From assembly GCF_035083965.1 (NCBI RefSeq), contig NC_089735.1, positions 1,371,501 to 1,435,500 on the forward strand: DNA of 64,000 nt. Direction: 5' to 3'. The notes under the pieces were generated by a model. That model did not search any database. It was given only the letters and a program-made list of their open reading frames with translations, and was not told where the DNA came from. Positions 1 through 64,000 of the stretch are shown piece after piece. The number at the start of each line of letters is the position of its first letter. Within the stretch, counting starts at the first letter, position 1. Made by a program: the position numbers and the translations under genes. The DNA is from Branchiostoma lanceolatum (lineage: Eukaryota; Chordata; Leptocardii; Amphioxiformes; Branchiostomatidae).

Positions 1-150
1 CCATTCCGCGACGATGAAGTGATGAACTCAACGGCAATGTCGTCACTAATAGCGGCGATTCGCCGTGGAATTCATCGATCTAGTGATGAACTCCACGGCT
101 ATTCCGCGACGATTTAGAGATGAACTCAACGGCGATGCCGTCACTAATAG
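1..150 (-). repeat. Inverted piece of the 98-bp satellite
   Basis: These bases read, on the minus strand, as the same repeat that forms the large array at 4080-5580. The paired blocks CCGTGGAGTTCATC and GATGAATTCCACGG and the CACTAATAGC junction are all present. The left end is cut by the window edge, so the full length of this inverted part is unknown. Confidence 0.85.
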
Positions 151-334
151 CAGATACCGCTAACCACCGTGGTTCAAAAACCGGTGTTTCATACACCGGT
201 TTCATTTGCATATGAAACCGCCGTGTCGTATTAAATCGGCGGCGGTGCGACGGGCGATTCAGTAATTTTCGCCATCGTACGCATAGCCAAAACATCGGGA
301 AATTTAACTACGTGGTTTTAGGATTTGTGGATTT

Positions 335-465
335 AATGAGCCATTATAGTTTGGAAAAAATGGCAATATATCATAAGTACATTCAAACCTACCACCCAAA
401 ACGCAAGGTCTCACGGGATAGCTTGTGTCTAACATCGTCGTCATGTTTCTTTTGTTTGTTATGCC
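335..465 (+). repeat. Diverged copy of a foldback element arm
   Basis: This stretch resembles 2880-3010 closely: a run from TATAGTTTGGAAAA through CATAAGTACATTCAAA and AACGCAAGGTCTCACGGG to AGCTTGTGTCTAACA. It looks like a solitary copy of the right-hand part of the foldback element at 2679-3008. No opposite arm was seen beside it. Confidence 0.7.
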
Positions 466-1292
466 TATAGTACAGTACGGTACAGGCATGGGCCCACTAT
501 AGTTCTGTCGTTATAAGAGAAATCTACAAAGATAAAGTATCATTTGATAAGTAGACATGACAGGTTTCTATATTTCGACATAGAATATATATTGCCCTGG
601 CGACAGGAAAAAGACCGCCGCTATCTTTGTTACCATAAATACGCCATGCCTTATAATAACAGTGGTATAATTTGTTATCGCCAAGGCCATATATATATCA
701 TCTTATGCCAAAATATAGCACCTTGTGATATTTACTCATTAAATCATACTGTTTTTCGACACATTTCACCATCCTGTGTGTTCAAATGACTCAGATGCCA
801 CTATTTTAACAAGACTGGCAATGATAAAAAGACATTGCCATGGCGACGGTGGTTGTTGTTTTAATTTTTACTGTACCCTGCTTAGGGCACAGTGATAGGT
901 GGTGCTGTTCATACAGGATTTCTAACGAAAATGGCTGACGGGTACCTGTTCTACTGGACAAATACACACAGACACGCACACACACACAGACAGTGACAGT
1001 TCCACTAGATTCTACCAGACACACCCCACTGCCAGAACGAACATCGATTTCATCACAGCCTGATCATGACAACTGAAAACAGCCCACGGATTGGGTTCCC
1101 ACCATACAGAATGACTATTCTACTCTGATAGGACTGCTGTTTACATGAACAACATGTTAGGCCAAATCTACACAAATCATAGTCCACTTACCAACAGACA
1201 CAGCATACACCATGCAACAGCTTGTACACTTATGTTTCCTGAACTATAGAACTAAGTCCTCTAGAGTGTGAATGGCCAGGGATGTTAGCTAA

Positions 1293-1396
1293 GGATGGAA
1301 TGCCAGGATGGAATGCCAGGATGGAATGCCAGGATGGAATGCCAGGATGAAATGCCAGGATGGAATCCCAGGATGGAATGCCAGGATGGAATTCGA
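1293..1396 (+). repeat. 13-bp minisatellite, 8 units
   Basis: Eight head-to-tail units of GGATGGAATGCCA, of which five are perfect and three carry small changes. The minus-strand reading frame across it is an artefact of a period that is not a multiple of three. No gene is seen in the surrounding 500-2000 region. Confidence 0.95.
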
Positions 1397-2039
1397 GTCC
1401 CACTGGAATACCGGGAACACCAGTCATAAAGGAATTTGCCAGTAATTCATTGAGCCCTAATGAAATGCCAGCCTGGGAATCTTAATCCACAGAAATGTTG
1501 TTGTGTAAAAATGTGTCCCATGTGTTCTTGGAAGTGTACAGGATTATATCAGCAAGAGAGTGGCATCTTATCAGCAGGATAATCTTCTAGTACTAGTACT
1601 ACTGGCTTGGTAAATTTCATTGCGACAGTGAAATTTCTCCTTGATCGATCTGGTTTGGATATGTTCCCAGTGTCATGAATGAGATTAATGCCCTTTAATT
1701 AATCTGCTTGTATAGGTAACTGAAGCAGCGTGTGCACAATCGTTATCAGTACAGAGTTGATGCAGTTATGACCTGTTCCCTGAAGAAAGACATTAAATCT
1801 TACAGTTGTAAGGACCAGCATTAGGGCGTCTAAAAACATTGTAACAGACACATTTTGTTTTAGAAAAGAGCAATATTACTGTAGAGCTGAGGTCTTAAAT
1901 GGGTCAAGTATACATAAGCCTGGCACATCTGGTAGACAAATGTAGCTTCCTGTCTAGGTTATCTAGGAGGAATGTCCCGAGGGAGGCTTTCTGTCTGACT
2001 AACATTCCTAACATTCTTATTGTCTTAATATGCCTATGG

Positions 2040-2132
2040 ACACATGCCTGTACAATTCCTAGAATAGTTGCAATCTGCACACAATACTATATCATTTGGC
2101 TCGCCCCTGAGGCGTCGCCAAAAATGGCGTAA
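2040..2132 (+). repeat. Dispersed repeat, partner at 11340-11435
   Basis: This segment and 11340-11435 share a run including CAATTCCTAGAATA, TGCACACAATAC and CATTTGGCTCGCC, ending in GAGGCG and GCCAAAAAT. It is a short interspersed repeat of unidentified family. One copy lies 5' of the recognised PSD exons and the other lies in a PSD intron. Confidence 0.75.
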
Positions 2133-2424
2133 GATATAACAAGGATGGCGGCGGGTGAGGTCGACCAGGATTGCCAAGGCAGGAAACGATTTTCTGTCTC
2201 AAAGATTCTTGTCGCCAGGACAATAGATACATTATTCTATGTCGAAATATAGCAGCCTGTGATGTTTACTCATAAAATTATACTGTATTTTGGTAGATTT
2301 CATCCACCTTCATGTGTATTTCGGTGGTGTAGTTTGGTAAATACACGGACTCCTCATACACAATTTCGCCTGTAAAGTTTGGCAGATAAACTTTTTTCCT
2401 TATCTGAAACTTATATTCACAAAC

Positions 2425-2620
2425 CGGCATCTTTATGTAGGTTATAGTCGGCATCTTTATGTAGGTTATAGTCGGCATCTTTATGTAGGTTATAGCCGGC
2501 ATCTTTATGTAGGTTATAGTCGGCATCTTTATGTAGGTTATAGCCGGCATCTTTATGTAGGTTATAGTCGGCATCTTTATGTAGGTTATAGCCGGCATCT
2601 TTATGTAGGTTATAGTCGGC
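2425..2620 (+). repeat. 24-bp minisatellite, 8 units
   Basis: Eight near-identical 24-bp units with the core CGGCATCTTTATGTAGG then TTATAGT or TTATAGC. In the later units the T/C variant largely alternates, suggesting a 48-bp higher-order unit. Because 24 is a multiple of three, the minus strand shows an open octapeptide repeat (MP[TA]ITYIK). No splice or start context supports a gene. Confidence 0.95.
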
Positions 2621-2678
2621 TAAGTCAGTCCAAGGAGGTTAAATAGAGACGGTTTTGAATATTTTGTAACAATAGAGA

Positions 2679-3008
2679 AACATGGCGCCGATGTTTAGCA
2701 CAAGCTATCCCGTGAGACCTTGCGTTTAGGGTGGTTGGTTTGTCTGTACTTCGTATTGCGACTTTTTCCAACTTGTCAGAGCTCGAGCCATCGACCAACA
2801 AGGATATTGTACAAGCCTTGGTACCAAGGTGTGTTTGAGCGTCCCTTGTGGTGATCGCTGTGTGTTGTGTGGAAGAATTTGTCATTTTTGTGCCATGATA
2901 GTTTGGAAAAATCAAACATGGCAATACATCATAAGTACATTCAAAACTACCACCCCAAACGCAAGGTCTCACGGGATAGCTTGTGTCTAACACCGGCGCC
3001 ATGTTTTC
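2679..3008. repeat. Foldback (MITE-like) element with about 60-bp inverted arms
   Basis: The left arm (from AAACATGGCGCCGATGTTTAG through AGCTATCCCGTGAGACC) is the reverse complement of the right end (GGTCTCACGGGATAGCT to GGCGCCATGTTTT). The arms are about 60 bp with a few mismatches and enclose about 200 bp with no coding potential. This is the shape of a non-autonomous DNA transposon. No clear target duplication was found. Confidence 0.8.
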
Positions 3009-4079
3009 TTTTGTTTCAAATCATGGCCGATTATAAGATTAAAGACTTAAAGATGCCAAATGTTCGCTAAATGTGTTGACACTTTTCGCGGAAAATAGTG
3101 AATAATACCTTAACATGTTTATTTTTATAGTTCTACATGTTTGCCCATTGAATTGAATTTGAACCCAGTTTTAAAATATTCCGAGCGGAATGCCGATTAT
3201 ATTTTCATTCAGCTTGCGACTGACTACCTATGTTTACAAGTTGTGGGCAACGCAGCTGAACGGTCAACTTGTATTGCTCGGTAATTGCTCTAGCACATGA
3301 ATGAATGTGAAGAAAAGGTATTCTTAAGCATCATCACAGTCAAAGTTTCTGTGCGCCAGCTCCGATTTCCCGATTATCAAGTTGTCGGTGGCACGCGCTG
3401 TCGTATAAGATGTGTCCTTACAGTGGGTTACGGAAAACAACTACACACAGCATCTTCAAAGTCGCATTATACACACAATTCTATTCACAACTACATACAT
3501 GTATGTGATGTATTATCTACTCGAGTAAAAAAATACAGACAAACCATCCCCAGTCTCGAGCACTCTTCGAGAAGAGAATATCAACAAATTTGTCACATGT
3601 TCAGACATATCGAATACATTAACTTGTTATCGACATTTCGAAAGTAGCGACATAATAGGGTGTTGAAAAATGTTACGGTCATGTACCTGTTGCAATTGTT
3701 GTGCAATAAACCTTGACTTGACTTATCCACAAAACACAAAGAACACATGTGATGATGAACAAAAAGAACTTGTATGATCTTCTAGCGTCGCTGCATCTAG
3801 ATTACAAAACTATACAAATTCCGCATTTGGTATCAAAACAAAGATATGAAAGAAGTTTGACATAGAATGACGCACACAAAACTATCGCTATATCGAAAAG
3901 CTTGGTATCGAATGAGGCATGCAAAACCATCGCTATGTCTATGAAATCACAACGAACACGGCTAAATATCTAAACATTTTTTTCAACTTTATCTATCCGA
4001 ATTATGTCATATTAGCTGATTCAATTATAATGGTGTGCAGGAGTGGGAAATAGTTTGGGTTTTCCAGAATCTTATACGG

Positions 4080-5580
4080 AAATCACTAAATCGTCTCGGA
4101 ATGGCCGTGGAGTTCATCACTAAATCGATGAATTCCACGGCGAATCGCCACTATAAGTGACGGCATAATTGTCATTGAGTTCATCACTATATCGTCACGG
4201 AATGGCCGTGGAGTTCATCACTAAATCGATGAATTCCACGGCGAATCGCCGCTATAAGTGACGGCATCGCCGTTGAGTTCATCCCTATATCGTCGCGGAA
4301 TGGCCGTGGAGTTCATCACTAAATCGATGAATTCCACGACGAATCGTCGCTATTAGTGACGGCATCGCCGTTGAGTTCATCACTATATCTTCGCGGAATG
4401 GTCGTGGAGTTCATCACAAAATCGATTAATTCCACGGCAAATCGTCGCTATTAGTGACGGCATTGCCGTTGAGTTCATCACTTTATCGTCTCGGAATGGC
4501 CGTGGAGGTCATTACAAAATCGATGAATTCCACGGCGAATCGCCGCTATTAGTGACGGCATTGCCGTTTAGTTCATCACTTCATCGTCGCGGAATGGCCG
4601 TGGAGTTCATCACTAAATCGATGAATTCCACGGCGAATCGCCGCTATTAGTGACGGCATTGCCGTTGAGTTCATCACTATATCGTCGCGGAATGGCCGTG
4701 GAGTTCATCACTAAATCAATGAATTCCACGGCGAATCGCCGCTATTAGTGACGACATTGCCGTTGAGTTCATCACTATATCGTCGCGGAATGGCCGTGGA
4801 GTTCATCACTAGATCGATGAATTCCACGGCGAATCGCCGCTATTAGTGACGACATTGCCGTTCAGTTCATCACTATATCGTCGCGGAATGGCCGTGGAGT
4901 TCATCACTATATCGATGAATTCCACGGCGAATCGCCGCTATTAGTGACGGCATTGCCGTTGAGTTCATCACTATATCGTCGCGGAATGGCCGTGGAGTTC
5001 ATCACTATATCGATGAATTCCACGGCGAATCGTCGCTATTAGTGACGGCATTGCCGTTGAGTTCATCACTATATCGTCGCGGAATGGCCGTGGAGTTCAT
5101 CACTAAATCGATGAATTCCACGGCGAATCGCCGCTTTTAGTGACGACATTGCCGTTGAGTTCATCACTATATCGTCGCGGAATGGCCGTGGAGTTCATCA
5201 CTAAATCGATGAATTCCACGGCGAATCGCCGCTTTTAGTGACGGCATTGCCGTTGAGTTCATCACTATATCGTCGCGGAATGGCCGTGGAGTTCATCACT
5301 AAATCGATGAATTCCACGGCGAATCGCCGCTATTAGTGACGGCATTGCCGTTGAGTTCATCACTATATCGTCGCGGAACGGCCGTGGAGTTCATCACTAA
5401 ATCGATGAATTCCACGGCGAATCGTCGCTATTAGTGACGGCATTGCCGTTGAGTTCATCACTATATCGTCGCGGAATGGCCGTGGAGTTCATCACTATAT
5501 CGATGAATTCCACGGCCGTGGAGTTCATCACCCCATTGATGAATTGCACGGCCGTGGAGTTCAACAATCCACGGTCGTCG
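4080..5580 (+). repeat. 98-bp satellite array, about 15 copies
   Basis: The block ATCGTCGCGGAATGGCC recurs at 4681, 4779, 4877 and 4975, giving a period of 98 bp. Units differ by only a few bases. Each unit contains an imperfect dyad, CCGTGGAGTTCATC then GATGAATTCCACGG eight bases later, that could form a hairpin. Smaller dyads lie around CGGCATTGCCG and GGCGAATCGCC. The last units (after 5500) are shortened and degenerate. Reading frames here are incidental. Confidence 0.95.
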
Positions 5581-6077
5581 GATATACCTGCAATTAGCCT
5601 TCGGGCATGAACTGGCAATAAAGTTATTGTTATTTAAATGTATTCTAACAATCTACATTGTAACGTACCACATTTTCTAATGCACTAGACGTATGATATC
5701 TAATCTATCAGAACATTTATACCAATGAATGTTGATAGATGTGAGATACGTTCTCCCTCATACAAGCAGTTTGGTGGTGTACAAAAGTTCATCAAACTTT
5801 TCTGTAAATTGTTTGGATGCTCATAAACTGAAAATCTTGAAACGTTTGCTTTGGTTTTATTTCTGCAGTGACCTCAACACTGCAACATCATGATACTGCA
5901 AATATACGTTTCCAATTTGTTATACTTTTTTAAGAGAAACCACAAACTTTGACAACAATGCAAAATCCTTCATCCCCCTCCTTAAGCAAAATCAAGTCCC
6001 TGCGAAAATAACTGAATTTACAGTTAAACTATTTAGTAGATATTTTAAGACTTATAGTCGACTGTTTTCCTTCCCAG

Positions 6078-9000
6078 CACCTCTGGGCAAGCGTGGCTGG
6101 AAGATGTTCTACGCCTCCTTAAAGGGGCTCATACTCTTCATGCACAAGGTGAGGTCTCTATTTACTGTCCTTTTTCCCACGTCAACATGTCCCTGTGGCG
6201 CAAGCGGTAACGCAACCCCGCTGCTTCGCCATCTGGATCAAATTCTGTGGATCCTAGGGCCCGCATTCGATCCTAGGGGTCGACTCGAGCTCGGACATGT
6301 TGTAAGGGATTGCATTCGTCATTTCGGATGTTGACGTAAAGCCGGCAGCCCCGTGTATGAGGGAGCTTTGGGCGTAAGCCTCAAGCGTCAAACCTCTGCA
6401 CGTAAAAGAACGCAACACACTTATCGAGAAGAGTAGGTATGACGTTGTGACGGTGTGCTTGGCCAAAAACATGAGTCGTGGCAAAGCCGCATTGCACTAC
6501 CACTACATGTAGCTACTTGAAAAAGCATCATGCTTCATCTCAATTGAAGATGCCTGCTTTACTTACTTTTTACTTCCCATGTCATAGGGTTTACTGCTTG
6601 AGATACGGTTTATGGCGCTTTTCTTTTATCAAATACTCCATTGACGAGTACAAGGATTAGCACATAAAGCCACTGTATTAATGAGTAGATCAAGATATTT
6701 ATATGACGAACGGGTGTAGAAATGTGGAAGGTAACAGCTTCCCAAGCAATAAATAGATTTCGGAAACAGTCAGACGTTTCTGGTAGCATCCACTACCTTT
6801 TGTGAGTTTCACTGATCATAACAAAAGGTAGTGGATGCTACCTGAAACTCCTGCTTTCCAAAAATCTATCCAGGTGCTTGAGTAACTGTTACCTTGCGTA
6901 TCATACTACCTGGATATCTAACATTCATGAATGTGATAAGGAAATGCTTCACACAAAAAAAGGAGTAATAAACTTTCATCTAATGCCATTGCACATTTGA
7001 TTTCATAGTTTTCCACTTCTGTTTGTTAAAGTTTCCACATACAGTTTTGTTTCCAAGTGATTTTGATTTTCATGTCTTGTTTCCTTACCCATCTTTGTGT
7101 TTGCATTAACAATCGCATGACAAGAAACCCAAGCAAGAAGACGATATACCCGAGGAGGCAAGTTGTGTTTCCATGACGTTGAAGTTATTTTTGCCTCTTC
7201 TTCATACTTTCAGCTCTTAAACACTTACTTAATAGATATTTCTGATTATTCAGCCAAACTGGTTTTATTCCCAGCCTCTCACTGCTTTTGTCTGCTGTAA
7301 CATACAGAAGTTTCTGCCTGATAAAAGTTACTCAAGCAACTGGATAGATTTGTAAATGGTTAGAAATTTCAGACAGCAATGGCACACTATCTACCCAGTT
7401 GCTTGAGTAACCGTAACTTTGCGAATCTTACTACCTGGATTTCCAACCTTCATTGACGTAACAGAAATTTGGTACAGTCTTATTGATCATTCTGTATTGA
7501 TGATTGTTTGTAGGAGGAGTACAGATATGTTAGATTATTGATCATCATGTATTGATAATTAATTACAATGTATTTGTAGGACAATTGCAGATGTTAGATT
7601 ATTGCTTATAGACCATTACTTGTAGGAGCAAGTACACGTAAGATTATTGATCATCATGTATGTATTGATTATTGATAGGAGGAGTACAGATACGAGCGTC
7701 AAGTGTACACTGAAGACATTAGGAACTCCATCAGCATTCACCACTCGCTGGCCAGCAAGGCCACAGACTACAAGAAAAGGCCCAATGTCTTCAGATTACG
7801 CACAGCCGAATGGAGGATTTTTCTGTTCCAAGCCAGGTCTGATATCCCCGGTTATTCATGAATCTGCATATTTCTTGTTACAAAATGCTTCTCCTTGGTC
7901 CTCTGTGTAAATTAAAGAAAAAAGCGTCATGCTTAGTCCTCAGTCTGAGGTCAGCCTCAGTCATAAACGTAACGACAACAAAGAAATCAGCACCAAGGTT
8001 AGTATTGAAGCTATCGAAACATTAAACATGTGAACCCTGTAAGGGGCAGTGTAACCCTGACGGTGCGTAAGCACATCGACTGTGCACAGAAAAATGTTTG
8101 CATCTGTGAATAGTTTCATCAGGTTAGTAAGACACAGAATATAAAGACTCTTTATACACAATAAAGTGTCTTGTTCAACCGATGTTTCGGTGACCATCTG
8201 TCACCTTCCCTAGGGCAATACTGGTTCTAGTTTTACTTCACAGTGCGTGAAGTAAAACGTCAGCTAGGTACTGACACTCGGTTGTGTACAGAGAAACATG
8301 TTTGACATCTGCACGCCCCACAGTGACCAGGAAGAAATGCAGGACTGGATGACGATGATCAACCTGGCCGCAGCTTCCCTGTCATCTCCACCGCTTCCCG
8401 CAGCCATTGGCTCGCAGAAGAAGTTCCGCAGGCCCGTCATGCCCGTGGCGCCCACCAGACTAACTCCGACAGAACAACTACAGCACCATGAGAACAAGGT
8501 AGGGTGTATAGAACAACTACATAACAGCTGTAGTCACCATGAGAACAAGGTAGGGTCTATAGAACCATACAGAACAGCCACAGCACCATGAGAACAAGGT
8601 AAGGACTACAGAACAACTACAGAATAGGTACAGAACAGCTACAGCACCACAAGAACAAGGTGAGGTCTATAGAATCTTACAGAACAACTACAGAACAGTT
8701 GCAGCACCACGAGAATAAGGTAGGGTCTACAGGACAATCACAGAACATCTACAGCACCATGAGAACATGGTAGGGTCTATTGAATCTTACAGAACAACTT
8801 AACAGAACAGCTACAGCACCATAAGAACAAGGTGAGGTGTACAGAACCATACAGAACAGCTACAGATCAGCTGCATCACCGTGAAAACCGGGTGAGGGTC
8901 TATAGAATCTTACAGATGATACCCTCTACCTGCAGTCCAGTCTCTTTAAAACTCTTGCCACTTTAAAAAGGCTGTGTCAGTTCTTAAGATGATATCCTAT

Positions 9001-12000
9001 ACCGGCAGGCGCAGTGTCTTTAGTAAGGCTGACACTTGAAGAAGGCTTTATCAGTTCTTAAGATCATATCCTCTACCTGCTGGTTCAGTCTTAACTTAAC
9101 TAAATGTTGTCACTTTAAGAAGGCTTTATCGGTTCTAAGATGATGTCCTGTACCTGCAGGTCCAGTCTCTTTAACTAAAGTTTATCACTTTAAGAAGGCT
9201 GTATCAGTCCTTGACATGATGTCCTGTACCTGCAGGTCCAGTCCCTTGAGCAGGAGCTGGCGGAACACAGGCAGTACGCGCCGGACAAGCGCGCCAGGTC
9301 GCACGTCATACGGGAGTGGCACGAGAAGCACAACTATCTGGAGTTTGAGGTGAGGAGGCCAAGGCCAAGTCAAGTCCTTTCTTCTCAGATTTAAAAGCTC
9401 GAACACGAGGATCAACATGAAAACAGAGTCAGAGTGGAAAGTCTGTACCTTATTGCTCTAACAGGAGGTCCATAATCAAATTTGCAAATACCAAATATCG
9501 TAAGAATCCATCCCCAACTTTTTTAGTTATGTCGTTAACAAACAGTGCTGAAAACATAACCTACTTGGCAAATTAAAGGTGATGACAGCCCTGTCTGTGG
9601 ATTGGGTTTATTAGGACTTAAATCATGTAACCTATATCTTTGTCATATTTTGTCTGACCCATGCTACTTCCCTCATGACCTCAATGAAAAGAGGTCAGCA
9701 GGCCAGTTTGAGTTTTTTATGAATTAACAAATGTTCAAAACAAACAAAGACACGGACATGACTTTCCACCTCCTAAGTAGAGAATGGTTTGTTTTACTTC
9801 CCTAAAACGACAGCCAAGTTGCAGCCCTATAGGGCTAAATTATCAGGCTTGTTTCATATACACATTACGACAGGACATATTGCATTACCACTAACAATAC
9901 CAACTGGATTTGGGGCTCAAATGGTCCTTAGCCCATTTTACCTGTACCCAAGGCGTAAAACGTAGGTTCAAAAGAGTGACTTTTCCCTCTGTTTCACCCC
10001 GTAATCGAGTGAGGACCCCCAGAACGTCCGTTTAACCCCAAATCCAGTTGGTATATAGTGTAAGCATTACAAGGCGTACGATGACTGAAATGTAATATCG
10101 CCAATCAACCAACAAACAGACTTTTTCCTTCCTCCCAGATCACCAGATTTAAGACGTACGTGTACCTGCTCCAGTCCAAGATCGCGCAGGACGAGGAGAC
10201 CGCCATGATGCGCCCCATCAGCGGAACGACCTCCATGCCAACCGGATTCAACCAGACAGGTGCTTAGCAACCGTTGCTAGGGCTCATTCACCTATTGTCA
10301 ATCACATGATATGCTCAATTGCAGGTCCATTCCTTAAGTGTTATGTATGTAGTGATCTGCCATTATGATAACAAAACTGACCTCTTTTAAAAGTTTTTTT
10401 TCTTACTGAGAAAAGATGGAACTTTTTTGGTACAGTCAACCATGGTCTCAGCTACCTCCCAAGTTGCTCCACACAAGTAAAGAGGGTCTTTACCTTTAAT
10501 GTAAAATTGGACGGGACTGTTTTAATGTGGCCTATTACTGGAGGTGGTTGGCTAGCCAGGTTTGACTGTACTGCATGATTTTGCCTTGTGTAACTATAAT
10601 GTACTTGTGACACAACATGTTTAATCGTTAACCCTTTGATCGACAATTTGCTTCAGATCTGAAATGGTAATTTTCACTTGCAGTGACTTGCAGCACTTGT
10701 AAAAGTGTAACAACAGGATCCTTCGTATGTTTCCAATCTGAAGCCGCACTTGCCCTCCCTGTTATTGTGACACTGACTAGAGTCTATTCTTCTTGAAGCT
10801 TTTCTTGTATCTTAGAATTCTAGCTTCACGTTTCTTCCTCTTCTCAACATATAAGCTGCCCATAAGGCCACACCTCTCAGGGCTTAGGGCTCCCTTGGAA
10901 ATCAGTTACCTTGTTAACTGAAGGGACTACCCTAAAGATTGATAAATAAATAAATAAACACCAATTTAATTTCTTGGTTAACAGATTTTTTTGTTTAATT
11001 CTAGCAAAAAAAAATCATGAAAACAGTAGGCTGGGGTGAAGATATGCACCTGACCCTGTTCACACCCTGAAACTGTGTGCACCAAAGTAAAGACTTTCCT
11101 CTGAGGTTCTGTTTTCATGTTGATTTTGGAATTAAGCATTTTTTTCAAAATATCCGTTAACCAAGAAATTAAAGTGGCGTGGCCTAAGTAGGGATCGATC
11201 ACACATTGAAAAAAATTGGATATGCAGGGCAAAAGAAATCTTGTGCACTAGAGAACTTCTTACCATAATTTAAATCTAGCTTTAAAATAGATTAGACTCA
11301 TGACAGTCCATGCTACCAAACATTCTTCTGGGATTAAAATTTCTGTAGACAAATGCAATTCCTAGAATATTTGCAAACTGCACACAATACCATACCATTT
11401 GGCTCGCCACTGAGGCGTAGCCAAAAATTGATCTTATACACTGTATGTGCCAAAAAAGGAAATAGTATCATCAGGAACTCACACTAAAAACCCAAACTTA
11501 GCATTGTGCAAGAAATTAAATGACAAGGGAACTCAGATGAACGTCTCACATAATTATGGGAAATTATCAGTTGACTACAGTGAAGGTCCCTTTGCTATCT
11601 AGTCTGGCTTTCCTTCATGTTTTTTCTTCTCTCCAGCCATCTTTTGTTTTCTTTCTGCTGCAACTACTCCCTCTAGTGAAACATAGTTGAACTGCACTGC
11701 CTTCACAAACCATAGAGATTCCAATTACTAATCAAGAAACAGTAACCTTTTTGAAAAGTTCTTGTGTCCTGAATTCCTCTGAGGTGGAAAAGAATATTTC
11801 TTAGATTCTTACAGTTACACTTTTATTGTAATAAACAAATAAACACTTTTATTCTAGACAGCAGAAAATTGATTATTTCACCCACGGCCATGTAACGAGT
11901 GTTTCGATTTGTTTGAATACCCTTTCTGGTATTTCTAGACATACACCACATACTAGTTTTGTTTCCTTTCGGCAGATGCTTTTAAATTAGTTCTATTGCT

Positions 12001-15000
12001 ATGAATCTATGTCTTGAACGAGAAGAAACAGGACCAAACTTCAAACAGAGACAGTAGCTGTAATTGGTCATTACTTTATAGCACCCTGTTTTCTAGTGGC
12101 AGAAAAAAAATACTGTAACTCCAAAACTTACCGGTAGCCTTGAGTTAGTTCCCTCCTTTATTTGCCTTTTAGTTATTTTTGTGTTACTAATTATTATTTT
12201 TTCTTTGCTTATGTTGCATGTAGAGTAGCTATTCACCCTCTGTCCCCTCTCCTAGACCAGACAGGTAGCTATTCTGTCGCCATGGCAACCTGGCTATGAG
12301 GTAACTATGGCAACCACACTTGCTGCACGTTTTCCCAATCAGTCCAGCAAAATTTCACTGTCCTGGAAATTTGGACATTATCAACTATAAGTGCATGCTT
12401 ACAGAAATGTCCAATGATTAAGATGATTCCCACTCACTAACACAAACACCGTTGAGATTTGTAGTCACTCATCACCAGTGTCTGTTTTGGTTTTGTTTGG
12501 TTACTGTTACATAATCTTGTGTATTGAGTTACACTGTTGGTGTAAGTAGTATAACTTGAGTGCAGCACCACTATCGCTCGTTCTCATTTAAATGTACACA
12601 TTTTATAATCTCCATTACCTTCCTAGCATTAGGATATGCCACATATAAGGTACCAAACTGCTAAAAGCTAGAAGAGTCGTCATTAAAACTACAGTTTGAT
12701 ACCTTATATGTGGCATATCCTAATGCCAGAAACGTCTTACTTCTAACGGTAACGTAGATTACAAAATGTGTACATTTAAATGAGAACGAGCGTATATGTC
12801 CTTGTCTATATATGTTTTATCGTTTGAATAGAGAGATGTCTTGTGTATCATTAGGATGAAATTGAAGTTAGAGTACATTTTTCTGAAGCAGCTGATATAC
12901 AAATGACGTGTATTATACATATAACCAAAATAAAGATGCAAATAAGGTTAGCAAGAAGAAATTTCAAATCATTAGAAAATGTAGGGAACCTTTATTATAT
13001 TTGTTTTTATTACTGAAAACCTTAATTTACACTGAGAGCCTGTTTTGCAGCTTTAGGTTTACGTTTGACAGCATCATATCCCTTGCCAAAGTTTCGTGTA
13101 ATGTAACATTAATGCCAGAAATACATATGCAGCACTAATGCTTGGTTAGTGCACACTGCCATGGTAATTTCATTTTTATTATGGCTGTAATTATGGTGTA
13201 TGCTGGCATTAATGCTCTGTTCTAAAGACAGAGGAAATCCAGCATTAATGCCACATGTGCTCAGCTAATGCGCGTGTAGTGCGGCATTAATGCTACATTA
13301 GACAACAGTTTGGCAAGGGATACAATCATGTACATTCCTAAACATTGTCCGTTAATCTTGCTTTTCATCTTAAATCCCTCCTTCACTTGCTGCCTTGTCC
13401 TTGCCTTTGACCTGTCATCCATGGATTACTGTTCCAAACACCTGTTATATCTTACTGCAAAATGGCTATCTCTGCAATCATGGATAAAAATATTTTTTGT
13501 AAAATCTAGGAAGACAACTTGTTGAGGTTAAACTTCTCTACCCAAAGCCAAGGTGGTAAACCCAATGAATAGGCCGATCCTAACTGGCCATCACAACTAT
13601 AGCTATGCAGCCAATATAATAGAATGGCTATTAGTGTTATAACCAATGAGATAGAGCCTGAATGTCTGTCAAATATTTGCATTCTTATGTTTTTATTTCA
13701 TTCTACGTTTTGATGGATGTGGGCAGGGCTTATATATGGCCTCCTTCAGTCGATATCGACCATGGTAAAATCCTGATTGATATCAGCCCTACAGCTTCAT
13801 GCTATGGCTAAACAGTCTTATACAGGAATGACAGTCTCTGGCACATAGTTTTTAAAAAAGTTAAAATCCTCCCACACCATAAGGTGTATAGGGCGGTGCC
13901 CTTCCCCGTTCCATAGCCCTGGGCCACACTGTGGTGCAATCACTGCAGCAGGGGGCTAGTCTACTGGCAGTGGAGTGTGTTTAACTTCCATACTGTTTGA
14001 GAAGTACCATTTTTATGAAGTCTTTGGTATGTCTTTGGTGTCCTACCCGGGGCTTGAACTCGGGCCTTCTGGTCCAAGTAATTTGAACCAGATGTGGTAA
14101 GTGACAGAAGCGCAGACCACTACACCACAGGGACACCCCATGTCTCTGGCACATAGGGCCGGGCTATGGGATTGCTCTATAACCCTTTCATGTAGCCTGT
14201 TGATGTTCATGCCAGCTTCCTTCTCTGTATTCATCGCTTCATCTCTTCCCCTCACCACTCATGCCCCCCACAGCAGGCCCCGTCGCACGGAGGTCCCACC
14301 AACCAACCGGCTTTTCTTAGTGCAGCGCAAGCATTCTGGGAAGGGCGGGAAGGTATACAAATAGTAACCACGTCTCCCCAAATTTCTCTCCCGGTGTAAA
14401 AGAAATTTGTTTTTTGGGTCAAACGTTTTTTTTCCGTGTACAGTCCTGTGTTTTGTTACGTTGTGGTTGTTTTACTTTACATGCTCTTATTGATATCATC
14501 CCGTAACAATATAACTAACCCCAGGACACAACATTTATTATTTGACATGTACCCTATTCTAATATGTGAGTGATGCAGAACAAAAATGCAACATATTGTA
14601 CAAAATGGATTTGTTCCAAAATTGCATTATGCCTTGAGGAGTTTTGTTGTTGTGGTTTAACCGAACGTTAACATTAAGCCTGACCTCAAAAATATCCTCC
14701 CCCTAGCCAATGAACAATGGTTGTAGTATCATTTTCCTAGCACTTGCTAAACATTGAAATGAAACAAAATATTTTTTTTTTTATATTTAATAATGATTTA
14801 AGTTTTATGAAAATTCTCCCAGTTGAAGTAAGATTTGGTGAACTTCTATGTCCAAGTAAAAGTCCTGATATTGTCATGATATTTTTCATAAGATTGTTCT
14901 TCTGGTGTTTTACTGGTGTCTAACTAAACCCTTACTAACTCTTAGTCTCTCCTGTGTCTGTCTACTGACATTGAACATCATTCCTTTTCATGTTAACTAA

Positions 15001-16020
15001 CATAATCCATAAAGGACTAGACTGATTTAGACTTTTGCTGTTTTAGAATACTCGGAGTCTACCAGCATTGGGATGGAACGATTTCAAGACACCAGTGTTG
15101 TTTGTTTAGAATATGAAATCCGAGGCAACTGATTTGAGTTTTGTTTTAGAGTTTAAGAGAAAAGCATGAGGTTCCATCAAAATATCAATTTTTTTCATGC
15201 AATGCACGAAGATAATGAGGAAGATGAGCAAGATAGACTTGTGAAAATGGTCAGTTGAATATTCCTGAATATCGGTTGATTTTGTTTACAATTTGGATAC
15301 ATAAATGTCTTTTACGATTCATCTAAGATGGTTCACTGCACAACAATCATGTATACTGTAGATGCTGTATTCCTGTAACCACTGAGGTCTGAATAACATC
15401 AGCTGGATAGCAAAGTTCTTCACAGCCCGAGAGTTAATACAGAGCCGACATTTCAGTCAACGTCTGTCACCTTCCTCAGGGCAATACTGACCGGTTCCCT
15501 TCCTGCTGCAGCTAGGTGTTGCTGAGGAAGGTAGCAGAAATGTAACGGAAATGTTGGTTCTTTGGTTGTGTACTAGCCTCTAACAGGCCCCGAGGGATGG
15601 CTGGAAAAATAGTAGAAATTGGCCTTATAGAGTGAATAGTATGCCAAGGGAGTTGGCTACGGAGATAGGGTCCAATATGTCAAAACTGTACCCCTATAGC
15701 AGACTAGCTCCTCTTCCATGTTTTTCTGTCTATTTGGCCAGTTTCTACTCTTTCCAGCCGCCTCTGGAGCCTGGTAGAGGCTAGTTGTGTACATTAAGAA
15801 CTTTGTTTTTCATTGATATGACAACGTGATGAAACTATGCACGGATCTCAGTAACACCTCCGCCCCCCTCCCCCTTACAGGCGACGCCAGGAGGGAGGGT
15901 CTGAAGAAATCCCACTCGACCGTCTCCACCCGTCAGAGGCCGCCCAAAGTGCACCGCAGCATGTCCGACCGCTACAGCTACCGACAGGCCATCATGAACA
16001 GTAACCCCGACGGCCCGTAG
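6078..16020 (+). CDS. PH and SEC7 domain protein (PSD/EFA6 family), 3' half
   Basis: EFA6/PSD proteins are plasma-membrane guanine nucleotide exchange factors for ARF6. The PH domain anchors them and the C-terminal coiled coil acts on actin and membrane shape. Exons read: 6078-6148, 7679-7836, 8324-8498, 9236-9349, 10139-10259 and 15881-16020, all joined in frame by GT-AG introns to give 258 residues and a TAG stop. The PH domain starts at [18 protein letters not shown], continues through [20 protein letters not shown] and [15 protein letters not shown], and ends in the helix [11 protein letters not shown] with its conserved Trp. The family-specific [12 protein letters not shown] follows, then a coiled coil with ELAEHRQY and NYLEFE, and a tail with GLKKSHS, as in vertebrate PSD3. 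The SEC7 domain should lie on earlier exons; none was recognised at 1-6077. Which vertebrate PSD copy is closest cannot be told. Confidence 0.93.
6189..6290 (+). mobile_element. tRNA-derived SINE-like sequence in a PSD intron
   Basis: The plus strand begins GTCCCTGTGGCGCAAGCGGT, resembling a tRNA 5' end with an A box, and about 70 bases on has CATTCGATCCTAGG, resembling a B box. The spacing fits a tRNA-like RNA polymerase III promoter, but the arms do not fold into a clean tRNA. A SINE head is therefore more likely than a tRNA gene. Confidence 0.55.
6728..6895. repeat. Foldback element with a perfect 22-bp inner inverted repeat
   Basis: GGTAGCATCCACTACCTTTT at 6782 and its perfect complement ending at 6842 are separated by only 17 bases. 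Outside them the arms continue imperfectly to GGTAACAG near 6728 and CTGTTACC near 6893. It lies in the PSD intron between the first two visible exons. A related foldback is at 7325-7440. Confidence 0.85.
7325..7440. repeat. Second foldback of the same family
   Basis: GTTACTCAAGCAACTGGATA near 7328 pairs with the stretch ending GTTGCTTGAGTAAC near 7412. The right flank, ACTACCTGGAT, also follows the element at 6728-6895, so both belong to one repeat family. Confidence 0.75.
8499..8895 (+). repeat. Tandem repeat carrying copies of the upstream splice donor
   Basis: The real exon ends CACCATGAGAACAAG then GTAGGG. Seven further imperfect copies of this exon end plus donor follow in the intron, with junctions near 8549, 8598, 8659, 8719, 8769, 8831 and 8891. 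They are spaced about 50-60 bp apart and each is followed by GT. The first copy is in frame: use of the donor at 8550 would add exactly 17 codons. Later copies lie beyond an in-frame stop. Confidence 0.85.
8927..9235 (+). repeat. Tandem repeat carrying copies of the downstream splice acceptor
   Basis: Four degenerate units of about 75 bp precede the exon at 9236. Each has the block ATGTCCTGTACCTGCAG then GTCCAGTC, or a close relative, which is the acceptor and first bases of the real exon. The copy with its junction at 9157/9158 is nearly perfect, but reads into a TAA within five codons, so it could only act as a decoy. Confidence 0.8.
9897..10054. repeat. Small MITE with terminal inverted repeats
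   Basis: The left end ATACCAACTGGATTTGGGG and the right end CCCCAAATCCAGTTGGTAT are perfect inverses (19 bp). The 158-bp interior has no coding potential. It lies in the PSD intron after 9349. Confidence 0.85.
10957..11180. repeat. Foldback element
   Basis: TTTAATTTCTTGGTTAAC near 10964 pairs with GTTAACCAAGAAATTAAA near 11155. Pairing continues imperfectly inward through ATGAAAACAG and CTGTTTTCAT. Palindromic over most of its length, with no coding potential. Confidence 0.75.
11340..11435 (+). repeat. Dispersed repeat, partner at 2040-2132
   Basis: Second copy of the interspersed repeat described at 2040-2132, here in the 5.6-kb last intron of the PSD gene. Conserved blocks are CAATTCCTAGAATA and CATTTGGCTCGCC. 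Confidence 0.75.
12575..12792. mobile_element. Foldback MITE, family shared with 36177-36386
   Basis: The ends CGCTCGTTCTCATTTAAATG and CATTTAAATGAGAACGAGCG are perfect inverses. Pairing extends to a central pair, CATATAAGGTA and TACCTTATATG, around a short loop containing AGAGTCGTCAT. The same layout and loop motif recur at 36177-36386, so this is a mobile family rather than a chance palindrome. Confidence 0.88.
13075..13326. repeat. Foldback element rich in GCATTAATGC palindromes
   Basis: TATCCCTTGCCAAA near 13077 pairs with TTTGGCAAGGGATA near 13309, and the arms continue through ACATTAATGCC and GGCATTAATGCT. The interior carries further copies of GCATTAATGC, itself a palindrome. No coding potential. 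Confidence 0.8.
13849..14141 (-). mobile_element. tRNA-derived SINE with 15-bp target-site duplication
   Basis: The element is flanked by identical copies of GTCTCTGGCACATAG at 13834-13848 and 14142-14156. On the minus strand its head reads GGTGTCCCTGTGGTGTAGTG with an A-box-like stretch, followed about 60 bases on by GAGTTCAAGCCCCG as the B box. A non-tRNA body follows and the 3' end is A-rich (T-rich on the plus strand at 13849). This is a complete, LINE-mobilised SINE insertion in the last PSD intron. Confidence 0.9.
15573..15784. mobile_element. Foldback MITE with 7-8 bp target duplication
   Basis: The ends CTAGCCTCTA and TAGAGGCTAG are inverse, and inner parts (GGCTGGAAA with TTTCCAGCC, GTAGAAATTGGCC with GGCCAGTTTCTAC) also pair. 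TTGTGTA occurs directly outside both ends. An 8-bp duplication would fit the hAT superfamily; no transposase is present. Confidence 0.82.
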
Positions 16021-19000
16021 CAACCGTCGCCATAGCAACCGCATCCCGGGACTCGGCAACCAGGCCGGAACATAGCAACCACCCGACGATGTATGATATA
16101 GAGTAGGACCTTGGTCAGCCCGCCGTTTCTCCTGATTGTTGATTTATGGCATCTTGAGGAAAGGCTGCACGCTGACATTCCTGTACAAATGACCCCCAGC
16201 ATATGCAAGGACTCCCTGCACTTTTGTACAGTTAGGAGACAGGGAGTGCTGCCGCCGCCACCGCATCTCACAGGACAGAAACTGGACTTCCTGGACACTT
16301 AGTGGGAACTTCCTGGAAATTTGCTGGAAACTTCCTGGCAATTTACTGGAAACTTCCTGGAAATTTGCTGGAAACTTCCTGGAAATTTGCTGGAAACTTC
16401 CTGGAAATTTGCTGGAAACTTCCTGGAAATTGCTGGAAACTTCCTTCCAGCCCTCTGAACTGCCTGCTTGGAGACGCAGTTCTGTAGTGAACGACTTCAT
16501 AACCTACAGGCGAGGATCGGGAGGCGTTTTTAACTTCGGTGCAAGAGAGACGGATTTTTAATGGTAACAAGAAGTGTTGAAGATGGGTCGAGTTTGGACA
16601 GGTCAAGCAGCTGAAAGAGCAACACAAGGAGTGGATCTCCATGGAGCAAGTGGACGGAATGTGCAACTGATGTCGTGAAGAGATTTTGTAAGAAAAAAGG
16701 AGCAACTAAAGAGATGTCTTGCCAGTAGAGTCAACCAACCACAAGCCATGCTGAAAGCGTTTCGGTAACGAATCAGAGTTTGCAGTTGTTATAGCCAATC
16801 AGAGGCCTTGCTCCAATAGCCAATTAGATCAATGTGTAGATTGACCAATGACAGCACTAGATTCCATGTGCACTAGCCAATCAAATTTCACTTTCATGTC
16901 AAGGAGGTCAAAGTTCAGATTATTCCTGTCAAGATTGATGACAGAGATCACAATAAATGCAATGCAGTACCTGTTGCCATGGCATCCGTTGCCATGGTGA
17001 CAGCACGCAATATGTCACAAGCAGGGTCAGTTGTAGGATGCGCAGGGGATGATGCGGTGTTTTACGAGAAGGAAGTTTGTAACTGAATTTTGAACGGAGC
17101 AACTTTAAGAAACATGGTGGTGTTGTATTGATACTCACTTTAAGACGTCCAAAGCCATATGTACAGAAAAGCTACATGAATTCACGTGCCATGACACAAT
17201 GTGTACTACTAGATCTCACGCTCAACTCAGATACTCCAATGTGATCCCACGTGCCATATGTAACGCCCCCCTCCCCCTCGTGTTCATCACTATGGCCAAA
17301 AGCAAAGGGCCGGAGAAAAGCCATTGTCCAGTGTTAACTACAGAGTAGGTCTTTCAGCATTTCTTCAGTTATTTTTAAGTGGTTATGGAGAGTAGAATAA
17401 GGTAATAACGGGGTAATTGGCAAGGGGAATCAGTCCTTGGTAAGGGTAACATTTACCCTTGCAGGCAAATGGTACCCTATTTTCTTTAGGCCAAACTCCC
17501 CTGGCAGAATATGATCCCTAGTTCTCTAAATTTGACTGTTGTTCAGGCAGCATATGCGTAGTTAGTCTAATGGAGACAAATTTCTTCAGATTCTCTTCTC
17601 ATTGCAACTGTCTATAATGCATGACTAGGTAGGAACCCCAAATTCATCTGACTGTTATAATTGTTTAGAGGCAAAGGAAATGTAAGACTGACAACTCGGT
17701 GTAAGTTCTGTTCCCAAAATTATTTTGATATTGTGTGAATACTTTTCTTCAGGTTTAGATATGTAGTACACTAATTACAGACATGAACCCGCACATCAGC
17801 CAAGAAAAGGAGAATTATTAGCAGTCGTCGACTTTCATCATCAGCTGGTTCTGAATTTTGTAAGATGTATATCATGAACATAGTTAAGTTTTTGTAAGTA
17901 CTCATCGAACTCTAGCATTGTTTTCCAAGTCAGCTCACTCAAAGTCAAGTACTTCTGAGGTCATCTGAACGACTTCTGTGTTGCATGAACTGAATCGCTG
18001 TTAACTGAATGTTTTAGTGAAGAAAAGTTAGCATGTTGGATTTGTTGTAAGTTGGAACAGGTTTGATAAGATTACAAATTTGGAGCTGAGCAGTAGGCAA
18101 TGTTTTAATGCTATTGATGTTCTTTGCTATGTTTTAATGCTCTTGATGTCAGTGTCTCTGCAAATGAAGAATAACATTTAAACCAAAAGTCTACCCAGTT
18201 GCACAACTGCTAAATGCTCTGCACCCATCGAAACAGCACAATTAAATCATAATTCTTCACTAGGTTGAATGTAGATTATTGTAACTGTAGTTTATTGATG
18301 TCAACTATCATAAAATCGCCATATTGAAGAAAAAAAATAAAAGCAACGAGATCTACAAATGCAACATCATAAATTTCCAGGTATGCACTGCAAGATATCC
18401 AGGTGTTCAAGACAGTTTTCAGAAAGCCTAAAAAAACACCTTTTTTCAACATGGTAGTCTTAGGAACTTAGGAAAGTTGGCGGTACACAACTACTGTAAT
18501 CTACTGTAATCAATTCAAATTTGACACATAATGTAACCAGCAGCAGGGAAAAGGGTAGATACTGATTTCCTGTTTAACCTTCTCCCTGCTGACTAACCCT
18601 GTAACCAATACATTTTTGGTGCCTAAAGGTTACTCAACAGAGAGAAGGTTAAAATTTCTTCATACTTTTTTGTCCAAATACGTAGGCCCGCTTTGAGCTT
18701 TTGTATACAATCGTGGGTTTTTTTTAAAGTTTGTTAGTGTAACAATGCAATGTTAACATTTTATTGCATCATAAGAGTCATATTTTTGTTACCTTACTAT
18801 TTGTACATGTACAGTCTAACCTGCATAAAAGCACACTGTATAAAACTACAATAGTCATGGCGTCTAGCTATACAAAAGGAAAAGTATGGTCGTAATATAT
18901 ATGAATAGATATATATGTTATATGTTTAGACTTTTGCATATCTCTTACAAATGAGTCACTGTAAGTTGTATTGAATTGAATGCATACAGCAGACAGATTA

Positions 19001-19760
19001 TAAATAAATGTAAAAAAGAAGACTGGAATACCTGCTGTGTATATGACATCACCTTATGTGTTACACTATCTTATAAGCCTTAACTGCCATTTTTCAACAG
19101 CCAATAACGGAAGAGAATGTGTAGTTTGAGTGATGACTAAGCGTTGCCAAGTGTACAGTTAACAGATGTTAGGTTGTTATAAGAAACATGTAACATTTCC
19201 TGACTGTAAATAGGAGAGACTCTACCGAGGTTTGGCAAAGCACCAGGCCTTCTGCACGTGTTGCTTTCCCCGCACCCCATGGTCATACGGATGTGTTGAA
19301 AGCCCAGTTCAAATCAAAATTCATTTTGACTGGCTTTGAAACTTTTTTTCTTATCTTTTCTTTGACATTTAGTGTTTTGAATATTGACTTATGACGCCAT
19401 TTTCATGAATCTTTTAAATCGATCGTATGGAATTATCCCTTCATTTCTAAATTAGAAACAACCAATGAAAACAATACGGAATTCGAATTAACCAATCAAA
19501 ATGGAGCTTTCCTACAACAGCTTGATATTAGACCAATGACAGGCCACACCACTAAACTTAAGCCAATCAGAATGCAGATTCCCTGGTATTTCTCCATCCC
19601 ATTTTTTTCTGTACAGCACGTTGTGTGAAACTGAATTAGGGCAGGTTGAATCATACACTTTGAGGTTGTGCCAATGCTTTATACCAATGATATAACATAA
19701 TACACGCTTAGTTTCAGGTCCTTAGGATGCCGTCCATTTCTTTGTGAAATAAAAGTTTCA
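16021..19760 (+). other. Probable 3' UTR of the PSD gene and downstream sequence
   Basis: No coding exon recognised. AATAAA signals occur at 16952 and 19748, with others near 18335 and 19000, so the transcript end cannot be fixed. The stretch includes a 22-bp tandem repeat and a group of CCAAT-like motifs near 16790-16890. Many stops in all frames. Confidence 0.45.
16306..16445 (+). repeat. 22-bp tandem repeat, about 6-7 units
   Basis: Units of ACTTCCTGGAAATTTGCTGGAA repeat from just after the PSD stop codon region, with small length changes in two units. Each unit contains the dyad TTCCTGGAA. The long minus-strand frames here follow from the repeat and are not genes. Confidence 0.93.
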
Positions 19761-20175
19761 GTTTATGTTGGAACTCTGACAAAATCTACGTGTAGGCTTT
19801 GTCTAAGAATTACATGTGTTTTGAAAAGTGGAAAAATACTACGTTACCAACCCCACATAAGACCAATGCTGTGTTAATTCCAAGATATAAAACCAGTATG
19901 CAATTTGATAAAATGATAGTATTGCGTTGCATGACTTGAAACTTTACCTCTGTAAAGGGTTTTGTTGTTTTACATTTGTTGTAATTATGTGTTTCTTTTC
20001 ATTACGGGCCCAATGCTAGGATCCTCCCTAAATGCAATCCTGTCTGGCTGGAATGTTGTTGTTTCATTGGCTAACTTCCATGCTTTAATTTCATTGCTCA
20101 AATCTGATGCTGTCATTTCATTGGCTGATTGGAATACTGTCTTTCATTGGCTGGCAATGCCATGAAGCTGATTGG
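19440..20175. other. Intergenic segment with many CCAAT / ATTGG motifs
   Basis: Plus-strand ACCAATGA, ACCAATCA and AGCCAATCAG motifs occur several times between 19450 and 19570. The complement TTCATTGGCT occurs repeatedly between 20060 and 20150, on imperfect local duplications. No gene is seen. The motifs could bind NF-Y, or may simply reflect repeat growth. Confidence 0.4.
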
Positions 20176-20829
20176 ACTGTTTCCATTTGACGGAGTTCAG
20201 GGGACACCTCGTGATGAAAAAAAAACACCTTGCGCCCAGTTTTTTAGAATTCTTATGGTATGTAAGAAATTGATAAAAAGGGTTTCTTATCATAGATTTT
20301 CCTGAACTCCACGACTTGAACTGACTTTTTTTTGTCAATGGAATATCTACAAAGCAACATGGCACTGTCAGTTTCGACAAAAAGGTTACCAGGTTTAGGT
20401 AAGCTTCAATAGATGTGTAGCTGTTACTTCGTATCCCCTGCTAACAGGTAAACCGTCCTGAATATGTCAACAATTGACAGACTCCCATAAGCTCCGTTTC
20501 AAAACCTGCACACTTTAAAGCATGAAGGAAGTTGAATGCACATAGAAAGTATGGAATTTAGTCTTGATCGTACAATCCGGCCACTCTAAATGGTATCATG
20601 GTTACCATCATGTCAATGTGATTACAATTTATGTTTTCGGAAAGTATAGAGTAAGTTATAACATGCATTAGTTACCTTTATCTCACATGTCATTTTTAGG
20701 AAATATTAGGTATTACGGTACACAGCAAGATGTGTTCAGTTGCAACACGTTTGCATAGACTGCAGTATAGGTACCATTGTACATGTGTTAATTAAGTGTT
20801 ATACTACTTGCCAAACGCTCATGTTACAG

Positions 20830-21345
20830 ATGAACTGTTCCTGTTATTAAGGGATGATCTTGAATGTGACGTCATATCTAGTTCCACGATCTAGTGCTCC
20901 AAACGGCCCATCGTTGTTGGTCAAGGTCGACCTCAAACATGCGGTTTTGTTTTCGCGCAGGTTTCCTAGGTGCAATCGTCGCTTCAAACTGTGGAAATAG
21001 TCTTGTCACCATTTACTACGCGTAGCCGGACCTGACAGGAAGCACTGAGAGAAGCATCTGGCTCCTCTGAGAGGATTTAAAACATTAAAGAGTTCTAATA
21101 TGTTACCGCTAGGTATAAATATATCTATATAAATATATATAGCGACTGAGCTGCTTTGGTATAGAATCCCCTCGGTTCAGTTTGTGAGATTTTTTAGCTG
21201 TTTCCACGCTGAACATATCCGAAGTGTGTTGCCGCTTGTAGAGGTAGACTATATTCTGTAAAGTCATCACGTTTGAAGGAAATGTGATCACCCCCATGGA
21301 AGCAGGGATGGAATCGCCCTGGCACATGTACCAAAACTTTGGAAA
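20830..21345 (+). promoter_or_regulatory. Conserved upstream block of gene A with TATA-like motif
   Basis: This 500-bp block recurs, over much of its length nearly base for base, before genes B (38685-39215) and C (55315-55855). It contains TATAAATA at 21114, followed by an AT-rich run, and TGACGTCA (a CRE-like site) at 20867. It also holds a plus-strand mini-frame of 29 codons beginning MEAGMESPWHM at 21297; this is cut to fewer codons by a TAG in copy B. It is likely promoter or far leader sequence of the gene family. A retained mobile element is the main alternative. Confidence 0.5.
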
Positions 21346-21679
21346 TAAACTTCCGTCGACAACGCCACAGCAGCAGTGTCTGAGTTAGCTATGCGTGAAC
21401 GAGTGTATGCGTGAACTATGTATATGATATGTGTGCGCTTACGTTAAATATCGGTAAACAACGCCACAACAGCAGTGTCTGAGTTGGATGTGCGCGTGTA
21501 GGTAGAACATCTGTACTTTTACCACGAAAACGCTAAGAAAACCGTTGTTTAAAAAACAAAGACAAAAAAGACCGCGAAAACGCTAAGTAAACTGTATGAA
21601 CTGTTGATGAAAAAACACAAGATGTGTTCATTGATTCTTAGTGAATTGTTTGTCAGTCGATTCGTCTCTCCGCCTAATT

Positions 21680-21780
21680 ACAGTGGACAGTAACCACTAG
21701 AATAGATATATAGCCATTCATACCTACGAGTAAAGCTTTAGCAAGGACAATTTTAAACAGACGTGTTATACGCCTCCCAG
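21680..21780 (+). promoter_or_regulatory. Probable non-coding leader exon of gene A
   Basis: A strong donor, CAG followed by GTAAGCGAACCAAC, sits at 21780/21781. The same donor and flanking sequence recur at 39818/39819 and 40728/40729 (gene B) and 57016/57017 (gene C). The matching acceptor would be CTTCCAG at 22757, placing a 5' UTR exon just before the start codon. The exon's 5' end is not visible. Confidence 0.5.
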
Positions 21781-22757
21781 GTAAGCGAACCAACAACACG
21801 CCATGCAGGCAGGTTGACCCCGAGGTCACCACCAGGTGTGTCGTCACGGCACAAAGGTGGGACCGCTGACTGCGCGACAGGTGTTTACCAATGGCGTACA
21901 CAAGGACGAACCAAGTGCGTTGTGGAAAATGTTCGTTTTCTTTGAAACATGTTTTAAAATGATGACACAAAAACACCGTTAGGTTAAGGTTGACATTTTA
22001 GATTTGTGGGGACATTAGTTTACATTGCAGTGTATCATCATTTTACATGTCGTTACGAACCTGCACCCCCGTCACTTCAATGAGCCAGTCCTTTTCTCAC
22101 TTCCTCGGTACCTTAACGGTTTCGCCTCGAAGCGACCCGCAGAAGGAAAAGGACACCATGTCAACGATTATGGAGAAATGGGACACCAAGGAGGACATGT
22201 AGGTAGAGATGAAGTCTTCAAGCCTTCCATTCAATCTTTAATAGTGAGAGAGTTCACCTGTATGCCTGGGCCATTCGCAGTGAATGTTGCGGAAGTGATA
22301 GGACCACAATGTGTGCTTGGCAGTCCTTCGGCGTAATGTTGGGGAATTTTTATCGTTCCGTCTCTTGAATTGAAGACGCCTGTAACGACCAAACAACGTT
22401 CTGCAGCAAGCAACAACTGACAATTTTCCATCACGCTTACTTGGACTTCTCTGTGTTAATTCAGTAGCCAAGTTAACAACGCCTCTGTGTTCACGTTAAT
22501 CTGTTGTCAGCTCAGAATGTGACAGACTTTTACAGTTGTTCCGCAGCTGTACTTAAAAGGATTGTCAGATAAGAAATCCTACAGGTACAAATACTGTAAA
22601 CAAGTAGACTAAACTATCGTTATTCATCTTATGACATGTGACAGAAATTTCCTCACGAGGAAGCGCCCAAATGACATACACAACGTTTACACTAAATGAT
22701 ACTGCTGTGAGGATATAGAAGATTCTCAACGACGTTCCTGTTTAACCGTCCTTCCAG

Positions 22758-22854
22758 TATAACGCCGCAGTCCGGGATGTCTTCTGTCCGTCTCATCAGA
22801 TCGGCGGTCTGAAATTCCTGTTCTGACGTCATCCTTCAATCACCATGGAGACAG
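22758..22854 (+). promoter_or_regulatory. 5' UTR and start-codon exon of gene A with CRE-like site
   Basis: The exon runs from a CTTCCAG acceptor to a GTGAGT donor. It carries the palindromic CRE-like TGACGTCA at 22824-22831 and the start codon in a good context (CACCATGG) at 22845. Only 10 coding bases (Met-Glu-Thr plus one base) are here. The CRE-like site and start context are identical in B (41784, 41805) and C (58042, 58063). Confidence 0.7.
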
Positions 22855-25800
22855 GTGAGTCACAGCGGTCACTTTCATTTCAAATTTAAAGTAACTTCCG
22901 GAGTATGCATTGGCTTCTAACTTTCGACTCGGATAGTCTTGCGGGGATGTTCTGAAACTTGCTAGTTTTAGGTCCAACCTGAACTTTTATACTTGGCATT
23001 GTCGTACTTATACCATGTGCAGGGCTCGAAATACTGGGTGCATGTGCACCTAATTTTTTACTGTGGGTGCACTGGTGCACCCAAATATTTTCGTACGGTT
23101 TAATGTGTAAAGGTATCACTGCACACTAGTAGACAGCATATTCTTGACATCTAAGTGTAAGAAAATAATAAAATCTTTGTTGTAGTACTTGTTTAAGATT
23201 TTGATGTTAGAATTTGAGTTAATTTCGATTTTGAAAGCTTCAAAACTGCGTGCCGAGATCGGGTGCCAAAAGTGCATGAAGAGGAACAGTAAGGTTTGTC
23301 ATTAGGTTTTGCTTACAATAGTTAGTCATTCTACTTTATTTTATGTGGTGCACCCAAAAAATTTTTGGTGCACCCAATTTTTTAGGTTGGGTGCACCAGT
23401 GCACCTATTCCCGAAAGTGAATTTCGAGCCCTGATGTGTGACTTAAAAATGTATTAGCAAATCTTTAAAATCCTATTTCAATTTTCAACATTTTGTCCAT
23501 GTTGTTTTCAAGATCAGACGTTATATTGCGCATTAACTTTACTTTTACTTTCACTCTAAATCACGTCTTCTGTCTTTATCTAGTTTGTTGAGTTTTTCAA
23601 GGACTTAACCGTTATGTAGATAAGGTTGTCTGGCACAGTTTCTGGCGTAATGACGCATTCTAATTAATGGCATGATAAAAAAATTACACTTTTGAAATAT
23701 GCTTTGATGACACGTGTTGACGTTGTGATGCTGTTGTTCCCTACCAGGTCCGCGTGTTGTCCTCCTGCACGCAGCAGAGGATGAGGAGTTCGTCAGGGAG
23801 CTGGTGGAGACGCTGGGGCGTCTACCCTTCGGTTACAGACTACCCGAGACAGCCATATTCTGTCAGCAGGTCACAGGCACTCCTGGTGACGTCAGCCGCG
23901 CACAGCTCACGTCCACACTGACCCTCGGCAGCGTGAAACTCGTCGTGCCCGTGATCAGCAGACACCTGCTTGCTGACCAGTCCTCGCTCACGGTCGGACT
24001 GGAAACTGCCGCGAGGAACAACAAGCCTCGATACGTCATTTGGCTGGACCAGAACCAGGATGACTTCCGTGAGTTCGGTACGTTAGTCAGCCGGCAGTAC
24101 CCAACCCTGGAGGCGCCGGCCAGGCGGGTCCAGCGGGACAGGGTTGAGGAGACGATGCCCGGCAGTCTTGTCAGTGGGATGGAAGGCATCGCCTGTGATG
24201 TGCGTGACGCGCTCTGCAGACAAACAGGTGAGGGTGGACATGTCATGGCTGTTACACAACACAAAAACAGCGGCTCTTTTTGTCACTTGTAAATCAAAGT
24301 AATTTCTTTAACGTGTAAACGTAAAAGAGAAATAGCAAAAGTTGTTTACTTTCTTATCTAACTTCTGATATATCACAGCTAAAGCCAATATTTTGCACAT
24401 TTATAATACTTGGTATATAATGTCTCTATTTTTCAGAACATTTTCACAATGAGCTCTTAGAAGGTTTTTGGTGATATAAAAAGTTATTAGTTTAACATAC
24501 TTTCTACGATGGAAGATTGAATATGTCGACGGGATATGTTAGCAGGAAAGCAAATTATTTCCTTGCAAAGATGACTTGTTGACATGTACATGCTCACAAC
24601 AGAGGAATACTTGTAAAATGCGTGCGTAATAGATACGTTGTATACAATTTTACTGCCGTAATATGAAATGTTTCAACACTTTGTAAACTACTAGTAGAAT
24701 GATGTCTGACCTGTGCCGTTTGTTTGTCCATCTCCACAGGTGAACTGAGGTTGCCGTGCTGGCAGGCCTTGGACTGGACTCGTGCGTTCCTGGCTGACAA
24801 CATGAACCTCCCAGCTGTTCTCACACGGCTGGAACAGGAGAACCAGCTCAGTCCAGCTGAGGTCCGGGATATCCAGGTAGGTCACGTGGTGAAACCGGCA
24901 GTTGTCATTTATTGTGACATATGTTTAAGATAAAAAAAAGAACAATTTCCACTAGGATTCAGCATCATTATTAAGTATACTAATAAGAGTTCATACTAAA
25001 GGAATTAGTAAATCAATCGTCCACCACAAATTACGTTTTGCACTACATGTAGATATTTTTTGTCTATCAGAATTTTAACTACGATAGTGTAATCTTCGCA
25101 AAGAAAACTGTTTTAAGTAGCAGTACATAACCATACATACATGTACGGCCAAAGTTGTCAAACCAGCGGGCAGGTATTGGCGACAAACTTCAATGTGGCT
25201 GTTATGGTTGTAAGCCTGCATGCTTACATACGTCCACCTAGTTTCTGCTGTTCGCACTTTACAATCTGACAACCACAGTTAAATGATTCAAACACACGCA
25301 GAAGTACAGGAATGTTGATTAGCCCAAACCACCCCTGCCGATGTTCCCTTCCCCAGGCGGAGCCGACACCAGTAAGCAGGGCGGCGCGGTTGGTAAAGAT
25401 GCTGTACGACAGGATGCGGCAGGAGCCGTACGACTGGTTAGTGCGGGTCCTGCGGGAGGAAGGACAGGACTTCCTGGTGGAGGAGATGGAGGACCGGGAG
25501 CGGTACTACGAGCGGTACTTCGGCATCGGGGAACAGCAGGCGGCACAACCTGGCCAACAAACGGCACAGAGGGAACAATTCGAACAGCAAAGTCAAGGTA
25601 GCTAAACTATCATGTCTTTGGCTTTATTTAAATCTCTAACAGCAATATACTTCTGCATTTTAAAACTTCCAGCCCGTGTTTGATTTATGTTATCCTTGTG
25701 TAAAGATACGGATCATTGTGTTTGATCGATGATAACTTTTTCATTCCATATTAGTATCCATCCTACTCGCAAGACACCACGGATCGCATGCTTATACGCT

Positions 25801-28800
25801 AAAGCAGAATACATTAAAGGAACCTATTATGTACTACATCTATGTGCCGTCTACTGTAGTAATCATACTTTATGTGACCGTTTCTGCAGCAGTGTCAATG
25901 CAGAAACACCTACGTCATCGATATCCCGGCGCGCATGCGGACGATGAAACAACTTTGACAGTCAAGGCTGTCATTCTGGGACAGACGGAGGCAGGGAAGA
26001 CCAGTCTGCTCAACTGTATGGTCAAGGCTCAAGGTCACGTGGAGATTGAAACTGACAGAACCATCGGCGTTGACGTCATCACTTACCATGACACCAAGAA
26101 TAACGTCAAGTACGAGATGTACGATTTCGGAGGTCACCATATCTACCACTACACGCACCGGTTCTTCCTGACACGTCAGGCCCTGCACATCCTCAATGTA
26201 GACCTGCCAGGATACAAGTCAGAAGAGTTCCAGGAACGAGTGGGAACGTGGCTAACATCCGTGACTTCCCACGTGTTCAACCCGGCTATCCTTGTTGTAG
26301 GAACCAAAGTTGACCTGTTTCTGTCAAACAAAGCCGAGGAGATGATAGCAGCAGCTTGTTCCTCCATCCAGAGGGACATCCAGGTCGCCGAGAGTAAAAT
26401 ACAAACAAAACTGAACGAAGAAATACAACTCGGTCAGAATGCGCTGGAAGCAGCAGATGTTGTAGACCTTCCCGACGCTTTTTACAGTCTCACAAAGGAC
26501 GATATCTTGACCAAGAAAGAGTCCTTGGAGAAGCTACTTGACGGACGACCCAAAGGTCTGTTAAAGGTACAGGTTATCCCAGTCAGCAGCAAGACATTCC
26601 AGGGTATCGAAGCTCTGTGCGACAAGATGGCAGAAATGGTGAAGGACGAGCGATTGTTCCCTGCTGCCCGCCAAGAACTGCCGACTTCGTGGACGAAACT
26701 ATCGAAAAACATCAAGACTTCAGAACAGGTCACTGTCAGGGATTGTAAGAAGGTCGGAGCAGCTGCAGGGATGAAGGAGTCAGACGTCCTGAACGCGCTC
26801 AGCTATCTGCACGTGACCGGACAGATCCTGTTCTACAACCACATCAGGGGGATGGAAGATCTGGTCTTCCCGGACCCAACCATCATCCTCACACTCTTCA
26901 AGCAGATATTCAGGCATGACCTACCGGCATATCTGGACAGCTTAGCTAAGTCTCTCCCCGCACGTGCAAGATTGCAGTTTGCTGCAGACAGAGCGTCCTT
27001 CTTAAAGACGGGTAGGGCAAGCGACAGTTTCATGGAGAACCTGCTTGGAGACAACATAGCCACCTTCAACACTCTCCTTCCCCTGATGAAGCACTTCGGC
27101 CTGTGTTACTCGGGGTCGGTGATCTTTCCAACAGAGCTTCCTGCCGCCCAGCCTGACAAGGTGGCGCGCTGCTGGCCAGAGGTTGTGCCATCAGGTGCAG
27201 AGGAGATCTCTGTTACTATAGAGTACAGCCAAGAGCCTCCTCTGGGTCTACCGGAAACCATGGTCTCCCGTATCCTGTCCATGGAGCAGACCACACGCCG
27301 CCTCCTCACCAAGGACACAGTTGTCGTTCATGTTGGAGAGAACTCAGAGGACGTCATGTACCGCCATTTCCCTACAAGAGAAGAAATCCGGATCCGGGGA
27401 GAGCCGGAGAAGGCGTGGCGCCAGGCTCAGATGGTAGCGAAGGTGCTAGAAGCCTGTTGGGACGAGTTTCCTGCCTTGTACTTCAGTAACAGTGTTGGAA
27501 GCGTAGAAACAACAAAGTCGCTCACTATAGAGGCTGTGAGGCGTCACGTGCCGGGTGACTTGTTGAGAATGTCTGAAGGAAACTGGGAACGGCCGCTCGA
27601 GCTTCCTGTCATCAGAACGTCGGAGGACGTTATTGGCAAGTACTTCATCGGTAAGTACGACAGGCGTCGTTATCTAAAGTACTGAAATGACCCAAGTATG
27701 TTTTAGTAGATACTATTAGGTACATGTAGTTAACGCCGAAATACCCTATTGGCAAGTACTTCGTCGGTAAATATAACAGGTGTCTTAGTATAAAGGAAAC
27801 TAATATGGCTATATTTGCAGTAATATGTAAAGAATGCAGGTCTTGAATAGACACTGGATGATAGACATTAGGGATGTACATATTGATGTATATAGATATA
27901 TTTTATATAGGTGTTCTCAATTTTATTGTAAATATCATCGCCATCCAGGCTTGCTTTGTCTGCAAGTTTTGATATTTGAATGAAGAAGATAGGGGCATAA
28001 CTCACGTGACTTCATTTAATGTCAACACCATATTCCCATTTCATTGTTTCTACCCAGTTTTATATCCATTTAAAAATGCCAGCTTCAATATATTTAATAT
28101 ATAAATGCTTTAAGTGCGCTCTAATGTGCCTTTCTTTCTCTTACATTATGTAAAATTTAGATTTTTAAAAGATTGCAATGGTTATTGTATCAGGTTCAGA
28201 TATATCCTTTATATTTGCATTTTCCAGCAAGATTGATTTTCTTTCTGTCCAGACAACCGGCTGTACCAGGTCAGCAGGGCTATTGGTGAGGAGGAGCAGC
28301 TATGGATCCGGCTGGGACAGGAGCTGGGACTGAACAGGGCCGTGTTGGACAACATGGAGGGGTGGTACCTTGGCAACGACACCCAGGCATCGTTCCAGAT
28401 GCTGAAGGCGTGGCGCACTAAGACCCCCCACGGACCGCTCCACTACCTGTCGCAGCTGGAGGAAACACTGCAGAACATCGGCAAACCGGACCTGGCTGCA
28501 GCTGTACAGGGGGTGTACAAGGTGAGTTGACAAACCCTGGCCATATCTAAATCCTATTGACTATACTTAATGAACAAATGGCAGATTATTGGAGAGGAGA
28601 ATTTCTCGAACAGGCCAAGGTTTTTACTCGGTTTTAAAGGGGTCCTAAAGTCCAGAGGGGGGAGTTTTTTTCCAATAGAGGATAATTTTAGGAAGTAGAA
28701 ATGAATATTTTTTACAGTATACGATAAATTACGCGCTAGTCCCATGCGCATCAAAGAGCATTCGGTATTCTACCGAATTCCCCAGGTGACCTTCTATTTT

Positions 28801-31800
28801 CTGATTAATTAAATTAAACAACCTCAGCCTATGGCCTAATACAATGTGCCTCGCAAGGGCTGACAAAAGGTATATTACAAAAAGAATGGGTGGTTAAGAA
28901 AAACTCGTCTTTTCGTTTATATCTTATTAACAATCGGCCTTATTATTCTGCTTAACCACCATCATTTATGCCGTAATGATATGAAGTATCATATTATTTT
29001 ACAAAACACACCTTGTGAAATTTACCACAAGCAGAATTCTGTAAAAAGTCGGCTGATTATGTATTAATTGATACATAATCTAGTGGAAAATAACACCCCC
29101 TTCTGGAGTTTAGGACTCCTTTAATGACTGTATAAGCATGATCGAACTGATGGTATTACTTTTATATCAAGTTGTAATGTTAAGTAAACATGCTACTAAA
29201 AGAAGAGATAACAGTGCTGAAGTCGCAGGAGTGAAAACAGTCATATAGATTTTCCTCTGCGGATCTTGATCATTCGTCATAGGTAGACTAATTGTCGATC
29301 GTACAGAAAAGACAAGTAGTCTATTGGATTCAAATAGTCTATAAAACACATTCTTTGATGAAGACCTTCAGGTAATTACTATTGTATATGCATTCTCATA
29401 TGTGATTTGTCTTGGTACTGTAATATCCAAAAACATAATATATCATCAACTTCACCAACATTCCGTGTATCCAGGAATACCGTGAAGCATTGCCGATACA
29501 AGAGGTCAGTCCTGAGATGACCGGAGACACAGAATGGTGGGTTGAAACTTTAAAAGTCCAGCAACACCAGATACTACACAAACGTCTTCCTCTATTTACC
29601 TTTCAATAAAGAGAATCTTTGTCATATCTCCTCAATGCATGGCTGTATAAATGAACAAATGTTCTTTATTTCCAAGTGTCATAAATGAGCTTTATAATAC
29701 CTATGTTAATCTCCTCAGGTCCCTCCGGCTGCCAGGTGAAGGGAAATACCTGTGCAGACGGACCGACCTGGGCGTGGTGACGCCCTACCCGCTGCACGTG
29801 ATCTACAGGAGTGCGAACTGGTCCGACAACTGGCAGCAGGTGGGGGAATGGATGCCGGTGGGTCCGCTCTTCTCCATCCAGTGTGAGGACGTGGAGGGGC
29901 CGGTGGACATCCTGCTGCCGCACGTGCTGCACCTGGATGATGCAACAGGTAAGAAGATCAATCACAAATTTAGAGTTGCTATGCTGTACGTGGGAAACGA
30001 TTCTGGTTGGTGTATATGTCAGGATACGACCCACATTAATATCAATCACAAATCAAGATTTCCTACGTGTTATTCATTAACTTCCAGGATGATGTTACAA
30101 CTAATGTGAACAGCCAGGGCTGAATGTAAAAAATGCGATGAAGCAGAAACTCCGCCAATATGCGTTTTGAAACGTACGGTTGCTATTCTGGTGAAAACTC
30201 TGTTGATATTCTGTTCAATGACGCCAGTTTATTGAATTGTTAGCAAGCATCAATGTACATCTTCAGCATATGTGATCCCAAACGGCCGTTTATATCCTAT
30301 CTTAGGACTCACCCCAGAAGACGTCCAAGTCGTGCACGTGGTGGGAAACTCCCCCGAGCTGCTGCCGGTTACAGAGCTCACCCCCTCCCACGCCATGACC
30401 AGGTTCAAGAAGGGAAGTCTGTTCGGGGTGGTGGGGAGGACAGAGAAGGCTCTGAGTGTGTCTAGGAATGGACTACTAATGGCCTTTTCTTTAGTAGACG
30501 ACACCGACATTTCGAGACTGAAAGTTTACATCGTCTCCAACACTACTATCATGCAGGAGGTGGGGACTTACGTAGATATCTATACTTATGTTACTTTACC
30601 ATCAGATTAAGGTCATCAAAAATTCGTGTTTACTTCATCACTACAGTTCACTACAATTCGCCTGTGTGGATGAATACAACATTACAGCATTATACGTTAT
30701 GTCCAATACTTCATGATCATGCAAAGGTGAATTTTACTAAGGTAATAGCGTCGACGTCTGTACCAGGCTGAGCATTAATTCCCATTGCTATTTTTTCAAA
30801 GATTATCCATGTCCATGTCCAAAAGTCAAATTTTCATGTTTCAACTTTGTCAAGGACTTGGCTCTGAATATAGAGCATTTTTTATCTACGCCGAGGAACT
30901 CGGAGTAGATTATGTTTTCGGTTGAGCCGGATGTTGTGTGGATCTGTATGTATGTCAAGAGCATAACTCGGGAAACCTTTAATAGATCTTCATGATATTT
31001 GGTAGGTATGTAGTGGTTGTGCAAAGGAAGGTCAAGTTCAAAAATCGTTTACCTGGCGTTTTCCAACAGTACTGCAGCGGACTTTTAATTTTTCTGTGTT
31101 TGTATGTAGGCAAAAAAAGTGACGGAAACGTTGATGAATCTCAATGATTTTTGGTAGGTAGGAAGAGATTGTGAAAACGGAGGTCAAGTTTAAAAATGAT
31201 TTATCTGGCGCTTTCCTACAGTACTGCAGCAGGCTTTGTGTGTGTGAGAGTTTGTATGTCGCCAGCATAACTCGAGGAGCTGTTGACGGTTGTGCATGAT
31301 ATTTAGTGGATAGTTAGGGGTGTCAAAGAGGAAGGTCAAGTTCGATAATGGGCCTCCTAGCGGGTATATGAGGTACTGCAGCGGAGCTTCAACGTTTGAG
31401 GCCAAATTTTCTGGAGGCGCCAGGTTCATAATTTTTAGGTGGTATATAGCTTTTGGGACGGCAAGTGAGTGGTGTGAATTATGGCCCCCTAGCTGCACGT
31501 TTGGAACTGCAGTTGGCGTTTTTGGTAATACCTTTGGAGACGAATAACTTCAGCAGGGATTGACGGATTATCATAATCTATGGCATGTGGATAGTTTCGG
31601 TGATGCTTTACATAATTGAATACTTGTCATGCAAATAAGACGATAATTTGCATAATAAATGAGGAAAGTTTATCAATCCGCCAAAAGCTTGTATTCAAAT
31701 TTCATGCAAGTGCTATGGTAATGATTTTTAAGTGGTGTACAGCTCTTGGGGCAGGTAGTAACTGATGTAAGTTTAGACCCCCTAGTGGCTTGCTTAGAAC

Positions 31801-34800
31801 TGCAGTGGGCTTTTTTGATGTTGCCTTTGGAGGTGAATAACTCGGGTAGGGTTTGATGAATTTGCATTGCTTTGGACAGGTAGGTTATTGAGGTAATGAT
31901 TAACAAATATAGACGTATGAAATTGTAATCAGGGTCTAATTAAGTGGTGAAATAGGCTTGTTTATGATTGCGTTAAAGTACCCTTTGTTGACCTATATTC
32001 AAGGACAACACCTGCTTGTCAGCAGGCCTGTGTAAATTAGATTGATGCTCTCTGGTGACCTCACTACCACCGTCCAAACTACTCTCCCGCTGGGACGGAG
32101 CTAAATCAACAAACACAGGAAAGGTCAGGCCCTGTGAGGGACTATCGTCAACCAGATGGTCCTGACGTCGTACCTCAGATAGGGAAACACTACTTCTTTC
32201 AGCCACTTAAAGAACGCAACAACGAACTTGTCTTCCAATTTAGTCTTCATACGAGGTCAAAGTTCGGAAACCCCCCCACCCTATCATCGCTACCTACCGC
32301 CCGGGAGGGGAACTGCCGTCACCGAGAAATTGTCCTTCCTTGGCAACACGTCTTGGGTGACCATGGAAGAAATTAGAGATTCCTCCACCAATTATTAACG
32401 ATCTGATGGCTAAGGGAATCAATCAAAGAATCGATGTTTCAGCTACCACACGCGTTTCTGAGGCACTGGTTTGTTGTGTCCAGCAGGAGTCAGGACTAAC
32501 GAGCCCGGTAAATTATGTTACCAACGTGAGGTGCACAGGAGACAGGAGAGGGGCAAAGTACACGGACTATCCTATTGTGCGAGCAGGGGGGTAACGTTCA
32601 TCAGTACGCAGGACTAGAGAGTCTGTCTGATCTTTAGTACGATACTTTGTCTGCTGGTCACTCTCACTTTCACTGTCACTCTGGTTTGAAAAACCCCTCA
32701 AAGTGATCATCTTCTGACACGGTCTCAGCATCGCCGTTAACGTCTGTGGTTGTGTGCGATGTTTGTGGTCCCGGATTTTTGTAGTCAGCATAACTCAAGA
32801 ATGGATGCCGATTATGACGATACTTGGTACGAGTATGACTATGTGGGCAGGTATTGGGAAGACGAAGGTCAGGGTCGATTTTGGGCCCCTGGTATGTGAC
32901 CCTGGTACTTCAGCAGAACTGAACGTGCTATGGTCTTGATCCTTTGGTGTCAGGAAGCTTGTGATGTAAGTAGAATTGTTGTAGCTTTGGGCCCCCTACC
33001 AGCTTGCTCTTGATCTGCAGTGACATTTTGTCAAAATATCCTAAACGAGAATAACTGAACACAGCCACCAAACTTCAAGTCTCTTGACTATTGGTATAAT
33101 CCCCTGATTATTCGGCGTAGATATGTGTTCGTGGAACTCTAGTTTATTATTGTCTTCCAGAAAAATTGTACATGAAATATGCCCGTTATATGTCTATCAT
33201 CTATCATGAAAACTTTTAAAAATATGACCTCTCCAATCAAGACATTTTTGGTGGTTCATTGAAAACACATCACATTTCCTGCATAGTTTATTGATGTGTT
33301 TAATGCTATTCTATTATAGGCCATTGAGAAAAACGAGAAAAGGTGGAACTTCACACCTTGCGACTGTAAGACCTGTCAGCTAAAGCCGGGCGATGTCTAC
33401 TTCCTAGAGGGGAGTGTCACAAATGGCAGAGACATGTTTTTGTCGTCATCTCCACAGGTTTGTTTAGAATGTCGCCGCTGTGATTTATCTTCCTGAGTAG
33501 TTAGCAAGAACAACTATGACGGGCGTGAAGAAATTAATACTAATACTAATACATGTACTGACATAAGCATGATTATCTACATCTGAATTTGAAGGTCGAT
33601 GTCTTTTTCTAACATTTTTTAGGTTCATAACATTATTGGTAGATTTATTATTTACTGAAATTTATGTGTGAGTGCGCGTGCCAGCTTACCAATGGAGGGT
33701 ACGTATTGTTATTGTACAGCCTAGATTTTACATCTTTTTTGTTTTGCCATAAATTTCAGTGCCTCATGTTTGAAGACACTTTCGACACTAACAAACTTTA
33801 CGAGCCGTTCCGGGTGGAAGTTACTTCCGACATCTGGAACAACAGCACCACCTCGCGACTAAACTTGGAACTGCTTAGGGAGGCAACGGATGGTGCGAAG
33901 GAAGTCATTGAAGGATTGACGTTAGGTAATCTTAGACCAAGTTGATTTCGAAAGTAGCATATTCTTGATTTGTAAAAGTAAAACAAAATGACAACTTAGA
34001 AGTTGAGATCTGCTCTAGAATCTCTACAGATTATAATGAGAAAATAACTTAAAAGTAGTATTTTATGTGCAAAAGTGCGATTAAACTATCCCAATAAAGA
34101 AGGCAATAGCATTTACGACATTTTTTTTCTTCCAGGCCACTACAAGCGAAACTACACTGACGAAGGTTTTGACAGCGGTCTTTCAACACCGGAGCTGGTG
34201 GAGTCTATGAGGCGACGATTGGAATCATCAAATATTGCAGGTATTGTCTGATTAATGGTACCGAAACTGCAAGATCCAATCTGTTCTTTCCAAGTTTAGC
34301 TACCTTAGGTTTGTAGTTCAAAAACCGAAGCATACCCATTATTCTCTTGAACAGGTTAATTGCTGCATATATAGTGTATGGACTTCAGTAAGATCAGCAA
34401 TCTTGAAGTTCCCGTCGTTTGACATTTACCACTTAAAGTGCAGCTCATTTTATGTCATACTATGGTCGCTGTCAGTAGGGCAATACGTTTTTTGCTGTTT
34501 TATGATTATCGCCAGTTTGATATGAATTCATAATAAAAAGACCACTTTAATGGCACTTTCATCAGTGTATGCTTTTTCAATCCCTTTACAAAACAAATGT
34601 TATCCAAGGCAAAGGTTCAGTCCTGCTGGTTGGAGATGAATTCTGCACATCGAAGGGCGGAATCTCCACCATCAACCTGAACGTCGCGCGCAAGCTCACC
34701 GCCGCGGGCGCCGAGGTCTACGCCACCGTGTTGGAGGCAAGTGAACAGGATGAGAGGGACGCAGAACGAGACGGAGTGACACTCATCAAACCTAGCGTCA

Positions 34801-36070
34801 GCCAGGGCTTTGATGCTAAGCCGTCCCTTGACTGGCTGACAGAGTACCACAGCGTTCATTTCCCGCACCTCCCGCCAAATGTCAGTTGCATTGTGGGCCA
34901 TGTTGACGTCACCAGCAGAGCAGCCAGGAAGATCAAGGAAGAGCGATTTCCACACGCCAAGCTCGCCATGTTTGGTCACGTGGCGCCAGAGGAGACAGAG
35001 CACTACAAGAGTGACGAGAAGGCCCTGGGTGTGGGGAGGAAGGAAGCCAGCATTCAGGAAGACATTGGCAAGGCTGATGTCGTCTTCTCGGTAGGAGCGC
35101 GCATTCACAGGCATTACGACAGGTTCCTCCGTCGGAATCGCGTGGATCACCACATCTTCCTACCTAAGCCTTCAAGGGTGTTCAGTGAAGCAAATGTGAG
35201 CTTTGATGAAGAAAGTGAAAAAGTCAGAAAGCCAGAGAGAATAGTTCTGTCCACTGGCAGGGTGCTGAATGTGGAGATGCTGAAAGGTCACGACCTGGCT
35301 GCAGGAGCCATTGACAAGGTGGCACAACGTCTTGACGGTCAGTACACACTGAGGCTGAGAGTCCGCGGCATCGATGAGAACGACTTCAAGGAGAGCAAGA
35401 GAATCCTGGAGGAGAAGCTGAGATCCGGGCGGGTCAAACCCACATTGCTTCCGTACGGCACTCAAGAGGACATCCGCCGAGACATGGAGAACTGTCACCT
35501 GGTCCTGATGCCGTCCCGGGCCGAACCGTTCGGACTGGTCGGCCTGGAGGCCATCGCGGCAGGAGTTCCCGTCCTCATCTCAGAGCACTCGGGACTTGCA
35601 GAGCTGATAGAGGAGCTATCGGAGAAGTTGGAGCAGCCAACGTTCCGCCACTGCATCGTCAAGATGAAGGGAGACACCGCGACCGACGGGGATGCAGAGA
35701 AGTGGGCAGAAAGAATCGAGGATGTCCTCAAGAACGCCAGGTCAGAGTTCGCGGAAGCACGCGCCTTCAGGGAGAAGCTGCTGGCCTCCAAGTACTGGGA
35801 GGAGTCTCAACAGAAGTTCCTACAGGCCTGCGGCATCACTGGTGAGAGACTATAACTTCGTTGAAAGATTGATATTGTGGATATATGTATGATGTTTTTT
35901 TTTCAATTACAGTACATCAGCAATGGTATTGTATATTACCAATATGCGATAATCCATTCATTTCCATGCTTATGTCATTTTATGTATATTTGAATACATC
36001 TACGTACTTCACAGACGACCCCAGTGCCGAAGCGGAGGGTGGAGGTGCTGAAGCTGATGACTCGGACTGA
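22845..36070 (+). CDS. Gene A: TIR-like/CARD/Roc-COR/death/FIIND/GT4 multidomain protein
   Basis: Fourteen coding exons join in frame: 22845-22854, 23748-24227, 24740-24876, 25357-25597, 25890-27650, 28253-28521, 29475-29536, 29719-29948, 30306-30559, 33320-33457, 33760-33925, 34136-34240, 34609-35841, 36015-36070. The product is 1713 residues. Order: TIR-like (about 5-163), CARD (164-270), Roc GTPase and COR (312-876), death domain (877-966), linker, FIIND-like ZU5/UPA (988-1250), short Ser-rich linker, GT4 glycosyltransferase (1285-1695) and an acidic tail. No signal peptide is seen, so it is probably cytosolic. Roc-COR would act as a nucleotide-driven switch, and the death-fold parts should recruit signalling partners. 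The glycosyltransferase end has no counterpart in vertebrate FIIND proteins (PIDD1, NLRP1, CARD8). Internal introns were placed by splice sites, reading frame and paralogue comparison. Role in defence is inference. Confidence 0.87.
23020..23433. mobile_element. MITE with 13-bp perfect terminal inverted repeats in gene A intron 1
   Basis: The ends CAGGGCTCGAAAT and ATTTCGAGCCCTG are perfect inverses, with a direct repeat ATGTG outside each end. The interior repeats GGTGCACCCA and its complement. Gene C has the empty site (TACCATGTGTGACTTG) at the matching place, so this is a true insertion after duplication. The family is not assigned. Confidence 0.88.
23748..24227 (+). CDS. Gene A exon 2: TIR-like domain
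   Basis: The segment opens with a first beta strand RVVLLHAAEDEEFVRELV, as in TIR domains, where acidic and aromatic residues follow the strand. Then come a BB-loop-like turn (VTGTPGDVS), a third strand VKLVVPVISRHLL and the helix SLTVGLETA, whose Glu89 falls where TIR NADases have their catalytic glutamate. A later strand RYVIWLDQNQ fits strand D. Sequence similarity to classical TIRs is low. A divergent TIR or related flavodoxin-like fold is the reading; adapter versus enzyme function cannot be decided. Confidence 0.68.
24740..25597 (+). CDS. Gene A exons 3-4: CARD
   Basis: The two exons (24740-24876, 25357-25597) together give a six-helix CARD pattern. Exon 3 holds NLPAVLTRLEQENQLSPAEV, matching the second and third CARD helices (a Leu-rich helix, then 'xLSxxEV'). 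Exon 4 gives RLVKMLYDRM, EPYDWLVRVLREEGQDFL and VEEM, matching the last three helices. A Gln-rich tail (about 25 residues) links to the GTPase. CARDs bind other CARDs in caspase and NF-kB signalling; the partner here is unknown. Confidence 0.8.
25890..27650 (+). CDS. Gene A exon 5: Roc GTPase and COR domain
   Basis: One long exon encodes a complete Roc-COR pair, the defining core of ROCO proteins (LRRK2, DAPK1, MFHAS1 types). The P-loop is GQTEAGKTS, the switch threonine is in RTIGVD, the DxxG box is YDFGGH, the TKxD box is GTKVD, and the fifth box is VSSK. COR follows with LPTSWTKL, LHVTGQILFY and VFPDPTIILTLFKQIF. No kinase or leucine-rich repeats accompany it. The acceptor at 25890 was chosen because it alone keeps the frame from exon 4 and is conserved in B and C. 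Confidence 0.92.
28253..28521 (+). CDS. Gene A exon 6: death domain
   Basis: The 90 residues fit a death domain: an opening helix with DNRLYQVSRAIG, then LWIRLGQELGLNRAVLDN (the 'W..La..LGl' signature), FQMLKAWRTKTPHGPLHYL with the conserved Trp, and ETLQNIGKPDLAAAV. The exon is conserved in B (46890-47152) and C (62854-63113), which vary mostly in the loop between helices 2 and 4. It should mediate homotypic binding. Confidence 0.88.
28638..29120. mobile_element. MITE with TTAA target duplication in gene A intron 6
   Basis: AGGGGTCCTAAAGTCCAG at the left end and CTGGAGTTTAGGACTCCT at the right end are inverse with two mismatches. TTAA flanks both ends directly (28634-28637, 29121-29124). 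Gene C keeps the empty site GTTTTAATGACTG. TTAA duplication is the hallmark of piggyBac-type elements; the 483-bp interior encodes no transposase. Confidence 0.9.
29475..29536 (+). CDS. Gene A exon 7: shared linker before the module swap
   Basis: This exon encodes about 20 residues, EYREALPIQEVSPEMTGDTE, conserved in B (48748-48814) and C (63586-63647). It is the last sequence shared by A and B: A leaves it in phase 2 and B in phase 1, and the following exons are unrelated. Confidence 0.8.
29719..33925 (+). CDS. Gene A exons 8-11: FIIND-like (ZU5/UPA-type) domain
   Basis: Exons 29719-29948, 30306-30559, 33320-33457 and 33760-33925 encode a FIIND. The first half has GKYLCRRTDLGVV, HVIYRSANW, VGPLFSIQCE and ILLPHVLHL, as in the ZU5-like part of NLRP1 and CARD8. 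The UPA-like half has GLLMAFSLVDD, LKVYIVSN and EAIEKNEKRWNF. In NLRP1 and CARD8 a His and a Ser 27 residues apart drive self-cleavage between Phe and Ser. Here His1074 (in QVVHVV) and Ser1101 (in KKGSLFGVV) have exactly that spacing, but Gly precedes the Ser. The cleavage itself is not proven. Confidence 0.82.
30900..33110 (+). repeat. Degenerate repeat monomers in gene A intron 9
   Basis: This 2.76-kb intron carries about seven diverged copies of a unit starting (G)CATAACTCG or GAATAACT near 30962, 31265, 31543, 31835, 32788 and 33048 (plus one near 31110 lacking that start). Several continue into TGATATTTGGTAGGTA and AAGGTCAAGTTC. About 31955-32770 is a different, unclassified insert with short open frames but no recognisable protein. 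Copies are too diverged for unit ends to be set. Confidence 0.6.
34609..35841 (+). CDS. Gene A exon 13: GT4-type glycosyltransferase domain
   Basis: A single exon gives a full GT-B fold domain of about 411 residues. The N-terminal half has the glycine-rich acceptor loop TSKGGISTINLNVARKL after strand SVLLVGDEF, and GHVDVTSRAA and AMFGHVAPEE in the expected places. The C-terminal half has RIVLSTGRV, then LVLMPSRAEPFGLVGLEA. Its E-x7-E pair (EPFGLVGLE) is the nucleotide-sugar binding signature of family GT4, and AGVPVLISEHSGLAE follows. All main signature residues appear intact, so enzyme activity is plausible. The sugar donor and target are unknown. Confidence 0.88.
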
Positions 36071-36113
36071 GAACCCGGTGACAGCAGAGACATGTCATGT
36101 AATTGTGATTAAA
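36015..36113 (+). CDS. Gene A last exon: acidic tail, stop and polyadenylation signal
   Basis: The exon adds an acidic tail, DDPSAEAEGGGAEADDSD, and a TGA stop at 36068-36070. ATTAAA at 36108-36113 is a likely polyadenylation signal. Gene B ends with a similar short acidic exon (SDSAESSDD), suggesting the terminal exon is shared even though the modules before it differ. Confidence 0.8.
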
Positions 36114-36176
36114 CTATTTGCTAGAGTGAACTAAAGAAGGCATCCTCCCGTCTCGTGACCCGATGATAGCGTTCTA

Positions 36177-36386
36177 CGCTTCTTCTCATCTAAATGTACA
36201 CATTTTGTAACTTCCGTTACCGTGTGAAGTAAGACGTTTCTGACATTAAGATATGCAACATATAAGGTGCCAAAATGACGTTTTTAAGAGTCGTCATAAA
36301 AATGACAGTTTGGCACCTTACATGTGTGAAATCTTAATGTCACGAACGTCTTACTTCAAACGGTCAGGAAATTCCGGAAGTGAGCG
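36177..36386. mobile_element. Foldback MITE, family shared with 12575-12792
   Basis: Ends near CGCTTCTTCTCATCTAAATG and GGAAGTGAGCG pair loosely, with stronger inner pairing (AAGTAAGACGTTTCTGACATTA with TAATGTCACGAACGTCTTACTT, arms listed in part). The central loop has AGAGTCGTCAT, as at 12575-12792. TCTA flanks both ends, a possible 4-bp target duplication. Confidence 0.78.
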
Positions 36387-37642
36387 TCTAAGAAAACAAG
36401 TGCAGAACAATGTAGGGAGTTACAGTCCACTGCCAGATGTAAAGACGGTGTTGCTAAATCCCGTTAGTTCATTTGGAACAATGTAGTTGCCTGTATACTC
36501 AAGCTAACATTTTTAAGGTCATCTAATCTGCACGGAGATTTATTTCATGATAGTGATTTTTACTGTTTGTGTATGTAATTATGACGACATTTACTACATG
36601 AAAGTAAGACTTCGATCTTCAAGGTACTAACATTAAGTAATCTTTTTACTTTAGTTTGCTCATTTGGCAATTTGTGTGCATCATGTATCAATTCTAACAA
36701 TTGTTGCCATCAATACGTAGGGACTTAATGTGAAGTATTATCAATCACAGACGTCTATAAAAACATGCACATTACATGCTTCTACACGTATACAAAAGGA
36801 AAATAGACCTGACAACACCCATGAAGTTGAAAGATATTTGATACAATCCCAAGCATCATGGCTTGACCGAATGTTTATGCTTTCAATAACGTTAACATGA
36901 ATAACGCTATGAGATTAAACGTCAACTTGCACCTGATCGCTGCCTGTTTTGTCTTCGATCTCGGTCTATTTAGTTACGGCCGATAGATATTTTGTGGTGT
37001 TATAGACTGTTGGATATTCTAGGAGAGAACTGTAACGTTAAACTTTTGATCCAAAAATATGGATCACAAGGCTGGTGACAGAACAGGACGCAAATCAATT
37101 CGAAATTTGAAAAGACGAAGTAACGTTATGTGCACGTGTGGCATTTCACTCAAAACATCATTTAAAATGTGGTAAATAATCTCTTTCTGCAATAAAGCTA
37201 GTTTAGCATGGTTACTTCTGTGAAAACTTCACAATTCATTCACATAAGGCACTCCTTAATGTTATTTGTAAACAAGACGGAAGAAAGAACACATGTTGTC
37301 CAGGAGAGGCTATTCAACCTGTCGCTAAAAACGTGAATTTCTACATTTATCACATCCAGTCAGCAACAGTTATAACCTATTTCAGAAACCAGGCGGGGTT
37401 CGTGTCAGCTGTATCACATTATTGCTACATGAAAGCCTACAAATTGGCATTTTAGTGTTACCATGGCTACCCCGTAATGTTACACTGAGAGAATCGCGAG
37501 TAGCCAAATTTGTTTTCAATGGAAAATGCAATGATACTAAATTGAACAAACCATCAGGATTGTGGCTGTAACACAAAAACTGATTTAATTGATCTATTTA
37601 GGAATGTTCAAAGAAACACATGCATATGGTGGCACAATAACG

Positions 37643-37835
37643 TAACTATCAAGAGTTATAAACAACTGGAACTCGCTGCCAGATGAGGTAGTTGAAGCGG
37701 ATACTGTGAACTGTTTTAAAACAAGGCTGGATTTACATTGGGAGAAGAAGAGGTACCTTCCTGAGTGAGAAGAGGGTGACAACACAGGCCTGGCCTACTT
37801 CACCGATGAATCCTTAAGGTATCCTCAAGGTAATA
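37643..37835 (+). mobile_element. 3' fragment of a non-LTR retrotransposon
   Basis: The plus strand encodes RVINNWNSLPDEVVEADTVN followed by CFKTRLDLHW and a stop at 37766-37768, the typical last residues of a LINE reverse-transcriptase protein. ATAAC occurs on both sides. The matching place in the B-C spacer (near 54470) lacks it, so it inserted after the duplication. Severely 5' truncated. Confidence 0.8.
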
Positions 37836-37944
37836 ACATTTGTTCTTGATAACGTTCAATCATAATTTGAATGGACTAACGTTAACACATCCGCTAGTCG
37901 CCATAATTATTAACCCGGGTGTGTTATAAGAAGGGATAGCATTA

Positions 37945-38300
37945 CTCACCTGACTCCATCAATCTCCTGAACCCCCACAAAATCACTTGCCGAGCACAAT
38001 TCAAATCAAAACCTTGTTCTAGAAGTTTACTGCAATGATTGAGATAAAGAATAACGTCCGACAGCGTACATCCGGGGTATCCAGGTGGTAGCTGTAAAGA
38101 TCTCAGACCGAAGTTCCTGGTGATGACAACAGACAGGGTATAGCCTGTTGCTGTCAGGGTGACTCTCTGCGTCTTTCGCAGCCAGTCGGCAAAATTTTTA
38201 ACCTTTTCCGATACCAGACCGGATCTATCTCAGAAGAATCGCAGAAACGTGCACAGATACACGCAAAAGTGTATCTCATAGTTAGAAAGGAGGTCATCAA
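37945..38300 (-). pseudogene. Unidentified minus-strand exon, broken by a stop codon
   Basis: On the minus strand one frame reads FADWLRKTQRVTLTATGYTL, VVITRNFGLRSLQLPPGYPG, LSDVILYLNHCSKLLEQGFD and VILWGFRRLMESG, then a GTGAGT donor. Upstream in the same frame a TGA replaces the CGA (Arg) found in the second copy at 54585-54985. The family was not recognised. It looks like a remnant exon of a gene on the opposite strand, decayed in both copies. Confidence 0.5.
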
Positions 38301-38684
38301 CTATTACAAAACACTTGTCTCTACTGCAAGTACGGCCGTTGAGCACTATTGTATAAGAGACGATTGTTTAAGCACAAATGTTACAATATGAATCCAAAGA
38401 GACGTGAATAGGTACATGAAGTTTGATTTATTGCAGGACAGATGAAAATTTTCTGCAAAACGAGCCTCTGTTTAAAAACCTGCATAGTTAAAAGCATGGA
38501 AAAGGATGAAAGCACAAGAATATTTGGGGATCTATTTGTCATCGTACACCATGTCATTTTAAGGGAACATTTAGATAAACGTAAACAGTAAGATCTGTTT
38601 AATTGCAATAAGTTTCATGGTTTGTTTCAGGTATAGGTGTTATTGTACTATCATGTCAAATGGTTAAGTGCATGCCAAAGCATC

Positions 38685-39215
38685 CATGTTACAGATGATC
38701 AGTTCCTGTTTTTAAGGGATGATCTTGAATGTGACGTCATATCTATTTCCACGATCTAGCGCTCCAAACGGCCCATCGTTCTTGGGTAGGGTCGACCTCA
38801 AACATACGGTTTTATTTTCGCGCAGGTTTCCTAGGTGCAATCGTCGCTTCAAACTGTGGAAATAGTCTTGTCACCATTTACTACGCGTAGCCGGACCTGA
38901 CAGGAAGCACTGAGAGAAGCATCTGGCTCTTCTGAGAGGATTTAAAACATTAAAGAGTTCTAATATGTTACTAGGTATAAATATATCTATATAAATATAT
39001 ATAGCGACTGAGCTGCTTTGGTATAGAATCCCCTCGGTTCAGTTTGTGAGATTTTTTAGCTGTTTCCACGCTGAACATATCCGAAGTGTGTTGCCGCTTG
39101 TAGAGGTAGACTATATTCTGCAAAGTCATCACGTTTGGAGGAAATGTGATCACCCCCATGGAAGCAGGGATGGAATCGCCCTGGCACATGTACCAAAACT
39201 TTGGAAATAAACTTC
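38685..39215 (+). promoter_or_regulatory. Conserved upstream block of gene B with TATA-like motif
   Basis: Second copy of the block before gene A; TATAAATA is at 38976 and TGACGTCA at 38732. It is nearly identical to copy A over about 450 bp, whereas the sequence between it and the start codon is much more diverged. The interval to the gene B start codon is longer (2.8 kb) because the leader region is duplicated. Confidence 0.5.
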
Positions 39216-39589
39216 CGTCAACAACGCCACAGTAGCAGTGTCTGAGTTAGCTACGAGTGAAAAAGTGTATGTGTGAACTATGTATATGATATGTGCGCTT
39301 ACGTTAAATATCGGTTAACAACGCCACAGCAGCGGTGTCTTAGTTAGCTATGAGTGAACGAGTGTATGCGTGAACTATGTATATGATATGTATGTGTTTA
39401 CGATGAATGTGGGCCATTTGATATACCGATGCCCGTTAACATGATCTTCAATTTGATGCAAATAGCACTAATAATCAATACAAGAATATTACAGCCAGGA
39501 ACATTATAGAGCTTATCGATATTGCCTAGAGTATACTTCAGTTTAAATGTGTGAAAATTGTAGAGTATATTACTATTTACCATTGTGTA

Positions 39590-41460
39590 TTGTCATTGCG
39601 TAACGACATCAAACCGGGCATTGAATAGCCCTGAATAGCCCTGCAATCCGATACTCTGAAGCTGAGGGTTGTTTTTCTTCTCTCGCGTGATACATTGTAC
39701 TTGTCTCTCCACAGGATAAGACAGTGTACAGCAACCACTCGAATAGATATAGCTTTTAACACCTGCAAGTGTAGCTACAGGGAGAACTATCATTTCAAAC
39801 AGACGATTTTTGGGCCAGGTAAGCGAACCAACAGCCCACCGTTCACTTAGGTTGACCCCAAGGTCACCACCAGGTGTGTAGATATGGGATACGGGATCGG
39901 AACAAAGGTGGAACCGTTGGTGGCGCGACAGGTGTTTTTCAACGTAGACTAGGACAAACCATGTTCGTCATGCAGAAATATGTTTTTCTGTTTAACAGGG
40001 TTTTAACAACAAAGACAGAAAAAACGTTTAGCTAAGGTTGCCATTAAATAGAGAACATAAAGTTAACGTACATGTACATTACAACGCATTGTAAAGTTGT
40101 TCTTTTACAGGTCCTTACAAACCTGCACCCCCTTCACTTCAATGCATATGAGCCCGTCTGATCCTCACTTTTTCGTCACCGGTGTCACCTCAAAGCGACC
40201 CGCAGAAGAGGCATTACATGAACAAGTATGGAGAAATAGGAGACTGAGAAGGAAAGGTAGGGTATAGCTGAAGTCTTCAGGCCTACAGTATAATCTTAGT
40301 GCAACGGTTTACCTGTATGCTCAGGCAAATAGTTTGACAATGATAGGGGCGCACTGGGGTCTCGTCTGTCCTTCGAGGTACTTCATATCGAAAATTGCTC
40401 CCTTAATGTTTATTATCATTGATTTACCCCTGCATTATAGACGTTTGTAACAACCAATCAACGATTTTCAGTGAGGAACAACTGACAAGTTTCCATCGCG
40501 CTAACTTATCCTCTCTATGATTATAAACATCCAGTAGCTAAGTTAACGACAACAAACTGGGCGTTGAATAGCCCTGCAACCCAATACTCTGAAGCTGAAT
40601 AGTTTTTATTTCTTCCTCGCGTTACATTATACTGGTCTCTCCAGAGTTAAACAGTGGACAGCAACCACTGGAATCAAAATAGCCTTAACACCGACGAGTA
40701 AACCTTTAGCCAGTGTGTTTTGGGCCAGGTAAGCGAACCAACAACATGTCATTCTGGCAGGTTGACCCCGAGGTCACCACCAGGTGTGTCGGAACAAAGG
40801 TGGGACCGCTGACTGCGCGACAGGTGTGTACCAATGGCGTTCACAAGGCCGAACCAAGTGCGTCATGGAAAATGTTTTTTTTTATATTTGAAACAGGTTT
40901 TAAACTGTTCACACAAAAACACCGTTAGGTTAAGGTTGACCTTAAAGAGTTGTGGGGACGCGAGCTTACATCGCGGTGTATCATAGGCGTGTTATTTTAC
41001 ATGCCGTTACCAACCTGCACCCCCTTCACTCCAATGAGCCCGTCCTTTTCTTACTTCCTTGTTAACGATTTCGCCTCGAAGCGACCCGCAGACGGTAAAG
41101 GACACCATGTGAACGATTATGGAGAAATGGGACACTAAGGAGGACAAGTAGGTAGAGTTGAAATCTTCAAGCCTTCCATTCAATATTTAACAGTGTGACA
41201 GTTTGCCTGCATGCCTGGGTCATTCGCAGCGAATGTTGCGGAAGTGATATGGGCGCAATGTGTGCGTAGCAGTCCTTCAGCGTAATGCTGAGGATTTTTC
41301 ATCGTTCTGTCTTTTGAATTAAAGACGCCTGTAACGACCAAACAGCGTTCTGCAGCAAGCAACAACTGACAAGTTTCCATCACGCTTACTTGGACTTCTC
41401 TATGTTTATTTGACATTCAGTAGCCAAGTTAACACCTCTGTGTTCACCTTAATCTGTTTG
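39590..41460 (+). repeat. Tandemly duplicated leader region of gene B
   Basis: Two copies, about 39590-40500 and 40540-41460, share AATAGCCCTGCAA, the leader donor GGGCCAGGTAAGCGAACCAA (39818 and 40728), GAGGTCACCACCAGGTGTGT-like runs and downstream blocks. Genes A and C have a single copy. Gene B may therefore have two alternative leader exons; which donor is used cannot be told. Confidence 0.75.
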
Positions 41461-41804
41461 TCAGCTCAGAAGTTGACAGAATTTTATAGTTTGTCCGCAG
41501 CTGTACTTAAAAGGATTGTCAGATCAGAAATCCTACAGGTACAAATACTGTAAATAAGTAGACTAAACAATCGTTTTTCATCTGATGACATGTGACAGAA
41601 TTTTCCTCACGACGAAGCGCCCTCCCTCCAAATTACATGCACAACGTTTACACTAAATGATACTGCTGTAAGGATAAAGAAAATGCCATTCTCGTTCCTG
41701 TTTGACCGTCCCTCCAGTATAACGCCGCAGTCCGGGATGTCCTCTGTCCGTCTCATCATATCGGCAGTCTAAAATTCCTGTTCTGACGTCATCCTTCAAT
41801 CACC

Positions 41805-44800
41805 ATGGAAACAGGTGAGTCACGGCGGGCACTTTCATTTCAGATTTAAAGTAACTCTCGGAGTTTACAATGACCTCTAACTTTCGACTCGGATAGTCTT
41901 GCGGGGATGTTCTGAGACTTGCTAGTTTTAGGTCCAACCTCAACTCTTTTTACTTGGCATTGTCGTAAGTCTACCAAGGAGGTTTTATATATATATATAA
42001 AACCTCATTGATTCTACCATGTGTTGCTTAAGAAAATACATTAGCAAATCCAATTTTAATTTTCAACATTTTGTCCATGTTTTTTTCCAAGATTATCCAA
42101 TATATTGCGTAATGATTTTACTTTCACTTTTATTCCAAGTCACGTCTTCTGCCTTTACATGTATATAGTTTAATGAGCTTTTTCAAGGACTCGACGGTTA
42201 TGAAGATAATGTTGTATGGCGTAGTTTCTGGCGTAGTGACACATTCTAATTAATTGCATGATAAGAAAATCACACTTTTGACATATGCTTTCATTACACA
42301 TGTTGACATTGTGACGCTGTTGTTTCCTATCAGGTCCGCGTGTTGTCCTCCTGCACGCAGCAGAGGATGAGGAGTTCGTCAGGGAGCTGGTGTGGAAGCT
42401 GATGACTCTGGACTCTGACTACAGTCTACCCCAGACAGACATATTCCGTCAGCAGGTCACAGGCACTCCTGATGACGTCAGCCGCGCACAGCTCACGTCC
42501 ACACTGACCCTCGGCAGCGTGAAACTCGTCGTGCCCGTGATCAGCAGACACCTACTTGCTGACCAGTCCTCGCTCACGGTCGGACTGGAAACTGCCGTGA
42601 GGAGCAACAAGCCTCGATACGTCATTTGGCTGGACCAGAACCAGGATGACTTCCGTGAGTTCGGCACGTCAGTCAGCCGGCAGTACCCAACCCTGGAGGC
42701 GCCGGCCAGGCGGGTCCAGCGGGACAGGGTTGAGGAGACGATGCTCGTCAATATTCTCATTATGCCCGGCAGTGCTTTCAGTGGGATGAGAGGCATCGCC
42801 TGGGATGTGCGTGACGCGCTCTGCAGACAAACAGGTGAAGGTGGACATGTCATGGCTGTTACACAACACAAAAAACAGGGGCTCTTTTTGTCACTTGTAT
42901 TTCCTTTTTTCGTGTAAACGTAAAAGAGAAATAACAAAAGTTTAACTTTCTTATCTAACTTCTGTTATATCACAGCCAAATCCAATGTTTTGCACATTGA
43001 TATTAATTGGTATACAACGTCTCTATTTTCATAACATTTTCCCAATGAGCACAATAATATAAAAGTTATAAGTTTAAAGTACTTGCTAAGATGGACGATT
43101 CAATAAGTCGACGGGACGTTAGCAGGAGAGCAAATTATTTCCTTGCAAATATGACTTGTACAAGCTCACAACAGAGGAATACTTGTAAAATACGTGCGTA
43201 ATATATACGTTGTTTACAATTTTCCTGCCATCATATGAAATGTTTCAACACATTGTAAACCACTAGTAATATGATGTCTGACTTGGGCTGTTTGTCTGTT
43301 CATCTCCACAGGTGAACTGAGGTTCCCGTGCTGGATGGCCTTGGACTTCACTCGCGCGTTCCTGGCTGACAACATGAACCTCCCAGCTGTTCTCACACGG
43401 CTGGAACAGGAGAACCAGCTGAGTGCGGCTGAGGTCCGGGATATCCAAGTAGGTCACGTGGTGAAACCTGCAGTTGTAATTTATTGTGCCATATGTACTT
43501 TACACATAAGAAGAACAATTTCTACTATAATTCAGCATTATGATTAAGTAAACTGATGAGAAGTTATACTATAGGGATTAGTTAATCAATCGTCCACCAC
43601 AAATTACGTTTTGCACTAGATATTTTTTATCTCACAGAATTTTAAATAATATAGTGTAATCTTTCTAAATAAAACTTCGCCTAGCACGTTTTGACTAGCA
43701 ATAACTAATTCACAACATCTATTTATTCATTAGGTTGACTTAACCATACATACATGTACAGCCAAAGTTGTCAAATCTGCAGGCAGCTATTGGCGACAAA
43801 CTTCAATGTGGCTGGTATGATCGTAAACCTGCATTCTAACATACGTCTACATAGTTTTTGCTGTTCAGACTTTACAATCAGACAACCACAGTTAAAGAAT
43901 TCAGAGATACGCAAAAGTATAGCAATGTTAACTAGCCAAGCCACCCCTGCCGATGTTCCCTTCCCCAGGCGGAGCCGACACCAGTAAGCCGGGGGGAGCG
44001 GTTGGTAAGGATGCTGCGGGTCAGGAGGCGGCAGGAGCCGTGGGACTGGTTAGTGCGGGTCCTGCGGGAGGAAGGACAGGACTTCCTGGCGGAGGAGATG
44101 GAGAAAGAGGAGCGGTGGTCGGAGCGGTTCTGCGGCATCTGGGAACAGCAGGCGGCACAACTTGGCCAACAAACGGCACAGAGGGAACATTTCGCACAGC
44201 AAAGTCAAGGTAGCTAAACTATAATGTCTTTGGCTTTATCTAAATCTCTACTTCTGATACTTAGTTGCATTTTAAAACTTCCAGTCCGTGTTTGATTTAT
44301 GTTATCCTCGTGTAAAGATACGGATCATTGTGTTTGATCGATGATAACTTTTTCATTCCATATTAGTATCCATCCTACTCGCAAGACACCACGGATCGCA
44401 TGCTTATACGCTAAAGCAGAATGCGTCAAAGACATTTATTTCCTTGAGAAATCTCACTTTGATCCAAATTTCAATTCCGCGAACATCACTTTATGACTCA
44501 CCAGGTCTATCCAAATCGCATCTCTTCTGCTTTCATAGAGGAGGGATCGTTGATATTTCTACCCATAAAACAAATCAGAAGCAGGTTATTTCACATTGTC
44601 CATAAATAGTAGTGAGTAGTAAGTATACATCAGAGTCAATTTTATGTACTACATCTATGTGCTGTCTACTGTAGTAATCATACTTTATGTGACCGTTTCT
44701 GCAGTAGTATCAATGCAGAAACACCTACGTCATCGATACCCCGGCGCGCATGCGGACGATGCCGCAACTTTGACAGTCAAGGGTGTGATTCTGGGACAGA

Positions 44801-47800
44801 CGGAGGCAGGAAAGACCAGTCTGCTCAACTGTATGATCAAGGGTCAAGGTCACGTGGAGATTGAAACTGACAGAACCATCGGTGTTGACGTCATCACTTA
44901 CCATGACACCAAGAATAACGTCAAGTACGAAATGTACGACTTCGGAGGTCACCAGATCTACCACTACACGCACCGGTTCTTCCTGACACGTCAGGCCCTG
45001 CACATCCTCAATGTAGACCTGCCAGGATACAAGTCAGAACAGTTCCAGGAACGAGTGGGAACGTGTCTAACATCCGTGACTTCCCACGTATTCAACCCGG
45101 CTATCCTTGTTGTAGGAACCAAATTTGACCTGTTTCCGCCAGACAAAGCCGAGGAGATGATTGCAGCAGCTTGTTCTTCCATCCAGAGAGACATCCAGGT
45201 CGCTGAGAGTAAAATACAAACCAAGCTGAAAGAAGAGATTCAACTCTGTCAGAAGGCGGTGGATGCAGCGGACGGTGGATCAGACATACCCGAACGTTTC
45301 TACGGTCTCACAAGGGACGACATCTTGACCAAGAAAGAGTCATTGGAAAAGTTACTTGACGGACGACCGAAAGGTCTGTTAAACGTACAGGTTATCCCGG
45401 TCAGCAGCAAGACGTTCCAGGGTATCAATGCTCTGTGCGACAAGATGGCAGAAATGGTGAAGGACGAGCGATTGTTCCCTGCTGCCCGCCAAGAGCTGCC
45501 GACTTCGTGGACGAAATTGTTAGAAAACATCAAGACGCCAGGACGGACGTACCTTCATGTCAGGGATTGTCAGGACGTCGGAGCAGCTGCAGGGATGAAG
45601 GAGTCAGACGTCCTGAACGCGCTTAGCTATCTGCACGTGACCGGACAGATCCTGTTCTACAACCATATCAGGGGGATGGAAGATCTGGTCTTCCCGGACC
45701 CAACCATCATCCTCACAATCTTCAAGCAGATCTTCAGGCATAACCTACGGGCATATCTGGACAGCATAGCTGAGTCTCTCTCTGAAGATTTCAGAGTGCA
45801 GTTTGCTGAAAACAGGACGTCCTTCTTAAAGACGGGCAGGGCAAGCGACAGTTTAATGGAGAACCTGCTTGGAGACAAAATCGTCACCTTCAACAGTCTC
45901 CTTCCCCTGATGAAGCACTTCGGCCTGTGTTACTCAGGGTCGGTGATCTTTCCAACAGAGCTTCCTGCCGCCCAGCCTGACGAGGTGGCGCACTGCTGGC
46001 CAGAGGTTGTGCCATCAGGCGGAGAGGAGATCTCTGTTACTATAGAGTACAGCCAAGAGCCTCCTCTGGGTCTACCGGAAACCACGGTCTCCCGTATCCT
46101 GTCCATGGAGCAGACAACGCACCGTCTCCTCACCAAGGACACAGTTGTCGTTCATGTTGGAAAGAACTCAGAAGACGTCATGTACCGCCATTTCCCTACA
46201 CGAGAAGAAATCCGGATCCGGGGAGAGCCGGAGAAGGCGTGGCGCCAGGCTCAGACGGTAGCGAAGGTGATAGAGGCCTGTTGGGACGAGTTTCCTGCCT
46301 TGTACTCCAGTAACAGTGTTGGAAGCGGAGAAACAACAAAGTCGCTTCCTATAGAGGCTGTGAGGAGTCACGTGCCGGGTGACTTGTTGAGAATGTCTGA
46401 AGGAAACTGGGAACGGCCACTCGAGCTTCCTGTCATCAGAACGTCGGAGGACGTCATCGGCAAGTACTTCATCGGTAAGTACGACAGGCTTTTTTGCATA
46501 AAGTTATTATAAGGAACCTCATATTATCGGACGCGTCATTGGCAAGTATTTCGTTGGCATGTACAACAGACCTTCTTTGTTATATAGGAACCTATAGGCA
46601 CATTGTCCTATTTTAGTTACATATAAAAAGAGGTTCGTGGCAGACATAACTCCGTTTCCGGCAGATATGGCAGATATAGATTCATTATATATAACAACTC
46701 ATTCAATGTTAACGTTCCTGAGCTCTATTTGATTCCTGTTCACCTCTAATATCCTTTAAATGGAAATGCTTTTAATGCATCTTGTTTGTCCTCCCATTCT
46801 GTTACTTCGTAAAGACATCCATTTTGGGCCAACATTTTGTTTTACGTCTTGTGTTTGTATATTCCTTCAAAATTGATATTTTCTTCCAGACAACCGGCTG
46901 TACCAGGTCAGCAGGGCTGTTGGTGGGAAGGAGCGGCTGTGGATCCGGCTGGGACAGGAGCTGGGACTGAACAGGGCCGTGCTGGACAACATAGCAGGGA
47001 AGTTCCCTAGCACCCAGCAGGCGTTCCAGATGCTGAAGGCGTGGCGCACCAAGACCCCCCACGGACCGCTCCACTACCTGCCGCAGCTGGAGGAAACACT
47101 GCAGAACATCGGCAAGCCGGACCTGGCTGCAGATGTACACGGGATATATAAGGTGAGTTAGCAAACCCTATTCGTATTCCAACCCTCTTGTCTACTTGAC
47201 GAATAAAGTTTGACTACTGTGGCAGATTATAGGAGATGAGGATTTCTGAAACAAGGACAGGTCGATGTCGCGGTGCTTGACTTTAGCAAGGCATTCGACA
47301 CCGTGCCCCACGAGCGGCTGCTAAGCAAGCTCGAGCACTACGGCATTTCTGACCTTCTTCAGTCTTGGTTTAGGGCCTTCCTAACAGAGAAAACCCAGAG
47401 GGTTGTCTTTGACGGCGGAACATCTAAAGCTGTCAGGGTCACCTCTGGAGTCCCTCAGGGTACAGTGTTAGGCCCTTTGCTCTTTCTACTGTACATTAAC
47501 GACCTCCCCAGCTCCGTAGATTCACACGTTCGATTATTTGCCGACGATTGCTTGATTTATCGAACTATCAGCACGCCTTCTGACGCACAAGGTCTACAGT
47601 CTGATCTTGATGCACTAACAGATTGGCAAAATCGTTGGCTTATGTCGTTCAATCCCTCTAAATGCCACATCCTCCATATCACCCGTAAAAAGCACCCCAT
47701 CCTAACTCAGTACTCCCTAAGTGGAGAAGCCCTCACCGGTGTCAAGTCCCACCCCTATCTTGGAGTACAACTGTCCGATGATCTGCGGTGGGACACCCAT

Positions 47801-50800
47801 ATCAACTACGCCACTAGCAAAGCCGGCAGGGTACTAGGGGTCATTCGGCGCAATTTGACCCATTGTCCATCTAGGGTCAAGGCCACTTGTTACAAAGCGC
47901 TGGTGCGGCCCCACTTGAAATATAGTGCCACCGTCTGGGACCCGTACACCACCAAAGGGATACAGGCGGTGGAGGCCGTCCAGCGCAGGGCCGCCCGAGT
48001 GACTCTGAATGACTACCGGCAGACTAGCAGCGTGACACAAATGCTCAATGACCTGCAGTGGACCCTTCTCTCTGAAAGGAGGAGGAACGCCCGTCTCACC
48101 TTTTTCTATAAGCTAGTTAATAACCACATCAATATTAATACAGATAGTCTACTGAAACCAGCTCAGGGGCGCACCCGGGGAAGCCACACGCTCAAATTCC
48201 AACCACTTTACGCCCGAACAGACTCATTTAAATATTCTTTTTTCCCTCGCACCATACCCGAGTGGAACGCCCTGCCTGGCGCGGTTGTTACGGCTCCCAC
48301 CGTTGAGTCTTTCCGCGCCAGGCTGGAGGCCTGCCCGCCTTAGCCTGGGACCTCCTCCCCCCCCTACTTTGCCCCTCGCGGGGTTATCTGGGGGTATATT
48401 AAGTTGAAATTAAGTTGAAGGTCTTCGGTTGGGCATTAATGACCGTATATGTAGTACTGGCCAGATGATTATAGTTAAACGTAATTATGGTAAGGAATGT
48501 AATGTTAAGTAGATGATGTCACAGCCAAACACATTTCTTTTTCTTCGGTGCATATCGATCGAAATGTTGTTCATTTTTTCAAGTTTGAAATTAGTCCAAC
48601 TTGTGGTTAGCACATCACACTTACTTTCAATGAATACATTTAGGTTACTTCAACTATACATAGATAATTCACATAGGTTATCACCTTGTTACTGCATACT
48701 ATCCACGTACATGTATATCATCAACCACCAATTTCCCTTATATCCAGGAATATCGTGATGCCTTGTCGTTACAAGAGGTCAGTCCTGCGATGACCGGGGA
48801 AACGGAATCCAAAGGTAACCGCAACTTCTACAGTTTTTCCATGTGGATGTTCTGTTTTTACTTTGTTATATGTATGTAACATTTTCCTTTTTTACTAACA
48901 GAAAGTACTGCATACTCGATTTTCATTGATTAGATTCTGGGTCTCGGATGATGGAGAGGCTTGCTGACCAGCTAGATGAGGAGAACGTCCGGCAACTGTT
49001 GCGAGTATGCCGTCTATCCAGGCAGCTCAAACAGGAAATGCAAGATTCACAAAAGCCACGTGACTTGTTCGAGGCAATGGTGAAACTTGGGCACATCAAA
49101 CTTGGTAATTGCTCCTATTTCTTATTTAGGCACTTCAAATAGTAGAACTATAGGTTTTAAAGAAACATACCGAGTCTGCCTTGCCGATTGTAGCTTGCAC
49201 ACTGCTTGAAGGGAACTACACCTAAAATAATTTCAAACACTGTCTTGGCAAAACTGTCGGGACAACTATATGGTTCATTGTCATACAATTCTGCAATTTG
49301 ATATCAAGATATAGTACTATAGCCTGTGGATTTGAGTAGGCCTTCTAAGCGTTAAATATGATATACGTCATGAGCTATCTTTGACATGTTTTAGCATATC
49401 TTTACCATATTTCACGTTCTCTTTCGCGGTTGCAGATAACCTTACGATGCTCCAAAAGGACATGATCTCCGCTGGTATCAGCTGGAGTACTGTTGTTCGA
49501 AACGTTCCCGGTGAGGTGATTTCCCCCCACTTTTTTAATACCTTTACTAATGCAAAACGAAGGAAGGCACTATCATGTATGTAAAACAATAATCTAGTCA
49601 ATGACATAATGGACGACAAATACGCATACTATTTGGCACGAAGAAGAATCGTTTTAAATCATTTACAGGTATCTAACATTATAACAAGATCACATACATG
49701 TATGATGAATAGTCACAAAACGAATGCATGCCACCTTGTGAGATCCTTAAACAGTTCATGCATTCATGTAAATTGCCAGGGGTACCGATCTATCTTCGCC
49801 AACCGATAGTTGAAGAGGCTGACATCGGACCAGCAGGTGGAGCAGTTGAGATTCCACATCTCATCAAACTTGTTGTACCAGCTGGCGCCCTACTACAAAA
49901 CACGGAGGTGACTATCTCAACCGTGGACTTTCCAGGCATCTTGATCAGCGGCGGAGGTGTGCACTGGAGCTCCGGCTACCCATGGTCACATGCTAACGCT
50001 GCCTACTCACGCGAGATGTTGAATAGAGTGTTATTTTCTCCTGCTTTCCACGTCAACCTACATGGCGCTACGCTGACGGGAAGAGTACCTTTAGTGGTAC
50101 AGACGTGGCGGCCCTCTGGCACGGCGGATCACAAGTGTATCATTCTGCATCATGACGACATCACCGGCTGGAAGGATATCAGTTCCGAGGCGGAAACCCG
50201 TGTAACAGAAGACCAACTTGTGATCAGCCTGACTCAGTGCAGTACCATAGTACCAATCTGGATTCCTATTGTCTTGTTCAGTTCTGCAATTGCCGCAGCC
50301 ACATCGTCGTCAGCTTTGGTACCAGTGTTAGGCACAGCAGCAGCGGTCACGGCGGGGGAATATTTGGTCGCACTGATGCTTGGTCGCAGTAAGGAAGGCA
50401 CATTGAAATGCTGGTTTTCAGCGTACATGAAGCCAACTAACCATCCCCAACTACAGTTCCACGTGCTGTGTAAGGATGGCGTGTCGCAAGACGCATTTTC
50501 GTACAGAAGAGGTTTCGTTCATTGCGGTGACAACAGATCACAAGTATGCCTCTTCAATGGGGAATACGTTGATGTCCACGTCAAAGATGCGTTGGATGGA
50601 CATGAGCAAATAGAATCCCTAGTCGCGGATGCAAATGAATGCCGCTCGCAGTGGGGTCAGCAGGTACAACTGACCTTACCGAAGAATGAGTATCTTGTGG
50701 GCAAAGTAATAATTAAGAGAAACAAGGGAACCCAAGGCGTCTGTAGCCTGACGTTTGAGCAGGTAAGACAAGTAGTTATCTTGAAAAAGTTGTTTTGATG

Positions 50801-52448
50801 TATTGATTTAATGTGAAAGCGGACTCCAGGTATAATAGTGTGAAATATCCTAAAATTGAACAGCAATGGACATCGTAATAAAAAAAATGTTGTTGTCTTA
50901 ACAGAGCTGCTTTTTAAAGAAACAGTCTGTTTTATCTACTGTGTCGTAGTAGATAACTTGGCACCAATTATATCGGGAAATATTTTTTTTAATTCTCTCA
51001 CATACAGATCGATAGAATTTAGCGTAAAATGTATCACCTGTGACAAAAATGCGAAATATGTTCTGTTAATATAAATTTATTTCATGAGTTAACTCAATGT
51101 TTTTGACAAACCCATTCTAGTGTCGCTGATCTTATAACATCCTAATGTTTCTTCCCCATTAGCCACCTCTTCCGCCGTCACGTGAGTAATGCAAATTTTT
51201 TCATCATCTCTTTCGTTACTTGTTAACTTTGTTACAAATCCAATTCTAAGTTTGTGTATTGACCAACATGTTGTCATCAGAATAAGATAATTCTACAAAT
51301 AATGAAACTTACTGGTTAGCCGTTAAAGAAATGTTGAACAAATAGTGTGTGGTCTTGCCCTTGCTTTGACGCAGTGTTTAGTGCCGCTCTTGATATACAT
51401 GCAATCCTCTTCTAAGACAGCGTCGTGAGAGAATGGGCAAGCTCGAATAAAAAACACATCTCTTTTGTCTGCAGAATCAGAGCATCGTGGGTCCCCTGAG
51501 GCTGGACGCAGTGGTACAAGCCAACGTGGAAAGGGGGAAGGGAAGGGGAAGGGTGAGTACTGCTTGATTCTTGTTGAAGGAGAGATGGCAATGTTGCAGT
51601 TTGATATTTCGCCCATACGGTTATCATTACCTATGTATTAAAACAATGCCCCATAATTCCATTTTCAAGAAGTACGAAGCATTCGCGCAAAACTAACAAA
51701 AATTAATTCGGTCATCCTCTTATATAGGATCATTAGTCTAGTGAACTCTGCGAATAACAAAATTGTCATTTTTGTAGGTCGCGCTAGATCACGGGAGACG
51801 TCCGTCGGACCGAGGGCTAAAAGACTAAAAGGCAGGAAAGGGCAAGGTGGGTATTCACATTTTCCGCTTATTCTTTTAGGGTTCCAATTTTGAAAATAAC
51901 ATTTTGAGTTCTGTATTATCCGATAAAAATTTGATACAAAAAAATGTTTCAGTAGATGTTGAGGAAGCCTCTCGTGATGATGTGTACCTACGGATCTCCC
52001 AGAATCTCGACGACAGTCAAGTTAGGGATCTTCGCAACTACTTGGGCAGCAAGGAACTGTTGCCGGTCAGAGATCTCCAGCGTATGGACCCACATCAGAT
52101 GTGTAACAAGTTGGAGCAACGGGGGGAGTTGTGGAAGGGAGATCCTTCACTCTTGGAACGCCTCATGCGAAAAGTCGGTAGAGATGACTTTGCAGACGAG
52201 GCGAAGGGCATCGCGGCGAAAGAGATGGAAGGTGGGAACATGTTTCTTTCAATTGAATGTATATATATTAATGATTAATAGTCGTTTTCTATCTATGACC
52301 ATTGGGGATAAATGGACTGAACTTGCAGATTTGTAATTGTATGCAGTTCTTCGGGAAATTGTTGATATATTATTATATGATAGTAACTGTTGATTTTTTT
52401 ACTTTAATTTCAGACTTGTCAGACTCAGCGGAATCCTCGGATGACTAG
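41805..52448 (+). CDS. Gene B: TIR-like/CARD/Roc-COR/death/DED/ZU5-UPA/DED protein
   Basis: Fifteen coding exons join in frame: 41805-41814, 42334-42834, 43312-43448, 43969-44209, 44705-46474, 46890-47152, 48748-48814, 48934-49104, 49436-49510, 49780-50762, 51163-51181, 51475-51552, 51778-51846, 51953-52231, 52414-52448. The product is 1565 residues. The N-terminal half matches gene A: TIR-like (about 5-170), CARD (171-280), Roc-COR (319-886) and death domain (887-974). Then come a DED (about 997-1078), ZU5 and UPA (1079-1406), a basic Gly/Lys/Arg linker (1407-1461), a second DED (1462-1554) and an acidic tail. ZU5-UPA with a death-fold domain is known from UNC5, ankyrins and PIDD1. Probably a cytosolic scaffold or receptor. 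The 19-nt exon at 51163 is the least certain; it is needed to keep the frame. Confidence 0.85.
41980..42005. repeat. Perfect 26-bp palindrome in gene B intron 1
   Basis: AGGTTTTA, an alternating TA core and TAAAACCT form a perfect palindrome with no loop, able to form a cruciform. It lies near where gene A carries the 414-bp MITE, but on a separate small insertion. Confidence 0.9.
42334..42834 (+). CDS. Gene B exon 2: TIR-like domain
   Basis: Same layout as gene A exon 2, with Glu in GLETA retained and the BB-like loop VTGTPDDVS. The helix after the first strand differs (WKLMTLDSDYSLPQ for TLGRLPFGYRLPE). Seven extra residues (LVNILIM) sit in the loop before PGSAFSGM; they begin after an ATG and end in ATG, as if a short duplication had occurred. 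The intact exon contrasts with the truncated copy in gene C. Confidence 0.68.
43312..44209 (+). CDS. Gene B exons 3-4: CARD
   Basis: Exons 43312-43448 and 43969-44209 encode the same CARD as gene A, with NLPAVLTRLEQENQLSAAEV and DWLVRVLREEGQDFLAEEM. Surface residues differ most in RLVRMLRVRRRQEPW and in the tail EKEERWSERF, which would change charge and possibly partner choice. Confidence 0.8.
44705..46474 (+). CDS. Gene B exon 5: Roc GTPase and COR domain
   Basis: Intact Roc boxes: GQTEAGKTS, RTIGVD, YDFGGH, GTKFD and VSSK. The exon is 9 bp longer than in A and C, from changes around DAADGGSDIPERF and KTPGRTYLHVRDC. COR motifs LPTSWTKL, LHVTGQILFY and FPDPTIILTIF are kept. Confidence 0.92.
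46890..47152 (+). CDS. Gene B exon 6: death domain
   Basis: Matches gene A exon 6 with a two-residue shorter loop (NIAGKFPSTQQAFQ). The signature residues LWIRLGQELGLNR and MLKAWRTKTPHGPLHYL are kept. Confidence 0.88.
47256..48418 (+). mobile_element. 5'-truncated non-LTR retrotransposon (CR1/L2-like) in gene B intron 6
   Basis: An open frame of about 357 codons (47273-48343) encodes the C-terminal part of a LINE reverse transcriptase. It has motif A VLDFSKAFDTVPH, then GVPQGTVLGPLLFLLYINDL, the active-site FADD in RLFADDCLIY, and the typical C-terminal AVEAVQRRAARV. The endonuclease and the first RT blocks are missing. The 3' end is a short tandem (ATTAAGTTGAA type) tail near 48400-48418. 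Genes A and C lack it at the matching site. The long undisturbed frame suggests a young insertion. The clade assignment is tentative. Confidence 0.92.
48934..49510 (+). CDS. Gene B exons 8-9: first DED
   Basis: Exons 48934-49104 and 49436-49510 give a death effector domain. Visible pieces are MMERLADQLDEENVRQLLRV, then SQKPRDLFEAMVKLGHI (the DED 'LFEaLe..G' helix), and DNLTMLQKDMISAG, the usual 'L..L...L...g' end. It replaces the start of the FIIND module of gene A. DEDs recruit caspase-8- or FADD-like partners. Confidence 0.78.
49780..50762 (+). CDS. Gene B exon 10: ZU5 and UPA domains
   Basis: ZU5 signature: DIGPAGGAVEI, then KLVVPAGALLQNTEVTIS (the 'iPpGAl' strand), and later VQTWRPSG and GWKDISSEAETRV. 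The last ZU5 strand region reads SLTQCSTIVPIWIP; a Ser lies where PIDD1 has its HFS self-cleavage site, but Cys precedes it. Next comes an unusual run of about 40 mostly small and hydrophobic residues (from VLFSSAIAAAT to EYLVALMLG). UPA then starts at TLKCWFSAYMKP and ends near CSLTFEQ. The hydrophobic insert could be membrane-active or a flexible linker. Confidence 0.83.
51163..51846 (+). CDS. Gene B exons 11-13: basic low-complexity linker
   Basis: Three small exons, 51163-51181 (PPLPPS), 51475-51552 (SEHRGSPEAGRSGTSQRGKG and more Gly/Lys) and 51778-51846 (RSRETSVGPRAKRLKGRKGQ). They keep the frame from ZU5-UPA into the second DED. The strong positive charge could serve nuclear import or nucleic-acid or lipid binding. 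The 19-nt exon rests on splice sites and frame alone. Confidence 0.6.
51953..52231 (+). CDS. Gene B exon 14: second DED
   Basis: The exon encodes YLRISQNLDDSQVRDLRNYL, then LLPVRDLQRMDPHQMCNKLE and LLERLMRKVGRDDFADEA. The pattern is DED-like: first helix, 'L.e....LrnyL', and the end 'Ll...iGRdDla'. It is distinct in sequence from the first DED, so it did not arise by recent duplication within the gene. A short acidic exon with TAG at 52446-52448 follows. Confidence 0.75.
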
Positions 52449-52880
52449 TGCTTGGTGGTCTTGAGATGCAACTGAAGTAGACTACGGCCAAGAGAGTCGA
52501 ACAAAGATTCTACAAACCTTTTTTTTACAATTCATGTTTTTTTAGACTATCGTAGCTGTATATAGACGTGCCTGAAGTTATAACGATACAAGATTTGTGT
52601 CGTGTTTGTTACCTTCTTTATTTCCATACGTCTATAATGAAAGATTTCGAGGGACTTTTCGTTTTAAGAAGGAGGCTTTGAAATTGGTGATTTTAGTTTT
52701 TGCCACATTTTGAGAACGAAAAGAGATAATTGATGATTTGATTGATGGCAATATATAATTGATCTACTGTTTTGTTTTGTCGGTCAGGGTCCGCATAGGC
52801 TAGTACTAAACCATTGGTCTCTATTATAGCCCGGTATTAATCTATGTCTCTTCTATCTGCATTCATAAAACTGTAACGTA
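52449..52880 (+). other. Gene B 3' UTR and start of the spacer
   Basis: No coding exon. T-rich stretches and ATAATGAAAG are present but no standard AATAAA close to the stop was seen, so the transcript end is not fixed. Confidence 0.4.
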
Positions 52881-55310
52881 ACGTAATAGAATGTATCAAT
52901 TCTAACTAACAATTGCCATAAACTTGCAGGAACCTAATGCCAGATATTATCGATCACAGCAAACGTCTATTATTACATTAGGCGCTTCTATGTAGAGGTA
53001 TAATATAGACCTAACAACATCCATGATGTTCAAGGATATTTGATACGATGTTCAAGGATATTTGATACAATCCAAACCATCACCGCTAGTCCAATTAACG
53101 TCACTGTCTGTGCTGCTGTCAATACCGTTGACGTTACATATATAACGTTATGAGATTAAACGTCAGTCTGTGCTTCATCGCTGTTTTGTTTGTGGTCTCG
53201 AACTATTTAGTTCCGACTGATAAATATGTTGTGGTGTTATGGACTGTTGAATATTCACTGTTGACTGTTGGAGAAAAAGGGAATGCTAAACTTTTAATCT
53301 AGAAATACGGATCGCAAGGCTGGTGACATAACAGGACGTAATGTAAATCAATTCGAACTGAAAACACGATGTAAGCTCACGTGTAGCATTTCACTCAAAC
53401 ATTTAAAATGCGGTAAGGAAGGCAGCGCCTCTTTCTGCAATAAAGTTATTTAAGCATGCATACTTCTGTGAAAACTTCACGATTCATTCACATAAGGCAC
53501 TCCTTAATGTTATTTGCAAACAACACGGAAGAAAGAACACGTGTTGTCAATGAGAGACTCCTGAACCTGTCGCTAAAACGTGAATTTCTACATTTATCAC
53601 ATCCAGTCAGCAACAGTTATAACCTATTTCAGAAACCAGGCGGGGTTTGGGTCAGCTGTTTCACAGTATTGTACATGAAAGCTGCTGCCAATAACGTTAA
53701 CGTTACCTTCTTCGTTACATGAATAACGTTATGGGATTAAAGGGCAGTCTGCGCTTGATCGCTGTTTGTTTTGTTTGTGGTCTCGAACTATTTAGTTACT
53801 GCTGATAGATATCGTGTGGTGTTATAAGCATTTGAAAATTCTGGGAGAGAAAGGTTACGTTAAACTTTTGATCTTAAAGATTGATTGCAAGACTGGTGAC
53901 AGAACAGGACCGGACAATCAGCGTTAAATCAATTCAAACTGAAAACACGATGTTACGTTAAGTGCACGAGTGGCATTTCACTCAAAACATCATTTAAAAT
54001 GTGGTAAATAATCTCTTTCTGCAATAAAGCTATTTTCGCATGCATACTTCTGTGAAAACTTCATGATTCATTCACATAAGGCACTCCTTAATGTTGTTTG
54101 TAAACAAGACTGAAGAAAGAACGCATGTTGTCAATGAGAGGCTACTCAACCTGTCGCTAAAAACGTGAATTTCTACATTTATCACATCCAGTCAGCAACA
54201 GTTATAACCTATTTCAGAAACCAGACGGGGTTTGTGTCAGCTGTATCACAGTATTCTAAATGAAAGCCTACAAATTGGCATTTAGTGTTACCATGACTAC
54301 CCCGTAATGTTACACTGAGAGAATCGCGAGTAGCCAAATTTGTTTTCAATGGAAAATGCTATGGTACTAAATTGAATAAAAACATCAGGATTGTGGCTGT
54401 AACACATAAACTAATTTACTTTATCTATTTAGGAATTTTCAAACCAACACATGCATGTGGTGGCACCATAACATTTGTTTTTTTATAACGTTAAATCATA
54501 ATTTGAACGGATTAACGTTAACATATTCGTTAGTCATCATAACCATTAACCTGCGTGTGTTCTAAGAAGGAATAGCATTACTCACCTGTTACGTCAATCT
54601 CCTAAACCTCCACAAAATCACTCTCCGAGCACAATTCAAATCAAAACCTTGTTCTAGAAGTTTACCGCAATGATTGAGATAAAGAATAACGTCCGACAGC
54701 GCACATCCGGGGTATCCAGGTGGTAGCTGTAAAGATCTCAGACCGAAGTTCCTGGTGATGACAACAGAAAGGGTACTAAGCCTGTTGCTGTCAGGCTGAC
54801 TCTCGGCGTCTTTCGCACCCAGTCGGCAAAATCTTGAACCTTTTCAAATACCAGACTGGATATGTCTCGGAAGAATCGCAGAAACGTGCACAGAGACACG
54901 TAAATGTGTATCTCATAGTTAGAAAGGAGGTCATTAATTATTACAAAACACTTGTCTCTATTGCAAGTACGGCCGTTGAGCACTATTGTATAGCAGACAA
55001 TTGTTTAAGCACAAATCTTACAATATGAATTCAAAGAGACGTGAACAGGTACATGAAGCTTGCTCTATTGCAGGACAGATGAAAACTTTCTGCAAAACGA
55101 GCCTCTGTTTAAAAACCTGCATAGTTAAAAGCATGGAAAGGCTAAAAGCACAAGAATATTTGGGGATTTATTCGTCATCGTACACCATGTCATTTTAAGG
55201 GAACATTTAGATAAACGTAAACAGAAAGATCTGTTTAATTGCAATAAGTTACATAATTTATTTACAGTATAGGTGTTATAATTGTACTATGTGAAGTGGT
55301 TAAGTACTTG
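52880..55310 (+). repeat. Spacer block between B and C, with internal tandem duplication
   Basis: Second copy of the A-B spacer (36640-38690). Here a segment of about 580 bp is further duplicated in tandem (about 53140-53720 and 53720-54300): both parts carry ATAACGTTATG, GTGGTCTCGAACTATTTAG and TTCATTCACATAAGGCACTC. The open frame at 53456-53722 crosses this repeat and has no family resemblance. Confidence 0.78.
54585..54985 (-). pseudogene. Second copy of the unidentified minus-strand exon, frameshifted
   Basis: Reads CFVIINDLLSNYEIHIYVSL, then FEKVQDFADWVRKTPRVSLT, matching the copy at 37945-38300. A 2-bp gain within the TATG/SVV region shifts the frame, and a TAA stands before the donor. 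The Arg codon that is a stop in the first copy is intact here, so the two copies decayed separately. Confidence 0.5.
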
Positions 55311-55314
55311 CCAA

Positions 55315-55855
55315 AGCATCTATGTTACAGATGATCAGTTCCAGTTTTTAAGGGATGATCTTGAATGTTGCTTTATTATATCTAGCACCAAACGGCCCAT
55401 CGTTGTTGGGCACGTCAAACATGCGGTTTTATTTTGGTGCAGGTTTCCTAGGTGCAATCGTCGCTTCAAACTGTGGAAATAGTCTTGTCACCATTTACTA
55501 CGCGTAGCCGGACCTGACAGGAAGCACTGAGAGAAGCATCTGGCTCCTCTGAGAGGATTTAAAACATTAAAGAGTTCTAATATGTTACTAGGTATAAATA
55601 TATCTATATAAATATTAAATATATATATAGCGACTGAGCTGCATTGGTATAGAATCCCTTCGGTTCAGTTTGTGAGATTTTTTTAGCTGTTTCCACGCTG
55701 AACATATCCGAAGTGTGTTGCCGCTTGTAGAGGTAGACTATATTCTGTAAAGTCATCACGTTTGGAGGAAATGTGATCACCCCCATGGAAGCAGGGATGG
55801 AATCGCCCTGGCACATGTACCAAAACTTTGGAAATAAACTTCCGTCAACAACGCC
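55315..55855 (+). promoter_or_regulatory. Conserved upstream block of gene C with TATA-like motif
   Basis: Third copy of the block; TATAAATA is at 55593. The CRE-like TGACGTCA of copies A and B is lost here, in a diverged stretch near 55370. The remaining 400 bp are nearly identical to A and B. Confidence 0.48.
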
Positions 55856-55859
55856 ACAG

Positions 55860-58062
55860 CAGCAGTGTCTGTGTTAGCTATGAGTGAACGAGTGTATGTG
55901 TGAACTATGTATCTAATATGTGTGCGTTTACGTTAAATATTGGTAAACAGGGCCACAGCAGCAGTGTTTGGGTTGGATGTGTTTGTACACGTGAATGTAT
56001 GTACATGTATGTACCATGTAGAATATGTGTGCTTTTACGGCAAAAAAAGTCAGCAAAATCGAAAACGCCGAGGAAAAACGTATGAACTGTTCTTGATCTT
56101 GATCAGGTACTGATGTATTACTTGTAAACAACCACAGGATGAGCATGAAATGTGAAGGTTTTTGTGGATCCAAATAACATCAAAGTGAAAGATAGCAAAA
56201 GAAAAGATGCACCTACGTTAAAACACCTTTCAAATGTGTGCATTGATTCTTAGTGATTTGTTTGTCAGAATCGTTATTTACAGCATTTAAAGATATGATT
56301 ATATATTACATCGAATGCGGGAGCTTCAAGTGCTCTACTCTCGCCACATCTCCGGCGAACCATCCCCAGTATTCTTTAAAGTCTGTAGTGTTTTTGCGTC
56401 CATCTCCACATACCAGCATTAACGGTCCGTCCCTGTCCTTGAACGCTTTGTTTATGAATAGTCACACCTCACCTTTTGGGGACGTTTCAAGAACACTTGA
56501 GGGCTATGGCGGAGTGCATTGGCAGAAATAAGGTCAGCATTACAGACCATTTGATGACGTGTTTAACGAAATAATCTTTAAGTTAATTCTGGCCAAGTGA
56601 TGCGCCAGTACCTGTCAACACGTTCTTCAATTTAATACAAGTCATATAGTACTAGAATAAATATTTACAGCACGGAACATAGTGGAGCTATACGTAGAGG
56701 AAGCCTCCGTTTAAAAGATCGTTTAAATGTATAGCACTTGCGCCTATTATGTTTAACTATTTTGACATGTATTGTCTTTGCGTAAGGACAACAAACCGGA
56801 GGTATTGAATAACCTTACAATTTCCAATACTCTGAACCTGAGTCATTTTATTTCTCTATCGCGTTACATCGTATTGGTCTTTTCACAGAATAGAAGACGA
56901 TAGAATACTAGTAGCAAGCGCAGACCGCTACACTCAAGATAGTGATTCAGGCCTACTATAGTAAAGCTTTAACTCCAGCGAGGACTAGTTTTAAACAGAC
57001 TCGTGTTTTTCGCCAGGTAAGCGAACCAACAACAACACGCCATGCTGGCAGGTTGGCCCAGAGGTCACCACCAGGTGTGTCGTCACGGAACAAAGGTGGG
57101 GCCGCCAATGGCGTAGACAAGGACGAACCAAGTGCGTCATGAAAAATGTTCTTTTTCTTTGAAACAGGTTTTAAAATGATGACACAAAAACACCGTTAGG
57201 TTAAGGTTGACATTAAAGAGTTGTGGGGACATTAATAGTTTACATTGCGGTGTATCATAGGCGTGTTATTTACACATTTTACATGCCGTTACCAACATGC
57301 GTCCCCTTCACTTCAATGAGCCAGTCCTTTTCTCACTTCCTCGTTACCCAAACGGTTTCCCGCAGAAGGGAAGGGACACCATGTCAACGATTATGGAGAA
57401 ATGGGGCACTAAGGAGTAAATGTAGGTAGAGTTAAAATCTTCAAGCCTTCCATTCAATCTTTAATAGTGAGAGAGTTCACCTGTATGCCTGGGTCATTCG
57501 CAGCGAATGTTGCGGAAGTGATAGGACCACAATGTGTGCTTGGCAGTCCTTCAGCGTAATGTTGGAGAATTTTTTTATTGTTCTGAATTGAAGACACCTG
57601 TAACGACCAAACAACGTTCTTCAGCAAGCAACAACTGACATCACGCTTACGTGGACTTCTCTAAGTTTATTTGACATTCAGTAGTCAACTTAACAACGCC
57701 TCTGTGTTCACCTTAATCTTTTGTCAGCTCAGAATTTGACAGAATTTTATAGTTTGTCCGCAACTGTGCATAAAAGGACTGTCAGATCATGAATCAAAGT
57801 ACAAATACTGTAAACAAGTAGACTTAACAATCGCTCTTCATCTGATGACATGTGACAGAATTTTCCTCACGACGAAGCGCCCTCCCTCCAAATTACACGC
57901 ACAACGTTTACACTAAATGATACAGCTGTGAGGATATAGTAAATTCTCAACGTTCCTGTTTAACCGTTCCCCCAGTATAACACCGCAGTCTGGGATGTCT
58001 TCTGTCCGTCTCATCATATCGGCAGTCTAACATTCCTGTTCTGACGTCATCCTTCAATCACC
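55860..58062 (+). other. Leader region of gene C
   Basis: No intact gene recognised. The probable leader exon ends at the donor at 57016/57017 (CGCCAG then GTAAGCGAACC). The start-codon exon has its acceptor at 57975 and a TGACGTCA at 58042. The part 55930-56790 is not seen before A or B and includes a short minus-strand protein-like frame at 56306-56461 (FKDRDGPLMLVCGDG and EYWGWFAGDVARVEH), of unknown origin. Confidence 0.45.
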
Positions 58063-61000
58063 ATGGAGACAGGTGAGCCACGGCGGGCACTTTCATTTCT
58101 CGGAGTATAAAATGGCTTCTAACTTACGACTCGGATAGTCTTGCGGGGATGTTCTGAAACTTGCTAGTTTTTGGTCCAACCTCCACTTCTATACTTGGCA
58201 ATGTCGTACTTATACCATGTGTGACTTGAAAAATACGTTAGCAAATCTTTAGAATACATACCAATTTCAATTTTCAACATTTTGTCTATTTTTTTTCAAG
58301 ATTAGCCGTTATATTGCGTAATAACTTTACTTTCACTTTCACTCTAAATCACGTCTTCTGCCTAAATCAAGTTTGTTGAGCTTTTCAATGACTTAACGGT
58401 TATGTAGAGACTGCTTGCTGACCAGTCCTCGCACACGGTCGGACTGGAAACTGCCGTGAGGAGCAACAAGCCTCGATACGTCATTTGGCTGGACCAGAAC
58501 CAGGATGACTTCCGTGAGTTCGGCACGTTAGTCGGCCGGCAGTACCCAACCCTGGAGGCGCCGGCCAGGCGGGTTCAGCGGGACAGGGTTGAGGAGACGA
58601 TGCCAGGCAGTAATTACAGCGGGATGTTAGGCATCGCCTGGGATGTGCGTGACGCGCTCTGCAGACAAACAGGTGAGGGCGGACATGTCATGGCTGTTAC
58701 ACAACGCAAAAAAAACAGGGCCTCTTTTCATCACTTGTAAATCAAAGTATTTTCTTTAACGTGTAAACGTAAAAGAGAAATAGCAAAAGGTGTTTACTTA
58801 CTTTTCTAACTCCTGTCATATCACAGCCAAAGCCAATGTTTTGCACATCGATATAAATTGGTATATAACGTCTCTATTTTTCAGAACATTTTCACAATGA
58901 GCACACAGAAGGCTTTTCGTGATATGAAAGTTATTATTCTAACATACTTTCTAGGATGGACGATTGAACAAGTCGATGGGTTGTTAGCAAATCATTGTAA
59001 AATACGTGCGCAATATATACATTGTATACAACTTTACTGTCGTAATATGAAATGTTTTGTGAGCTAAAATGATGTCTGACGTGTGCCGTTTGTATGTCGT
59101 TTGTATGTTAATATGTTTGTATGTTTGTACGTTTGTATGCCGTTTGTATGCCGTTTGTATGTTAATGTTTTTCACATTGATATCAATTGGTATATAAAGT
59201 CCCTATTTGTCAGAACATTTTCACAATGCGCACAATAATATAAAAGTTCTACGTTTAACGTACTTTCTAGGATGGAAGATTGAATAAGTCGACGGGATGT
59301 TAGCAGGAGAGCAAATTATTTACTTGCAAAGATGACTTGTTGAGATGTACAAGCTCACAACAGAGGATTACTTCTAAAATACGTACGTTGTATACAATTT
59401 TACTGCCGTAATATGAAATGTTTTAGCACTTTCTGAACTAGTAGTAGAATGATGTCTGACGCGTGCCGTTTGTCTGTCCAACTCCACAGGTGAACTGAGG
59501 TTGCCGTGCTGGTTGACCTTGTTCAACACCCGTGCGTTCCTGGCTGACAACATGAACCTCCCAGCTGTTCTCACACGGCTGGAACAGGAGAACCAGCTGA
59601 GTCCGGCTGATGTCCGGGATATACAGGTAGGTCACGTGGTGTAGCCTGCAGTTGTCATTTATTGTGCCATAAGTACTTTACATATAAAAAGAACAATTTC
59701 TACTATTACTCAGCATCATGATTAAGTATACTGATTAGGGTTTAGTCTTTAGGGATTAGTTGATCAATCGTCTACCACAAATTACGGTTTGCACGAGATA
59801 TCTTTTATTTAACAGAATTCTAAGAAAGACAGTGCAATTTTTCGAAAGAAATTGCGCTTAGTACATTTTAAGTAGCAATAACTAATGTACATCATTTATT
59901 TATTCATTAGTTTGACTGAACCATATATACATGTACGTCTAAAGTTGTCCAAACAGCTATTAGCAATATACTTCAATGTGGCTGGTACGATTGTAAACCT
60001 GCTTGCTTACATACGTCTACCTAGTTTCTGCTGTTCAGACTTTACAATCTGACAACCAGAGTTAAAGGATTCCAACACACGCAGAAGTACAGAAATGTTA
60101 ATTAGACAAACCAGCACTGCCGATGTTCCCTTCCCCAGGCGGAGCCGACACCAGTAAGCAGGGGGGACCGGTTGGTAGAGATGCTGCATGACAGGAGGCG
60201 GCAGGAGCCGTACGACTGGTTAGTGCGGCTCCTGCGGGAGGAAGGACAGGACTTCCTGGTGGAGGAGATGGAGGAACAGGAGCGGTTCTGGGAGCGGGAA
60301 TACGGCATCGGGGAACAGCAGGCGGCACAACCTGGCCAACAAACGGCACAGAGGGAACAATTCGAACAGCAAAGTCAAGGTAGCTAAACTATCATGTCTT
60401 TGGCTTTATCTAAATCTCTAACAGCAATATACTTCTGCATTTTAAAACTTCCAGCCCGTGTTTGATTTATGTTATCCTTGTGTAAAGATACGGATCATTG
60501 TGTTTGATCGATGATAACTTTTTCATTCCATATTAGTATCCATCCTACTCCCAAGACACCACGGATCGCATGCTTATACGCTAAAGCAGAATACATTAAA
60601 GGAACCTATTATGTTGGGAAACCTCACTTCGATGCAAATTTGAATTCCGAGAACATCCCGTTATGACTCACCTGGCCCACGCCAAAATCACATCTCTTCT
60701 GCTTTCATAGAGGATTGATTTTTCTACACATAAAAGGAAGCAGGTATAAATAGTAGTGAGTAAGTAAACATCAGAGTCAATTTTATGTACTACATCTATG
60801 TGCCGTCTACTGTAGTAATCATACTTTATGTGACCGTTTCTGCAGCAGTGTCAATGCAGAGACACCTACGTCATCGATATCCCGGCGCGCATGCGGACGA
60901 TGCCACAACTTTGACAGTCAAGGGTGTGATTCTGGGACTGACGGAGGCAGGGAAGACCAGTCTGCTCAACTGTATGATCAAGGCTCAAGGTCACGTGGAG

Positions 61001-64000
61001 ATTGAAACTGACAGAACCATCGGTGTTGACGTCATCACTTACCATGACACCAAGAATAACGTCAAGTACGAGATGTACGACTTCGGAGGTCACCATATCT
61101 ACCACTACACGCACCGGTTCTTCCTGACACGTCAGGCCCTGCACATCCTCAATGTAGACCTGCCAGGATACAAGTCAGAAGAGTTCCAGGAACGAGTGGG
61201 AACGTGGCTAACATCCGTGACTTCCCACGTGTTCAACCCGGCTATCCTTGTTGTAGGAACCAAAATTGACCTGTTTCTGTCAAACAAAGCCGAGGAGATG
61301 ATAGCAGCAGCTTGTTCCTGCATCCAGAGGGACATCCAGGTCGCTGAGAGTAAAATACAAACAAAACTGAACGAAGAAATACAACTCTGTCAGAATGCGC
61401 TGGAAGCAGCAGATGTTGTAGACCTTCCCGACGCTTTTTACAGTCTCACAAAGGACGATATCTTGACCAAGAAAGAGTCACTGGAAAAGTTACTTGACGG
61501 ACGACCCAAAGGTCTGTTAAAGGTACAGGTTATCCCAGTCAGCAGCAAGACATTCCAGGGTATCGAAGCTCTGTGCGACAAGATGGCAGAAATGGTGAAG
61601 GACGAGCGATTGTTCCCTGCTGCCCGCCAAGAACTGCCGACTTCGTGGACGAAACTATCGAAAAACATCAAGACTTCAGAACAGGTCACTGTCAGGGATT
61701 GTAAGAAGGTCGGAGCAGCTGCAGGGATGAAGGAGTCAGACGTCCTGAACGCGCTCAGCTATCTGCACGTGACCGGACAGATCCTGTTCTACAACCACAT
61801 CAGGGGGATGGAAGATCTGGTCTTCCCGGACCCAACCATCATCCTCACACTCTTCAAGCAGATATTCAGGCATGACCTACCGGCATATCTGGACAGCTTA
61901 GCTAAGTCTCTCCCCGCACGTGCAAGATTGCAGTTTGCTGCAGACAGAGCGTCATTCTTAAAGACGGGTAGGGCAAGCGACAGTTTCATGGAGAACCTGC
62001 TTGGAGACAACATAGCCACCTTCAACACTCTCCTTCCCCTGATGAAGCACTTCGGCCTGTGTTACTCGGGGTCGGTGATCTTTCCAACAGAGCTTCCTGC
62101 CGCCCAGCCTGACAAGGTGGCGCGCTGCTGGCCAGAGGCTGTGCCATCAGGTGCAGAGGAGATCTCTGTTACTATAGAGTACAGCCAAGAGCCTCCTCTG
62201 GGTCTACCGGAAACCATGGTCTCCCGTATCCTGTCCATGGAGCAGACCACACGCCGTCTCCTCACCAAGGACACAGTTGTCGTTCATGTTGGAGAGAACT
62301 CAGAAGACGTCATGTACCGCCATTTCCCTACAAGAGAAGAAATCCGGATCCGGGGAGAGCCGGAGAAGGCGTGGCGCCAGGCTCAGACGGTAGCGAAGGT
62401 GATAGAGGCCTGTTGGGACGAGTTTCCTGCCTTGTACTCCAGTAACAGTGTTGAAAGCGAAGAAACAGCAAAGTCGCTTCCTATAGAGGCTGTGAGGCGT
62501 CACGTGCCGGGTGACTTGTTGAGAATGTCTGAAGGAAACTGGGAACGGCCACTCGAGCTTCCTGTCAACAGGACGTCGGGGGACGACATTGGCAAGTACT
62601 TCATTGGTAAGTTCGAGGGGCTTTTTAATCTAAAGTATGTTTTTATAGGTAGTTATATATAAGTAGGCTCTGGATACCATTCAATGTACCTTGGCCCACC
62701 TATATCCACTGTTAAAGGAACCCCTGTTTACCTCCAATATCTTTAATGTGGAAATTCCGTCTTGTGTATTTTGCTTTAGTGGGCTAAAATTGTTTCAGGT
62801 ACATGTTTATGCTTGTTTTGTACACTCCTAAAATTGATGTCCTTTCTGTCCAGACAACCGGCTGTACCAGGTCAGCAGGGCTGTTGGTGAGGAGGATGAG
62901 CTATGGACCCGGCTGGGACAGGAGCTGGGACTGAACAGGACCGTGTTGGACAACATAAACATATACTATGACACCCAGAAGGCGTTCCAGATGCTGAAGA
63001 TCTGGCGCACCAAGACCCCCCACGGACCGCTCCACTATCTGCCGCAGCTGAAGGAAACACTGCAGAACATCGGCGAACCGGACCTTGCTGCAGATGTACA
63101 GGGGGTGTACAAAGTGAGTTGACAAACCCTGGCCATATTCAAATCCTATGGTATACTTGACTAATAAATGGAAGATTATTGGAGAGGAGAATTTCTAAAA
63201 CAGGGCAAGGTTTTTACTTCGTTTTAATGACTGTACTCTGTACTAGCATGGTCGAACAGATGATATTACTTTTATCTCAAGTTGTAATGTTAAGTTAACT
63301 TAACATACTGCTTGAAGAAGAGATAAGAGTGCTGAAGTCGCAGGAGTGAAAACTCATGGATTTTCTTCTGTGGATCTTTATCATTCGTGATAGGTAGACT
63401 AATTGCCGATTGTACAGGAAAGACAAGTAGTCTATTGGATTCAAATAGTCTATCAAACACATTCTTTGATGAAGACCTTCAGGTAATTACTATTGTATAT
63501 GCATACTCATATGTGATTTGTCTTGGTACTGTAATATCCAAAAACATAATATATCATCAACTTCACCAACATTCCGTGTATCCAGGAATACCGTGAAGCA
63601 TTGCCGATACAAGAGGTCAGTCCTGAGATGACCGGAGACACAGAATGGTGGGTTGAAACTTTAAAAGTCCAGCAACACCAGATACTACACAAACGTCTTC
63701 CTCTATTTACCTTTCAATAAAGTGAATCTTTGTCATATCTCCTCAATACATGGCTGTATAAATGAACAAATGTTCTTCATTACCAAGTGTCATAAATGAG
63801 CTTTATAATACCTGTGTTAATCTCCTCAGGTCCCTCCGGCTGCCAGGTGAAGGGAAGTACCTGTGCAGACGGACCGACCTGGGCGTGGTGACGCCCTACC
63901 CGCTGCACGTGACCTACAGAAGTGCGAACTGGTCCGACAACTGGCAGCAGGTGGGGGAATGGATGCCGGTGGGTCCGCTCTTCTCCATCCAGTGTGAGGA
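58063..64000 (+). CDS. Gene C: A-type paralogue, 5' damaged and cut by the window end
   Basis: Exons recognised: 58063-58072 (start exon), 58411-58672 (remnant of exon 2), 59490-59626, 60139-60379, 60846-62606, 62854-63113, 63586-63647 and 63830-64000 (incomplete). From CARD onwards everything is in frame and intact: CARD, Roc-COR, death domain, linker and the start of a FIIND-like domain (SLRLPGEGKYLCRR, HVTYRSANW). A GT4 domain is expected beyond the window. The exon 2 acceptor and about 75 TIR residues are deleted, and neither AG near the junction restores the frame from the start exon. Either the gene is a pseudogene, or it starts elsewhere, for example by skipping to exon 3, which is in frame because exons 2 and 3 both begin in phase 1. 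Confidence 0.7.
58411..58672 (+). pseudogene. Truncated TIR-like exon of gene C
   Basis: Intron 1 sequence (GTTATGTAGA) runs directly into mid-exon LLADQSSHTVGLETAVRSNK. Compared with gene A, about 340 bp covering the end of intron 1, the acceptor and the first strands and loops of the domain are gone. The rest of the exon, with Glu in GLETA and the donor at 58672/58673, is intact. Confidence 0.8.
58840..59470 (+). repeat. Duplicated intron segment with a minisatellite, gene C intron 2
   Basis: Two diverged copies (about 58840-59090 and 59165-59460) share AATTGGTATATAA, TCAGAACATTTTCACAATG and ATGATGTCTGACG. Between them, 59092-59166 is a minisatellite of CGTTTGTATGC-like units. Genes A and B have one copy at the matching place. 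Confidence 0.8.
60846..62606 (+). CDS. Gene C exon 5: Roc GTPase and COR domain
   Basis: Full-length and open. The P-loop is GLTEAGKTS (Gln to Leu relative to A and B, still a valid Walker A), with RTIGVD, YDFGGH, GTKID and VSSK. The middle of the exon matches gene A almost perfectly, while both ends carry several gene B-type bases, a mosaic that suggests gene conversion. Confidence 0.92.
62854..63113 (+). CDS. Gene C exon 6: death domain
   Basis: As in A and B but three residues shorter than A in the loop (NINIYYDTQKAFQ). It keeps LWTRLGQELGLNR and MLKIWRTKTPHGPLHYL. Confidence 0.86.

Follow-up and report, generated by a model that had tools for sequence, protein, structure and literature searches.

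The amphioxus locus considered here raises the question of whether one animal gene can encode death-fold, GTPase-switch, FIIND, and glycosyltransferase modules in a single chain and, if so, what such a protein may do. A sequence-only reading of the window (the whole 64,000-nucleotide stretch of DNA that was analyzed) had claimed a spliced frame open over 1713 codons in what we call gene A; our 14-exon model, at 22845-36070 on the + strand, yields the same count, with a predicted protein of 1713 residues, no internal stop, and GT-AG boundaries at 13 of 13 introns (Table 1). The donor of exon 1 (CAG/GTGAGT) matches the consensus at 9/9 positions, equivalents of this exon lie at 41805-41814 in paralogue B and at 58063-58072 in paralogue C, and an ATTAAA sequence is present at 36108, 3' of exon 14. 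A start of exon 5 at 25755, giving a protein of 1758 residues, was set aside in favor of 25890, which has the better acceptor; the 45 additional residues have a membrane-helix-like look and are best taken as intron.

Table 1. Exons of gene A and features of its tandem paralogues in the window
Feature	Position	Strand	Content
Gene A exon 1	22845..22854	+	Start codon, aa 1-3; ATG in CACCATGG context
Gene A exon 2	23748..24227	+	aa 4-163, 480 nt, phase 1-1; "TIR-like" segment, identity unconfirmed
Gene A exon 3	24740..24876	+	aa 164-209, first part of CARD
Gene A exon 4	25357..25597	+	aa 210-289, remainder of CARD; fastest-changing exon among paralogues
Gene A exon 5	25890..27650	+	aa 290-876; Roc aa 315-431, COR-A-like aa 554-697
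Gene A exon 6	28253..28521	+	aa 877-966; Death domain match aa 892-962
Gene A exon 7	29475..29536	+	aa 967-986, linker; same place in B and C
Gene A exon 8	29719..29948	+	FIIND (ZU5 half); H1055 at 29921-29923
Gene A exon 9	30306..30559	+	ZU5 half ends, UPA half starts; H1074 at 30335-30337
Gene A exon 10	33320..33457	+	UPA
Gene A exon 11	33760..33925	+	End of UPA
Gene A exon 12	34136..34240	+	UPA-GT4 linker; basis is open frame alone, no profile match
Gene A exon 13	34609..35841	+	aa 1285-1695, GT4-conflict glycosyltransferase
Gene A exon 14	36015..36070	+	Acidic tail, stop codon
Paralogue B	41805..49510	+	Gene A exons 1-7 kept, then DED-like exons; model incomplete
DED-like exons of B, in place of FIIND-GT4	48934-49104, 49436-49510	+	DED match below cut-off
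Further DED-like open frame, probably a downstream exon of B	51880..52278	+	DED 2.9e-7, 31.1 bits, cut-off 35.9
Paralogue C	58063..64000	+	Exons 1, 3-8 as in A; window edge cuts FIIND exon

Domains were called with Pfam profiles against the whole gene A protein at curated cut-offs, and five of the six modules previously read in the frame (CARD, Roc, Death, FIIND, and GT4) gained profile support, the TIR module being left without it. The FIIND match (aa 982-1110) scored 104.3 bits (E 4.8e-30, cut-off 25.8) and the adjoining UPA-FIIND match (aa 1119-1216) 29.4 bits (cut-off 27), the Death match 33.3 bits (E 5.3e-8, cut-off 22.6), and the CARD match (aa 171-255), at 24.2 bits, lay barely above its cut-off of 23.9. 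The Roc part of the proposed Roc-COR unit lies above its cut-off (59.9 bits, E 3.5e-16, cut-off 27); its best PDB match is the Roc domain of LRRK2 (6xaf, E 1.8e-11), and the P-loop (GQTEAGKTS) and DFGG, by sequence reading, give it intact-looking GTP-binding motifs. The COR-A match lies where it is expected after Roc and, at 24.9 bits (E 2.1e-5), falls below its cut-off of 35.3. The order CARD-Roc-(COR)-Death-FIIND-UPA-GT4, and with it the conflict-type architecture proposed earlier, is borne out by the Pfam matches in the predicted protein. No sensor repeats of the LRR, WD40, or ankyrin type were matched by Pfam in this protein, and TRADD-N was absent among the 18 families listed.

Neither profiles nor PDB matches nor structure prediction gave usable support for the TIR module read at residues 1-163. 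This segment had no match in Pfam at E<=10 or in NCBIfam at E<=1, and PADLOC returned a single weak match, to an REase-TIR composite model (E 0.02). PDB sequences gave one meaningless match (E 1.7) and a paralogue profile none; hhalign comparisons with four bacterial TIR_2 domains, taken singly, were no better than decoys. The AlphaFold2 model of the segment has strands alternating with helices at low confidence (mean pLDDT 48.6).

The GT4-conflict match covers profile positions 1-384 of 385 with 279.5 bits (E 5.7e-83, cut-off 26); this cut-off is unspecific, as every one of 14 control genomes also passed it, so that the score is what carries the claim. GGIST (aa 1301-1305) and the pair E1590 (35523-35525) and E1598 (35547-35549) represent the glycine-rich N-terminal loop and the EX7E motif of GT4 catalysis, and both are intact-looking and identical in the two rhizobial plasmid relatives that were aligned (32% overall identity). 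In all, 7 of 72,556 plasmid records matched GT4 across 80% or more of the domain, a scan of genome contigs yielded one relative among 145 candidate stretches, through a short 31% match that is uninformative on architecture, and the GT4 exon occurs only once in the 64-kb window. The rhizobial plasmid proteins L002 and L004 resemble gene A in being large, with a C-terminal GT4-conflict domain carrying GGIST and EX7E, but the N-terminal part of L002 gave no death-fold match, a sub-threshold NACHT match (E 0.056) being all it had.

Whether these modules belong to one gene turns on the exon joins. Pfam matches span five of them (3/4, within CARD; 7/8; 8/9; and 9/10 and 10/11, within UPA), and joins 4/5, 5/6, and 6/7 are kept in order in paralogues B and C, as is 7/8 in C; given how similar B and C are as copies, however, an exon order common to both says little about conservation by independent descent. 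The passage from FIIND to GT4 is where another reading enters, namely, two adjacent genes: a CARD-Roc-COR-Death-FIIND receptor whose end would lie near 34250, and a GT4 gene of its own that would begin at an ATG at 34569, in frame ahead of the GT4 exon (the frame is open from 34551). The splice sites at intron 12 are the weakest in the model: its acceptor (AAG, with 8/17 pyrimidines) ranks last of 13, the donor of exon 12 matches the consensus at 6/9 positions, and none of six possible in-frame joins between exons 12 and 13 is strong. Retention of this intron would bring a stop 9 nt after the donor, and AATAAA occurs at 34093 and, between exons 12 and 13, at 34532. However, the two exons are only 368 nt apart, a tight fit for both a promoter and a 3' end, the phases agree at the chosen join, and placement of GT4 C-terminal to NTPase switches is a published pattern (PMC8195603); none of these points is decisive, and we consider two genes rather unlikely.

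The FIIND raises a second issue, that of self-cleavage. Its best solved match is CARD8 (E 1.2e-6), and by fold the predicted gene A protein belongs with the FIIND proteins, self-cleavage being only a candidate property. As in NLRP1 and CARD8, the FIIND comprises ZU5 and UPA halves; in those proteins UPA is followed by a CARD, whereas in gene A it is followed by the GT4-conflict enzyme. Were the domain to cleave itself behind G1100 in the manner of NLRP1 and CARD8, an active UPA-GT4 effector would be freed once the N-terminal part was lost. The CARD8 alignment puts the cut at G1100-S1101 (30413-30418, exon 9), and for this reason an F-S pair later in this exon (AFSLVDD) was rejected as the site. 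H1055, H1074, and S1101 align with CARD8 H252, H270, and S297, residues that matter for autocleavage by mutation (PMC3210808), and autoproteolysis is predicted for FIIND proteins of this kind in PMC8195603. Only three of five CARD8 autocleavage residues are kept, however: E279 is replaced by L1083, and F296, the Phe before the cut, by G1100, and PMC3210808 describes reduced cleavage for E279A and severely impaired cleavage for F296H. With the register fixed by one pairwise alignment at the E value given above, we regard self-cutting as doubtful.

Gene A is one of three family copies in 42 kb. In paralogue B, the CARD scored 20.8 bits, below the cut-off of 23.9; a B exon at 49713-50798 that looked ZU5-like by eye had no Pfam or PDB match. 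A reverse-transcriptase frame lies inside B. In paralogue C the start of exon 2, the TIR-like exon, is deleted; up to the window edge its order is otherwise that of A. Intron divergence among the copies is patchy (0.007 to 0.44), which suggests conversion or local rearrangement. Change in exon 5 (Roc-COR) is mainly synonymous (w 0.33-0.46 in three comparisons), whereas exon 4 has w of 2.7-3.7 (against exon 5, Fisher p 0.0006, 0.029, and 0.004, in comparisons that are not independent); when exon 4 was tested for positive selection, its excess of amino acid change did not differ significantly from the neutral expectation (p 0.058, 0.31, and 0.087). On these predicted products, the tandem family is one in which the switch is conserved and the tails are exchangeable, B having DED-like domains where A has FIIND-GT4. 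A reading of gene A as a recombinant, or as a copy in decay, within a tandem family that is expanding, its combination serving no specific function, is quite unlikely: the three clustered copies, the patchy introns, the truncated exon 2 of C, the reverse-transcriptase frame within B, and the finding that no class is more enriched than death-domain genes among dispensable lancelet genes (PMC12373286) favor it, but all 14 exons are open, the GT4 and Roc motifs are intact, and exon 5 has changed mainly at synonymous sites.

The earlier description of an undescribed system with a categorically unusual pairing was overstated, since the ingredients are published; the exact combination was not met in the literature searched. 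In PMC8195603, this GT4 family is already treated as a predicted effector of immunity, in bacteria as well as in animals; the paper also describes fusions of FIIND with TRADD-N proteins and GT4-TRADD-N-LRR proteins in cephalochordates, hemichordates, and cnidarians, with >500 GT4 paralogues in Acropora. Like gene A, these animal proteins carry the Pfam GT4-conflict domain, shuffled with death-fold and switch domains under lineage-specific expansion; in gene A, however, GT4 sits after FIIND-UPA and Roc-COR. The same paper places GT4 in the C-terminal effector position of prokaryotic AP-GTPase(Roc)-COR proteins, where it is one of at least 24 such effectors; these proteins share with gene A a central Roc/AP-GTPase and COR and paralogues that differ in effector, whereas gene A has no LRR match and adds CARD, Death, and FIIND. 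Invertebrate SAMD9-family proteins carry FIIND, according to PMC5445408. Coral NACHT/NB-ARC proteins with a glycosyl transferase group 1 domain likewise combine death folds, an NTP switch, and a glycosyltransferase in one animal protein, with tandem duplication and domain shuffling, but have NACHT where gene A has Roc-COR, and no FIIND is named for them in the available text of PMC4083563. No description of the exact CARD-Roc-COR-Death-FIIND-UPA-GT4 chain was found in the literature searched, which takes in passages of PMC8195603 apart from its Figure 6A and source data, where such an architecture may appear. As far as the searches reach, the new element is the predicted placement of FIIND-UPA directly before GT4, behind Roc-COR, in one animal protein.

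We give a probability of about 0.5 to the reading that gene A encodes a predicted innate-immunity or cell-death protein, a ROCO switch with CARD and Death in front (the Death match itself is C-terminal to Roc) and FIIND-UPA and GT4-conflict behind, in a tandem family with exchangeable tails. Its domain combination and the neighboring copy with a different tail make gene A probably a diversifying innate-immunity gene. We infer a single transcript and an autoinhibited product, in which the switch and FIIND would keep the enzyme inactive at rest. The GTPase would be turned by a signal that either a partner or the N-terminal part, which is fast-changing, would sense; the protein may then form multimers through its Roc-COR, death-fold, and UPA parts, and while the death folds may recruit caspase-type partners, the GT4 domain may glycosylate an invader or host molecule as its substrate. 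The fullest version, in which a G1100-S1101 cut and N-terminal loss would release a UPA-GT4 enzyme (not an adaptor) that multimerizes and glycosylates its target, from a Roc-COR switch protein whose tail is exchanged between tandem copies as in prokaryotic AP-GTPase systems, seems to us quite unlikely.

To our knowledge, work on FIIND has dealt almost entirely with its part in releasing a CARD from NLRP1 and CARD8. The predicted occurrence of FIIND-UPA before a glycosyltransferase of bacterial-defense type suggests that FIIND may deploy different outputs, and gene A offers a test case for whether animal Roc-COR switches drive enzymes besides kinases. Should the chain prove real, it would also link the Roc-COR-GT4 pattern of prokaryotes to a family of chordate immune genes whose tails are exchangeable.

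Rebuilding gene A from the sequence gave 1713 residues and a terminal stop, which bears out the single spliced frame of 1713 codons proposed at 22845-36070 (+) in the sequence-only reading, and 13 of 13 introns have GT-AG ends. That reading had also placed six modules in the protein; when the whole of protein A was scanned against Pfam with curated cut-offs applied, the profiles upheld Roc, Death, FIIND, GT4 and, barely, CARD, with COR-A below its cut-off in the expected position and TIR unsupported. The Pfam scores are well past chance, apart from modest ones for CARD, COR-A and UPA. If the exon 7 donor is not used (29537-29609, +), the frame runs on for 24 codons to a stop overlapping AATAAA at 29605, and a short isoform ending behind the Death domain would be possible. 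Directly beyond A, an inverted repeat at 36212-36371 (two 78-nt arms, 81% complementary, 4-nt spacer) resembles a small foldback element, and at 4082-5516 a 98-bp unit is repeated in tandem 14.6 times (95% matches).

Exons and Pfam domains of gene A (window positions; aa, residues of protein A)
Feature	Position	Strand	Basis
Exon 1	22845-22854	+	rebuilt from sequence
Exon 2	23748-24227	+	rebuilt from sequence
Exon 3	24740-24876	+	rebuilt from sequence
Exon 4	25357-25597	+	rebuilt from sequence
Exon 5	25890-27650	+	rebuilt from sequence
Exon 6	28253-28521	+	rebuilt from sequence
Exon 7	29475-29536	+	rebuilt from sequence
Exon 8	29719-29948	+	rebuilt from sequence
Exon 9	30306-30559	+	rebuilt from sequence
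Exon 10	33320-33457	+	rebuilt from sequence
Exon 11	33760-33925	+	rebuilt from sequence
Exon 12	34136-34240	+	rebuilt from sequence
Exon 13	34609-35841	+	rebuilt from sequence
Exon 14	36015-36070	+	rebuilt from sequence
CARD	aa 171-255		24.2 bits, only 0.3 bits over curated cut-off
Roc	aa 315-431		59.9 bits, over curated cut-off
COR-A	aa 554-697		24.9 bits, below cut-off 35.3
Death	aa 892-962		33.3 bits, over curated cut-off
FIIND (PF13553)	aa 982-1110		104.3 bits, over curated cut-off
UPA-FIIND	aa 1119-1216		29.4 bits, over curated cut-off
GT4-conflict (PF20706)	aa 1290-1687		279.5 bits, over curated cut-off

Joins 3/4, 7/8, 8/9, 9/10 and 10/11 are spanned by Pfam matches; 4/5, 5/6 and 6/7 recur in unchanged order in the tandem paralogues B and C, and 7/8 recurs in C. 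The sole basis for 11/12, 12/13 and 13/14 is splice signals and phase, and 12/13, which joins FIIND to GT4, is the weakest in the gene (donor 6/9 consensus; acceptor AAG, with 8/17 pyrimidines), being one of six possible in-frame joins between these exons, none of them strong. Since AATAAA also occurs at 34093 and 34532 and the GT4 frame has its own ATG at 34569, a separate GT4 gene that is not part of A stays a live rival. The domain architecture of A is probably real, its FIIND-GT4 link is predicted from splice signals and phase, and the mechanism proposed for it is one that we infer.

The GT4 domain matched 7 of 72,556 plasmid records by tblastn (identity 22.5-28.9%), all seven across at least 80% of its length. 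Aligned with two of these, the rhizobial plasmid proteins L002 and L004, which end in this domain, it is 32% identical to each, and all three share GGIST, K1510-G and both glutamates of EPFGLVGLE, the EX7E motif. L002 (1637 residues, GT4 at the C-terminal end) has a subthreshold NACHT match (E 0.056) and an annotated SIR2 gene nearby. The Pfam cut-off for GT4-conflict is unspecific, being passed by 14 of 14 control genomes.

The solved structure closest to the FIIND of A is CARD8 (E 1.2e-6). Mapped through this alignment, H252, H270 and S297 of CARD8 are retained as H1055, H1074 and S1101, whereas E279 and F296 are replaced by L1083 and G1100. According to PMC3210808, S297A abolished CARD8 cleavage, F296H severely impaired it, E279A reduced it, and mutants showed H252 and H270 to be crucial; the NLRP1 triad is given as E1195, H1186 and S1213 in PMC9700037. 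The module thus has the FIIND fold, but with three of the five CARD8 residues kept its self-cleavage is doubtful.

The TIR module claimed for exon 2 found no support in Pfam (0 families at E<=10), NCBIfam (0 matches at E<=1) or PDB sequences (a single spurious match, to a helicase, E 1.7; none with a paralogue-built profile). PADLOC gave a single match, to a REase-TIR composite (E 0.02). By hhalign, the segment scored E 0.098 over 24 columns against an alignment of four bacterial TIR_2 domains, and 0.29-0.69 against the four singly, versus 0.33-0.78 for four decoys. Its AlphaFold2 model (mean pLDDT 48.6, pTM 0.44) alternates helices and strands, an order common to many alpha/beta folds, TIR among them. 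The TIR label is not supported.

A literature search found no description of the chain seen in A, and Figure 6A/source data of PMC8195603 may already include it. That paper is the closest account found: it predicts an effector role for GT4, both in animals and in prokaryotic AP-GTPase-COR proteins, whose C-terminal domains it puts at 24 kinds or more, and mentions FIIND-TRADD-N fusions. Excerpts elsewhere describe coral proteins with NACHT and glycosyl transferase (PMC4083563), invertebrate SAMD9 proteins with FIIND (PMC5445408), an NLR figure legend naming FIIND and GT (PMC11508797), and Death as the domain most overrepresented in dispensable lancelet genes (PMC12373286). In the excerpted text, the words ZU5, glycosyl, GTPase and UPA are absent from PMC2575513, on amphioxus domain shuffling, and PMC6526094 treats Death alone among the domains of A.

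Searching the window with protein A by tblastn found two more copies, B from 41805 and C from 58063. B matches exons 1-7 (Roc-COR identity 87%; CARD 20.8 bits, under the Pfam cut-off), followed by two exons, 48934-49104 and 49436-49510, whose DED-like match scores 29.1 bits, below the cut-off of 35.9; a second DED-like frame at 51880-52278 scores 31.1 bits. The B tail region also holds a 361-aa open frame (49713-50798, +), ZU5-like by eye, with 0 matches in Pfam or PDB, and an RVT_1 reverse-transcriptase frame (47240-48343, +; 367 aa, 6.7e-24) lies in the B intron that separates the Death exon from exon 7. C matches exons 1-8 (Roc-COR identity 97%) and lacks a stretch of 345 bases, found in A at 23621-23965, that includes the exon 2 acceptor and exon start; omitting the acceptorless remnant (58408-58677, +) preserves the frame because exon 2 has phase 1-1, and C then stays open for 880 codons up to the window edge.

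The window has no second copy of the GT4 exon, so substitution rates cover other exons only. For A-B, A-C and B-C, w (a dN/dS-type rate ratio) was 0.37, 0.33 and 0.46 in exon 5, 2.75, 2.67 and 3.68 in exon 4, and 0.74, 0.89 and 0.82 in the Death exon; in exon 2 it was 1.69 (A-B) and 0.86 (A-C, part of the exon). Exons 4 and 5 differ (Fisher p 0.0006, 0.029 and 0.004, in comparisons that are not independent), and the excess of exon 4 over neutrality is not significant (p 0.058, 0.31 and 0.087). Intron divergence among copies ranges from 0.007 to 0.44, which makes conversion or rearrangement likely and calls for caution in reading the rates. The picture is of A, B and C as a tandem family in which the switch is common to the copies and the tails differ.
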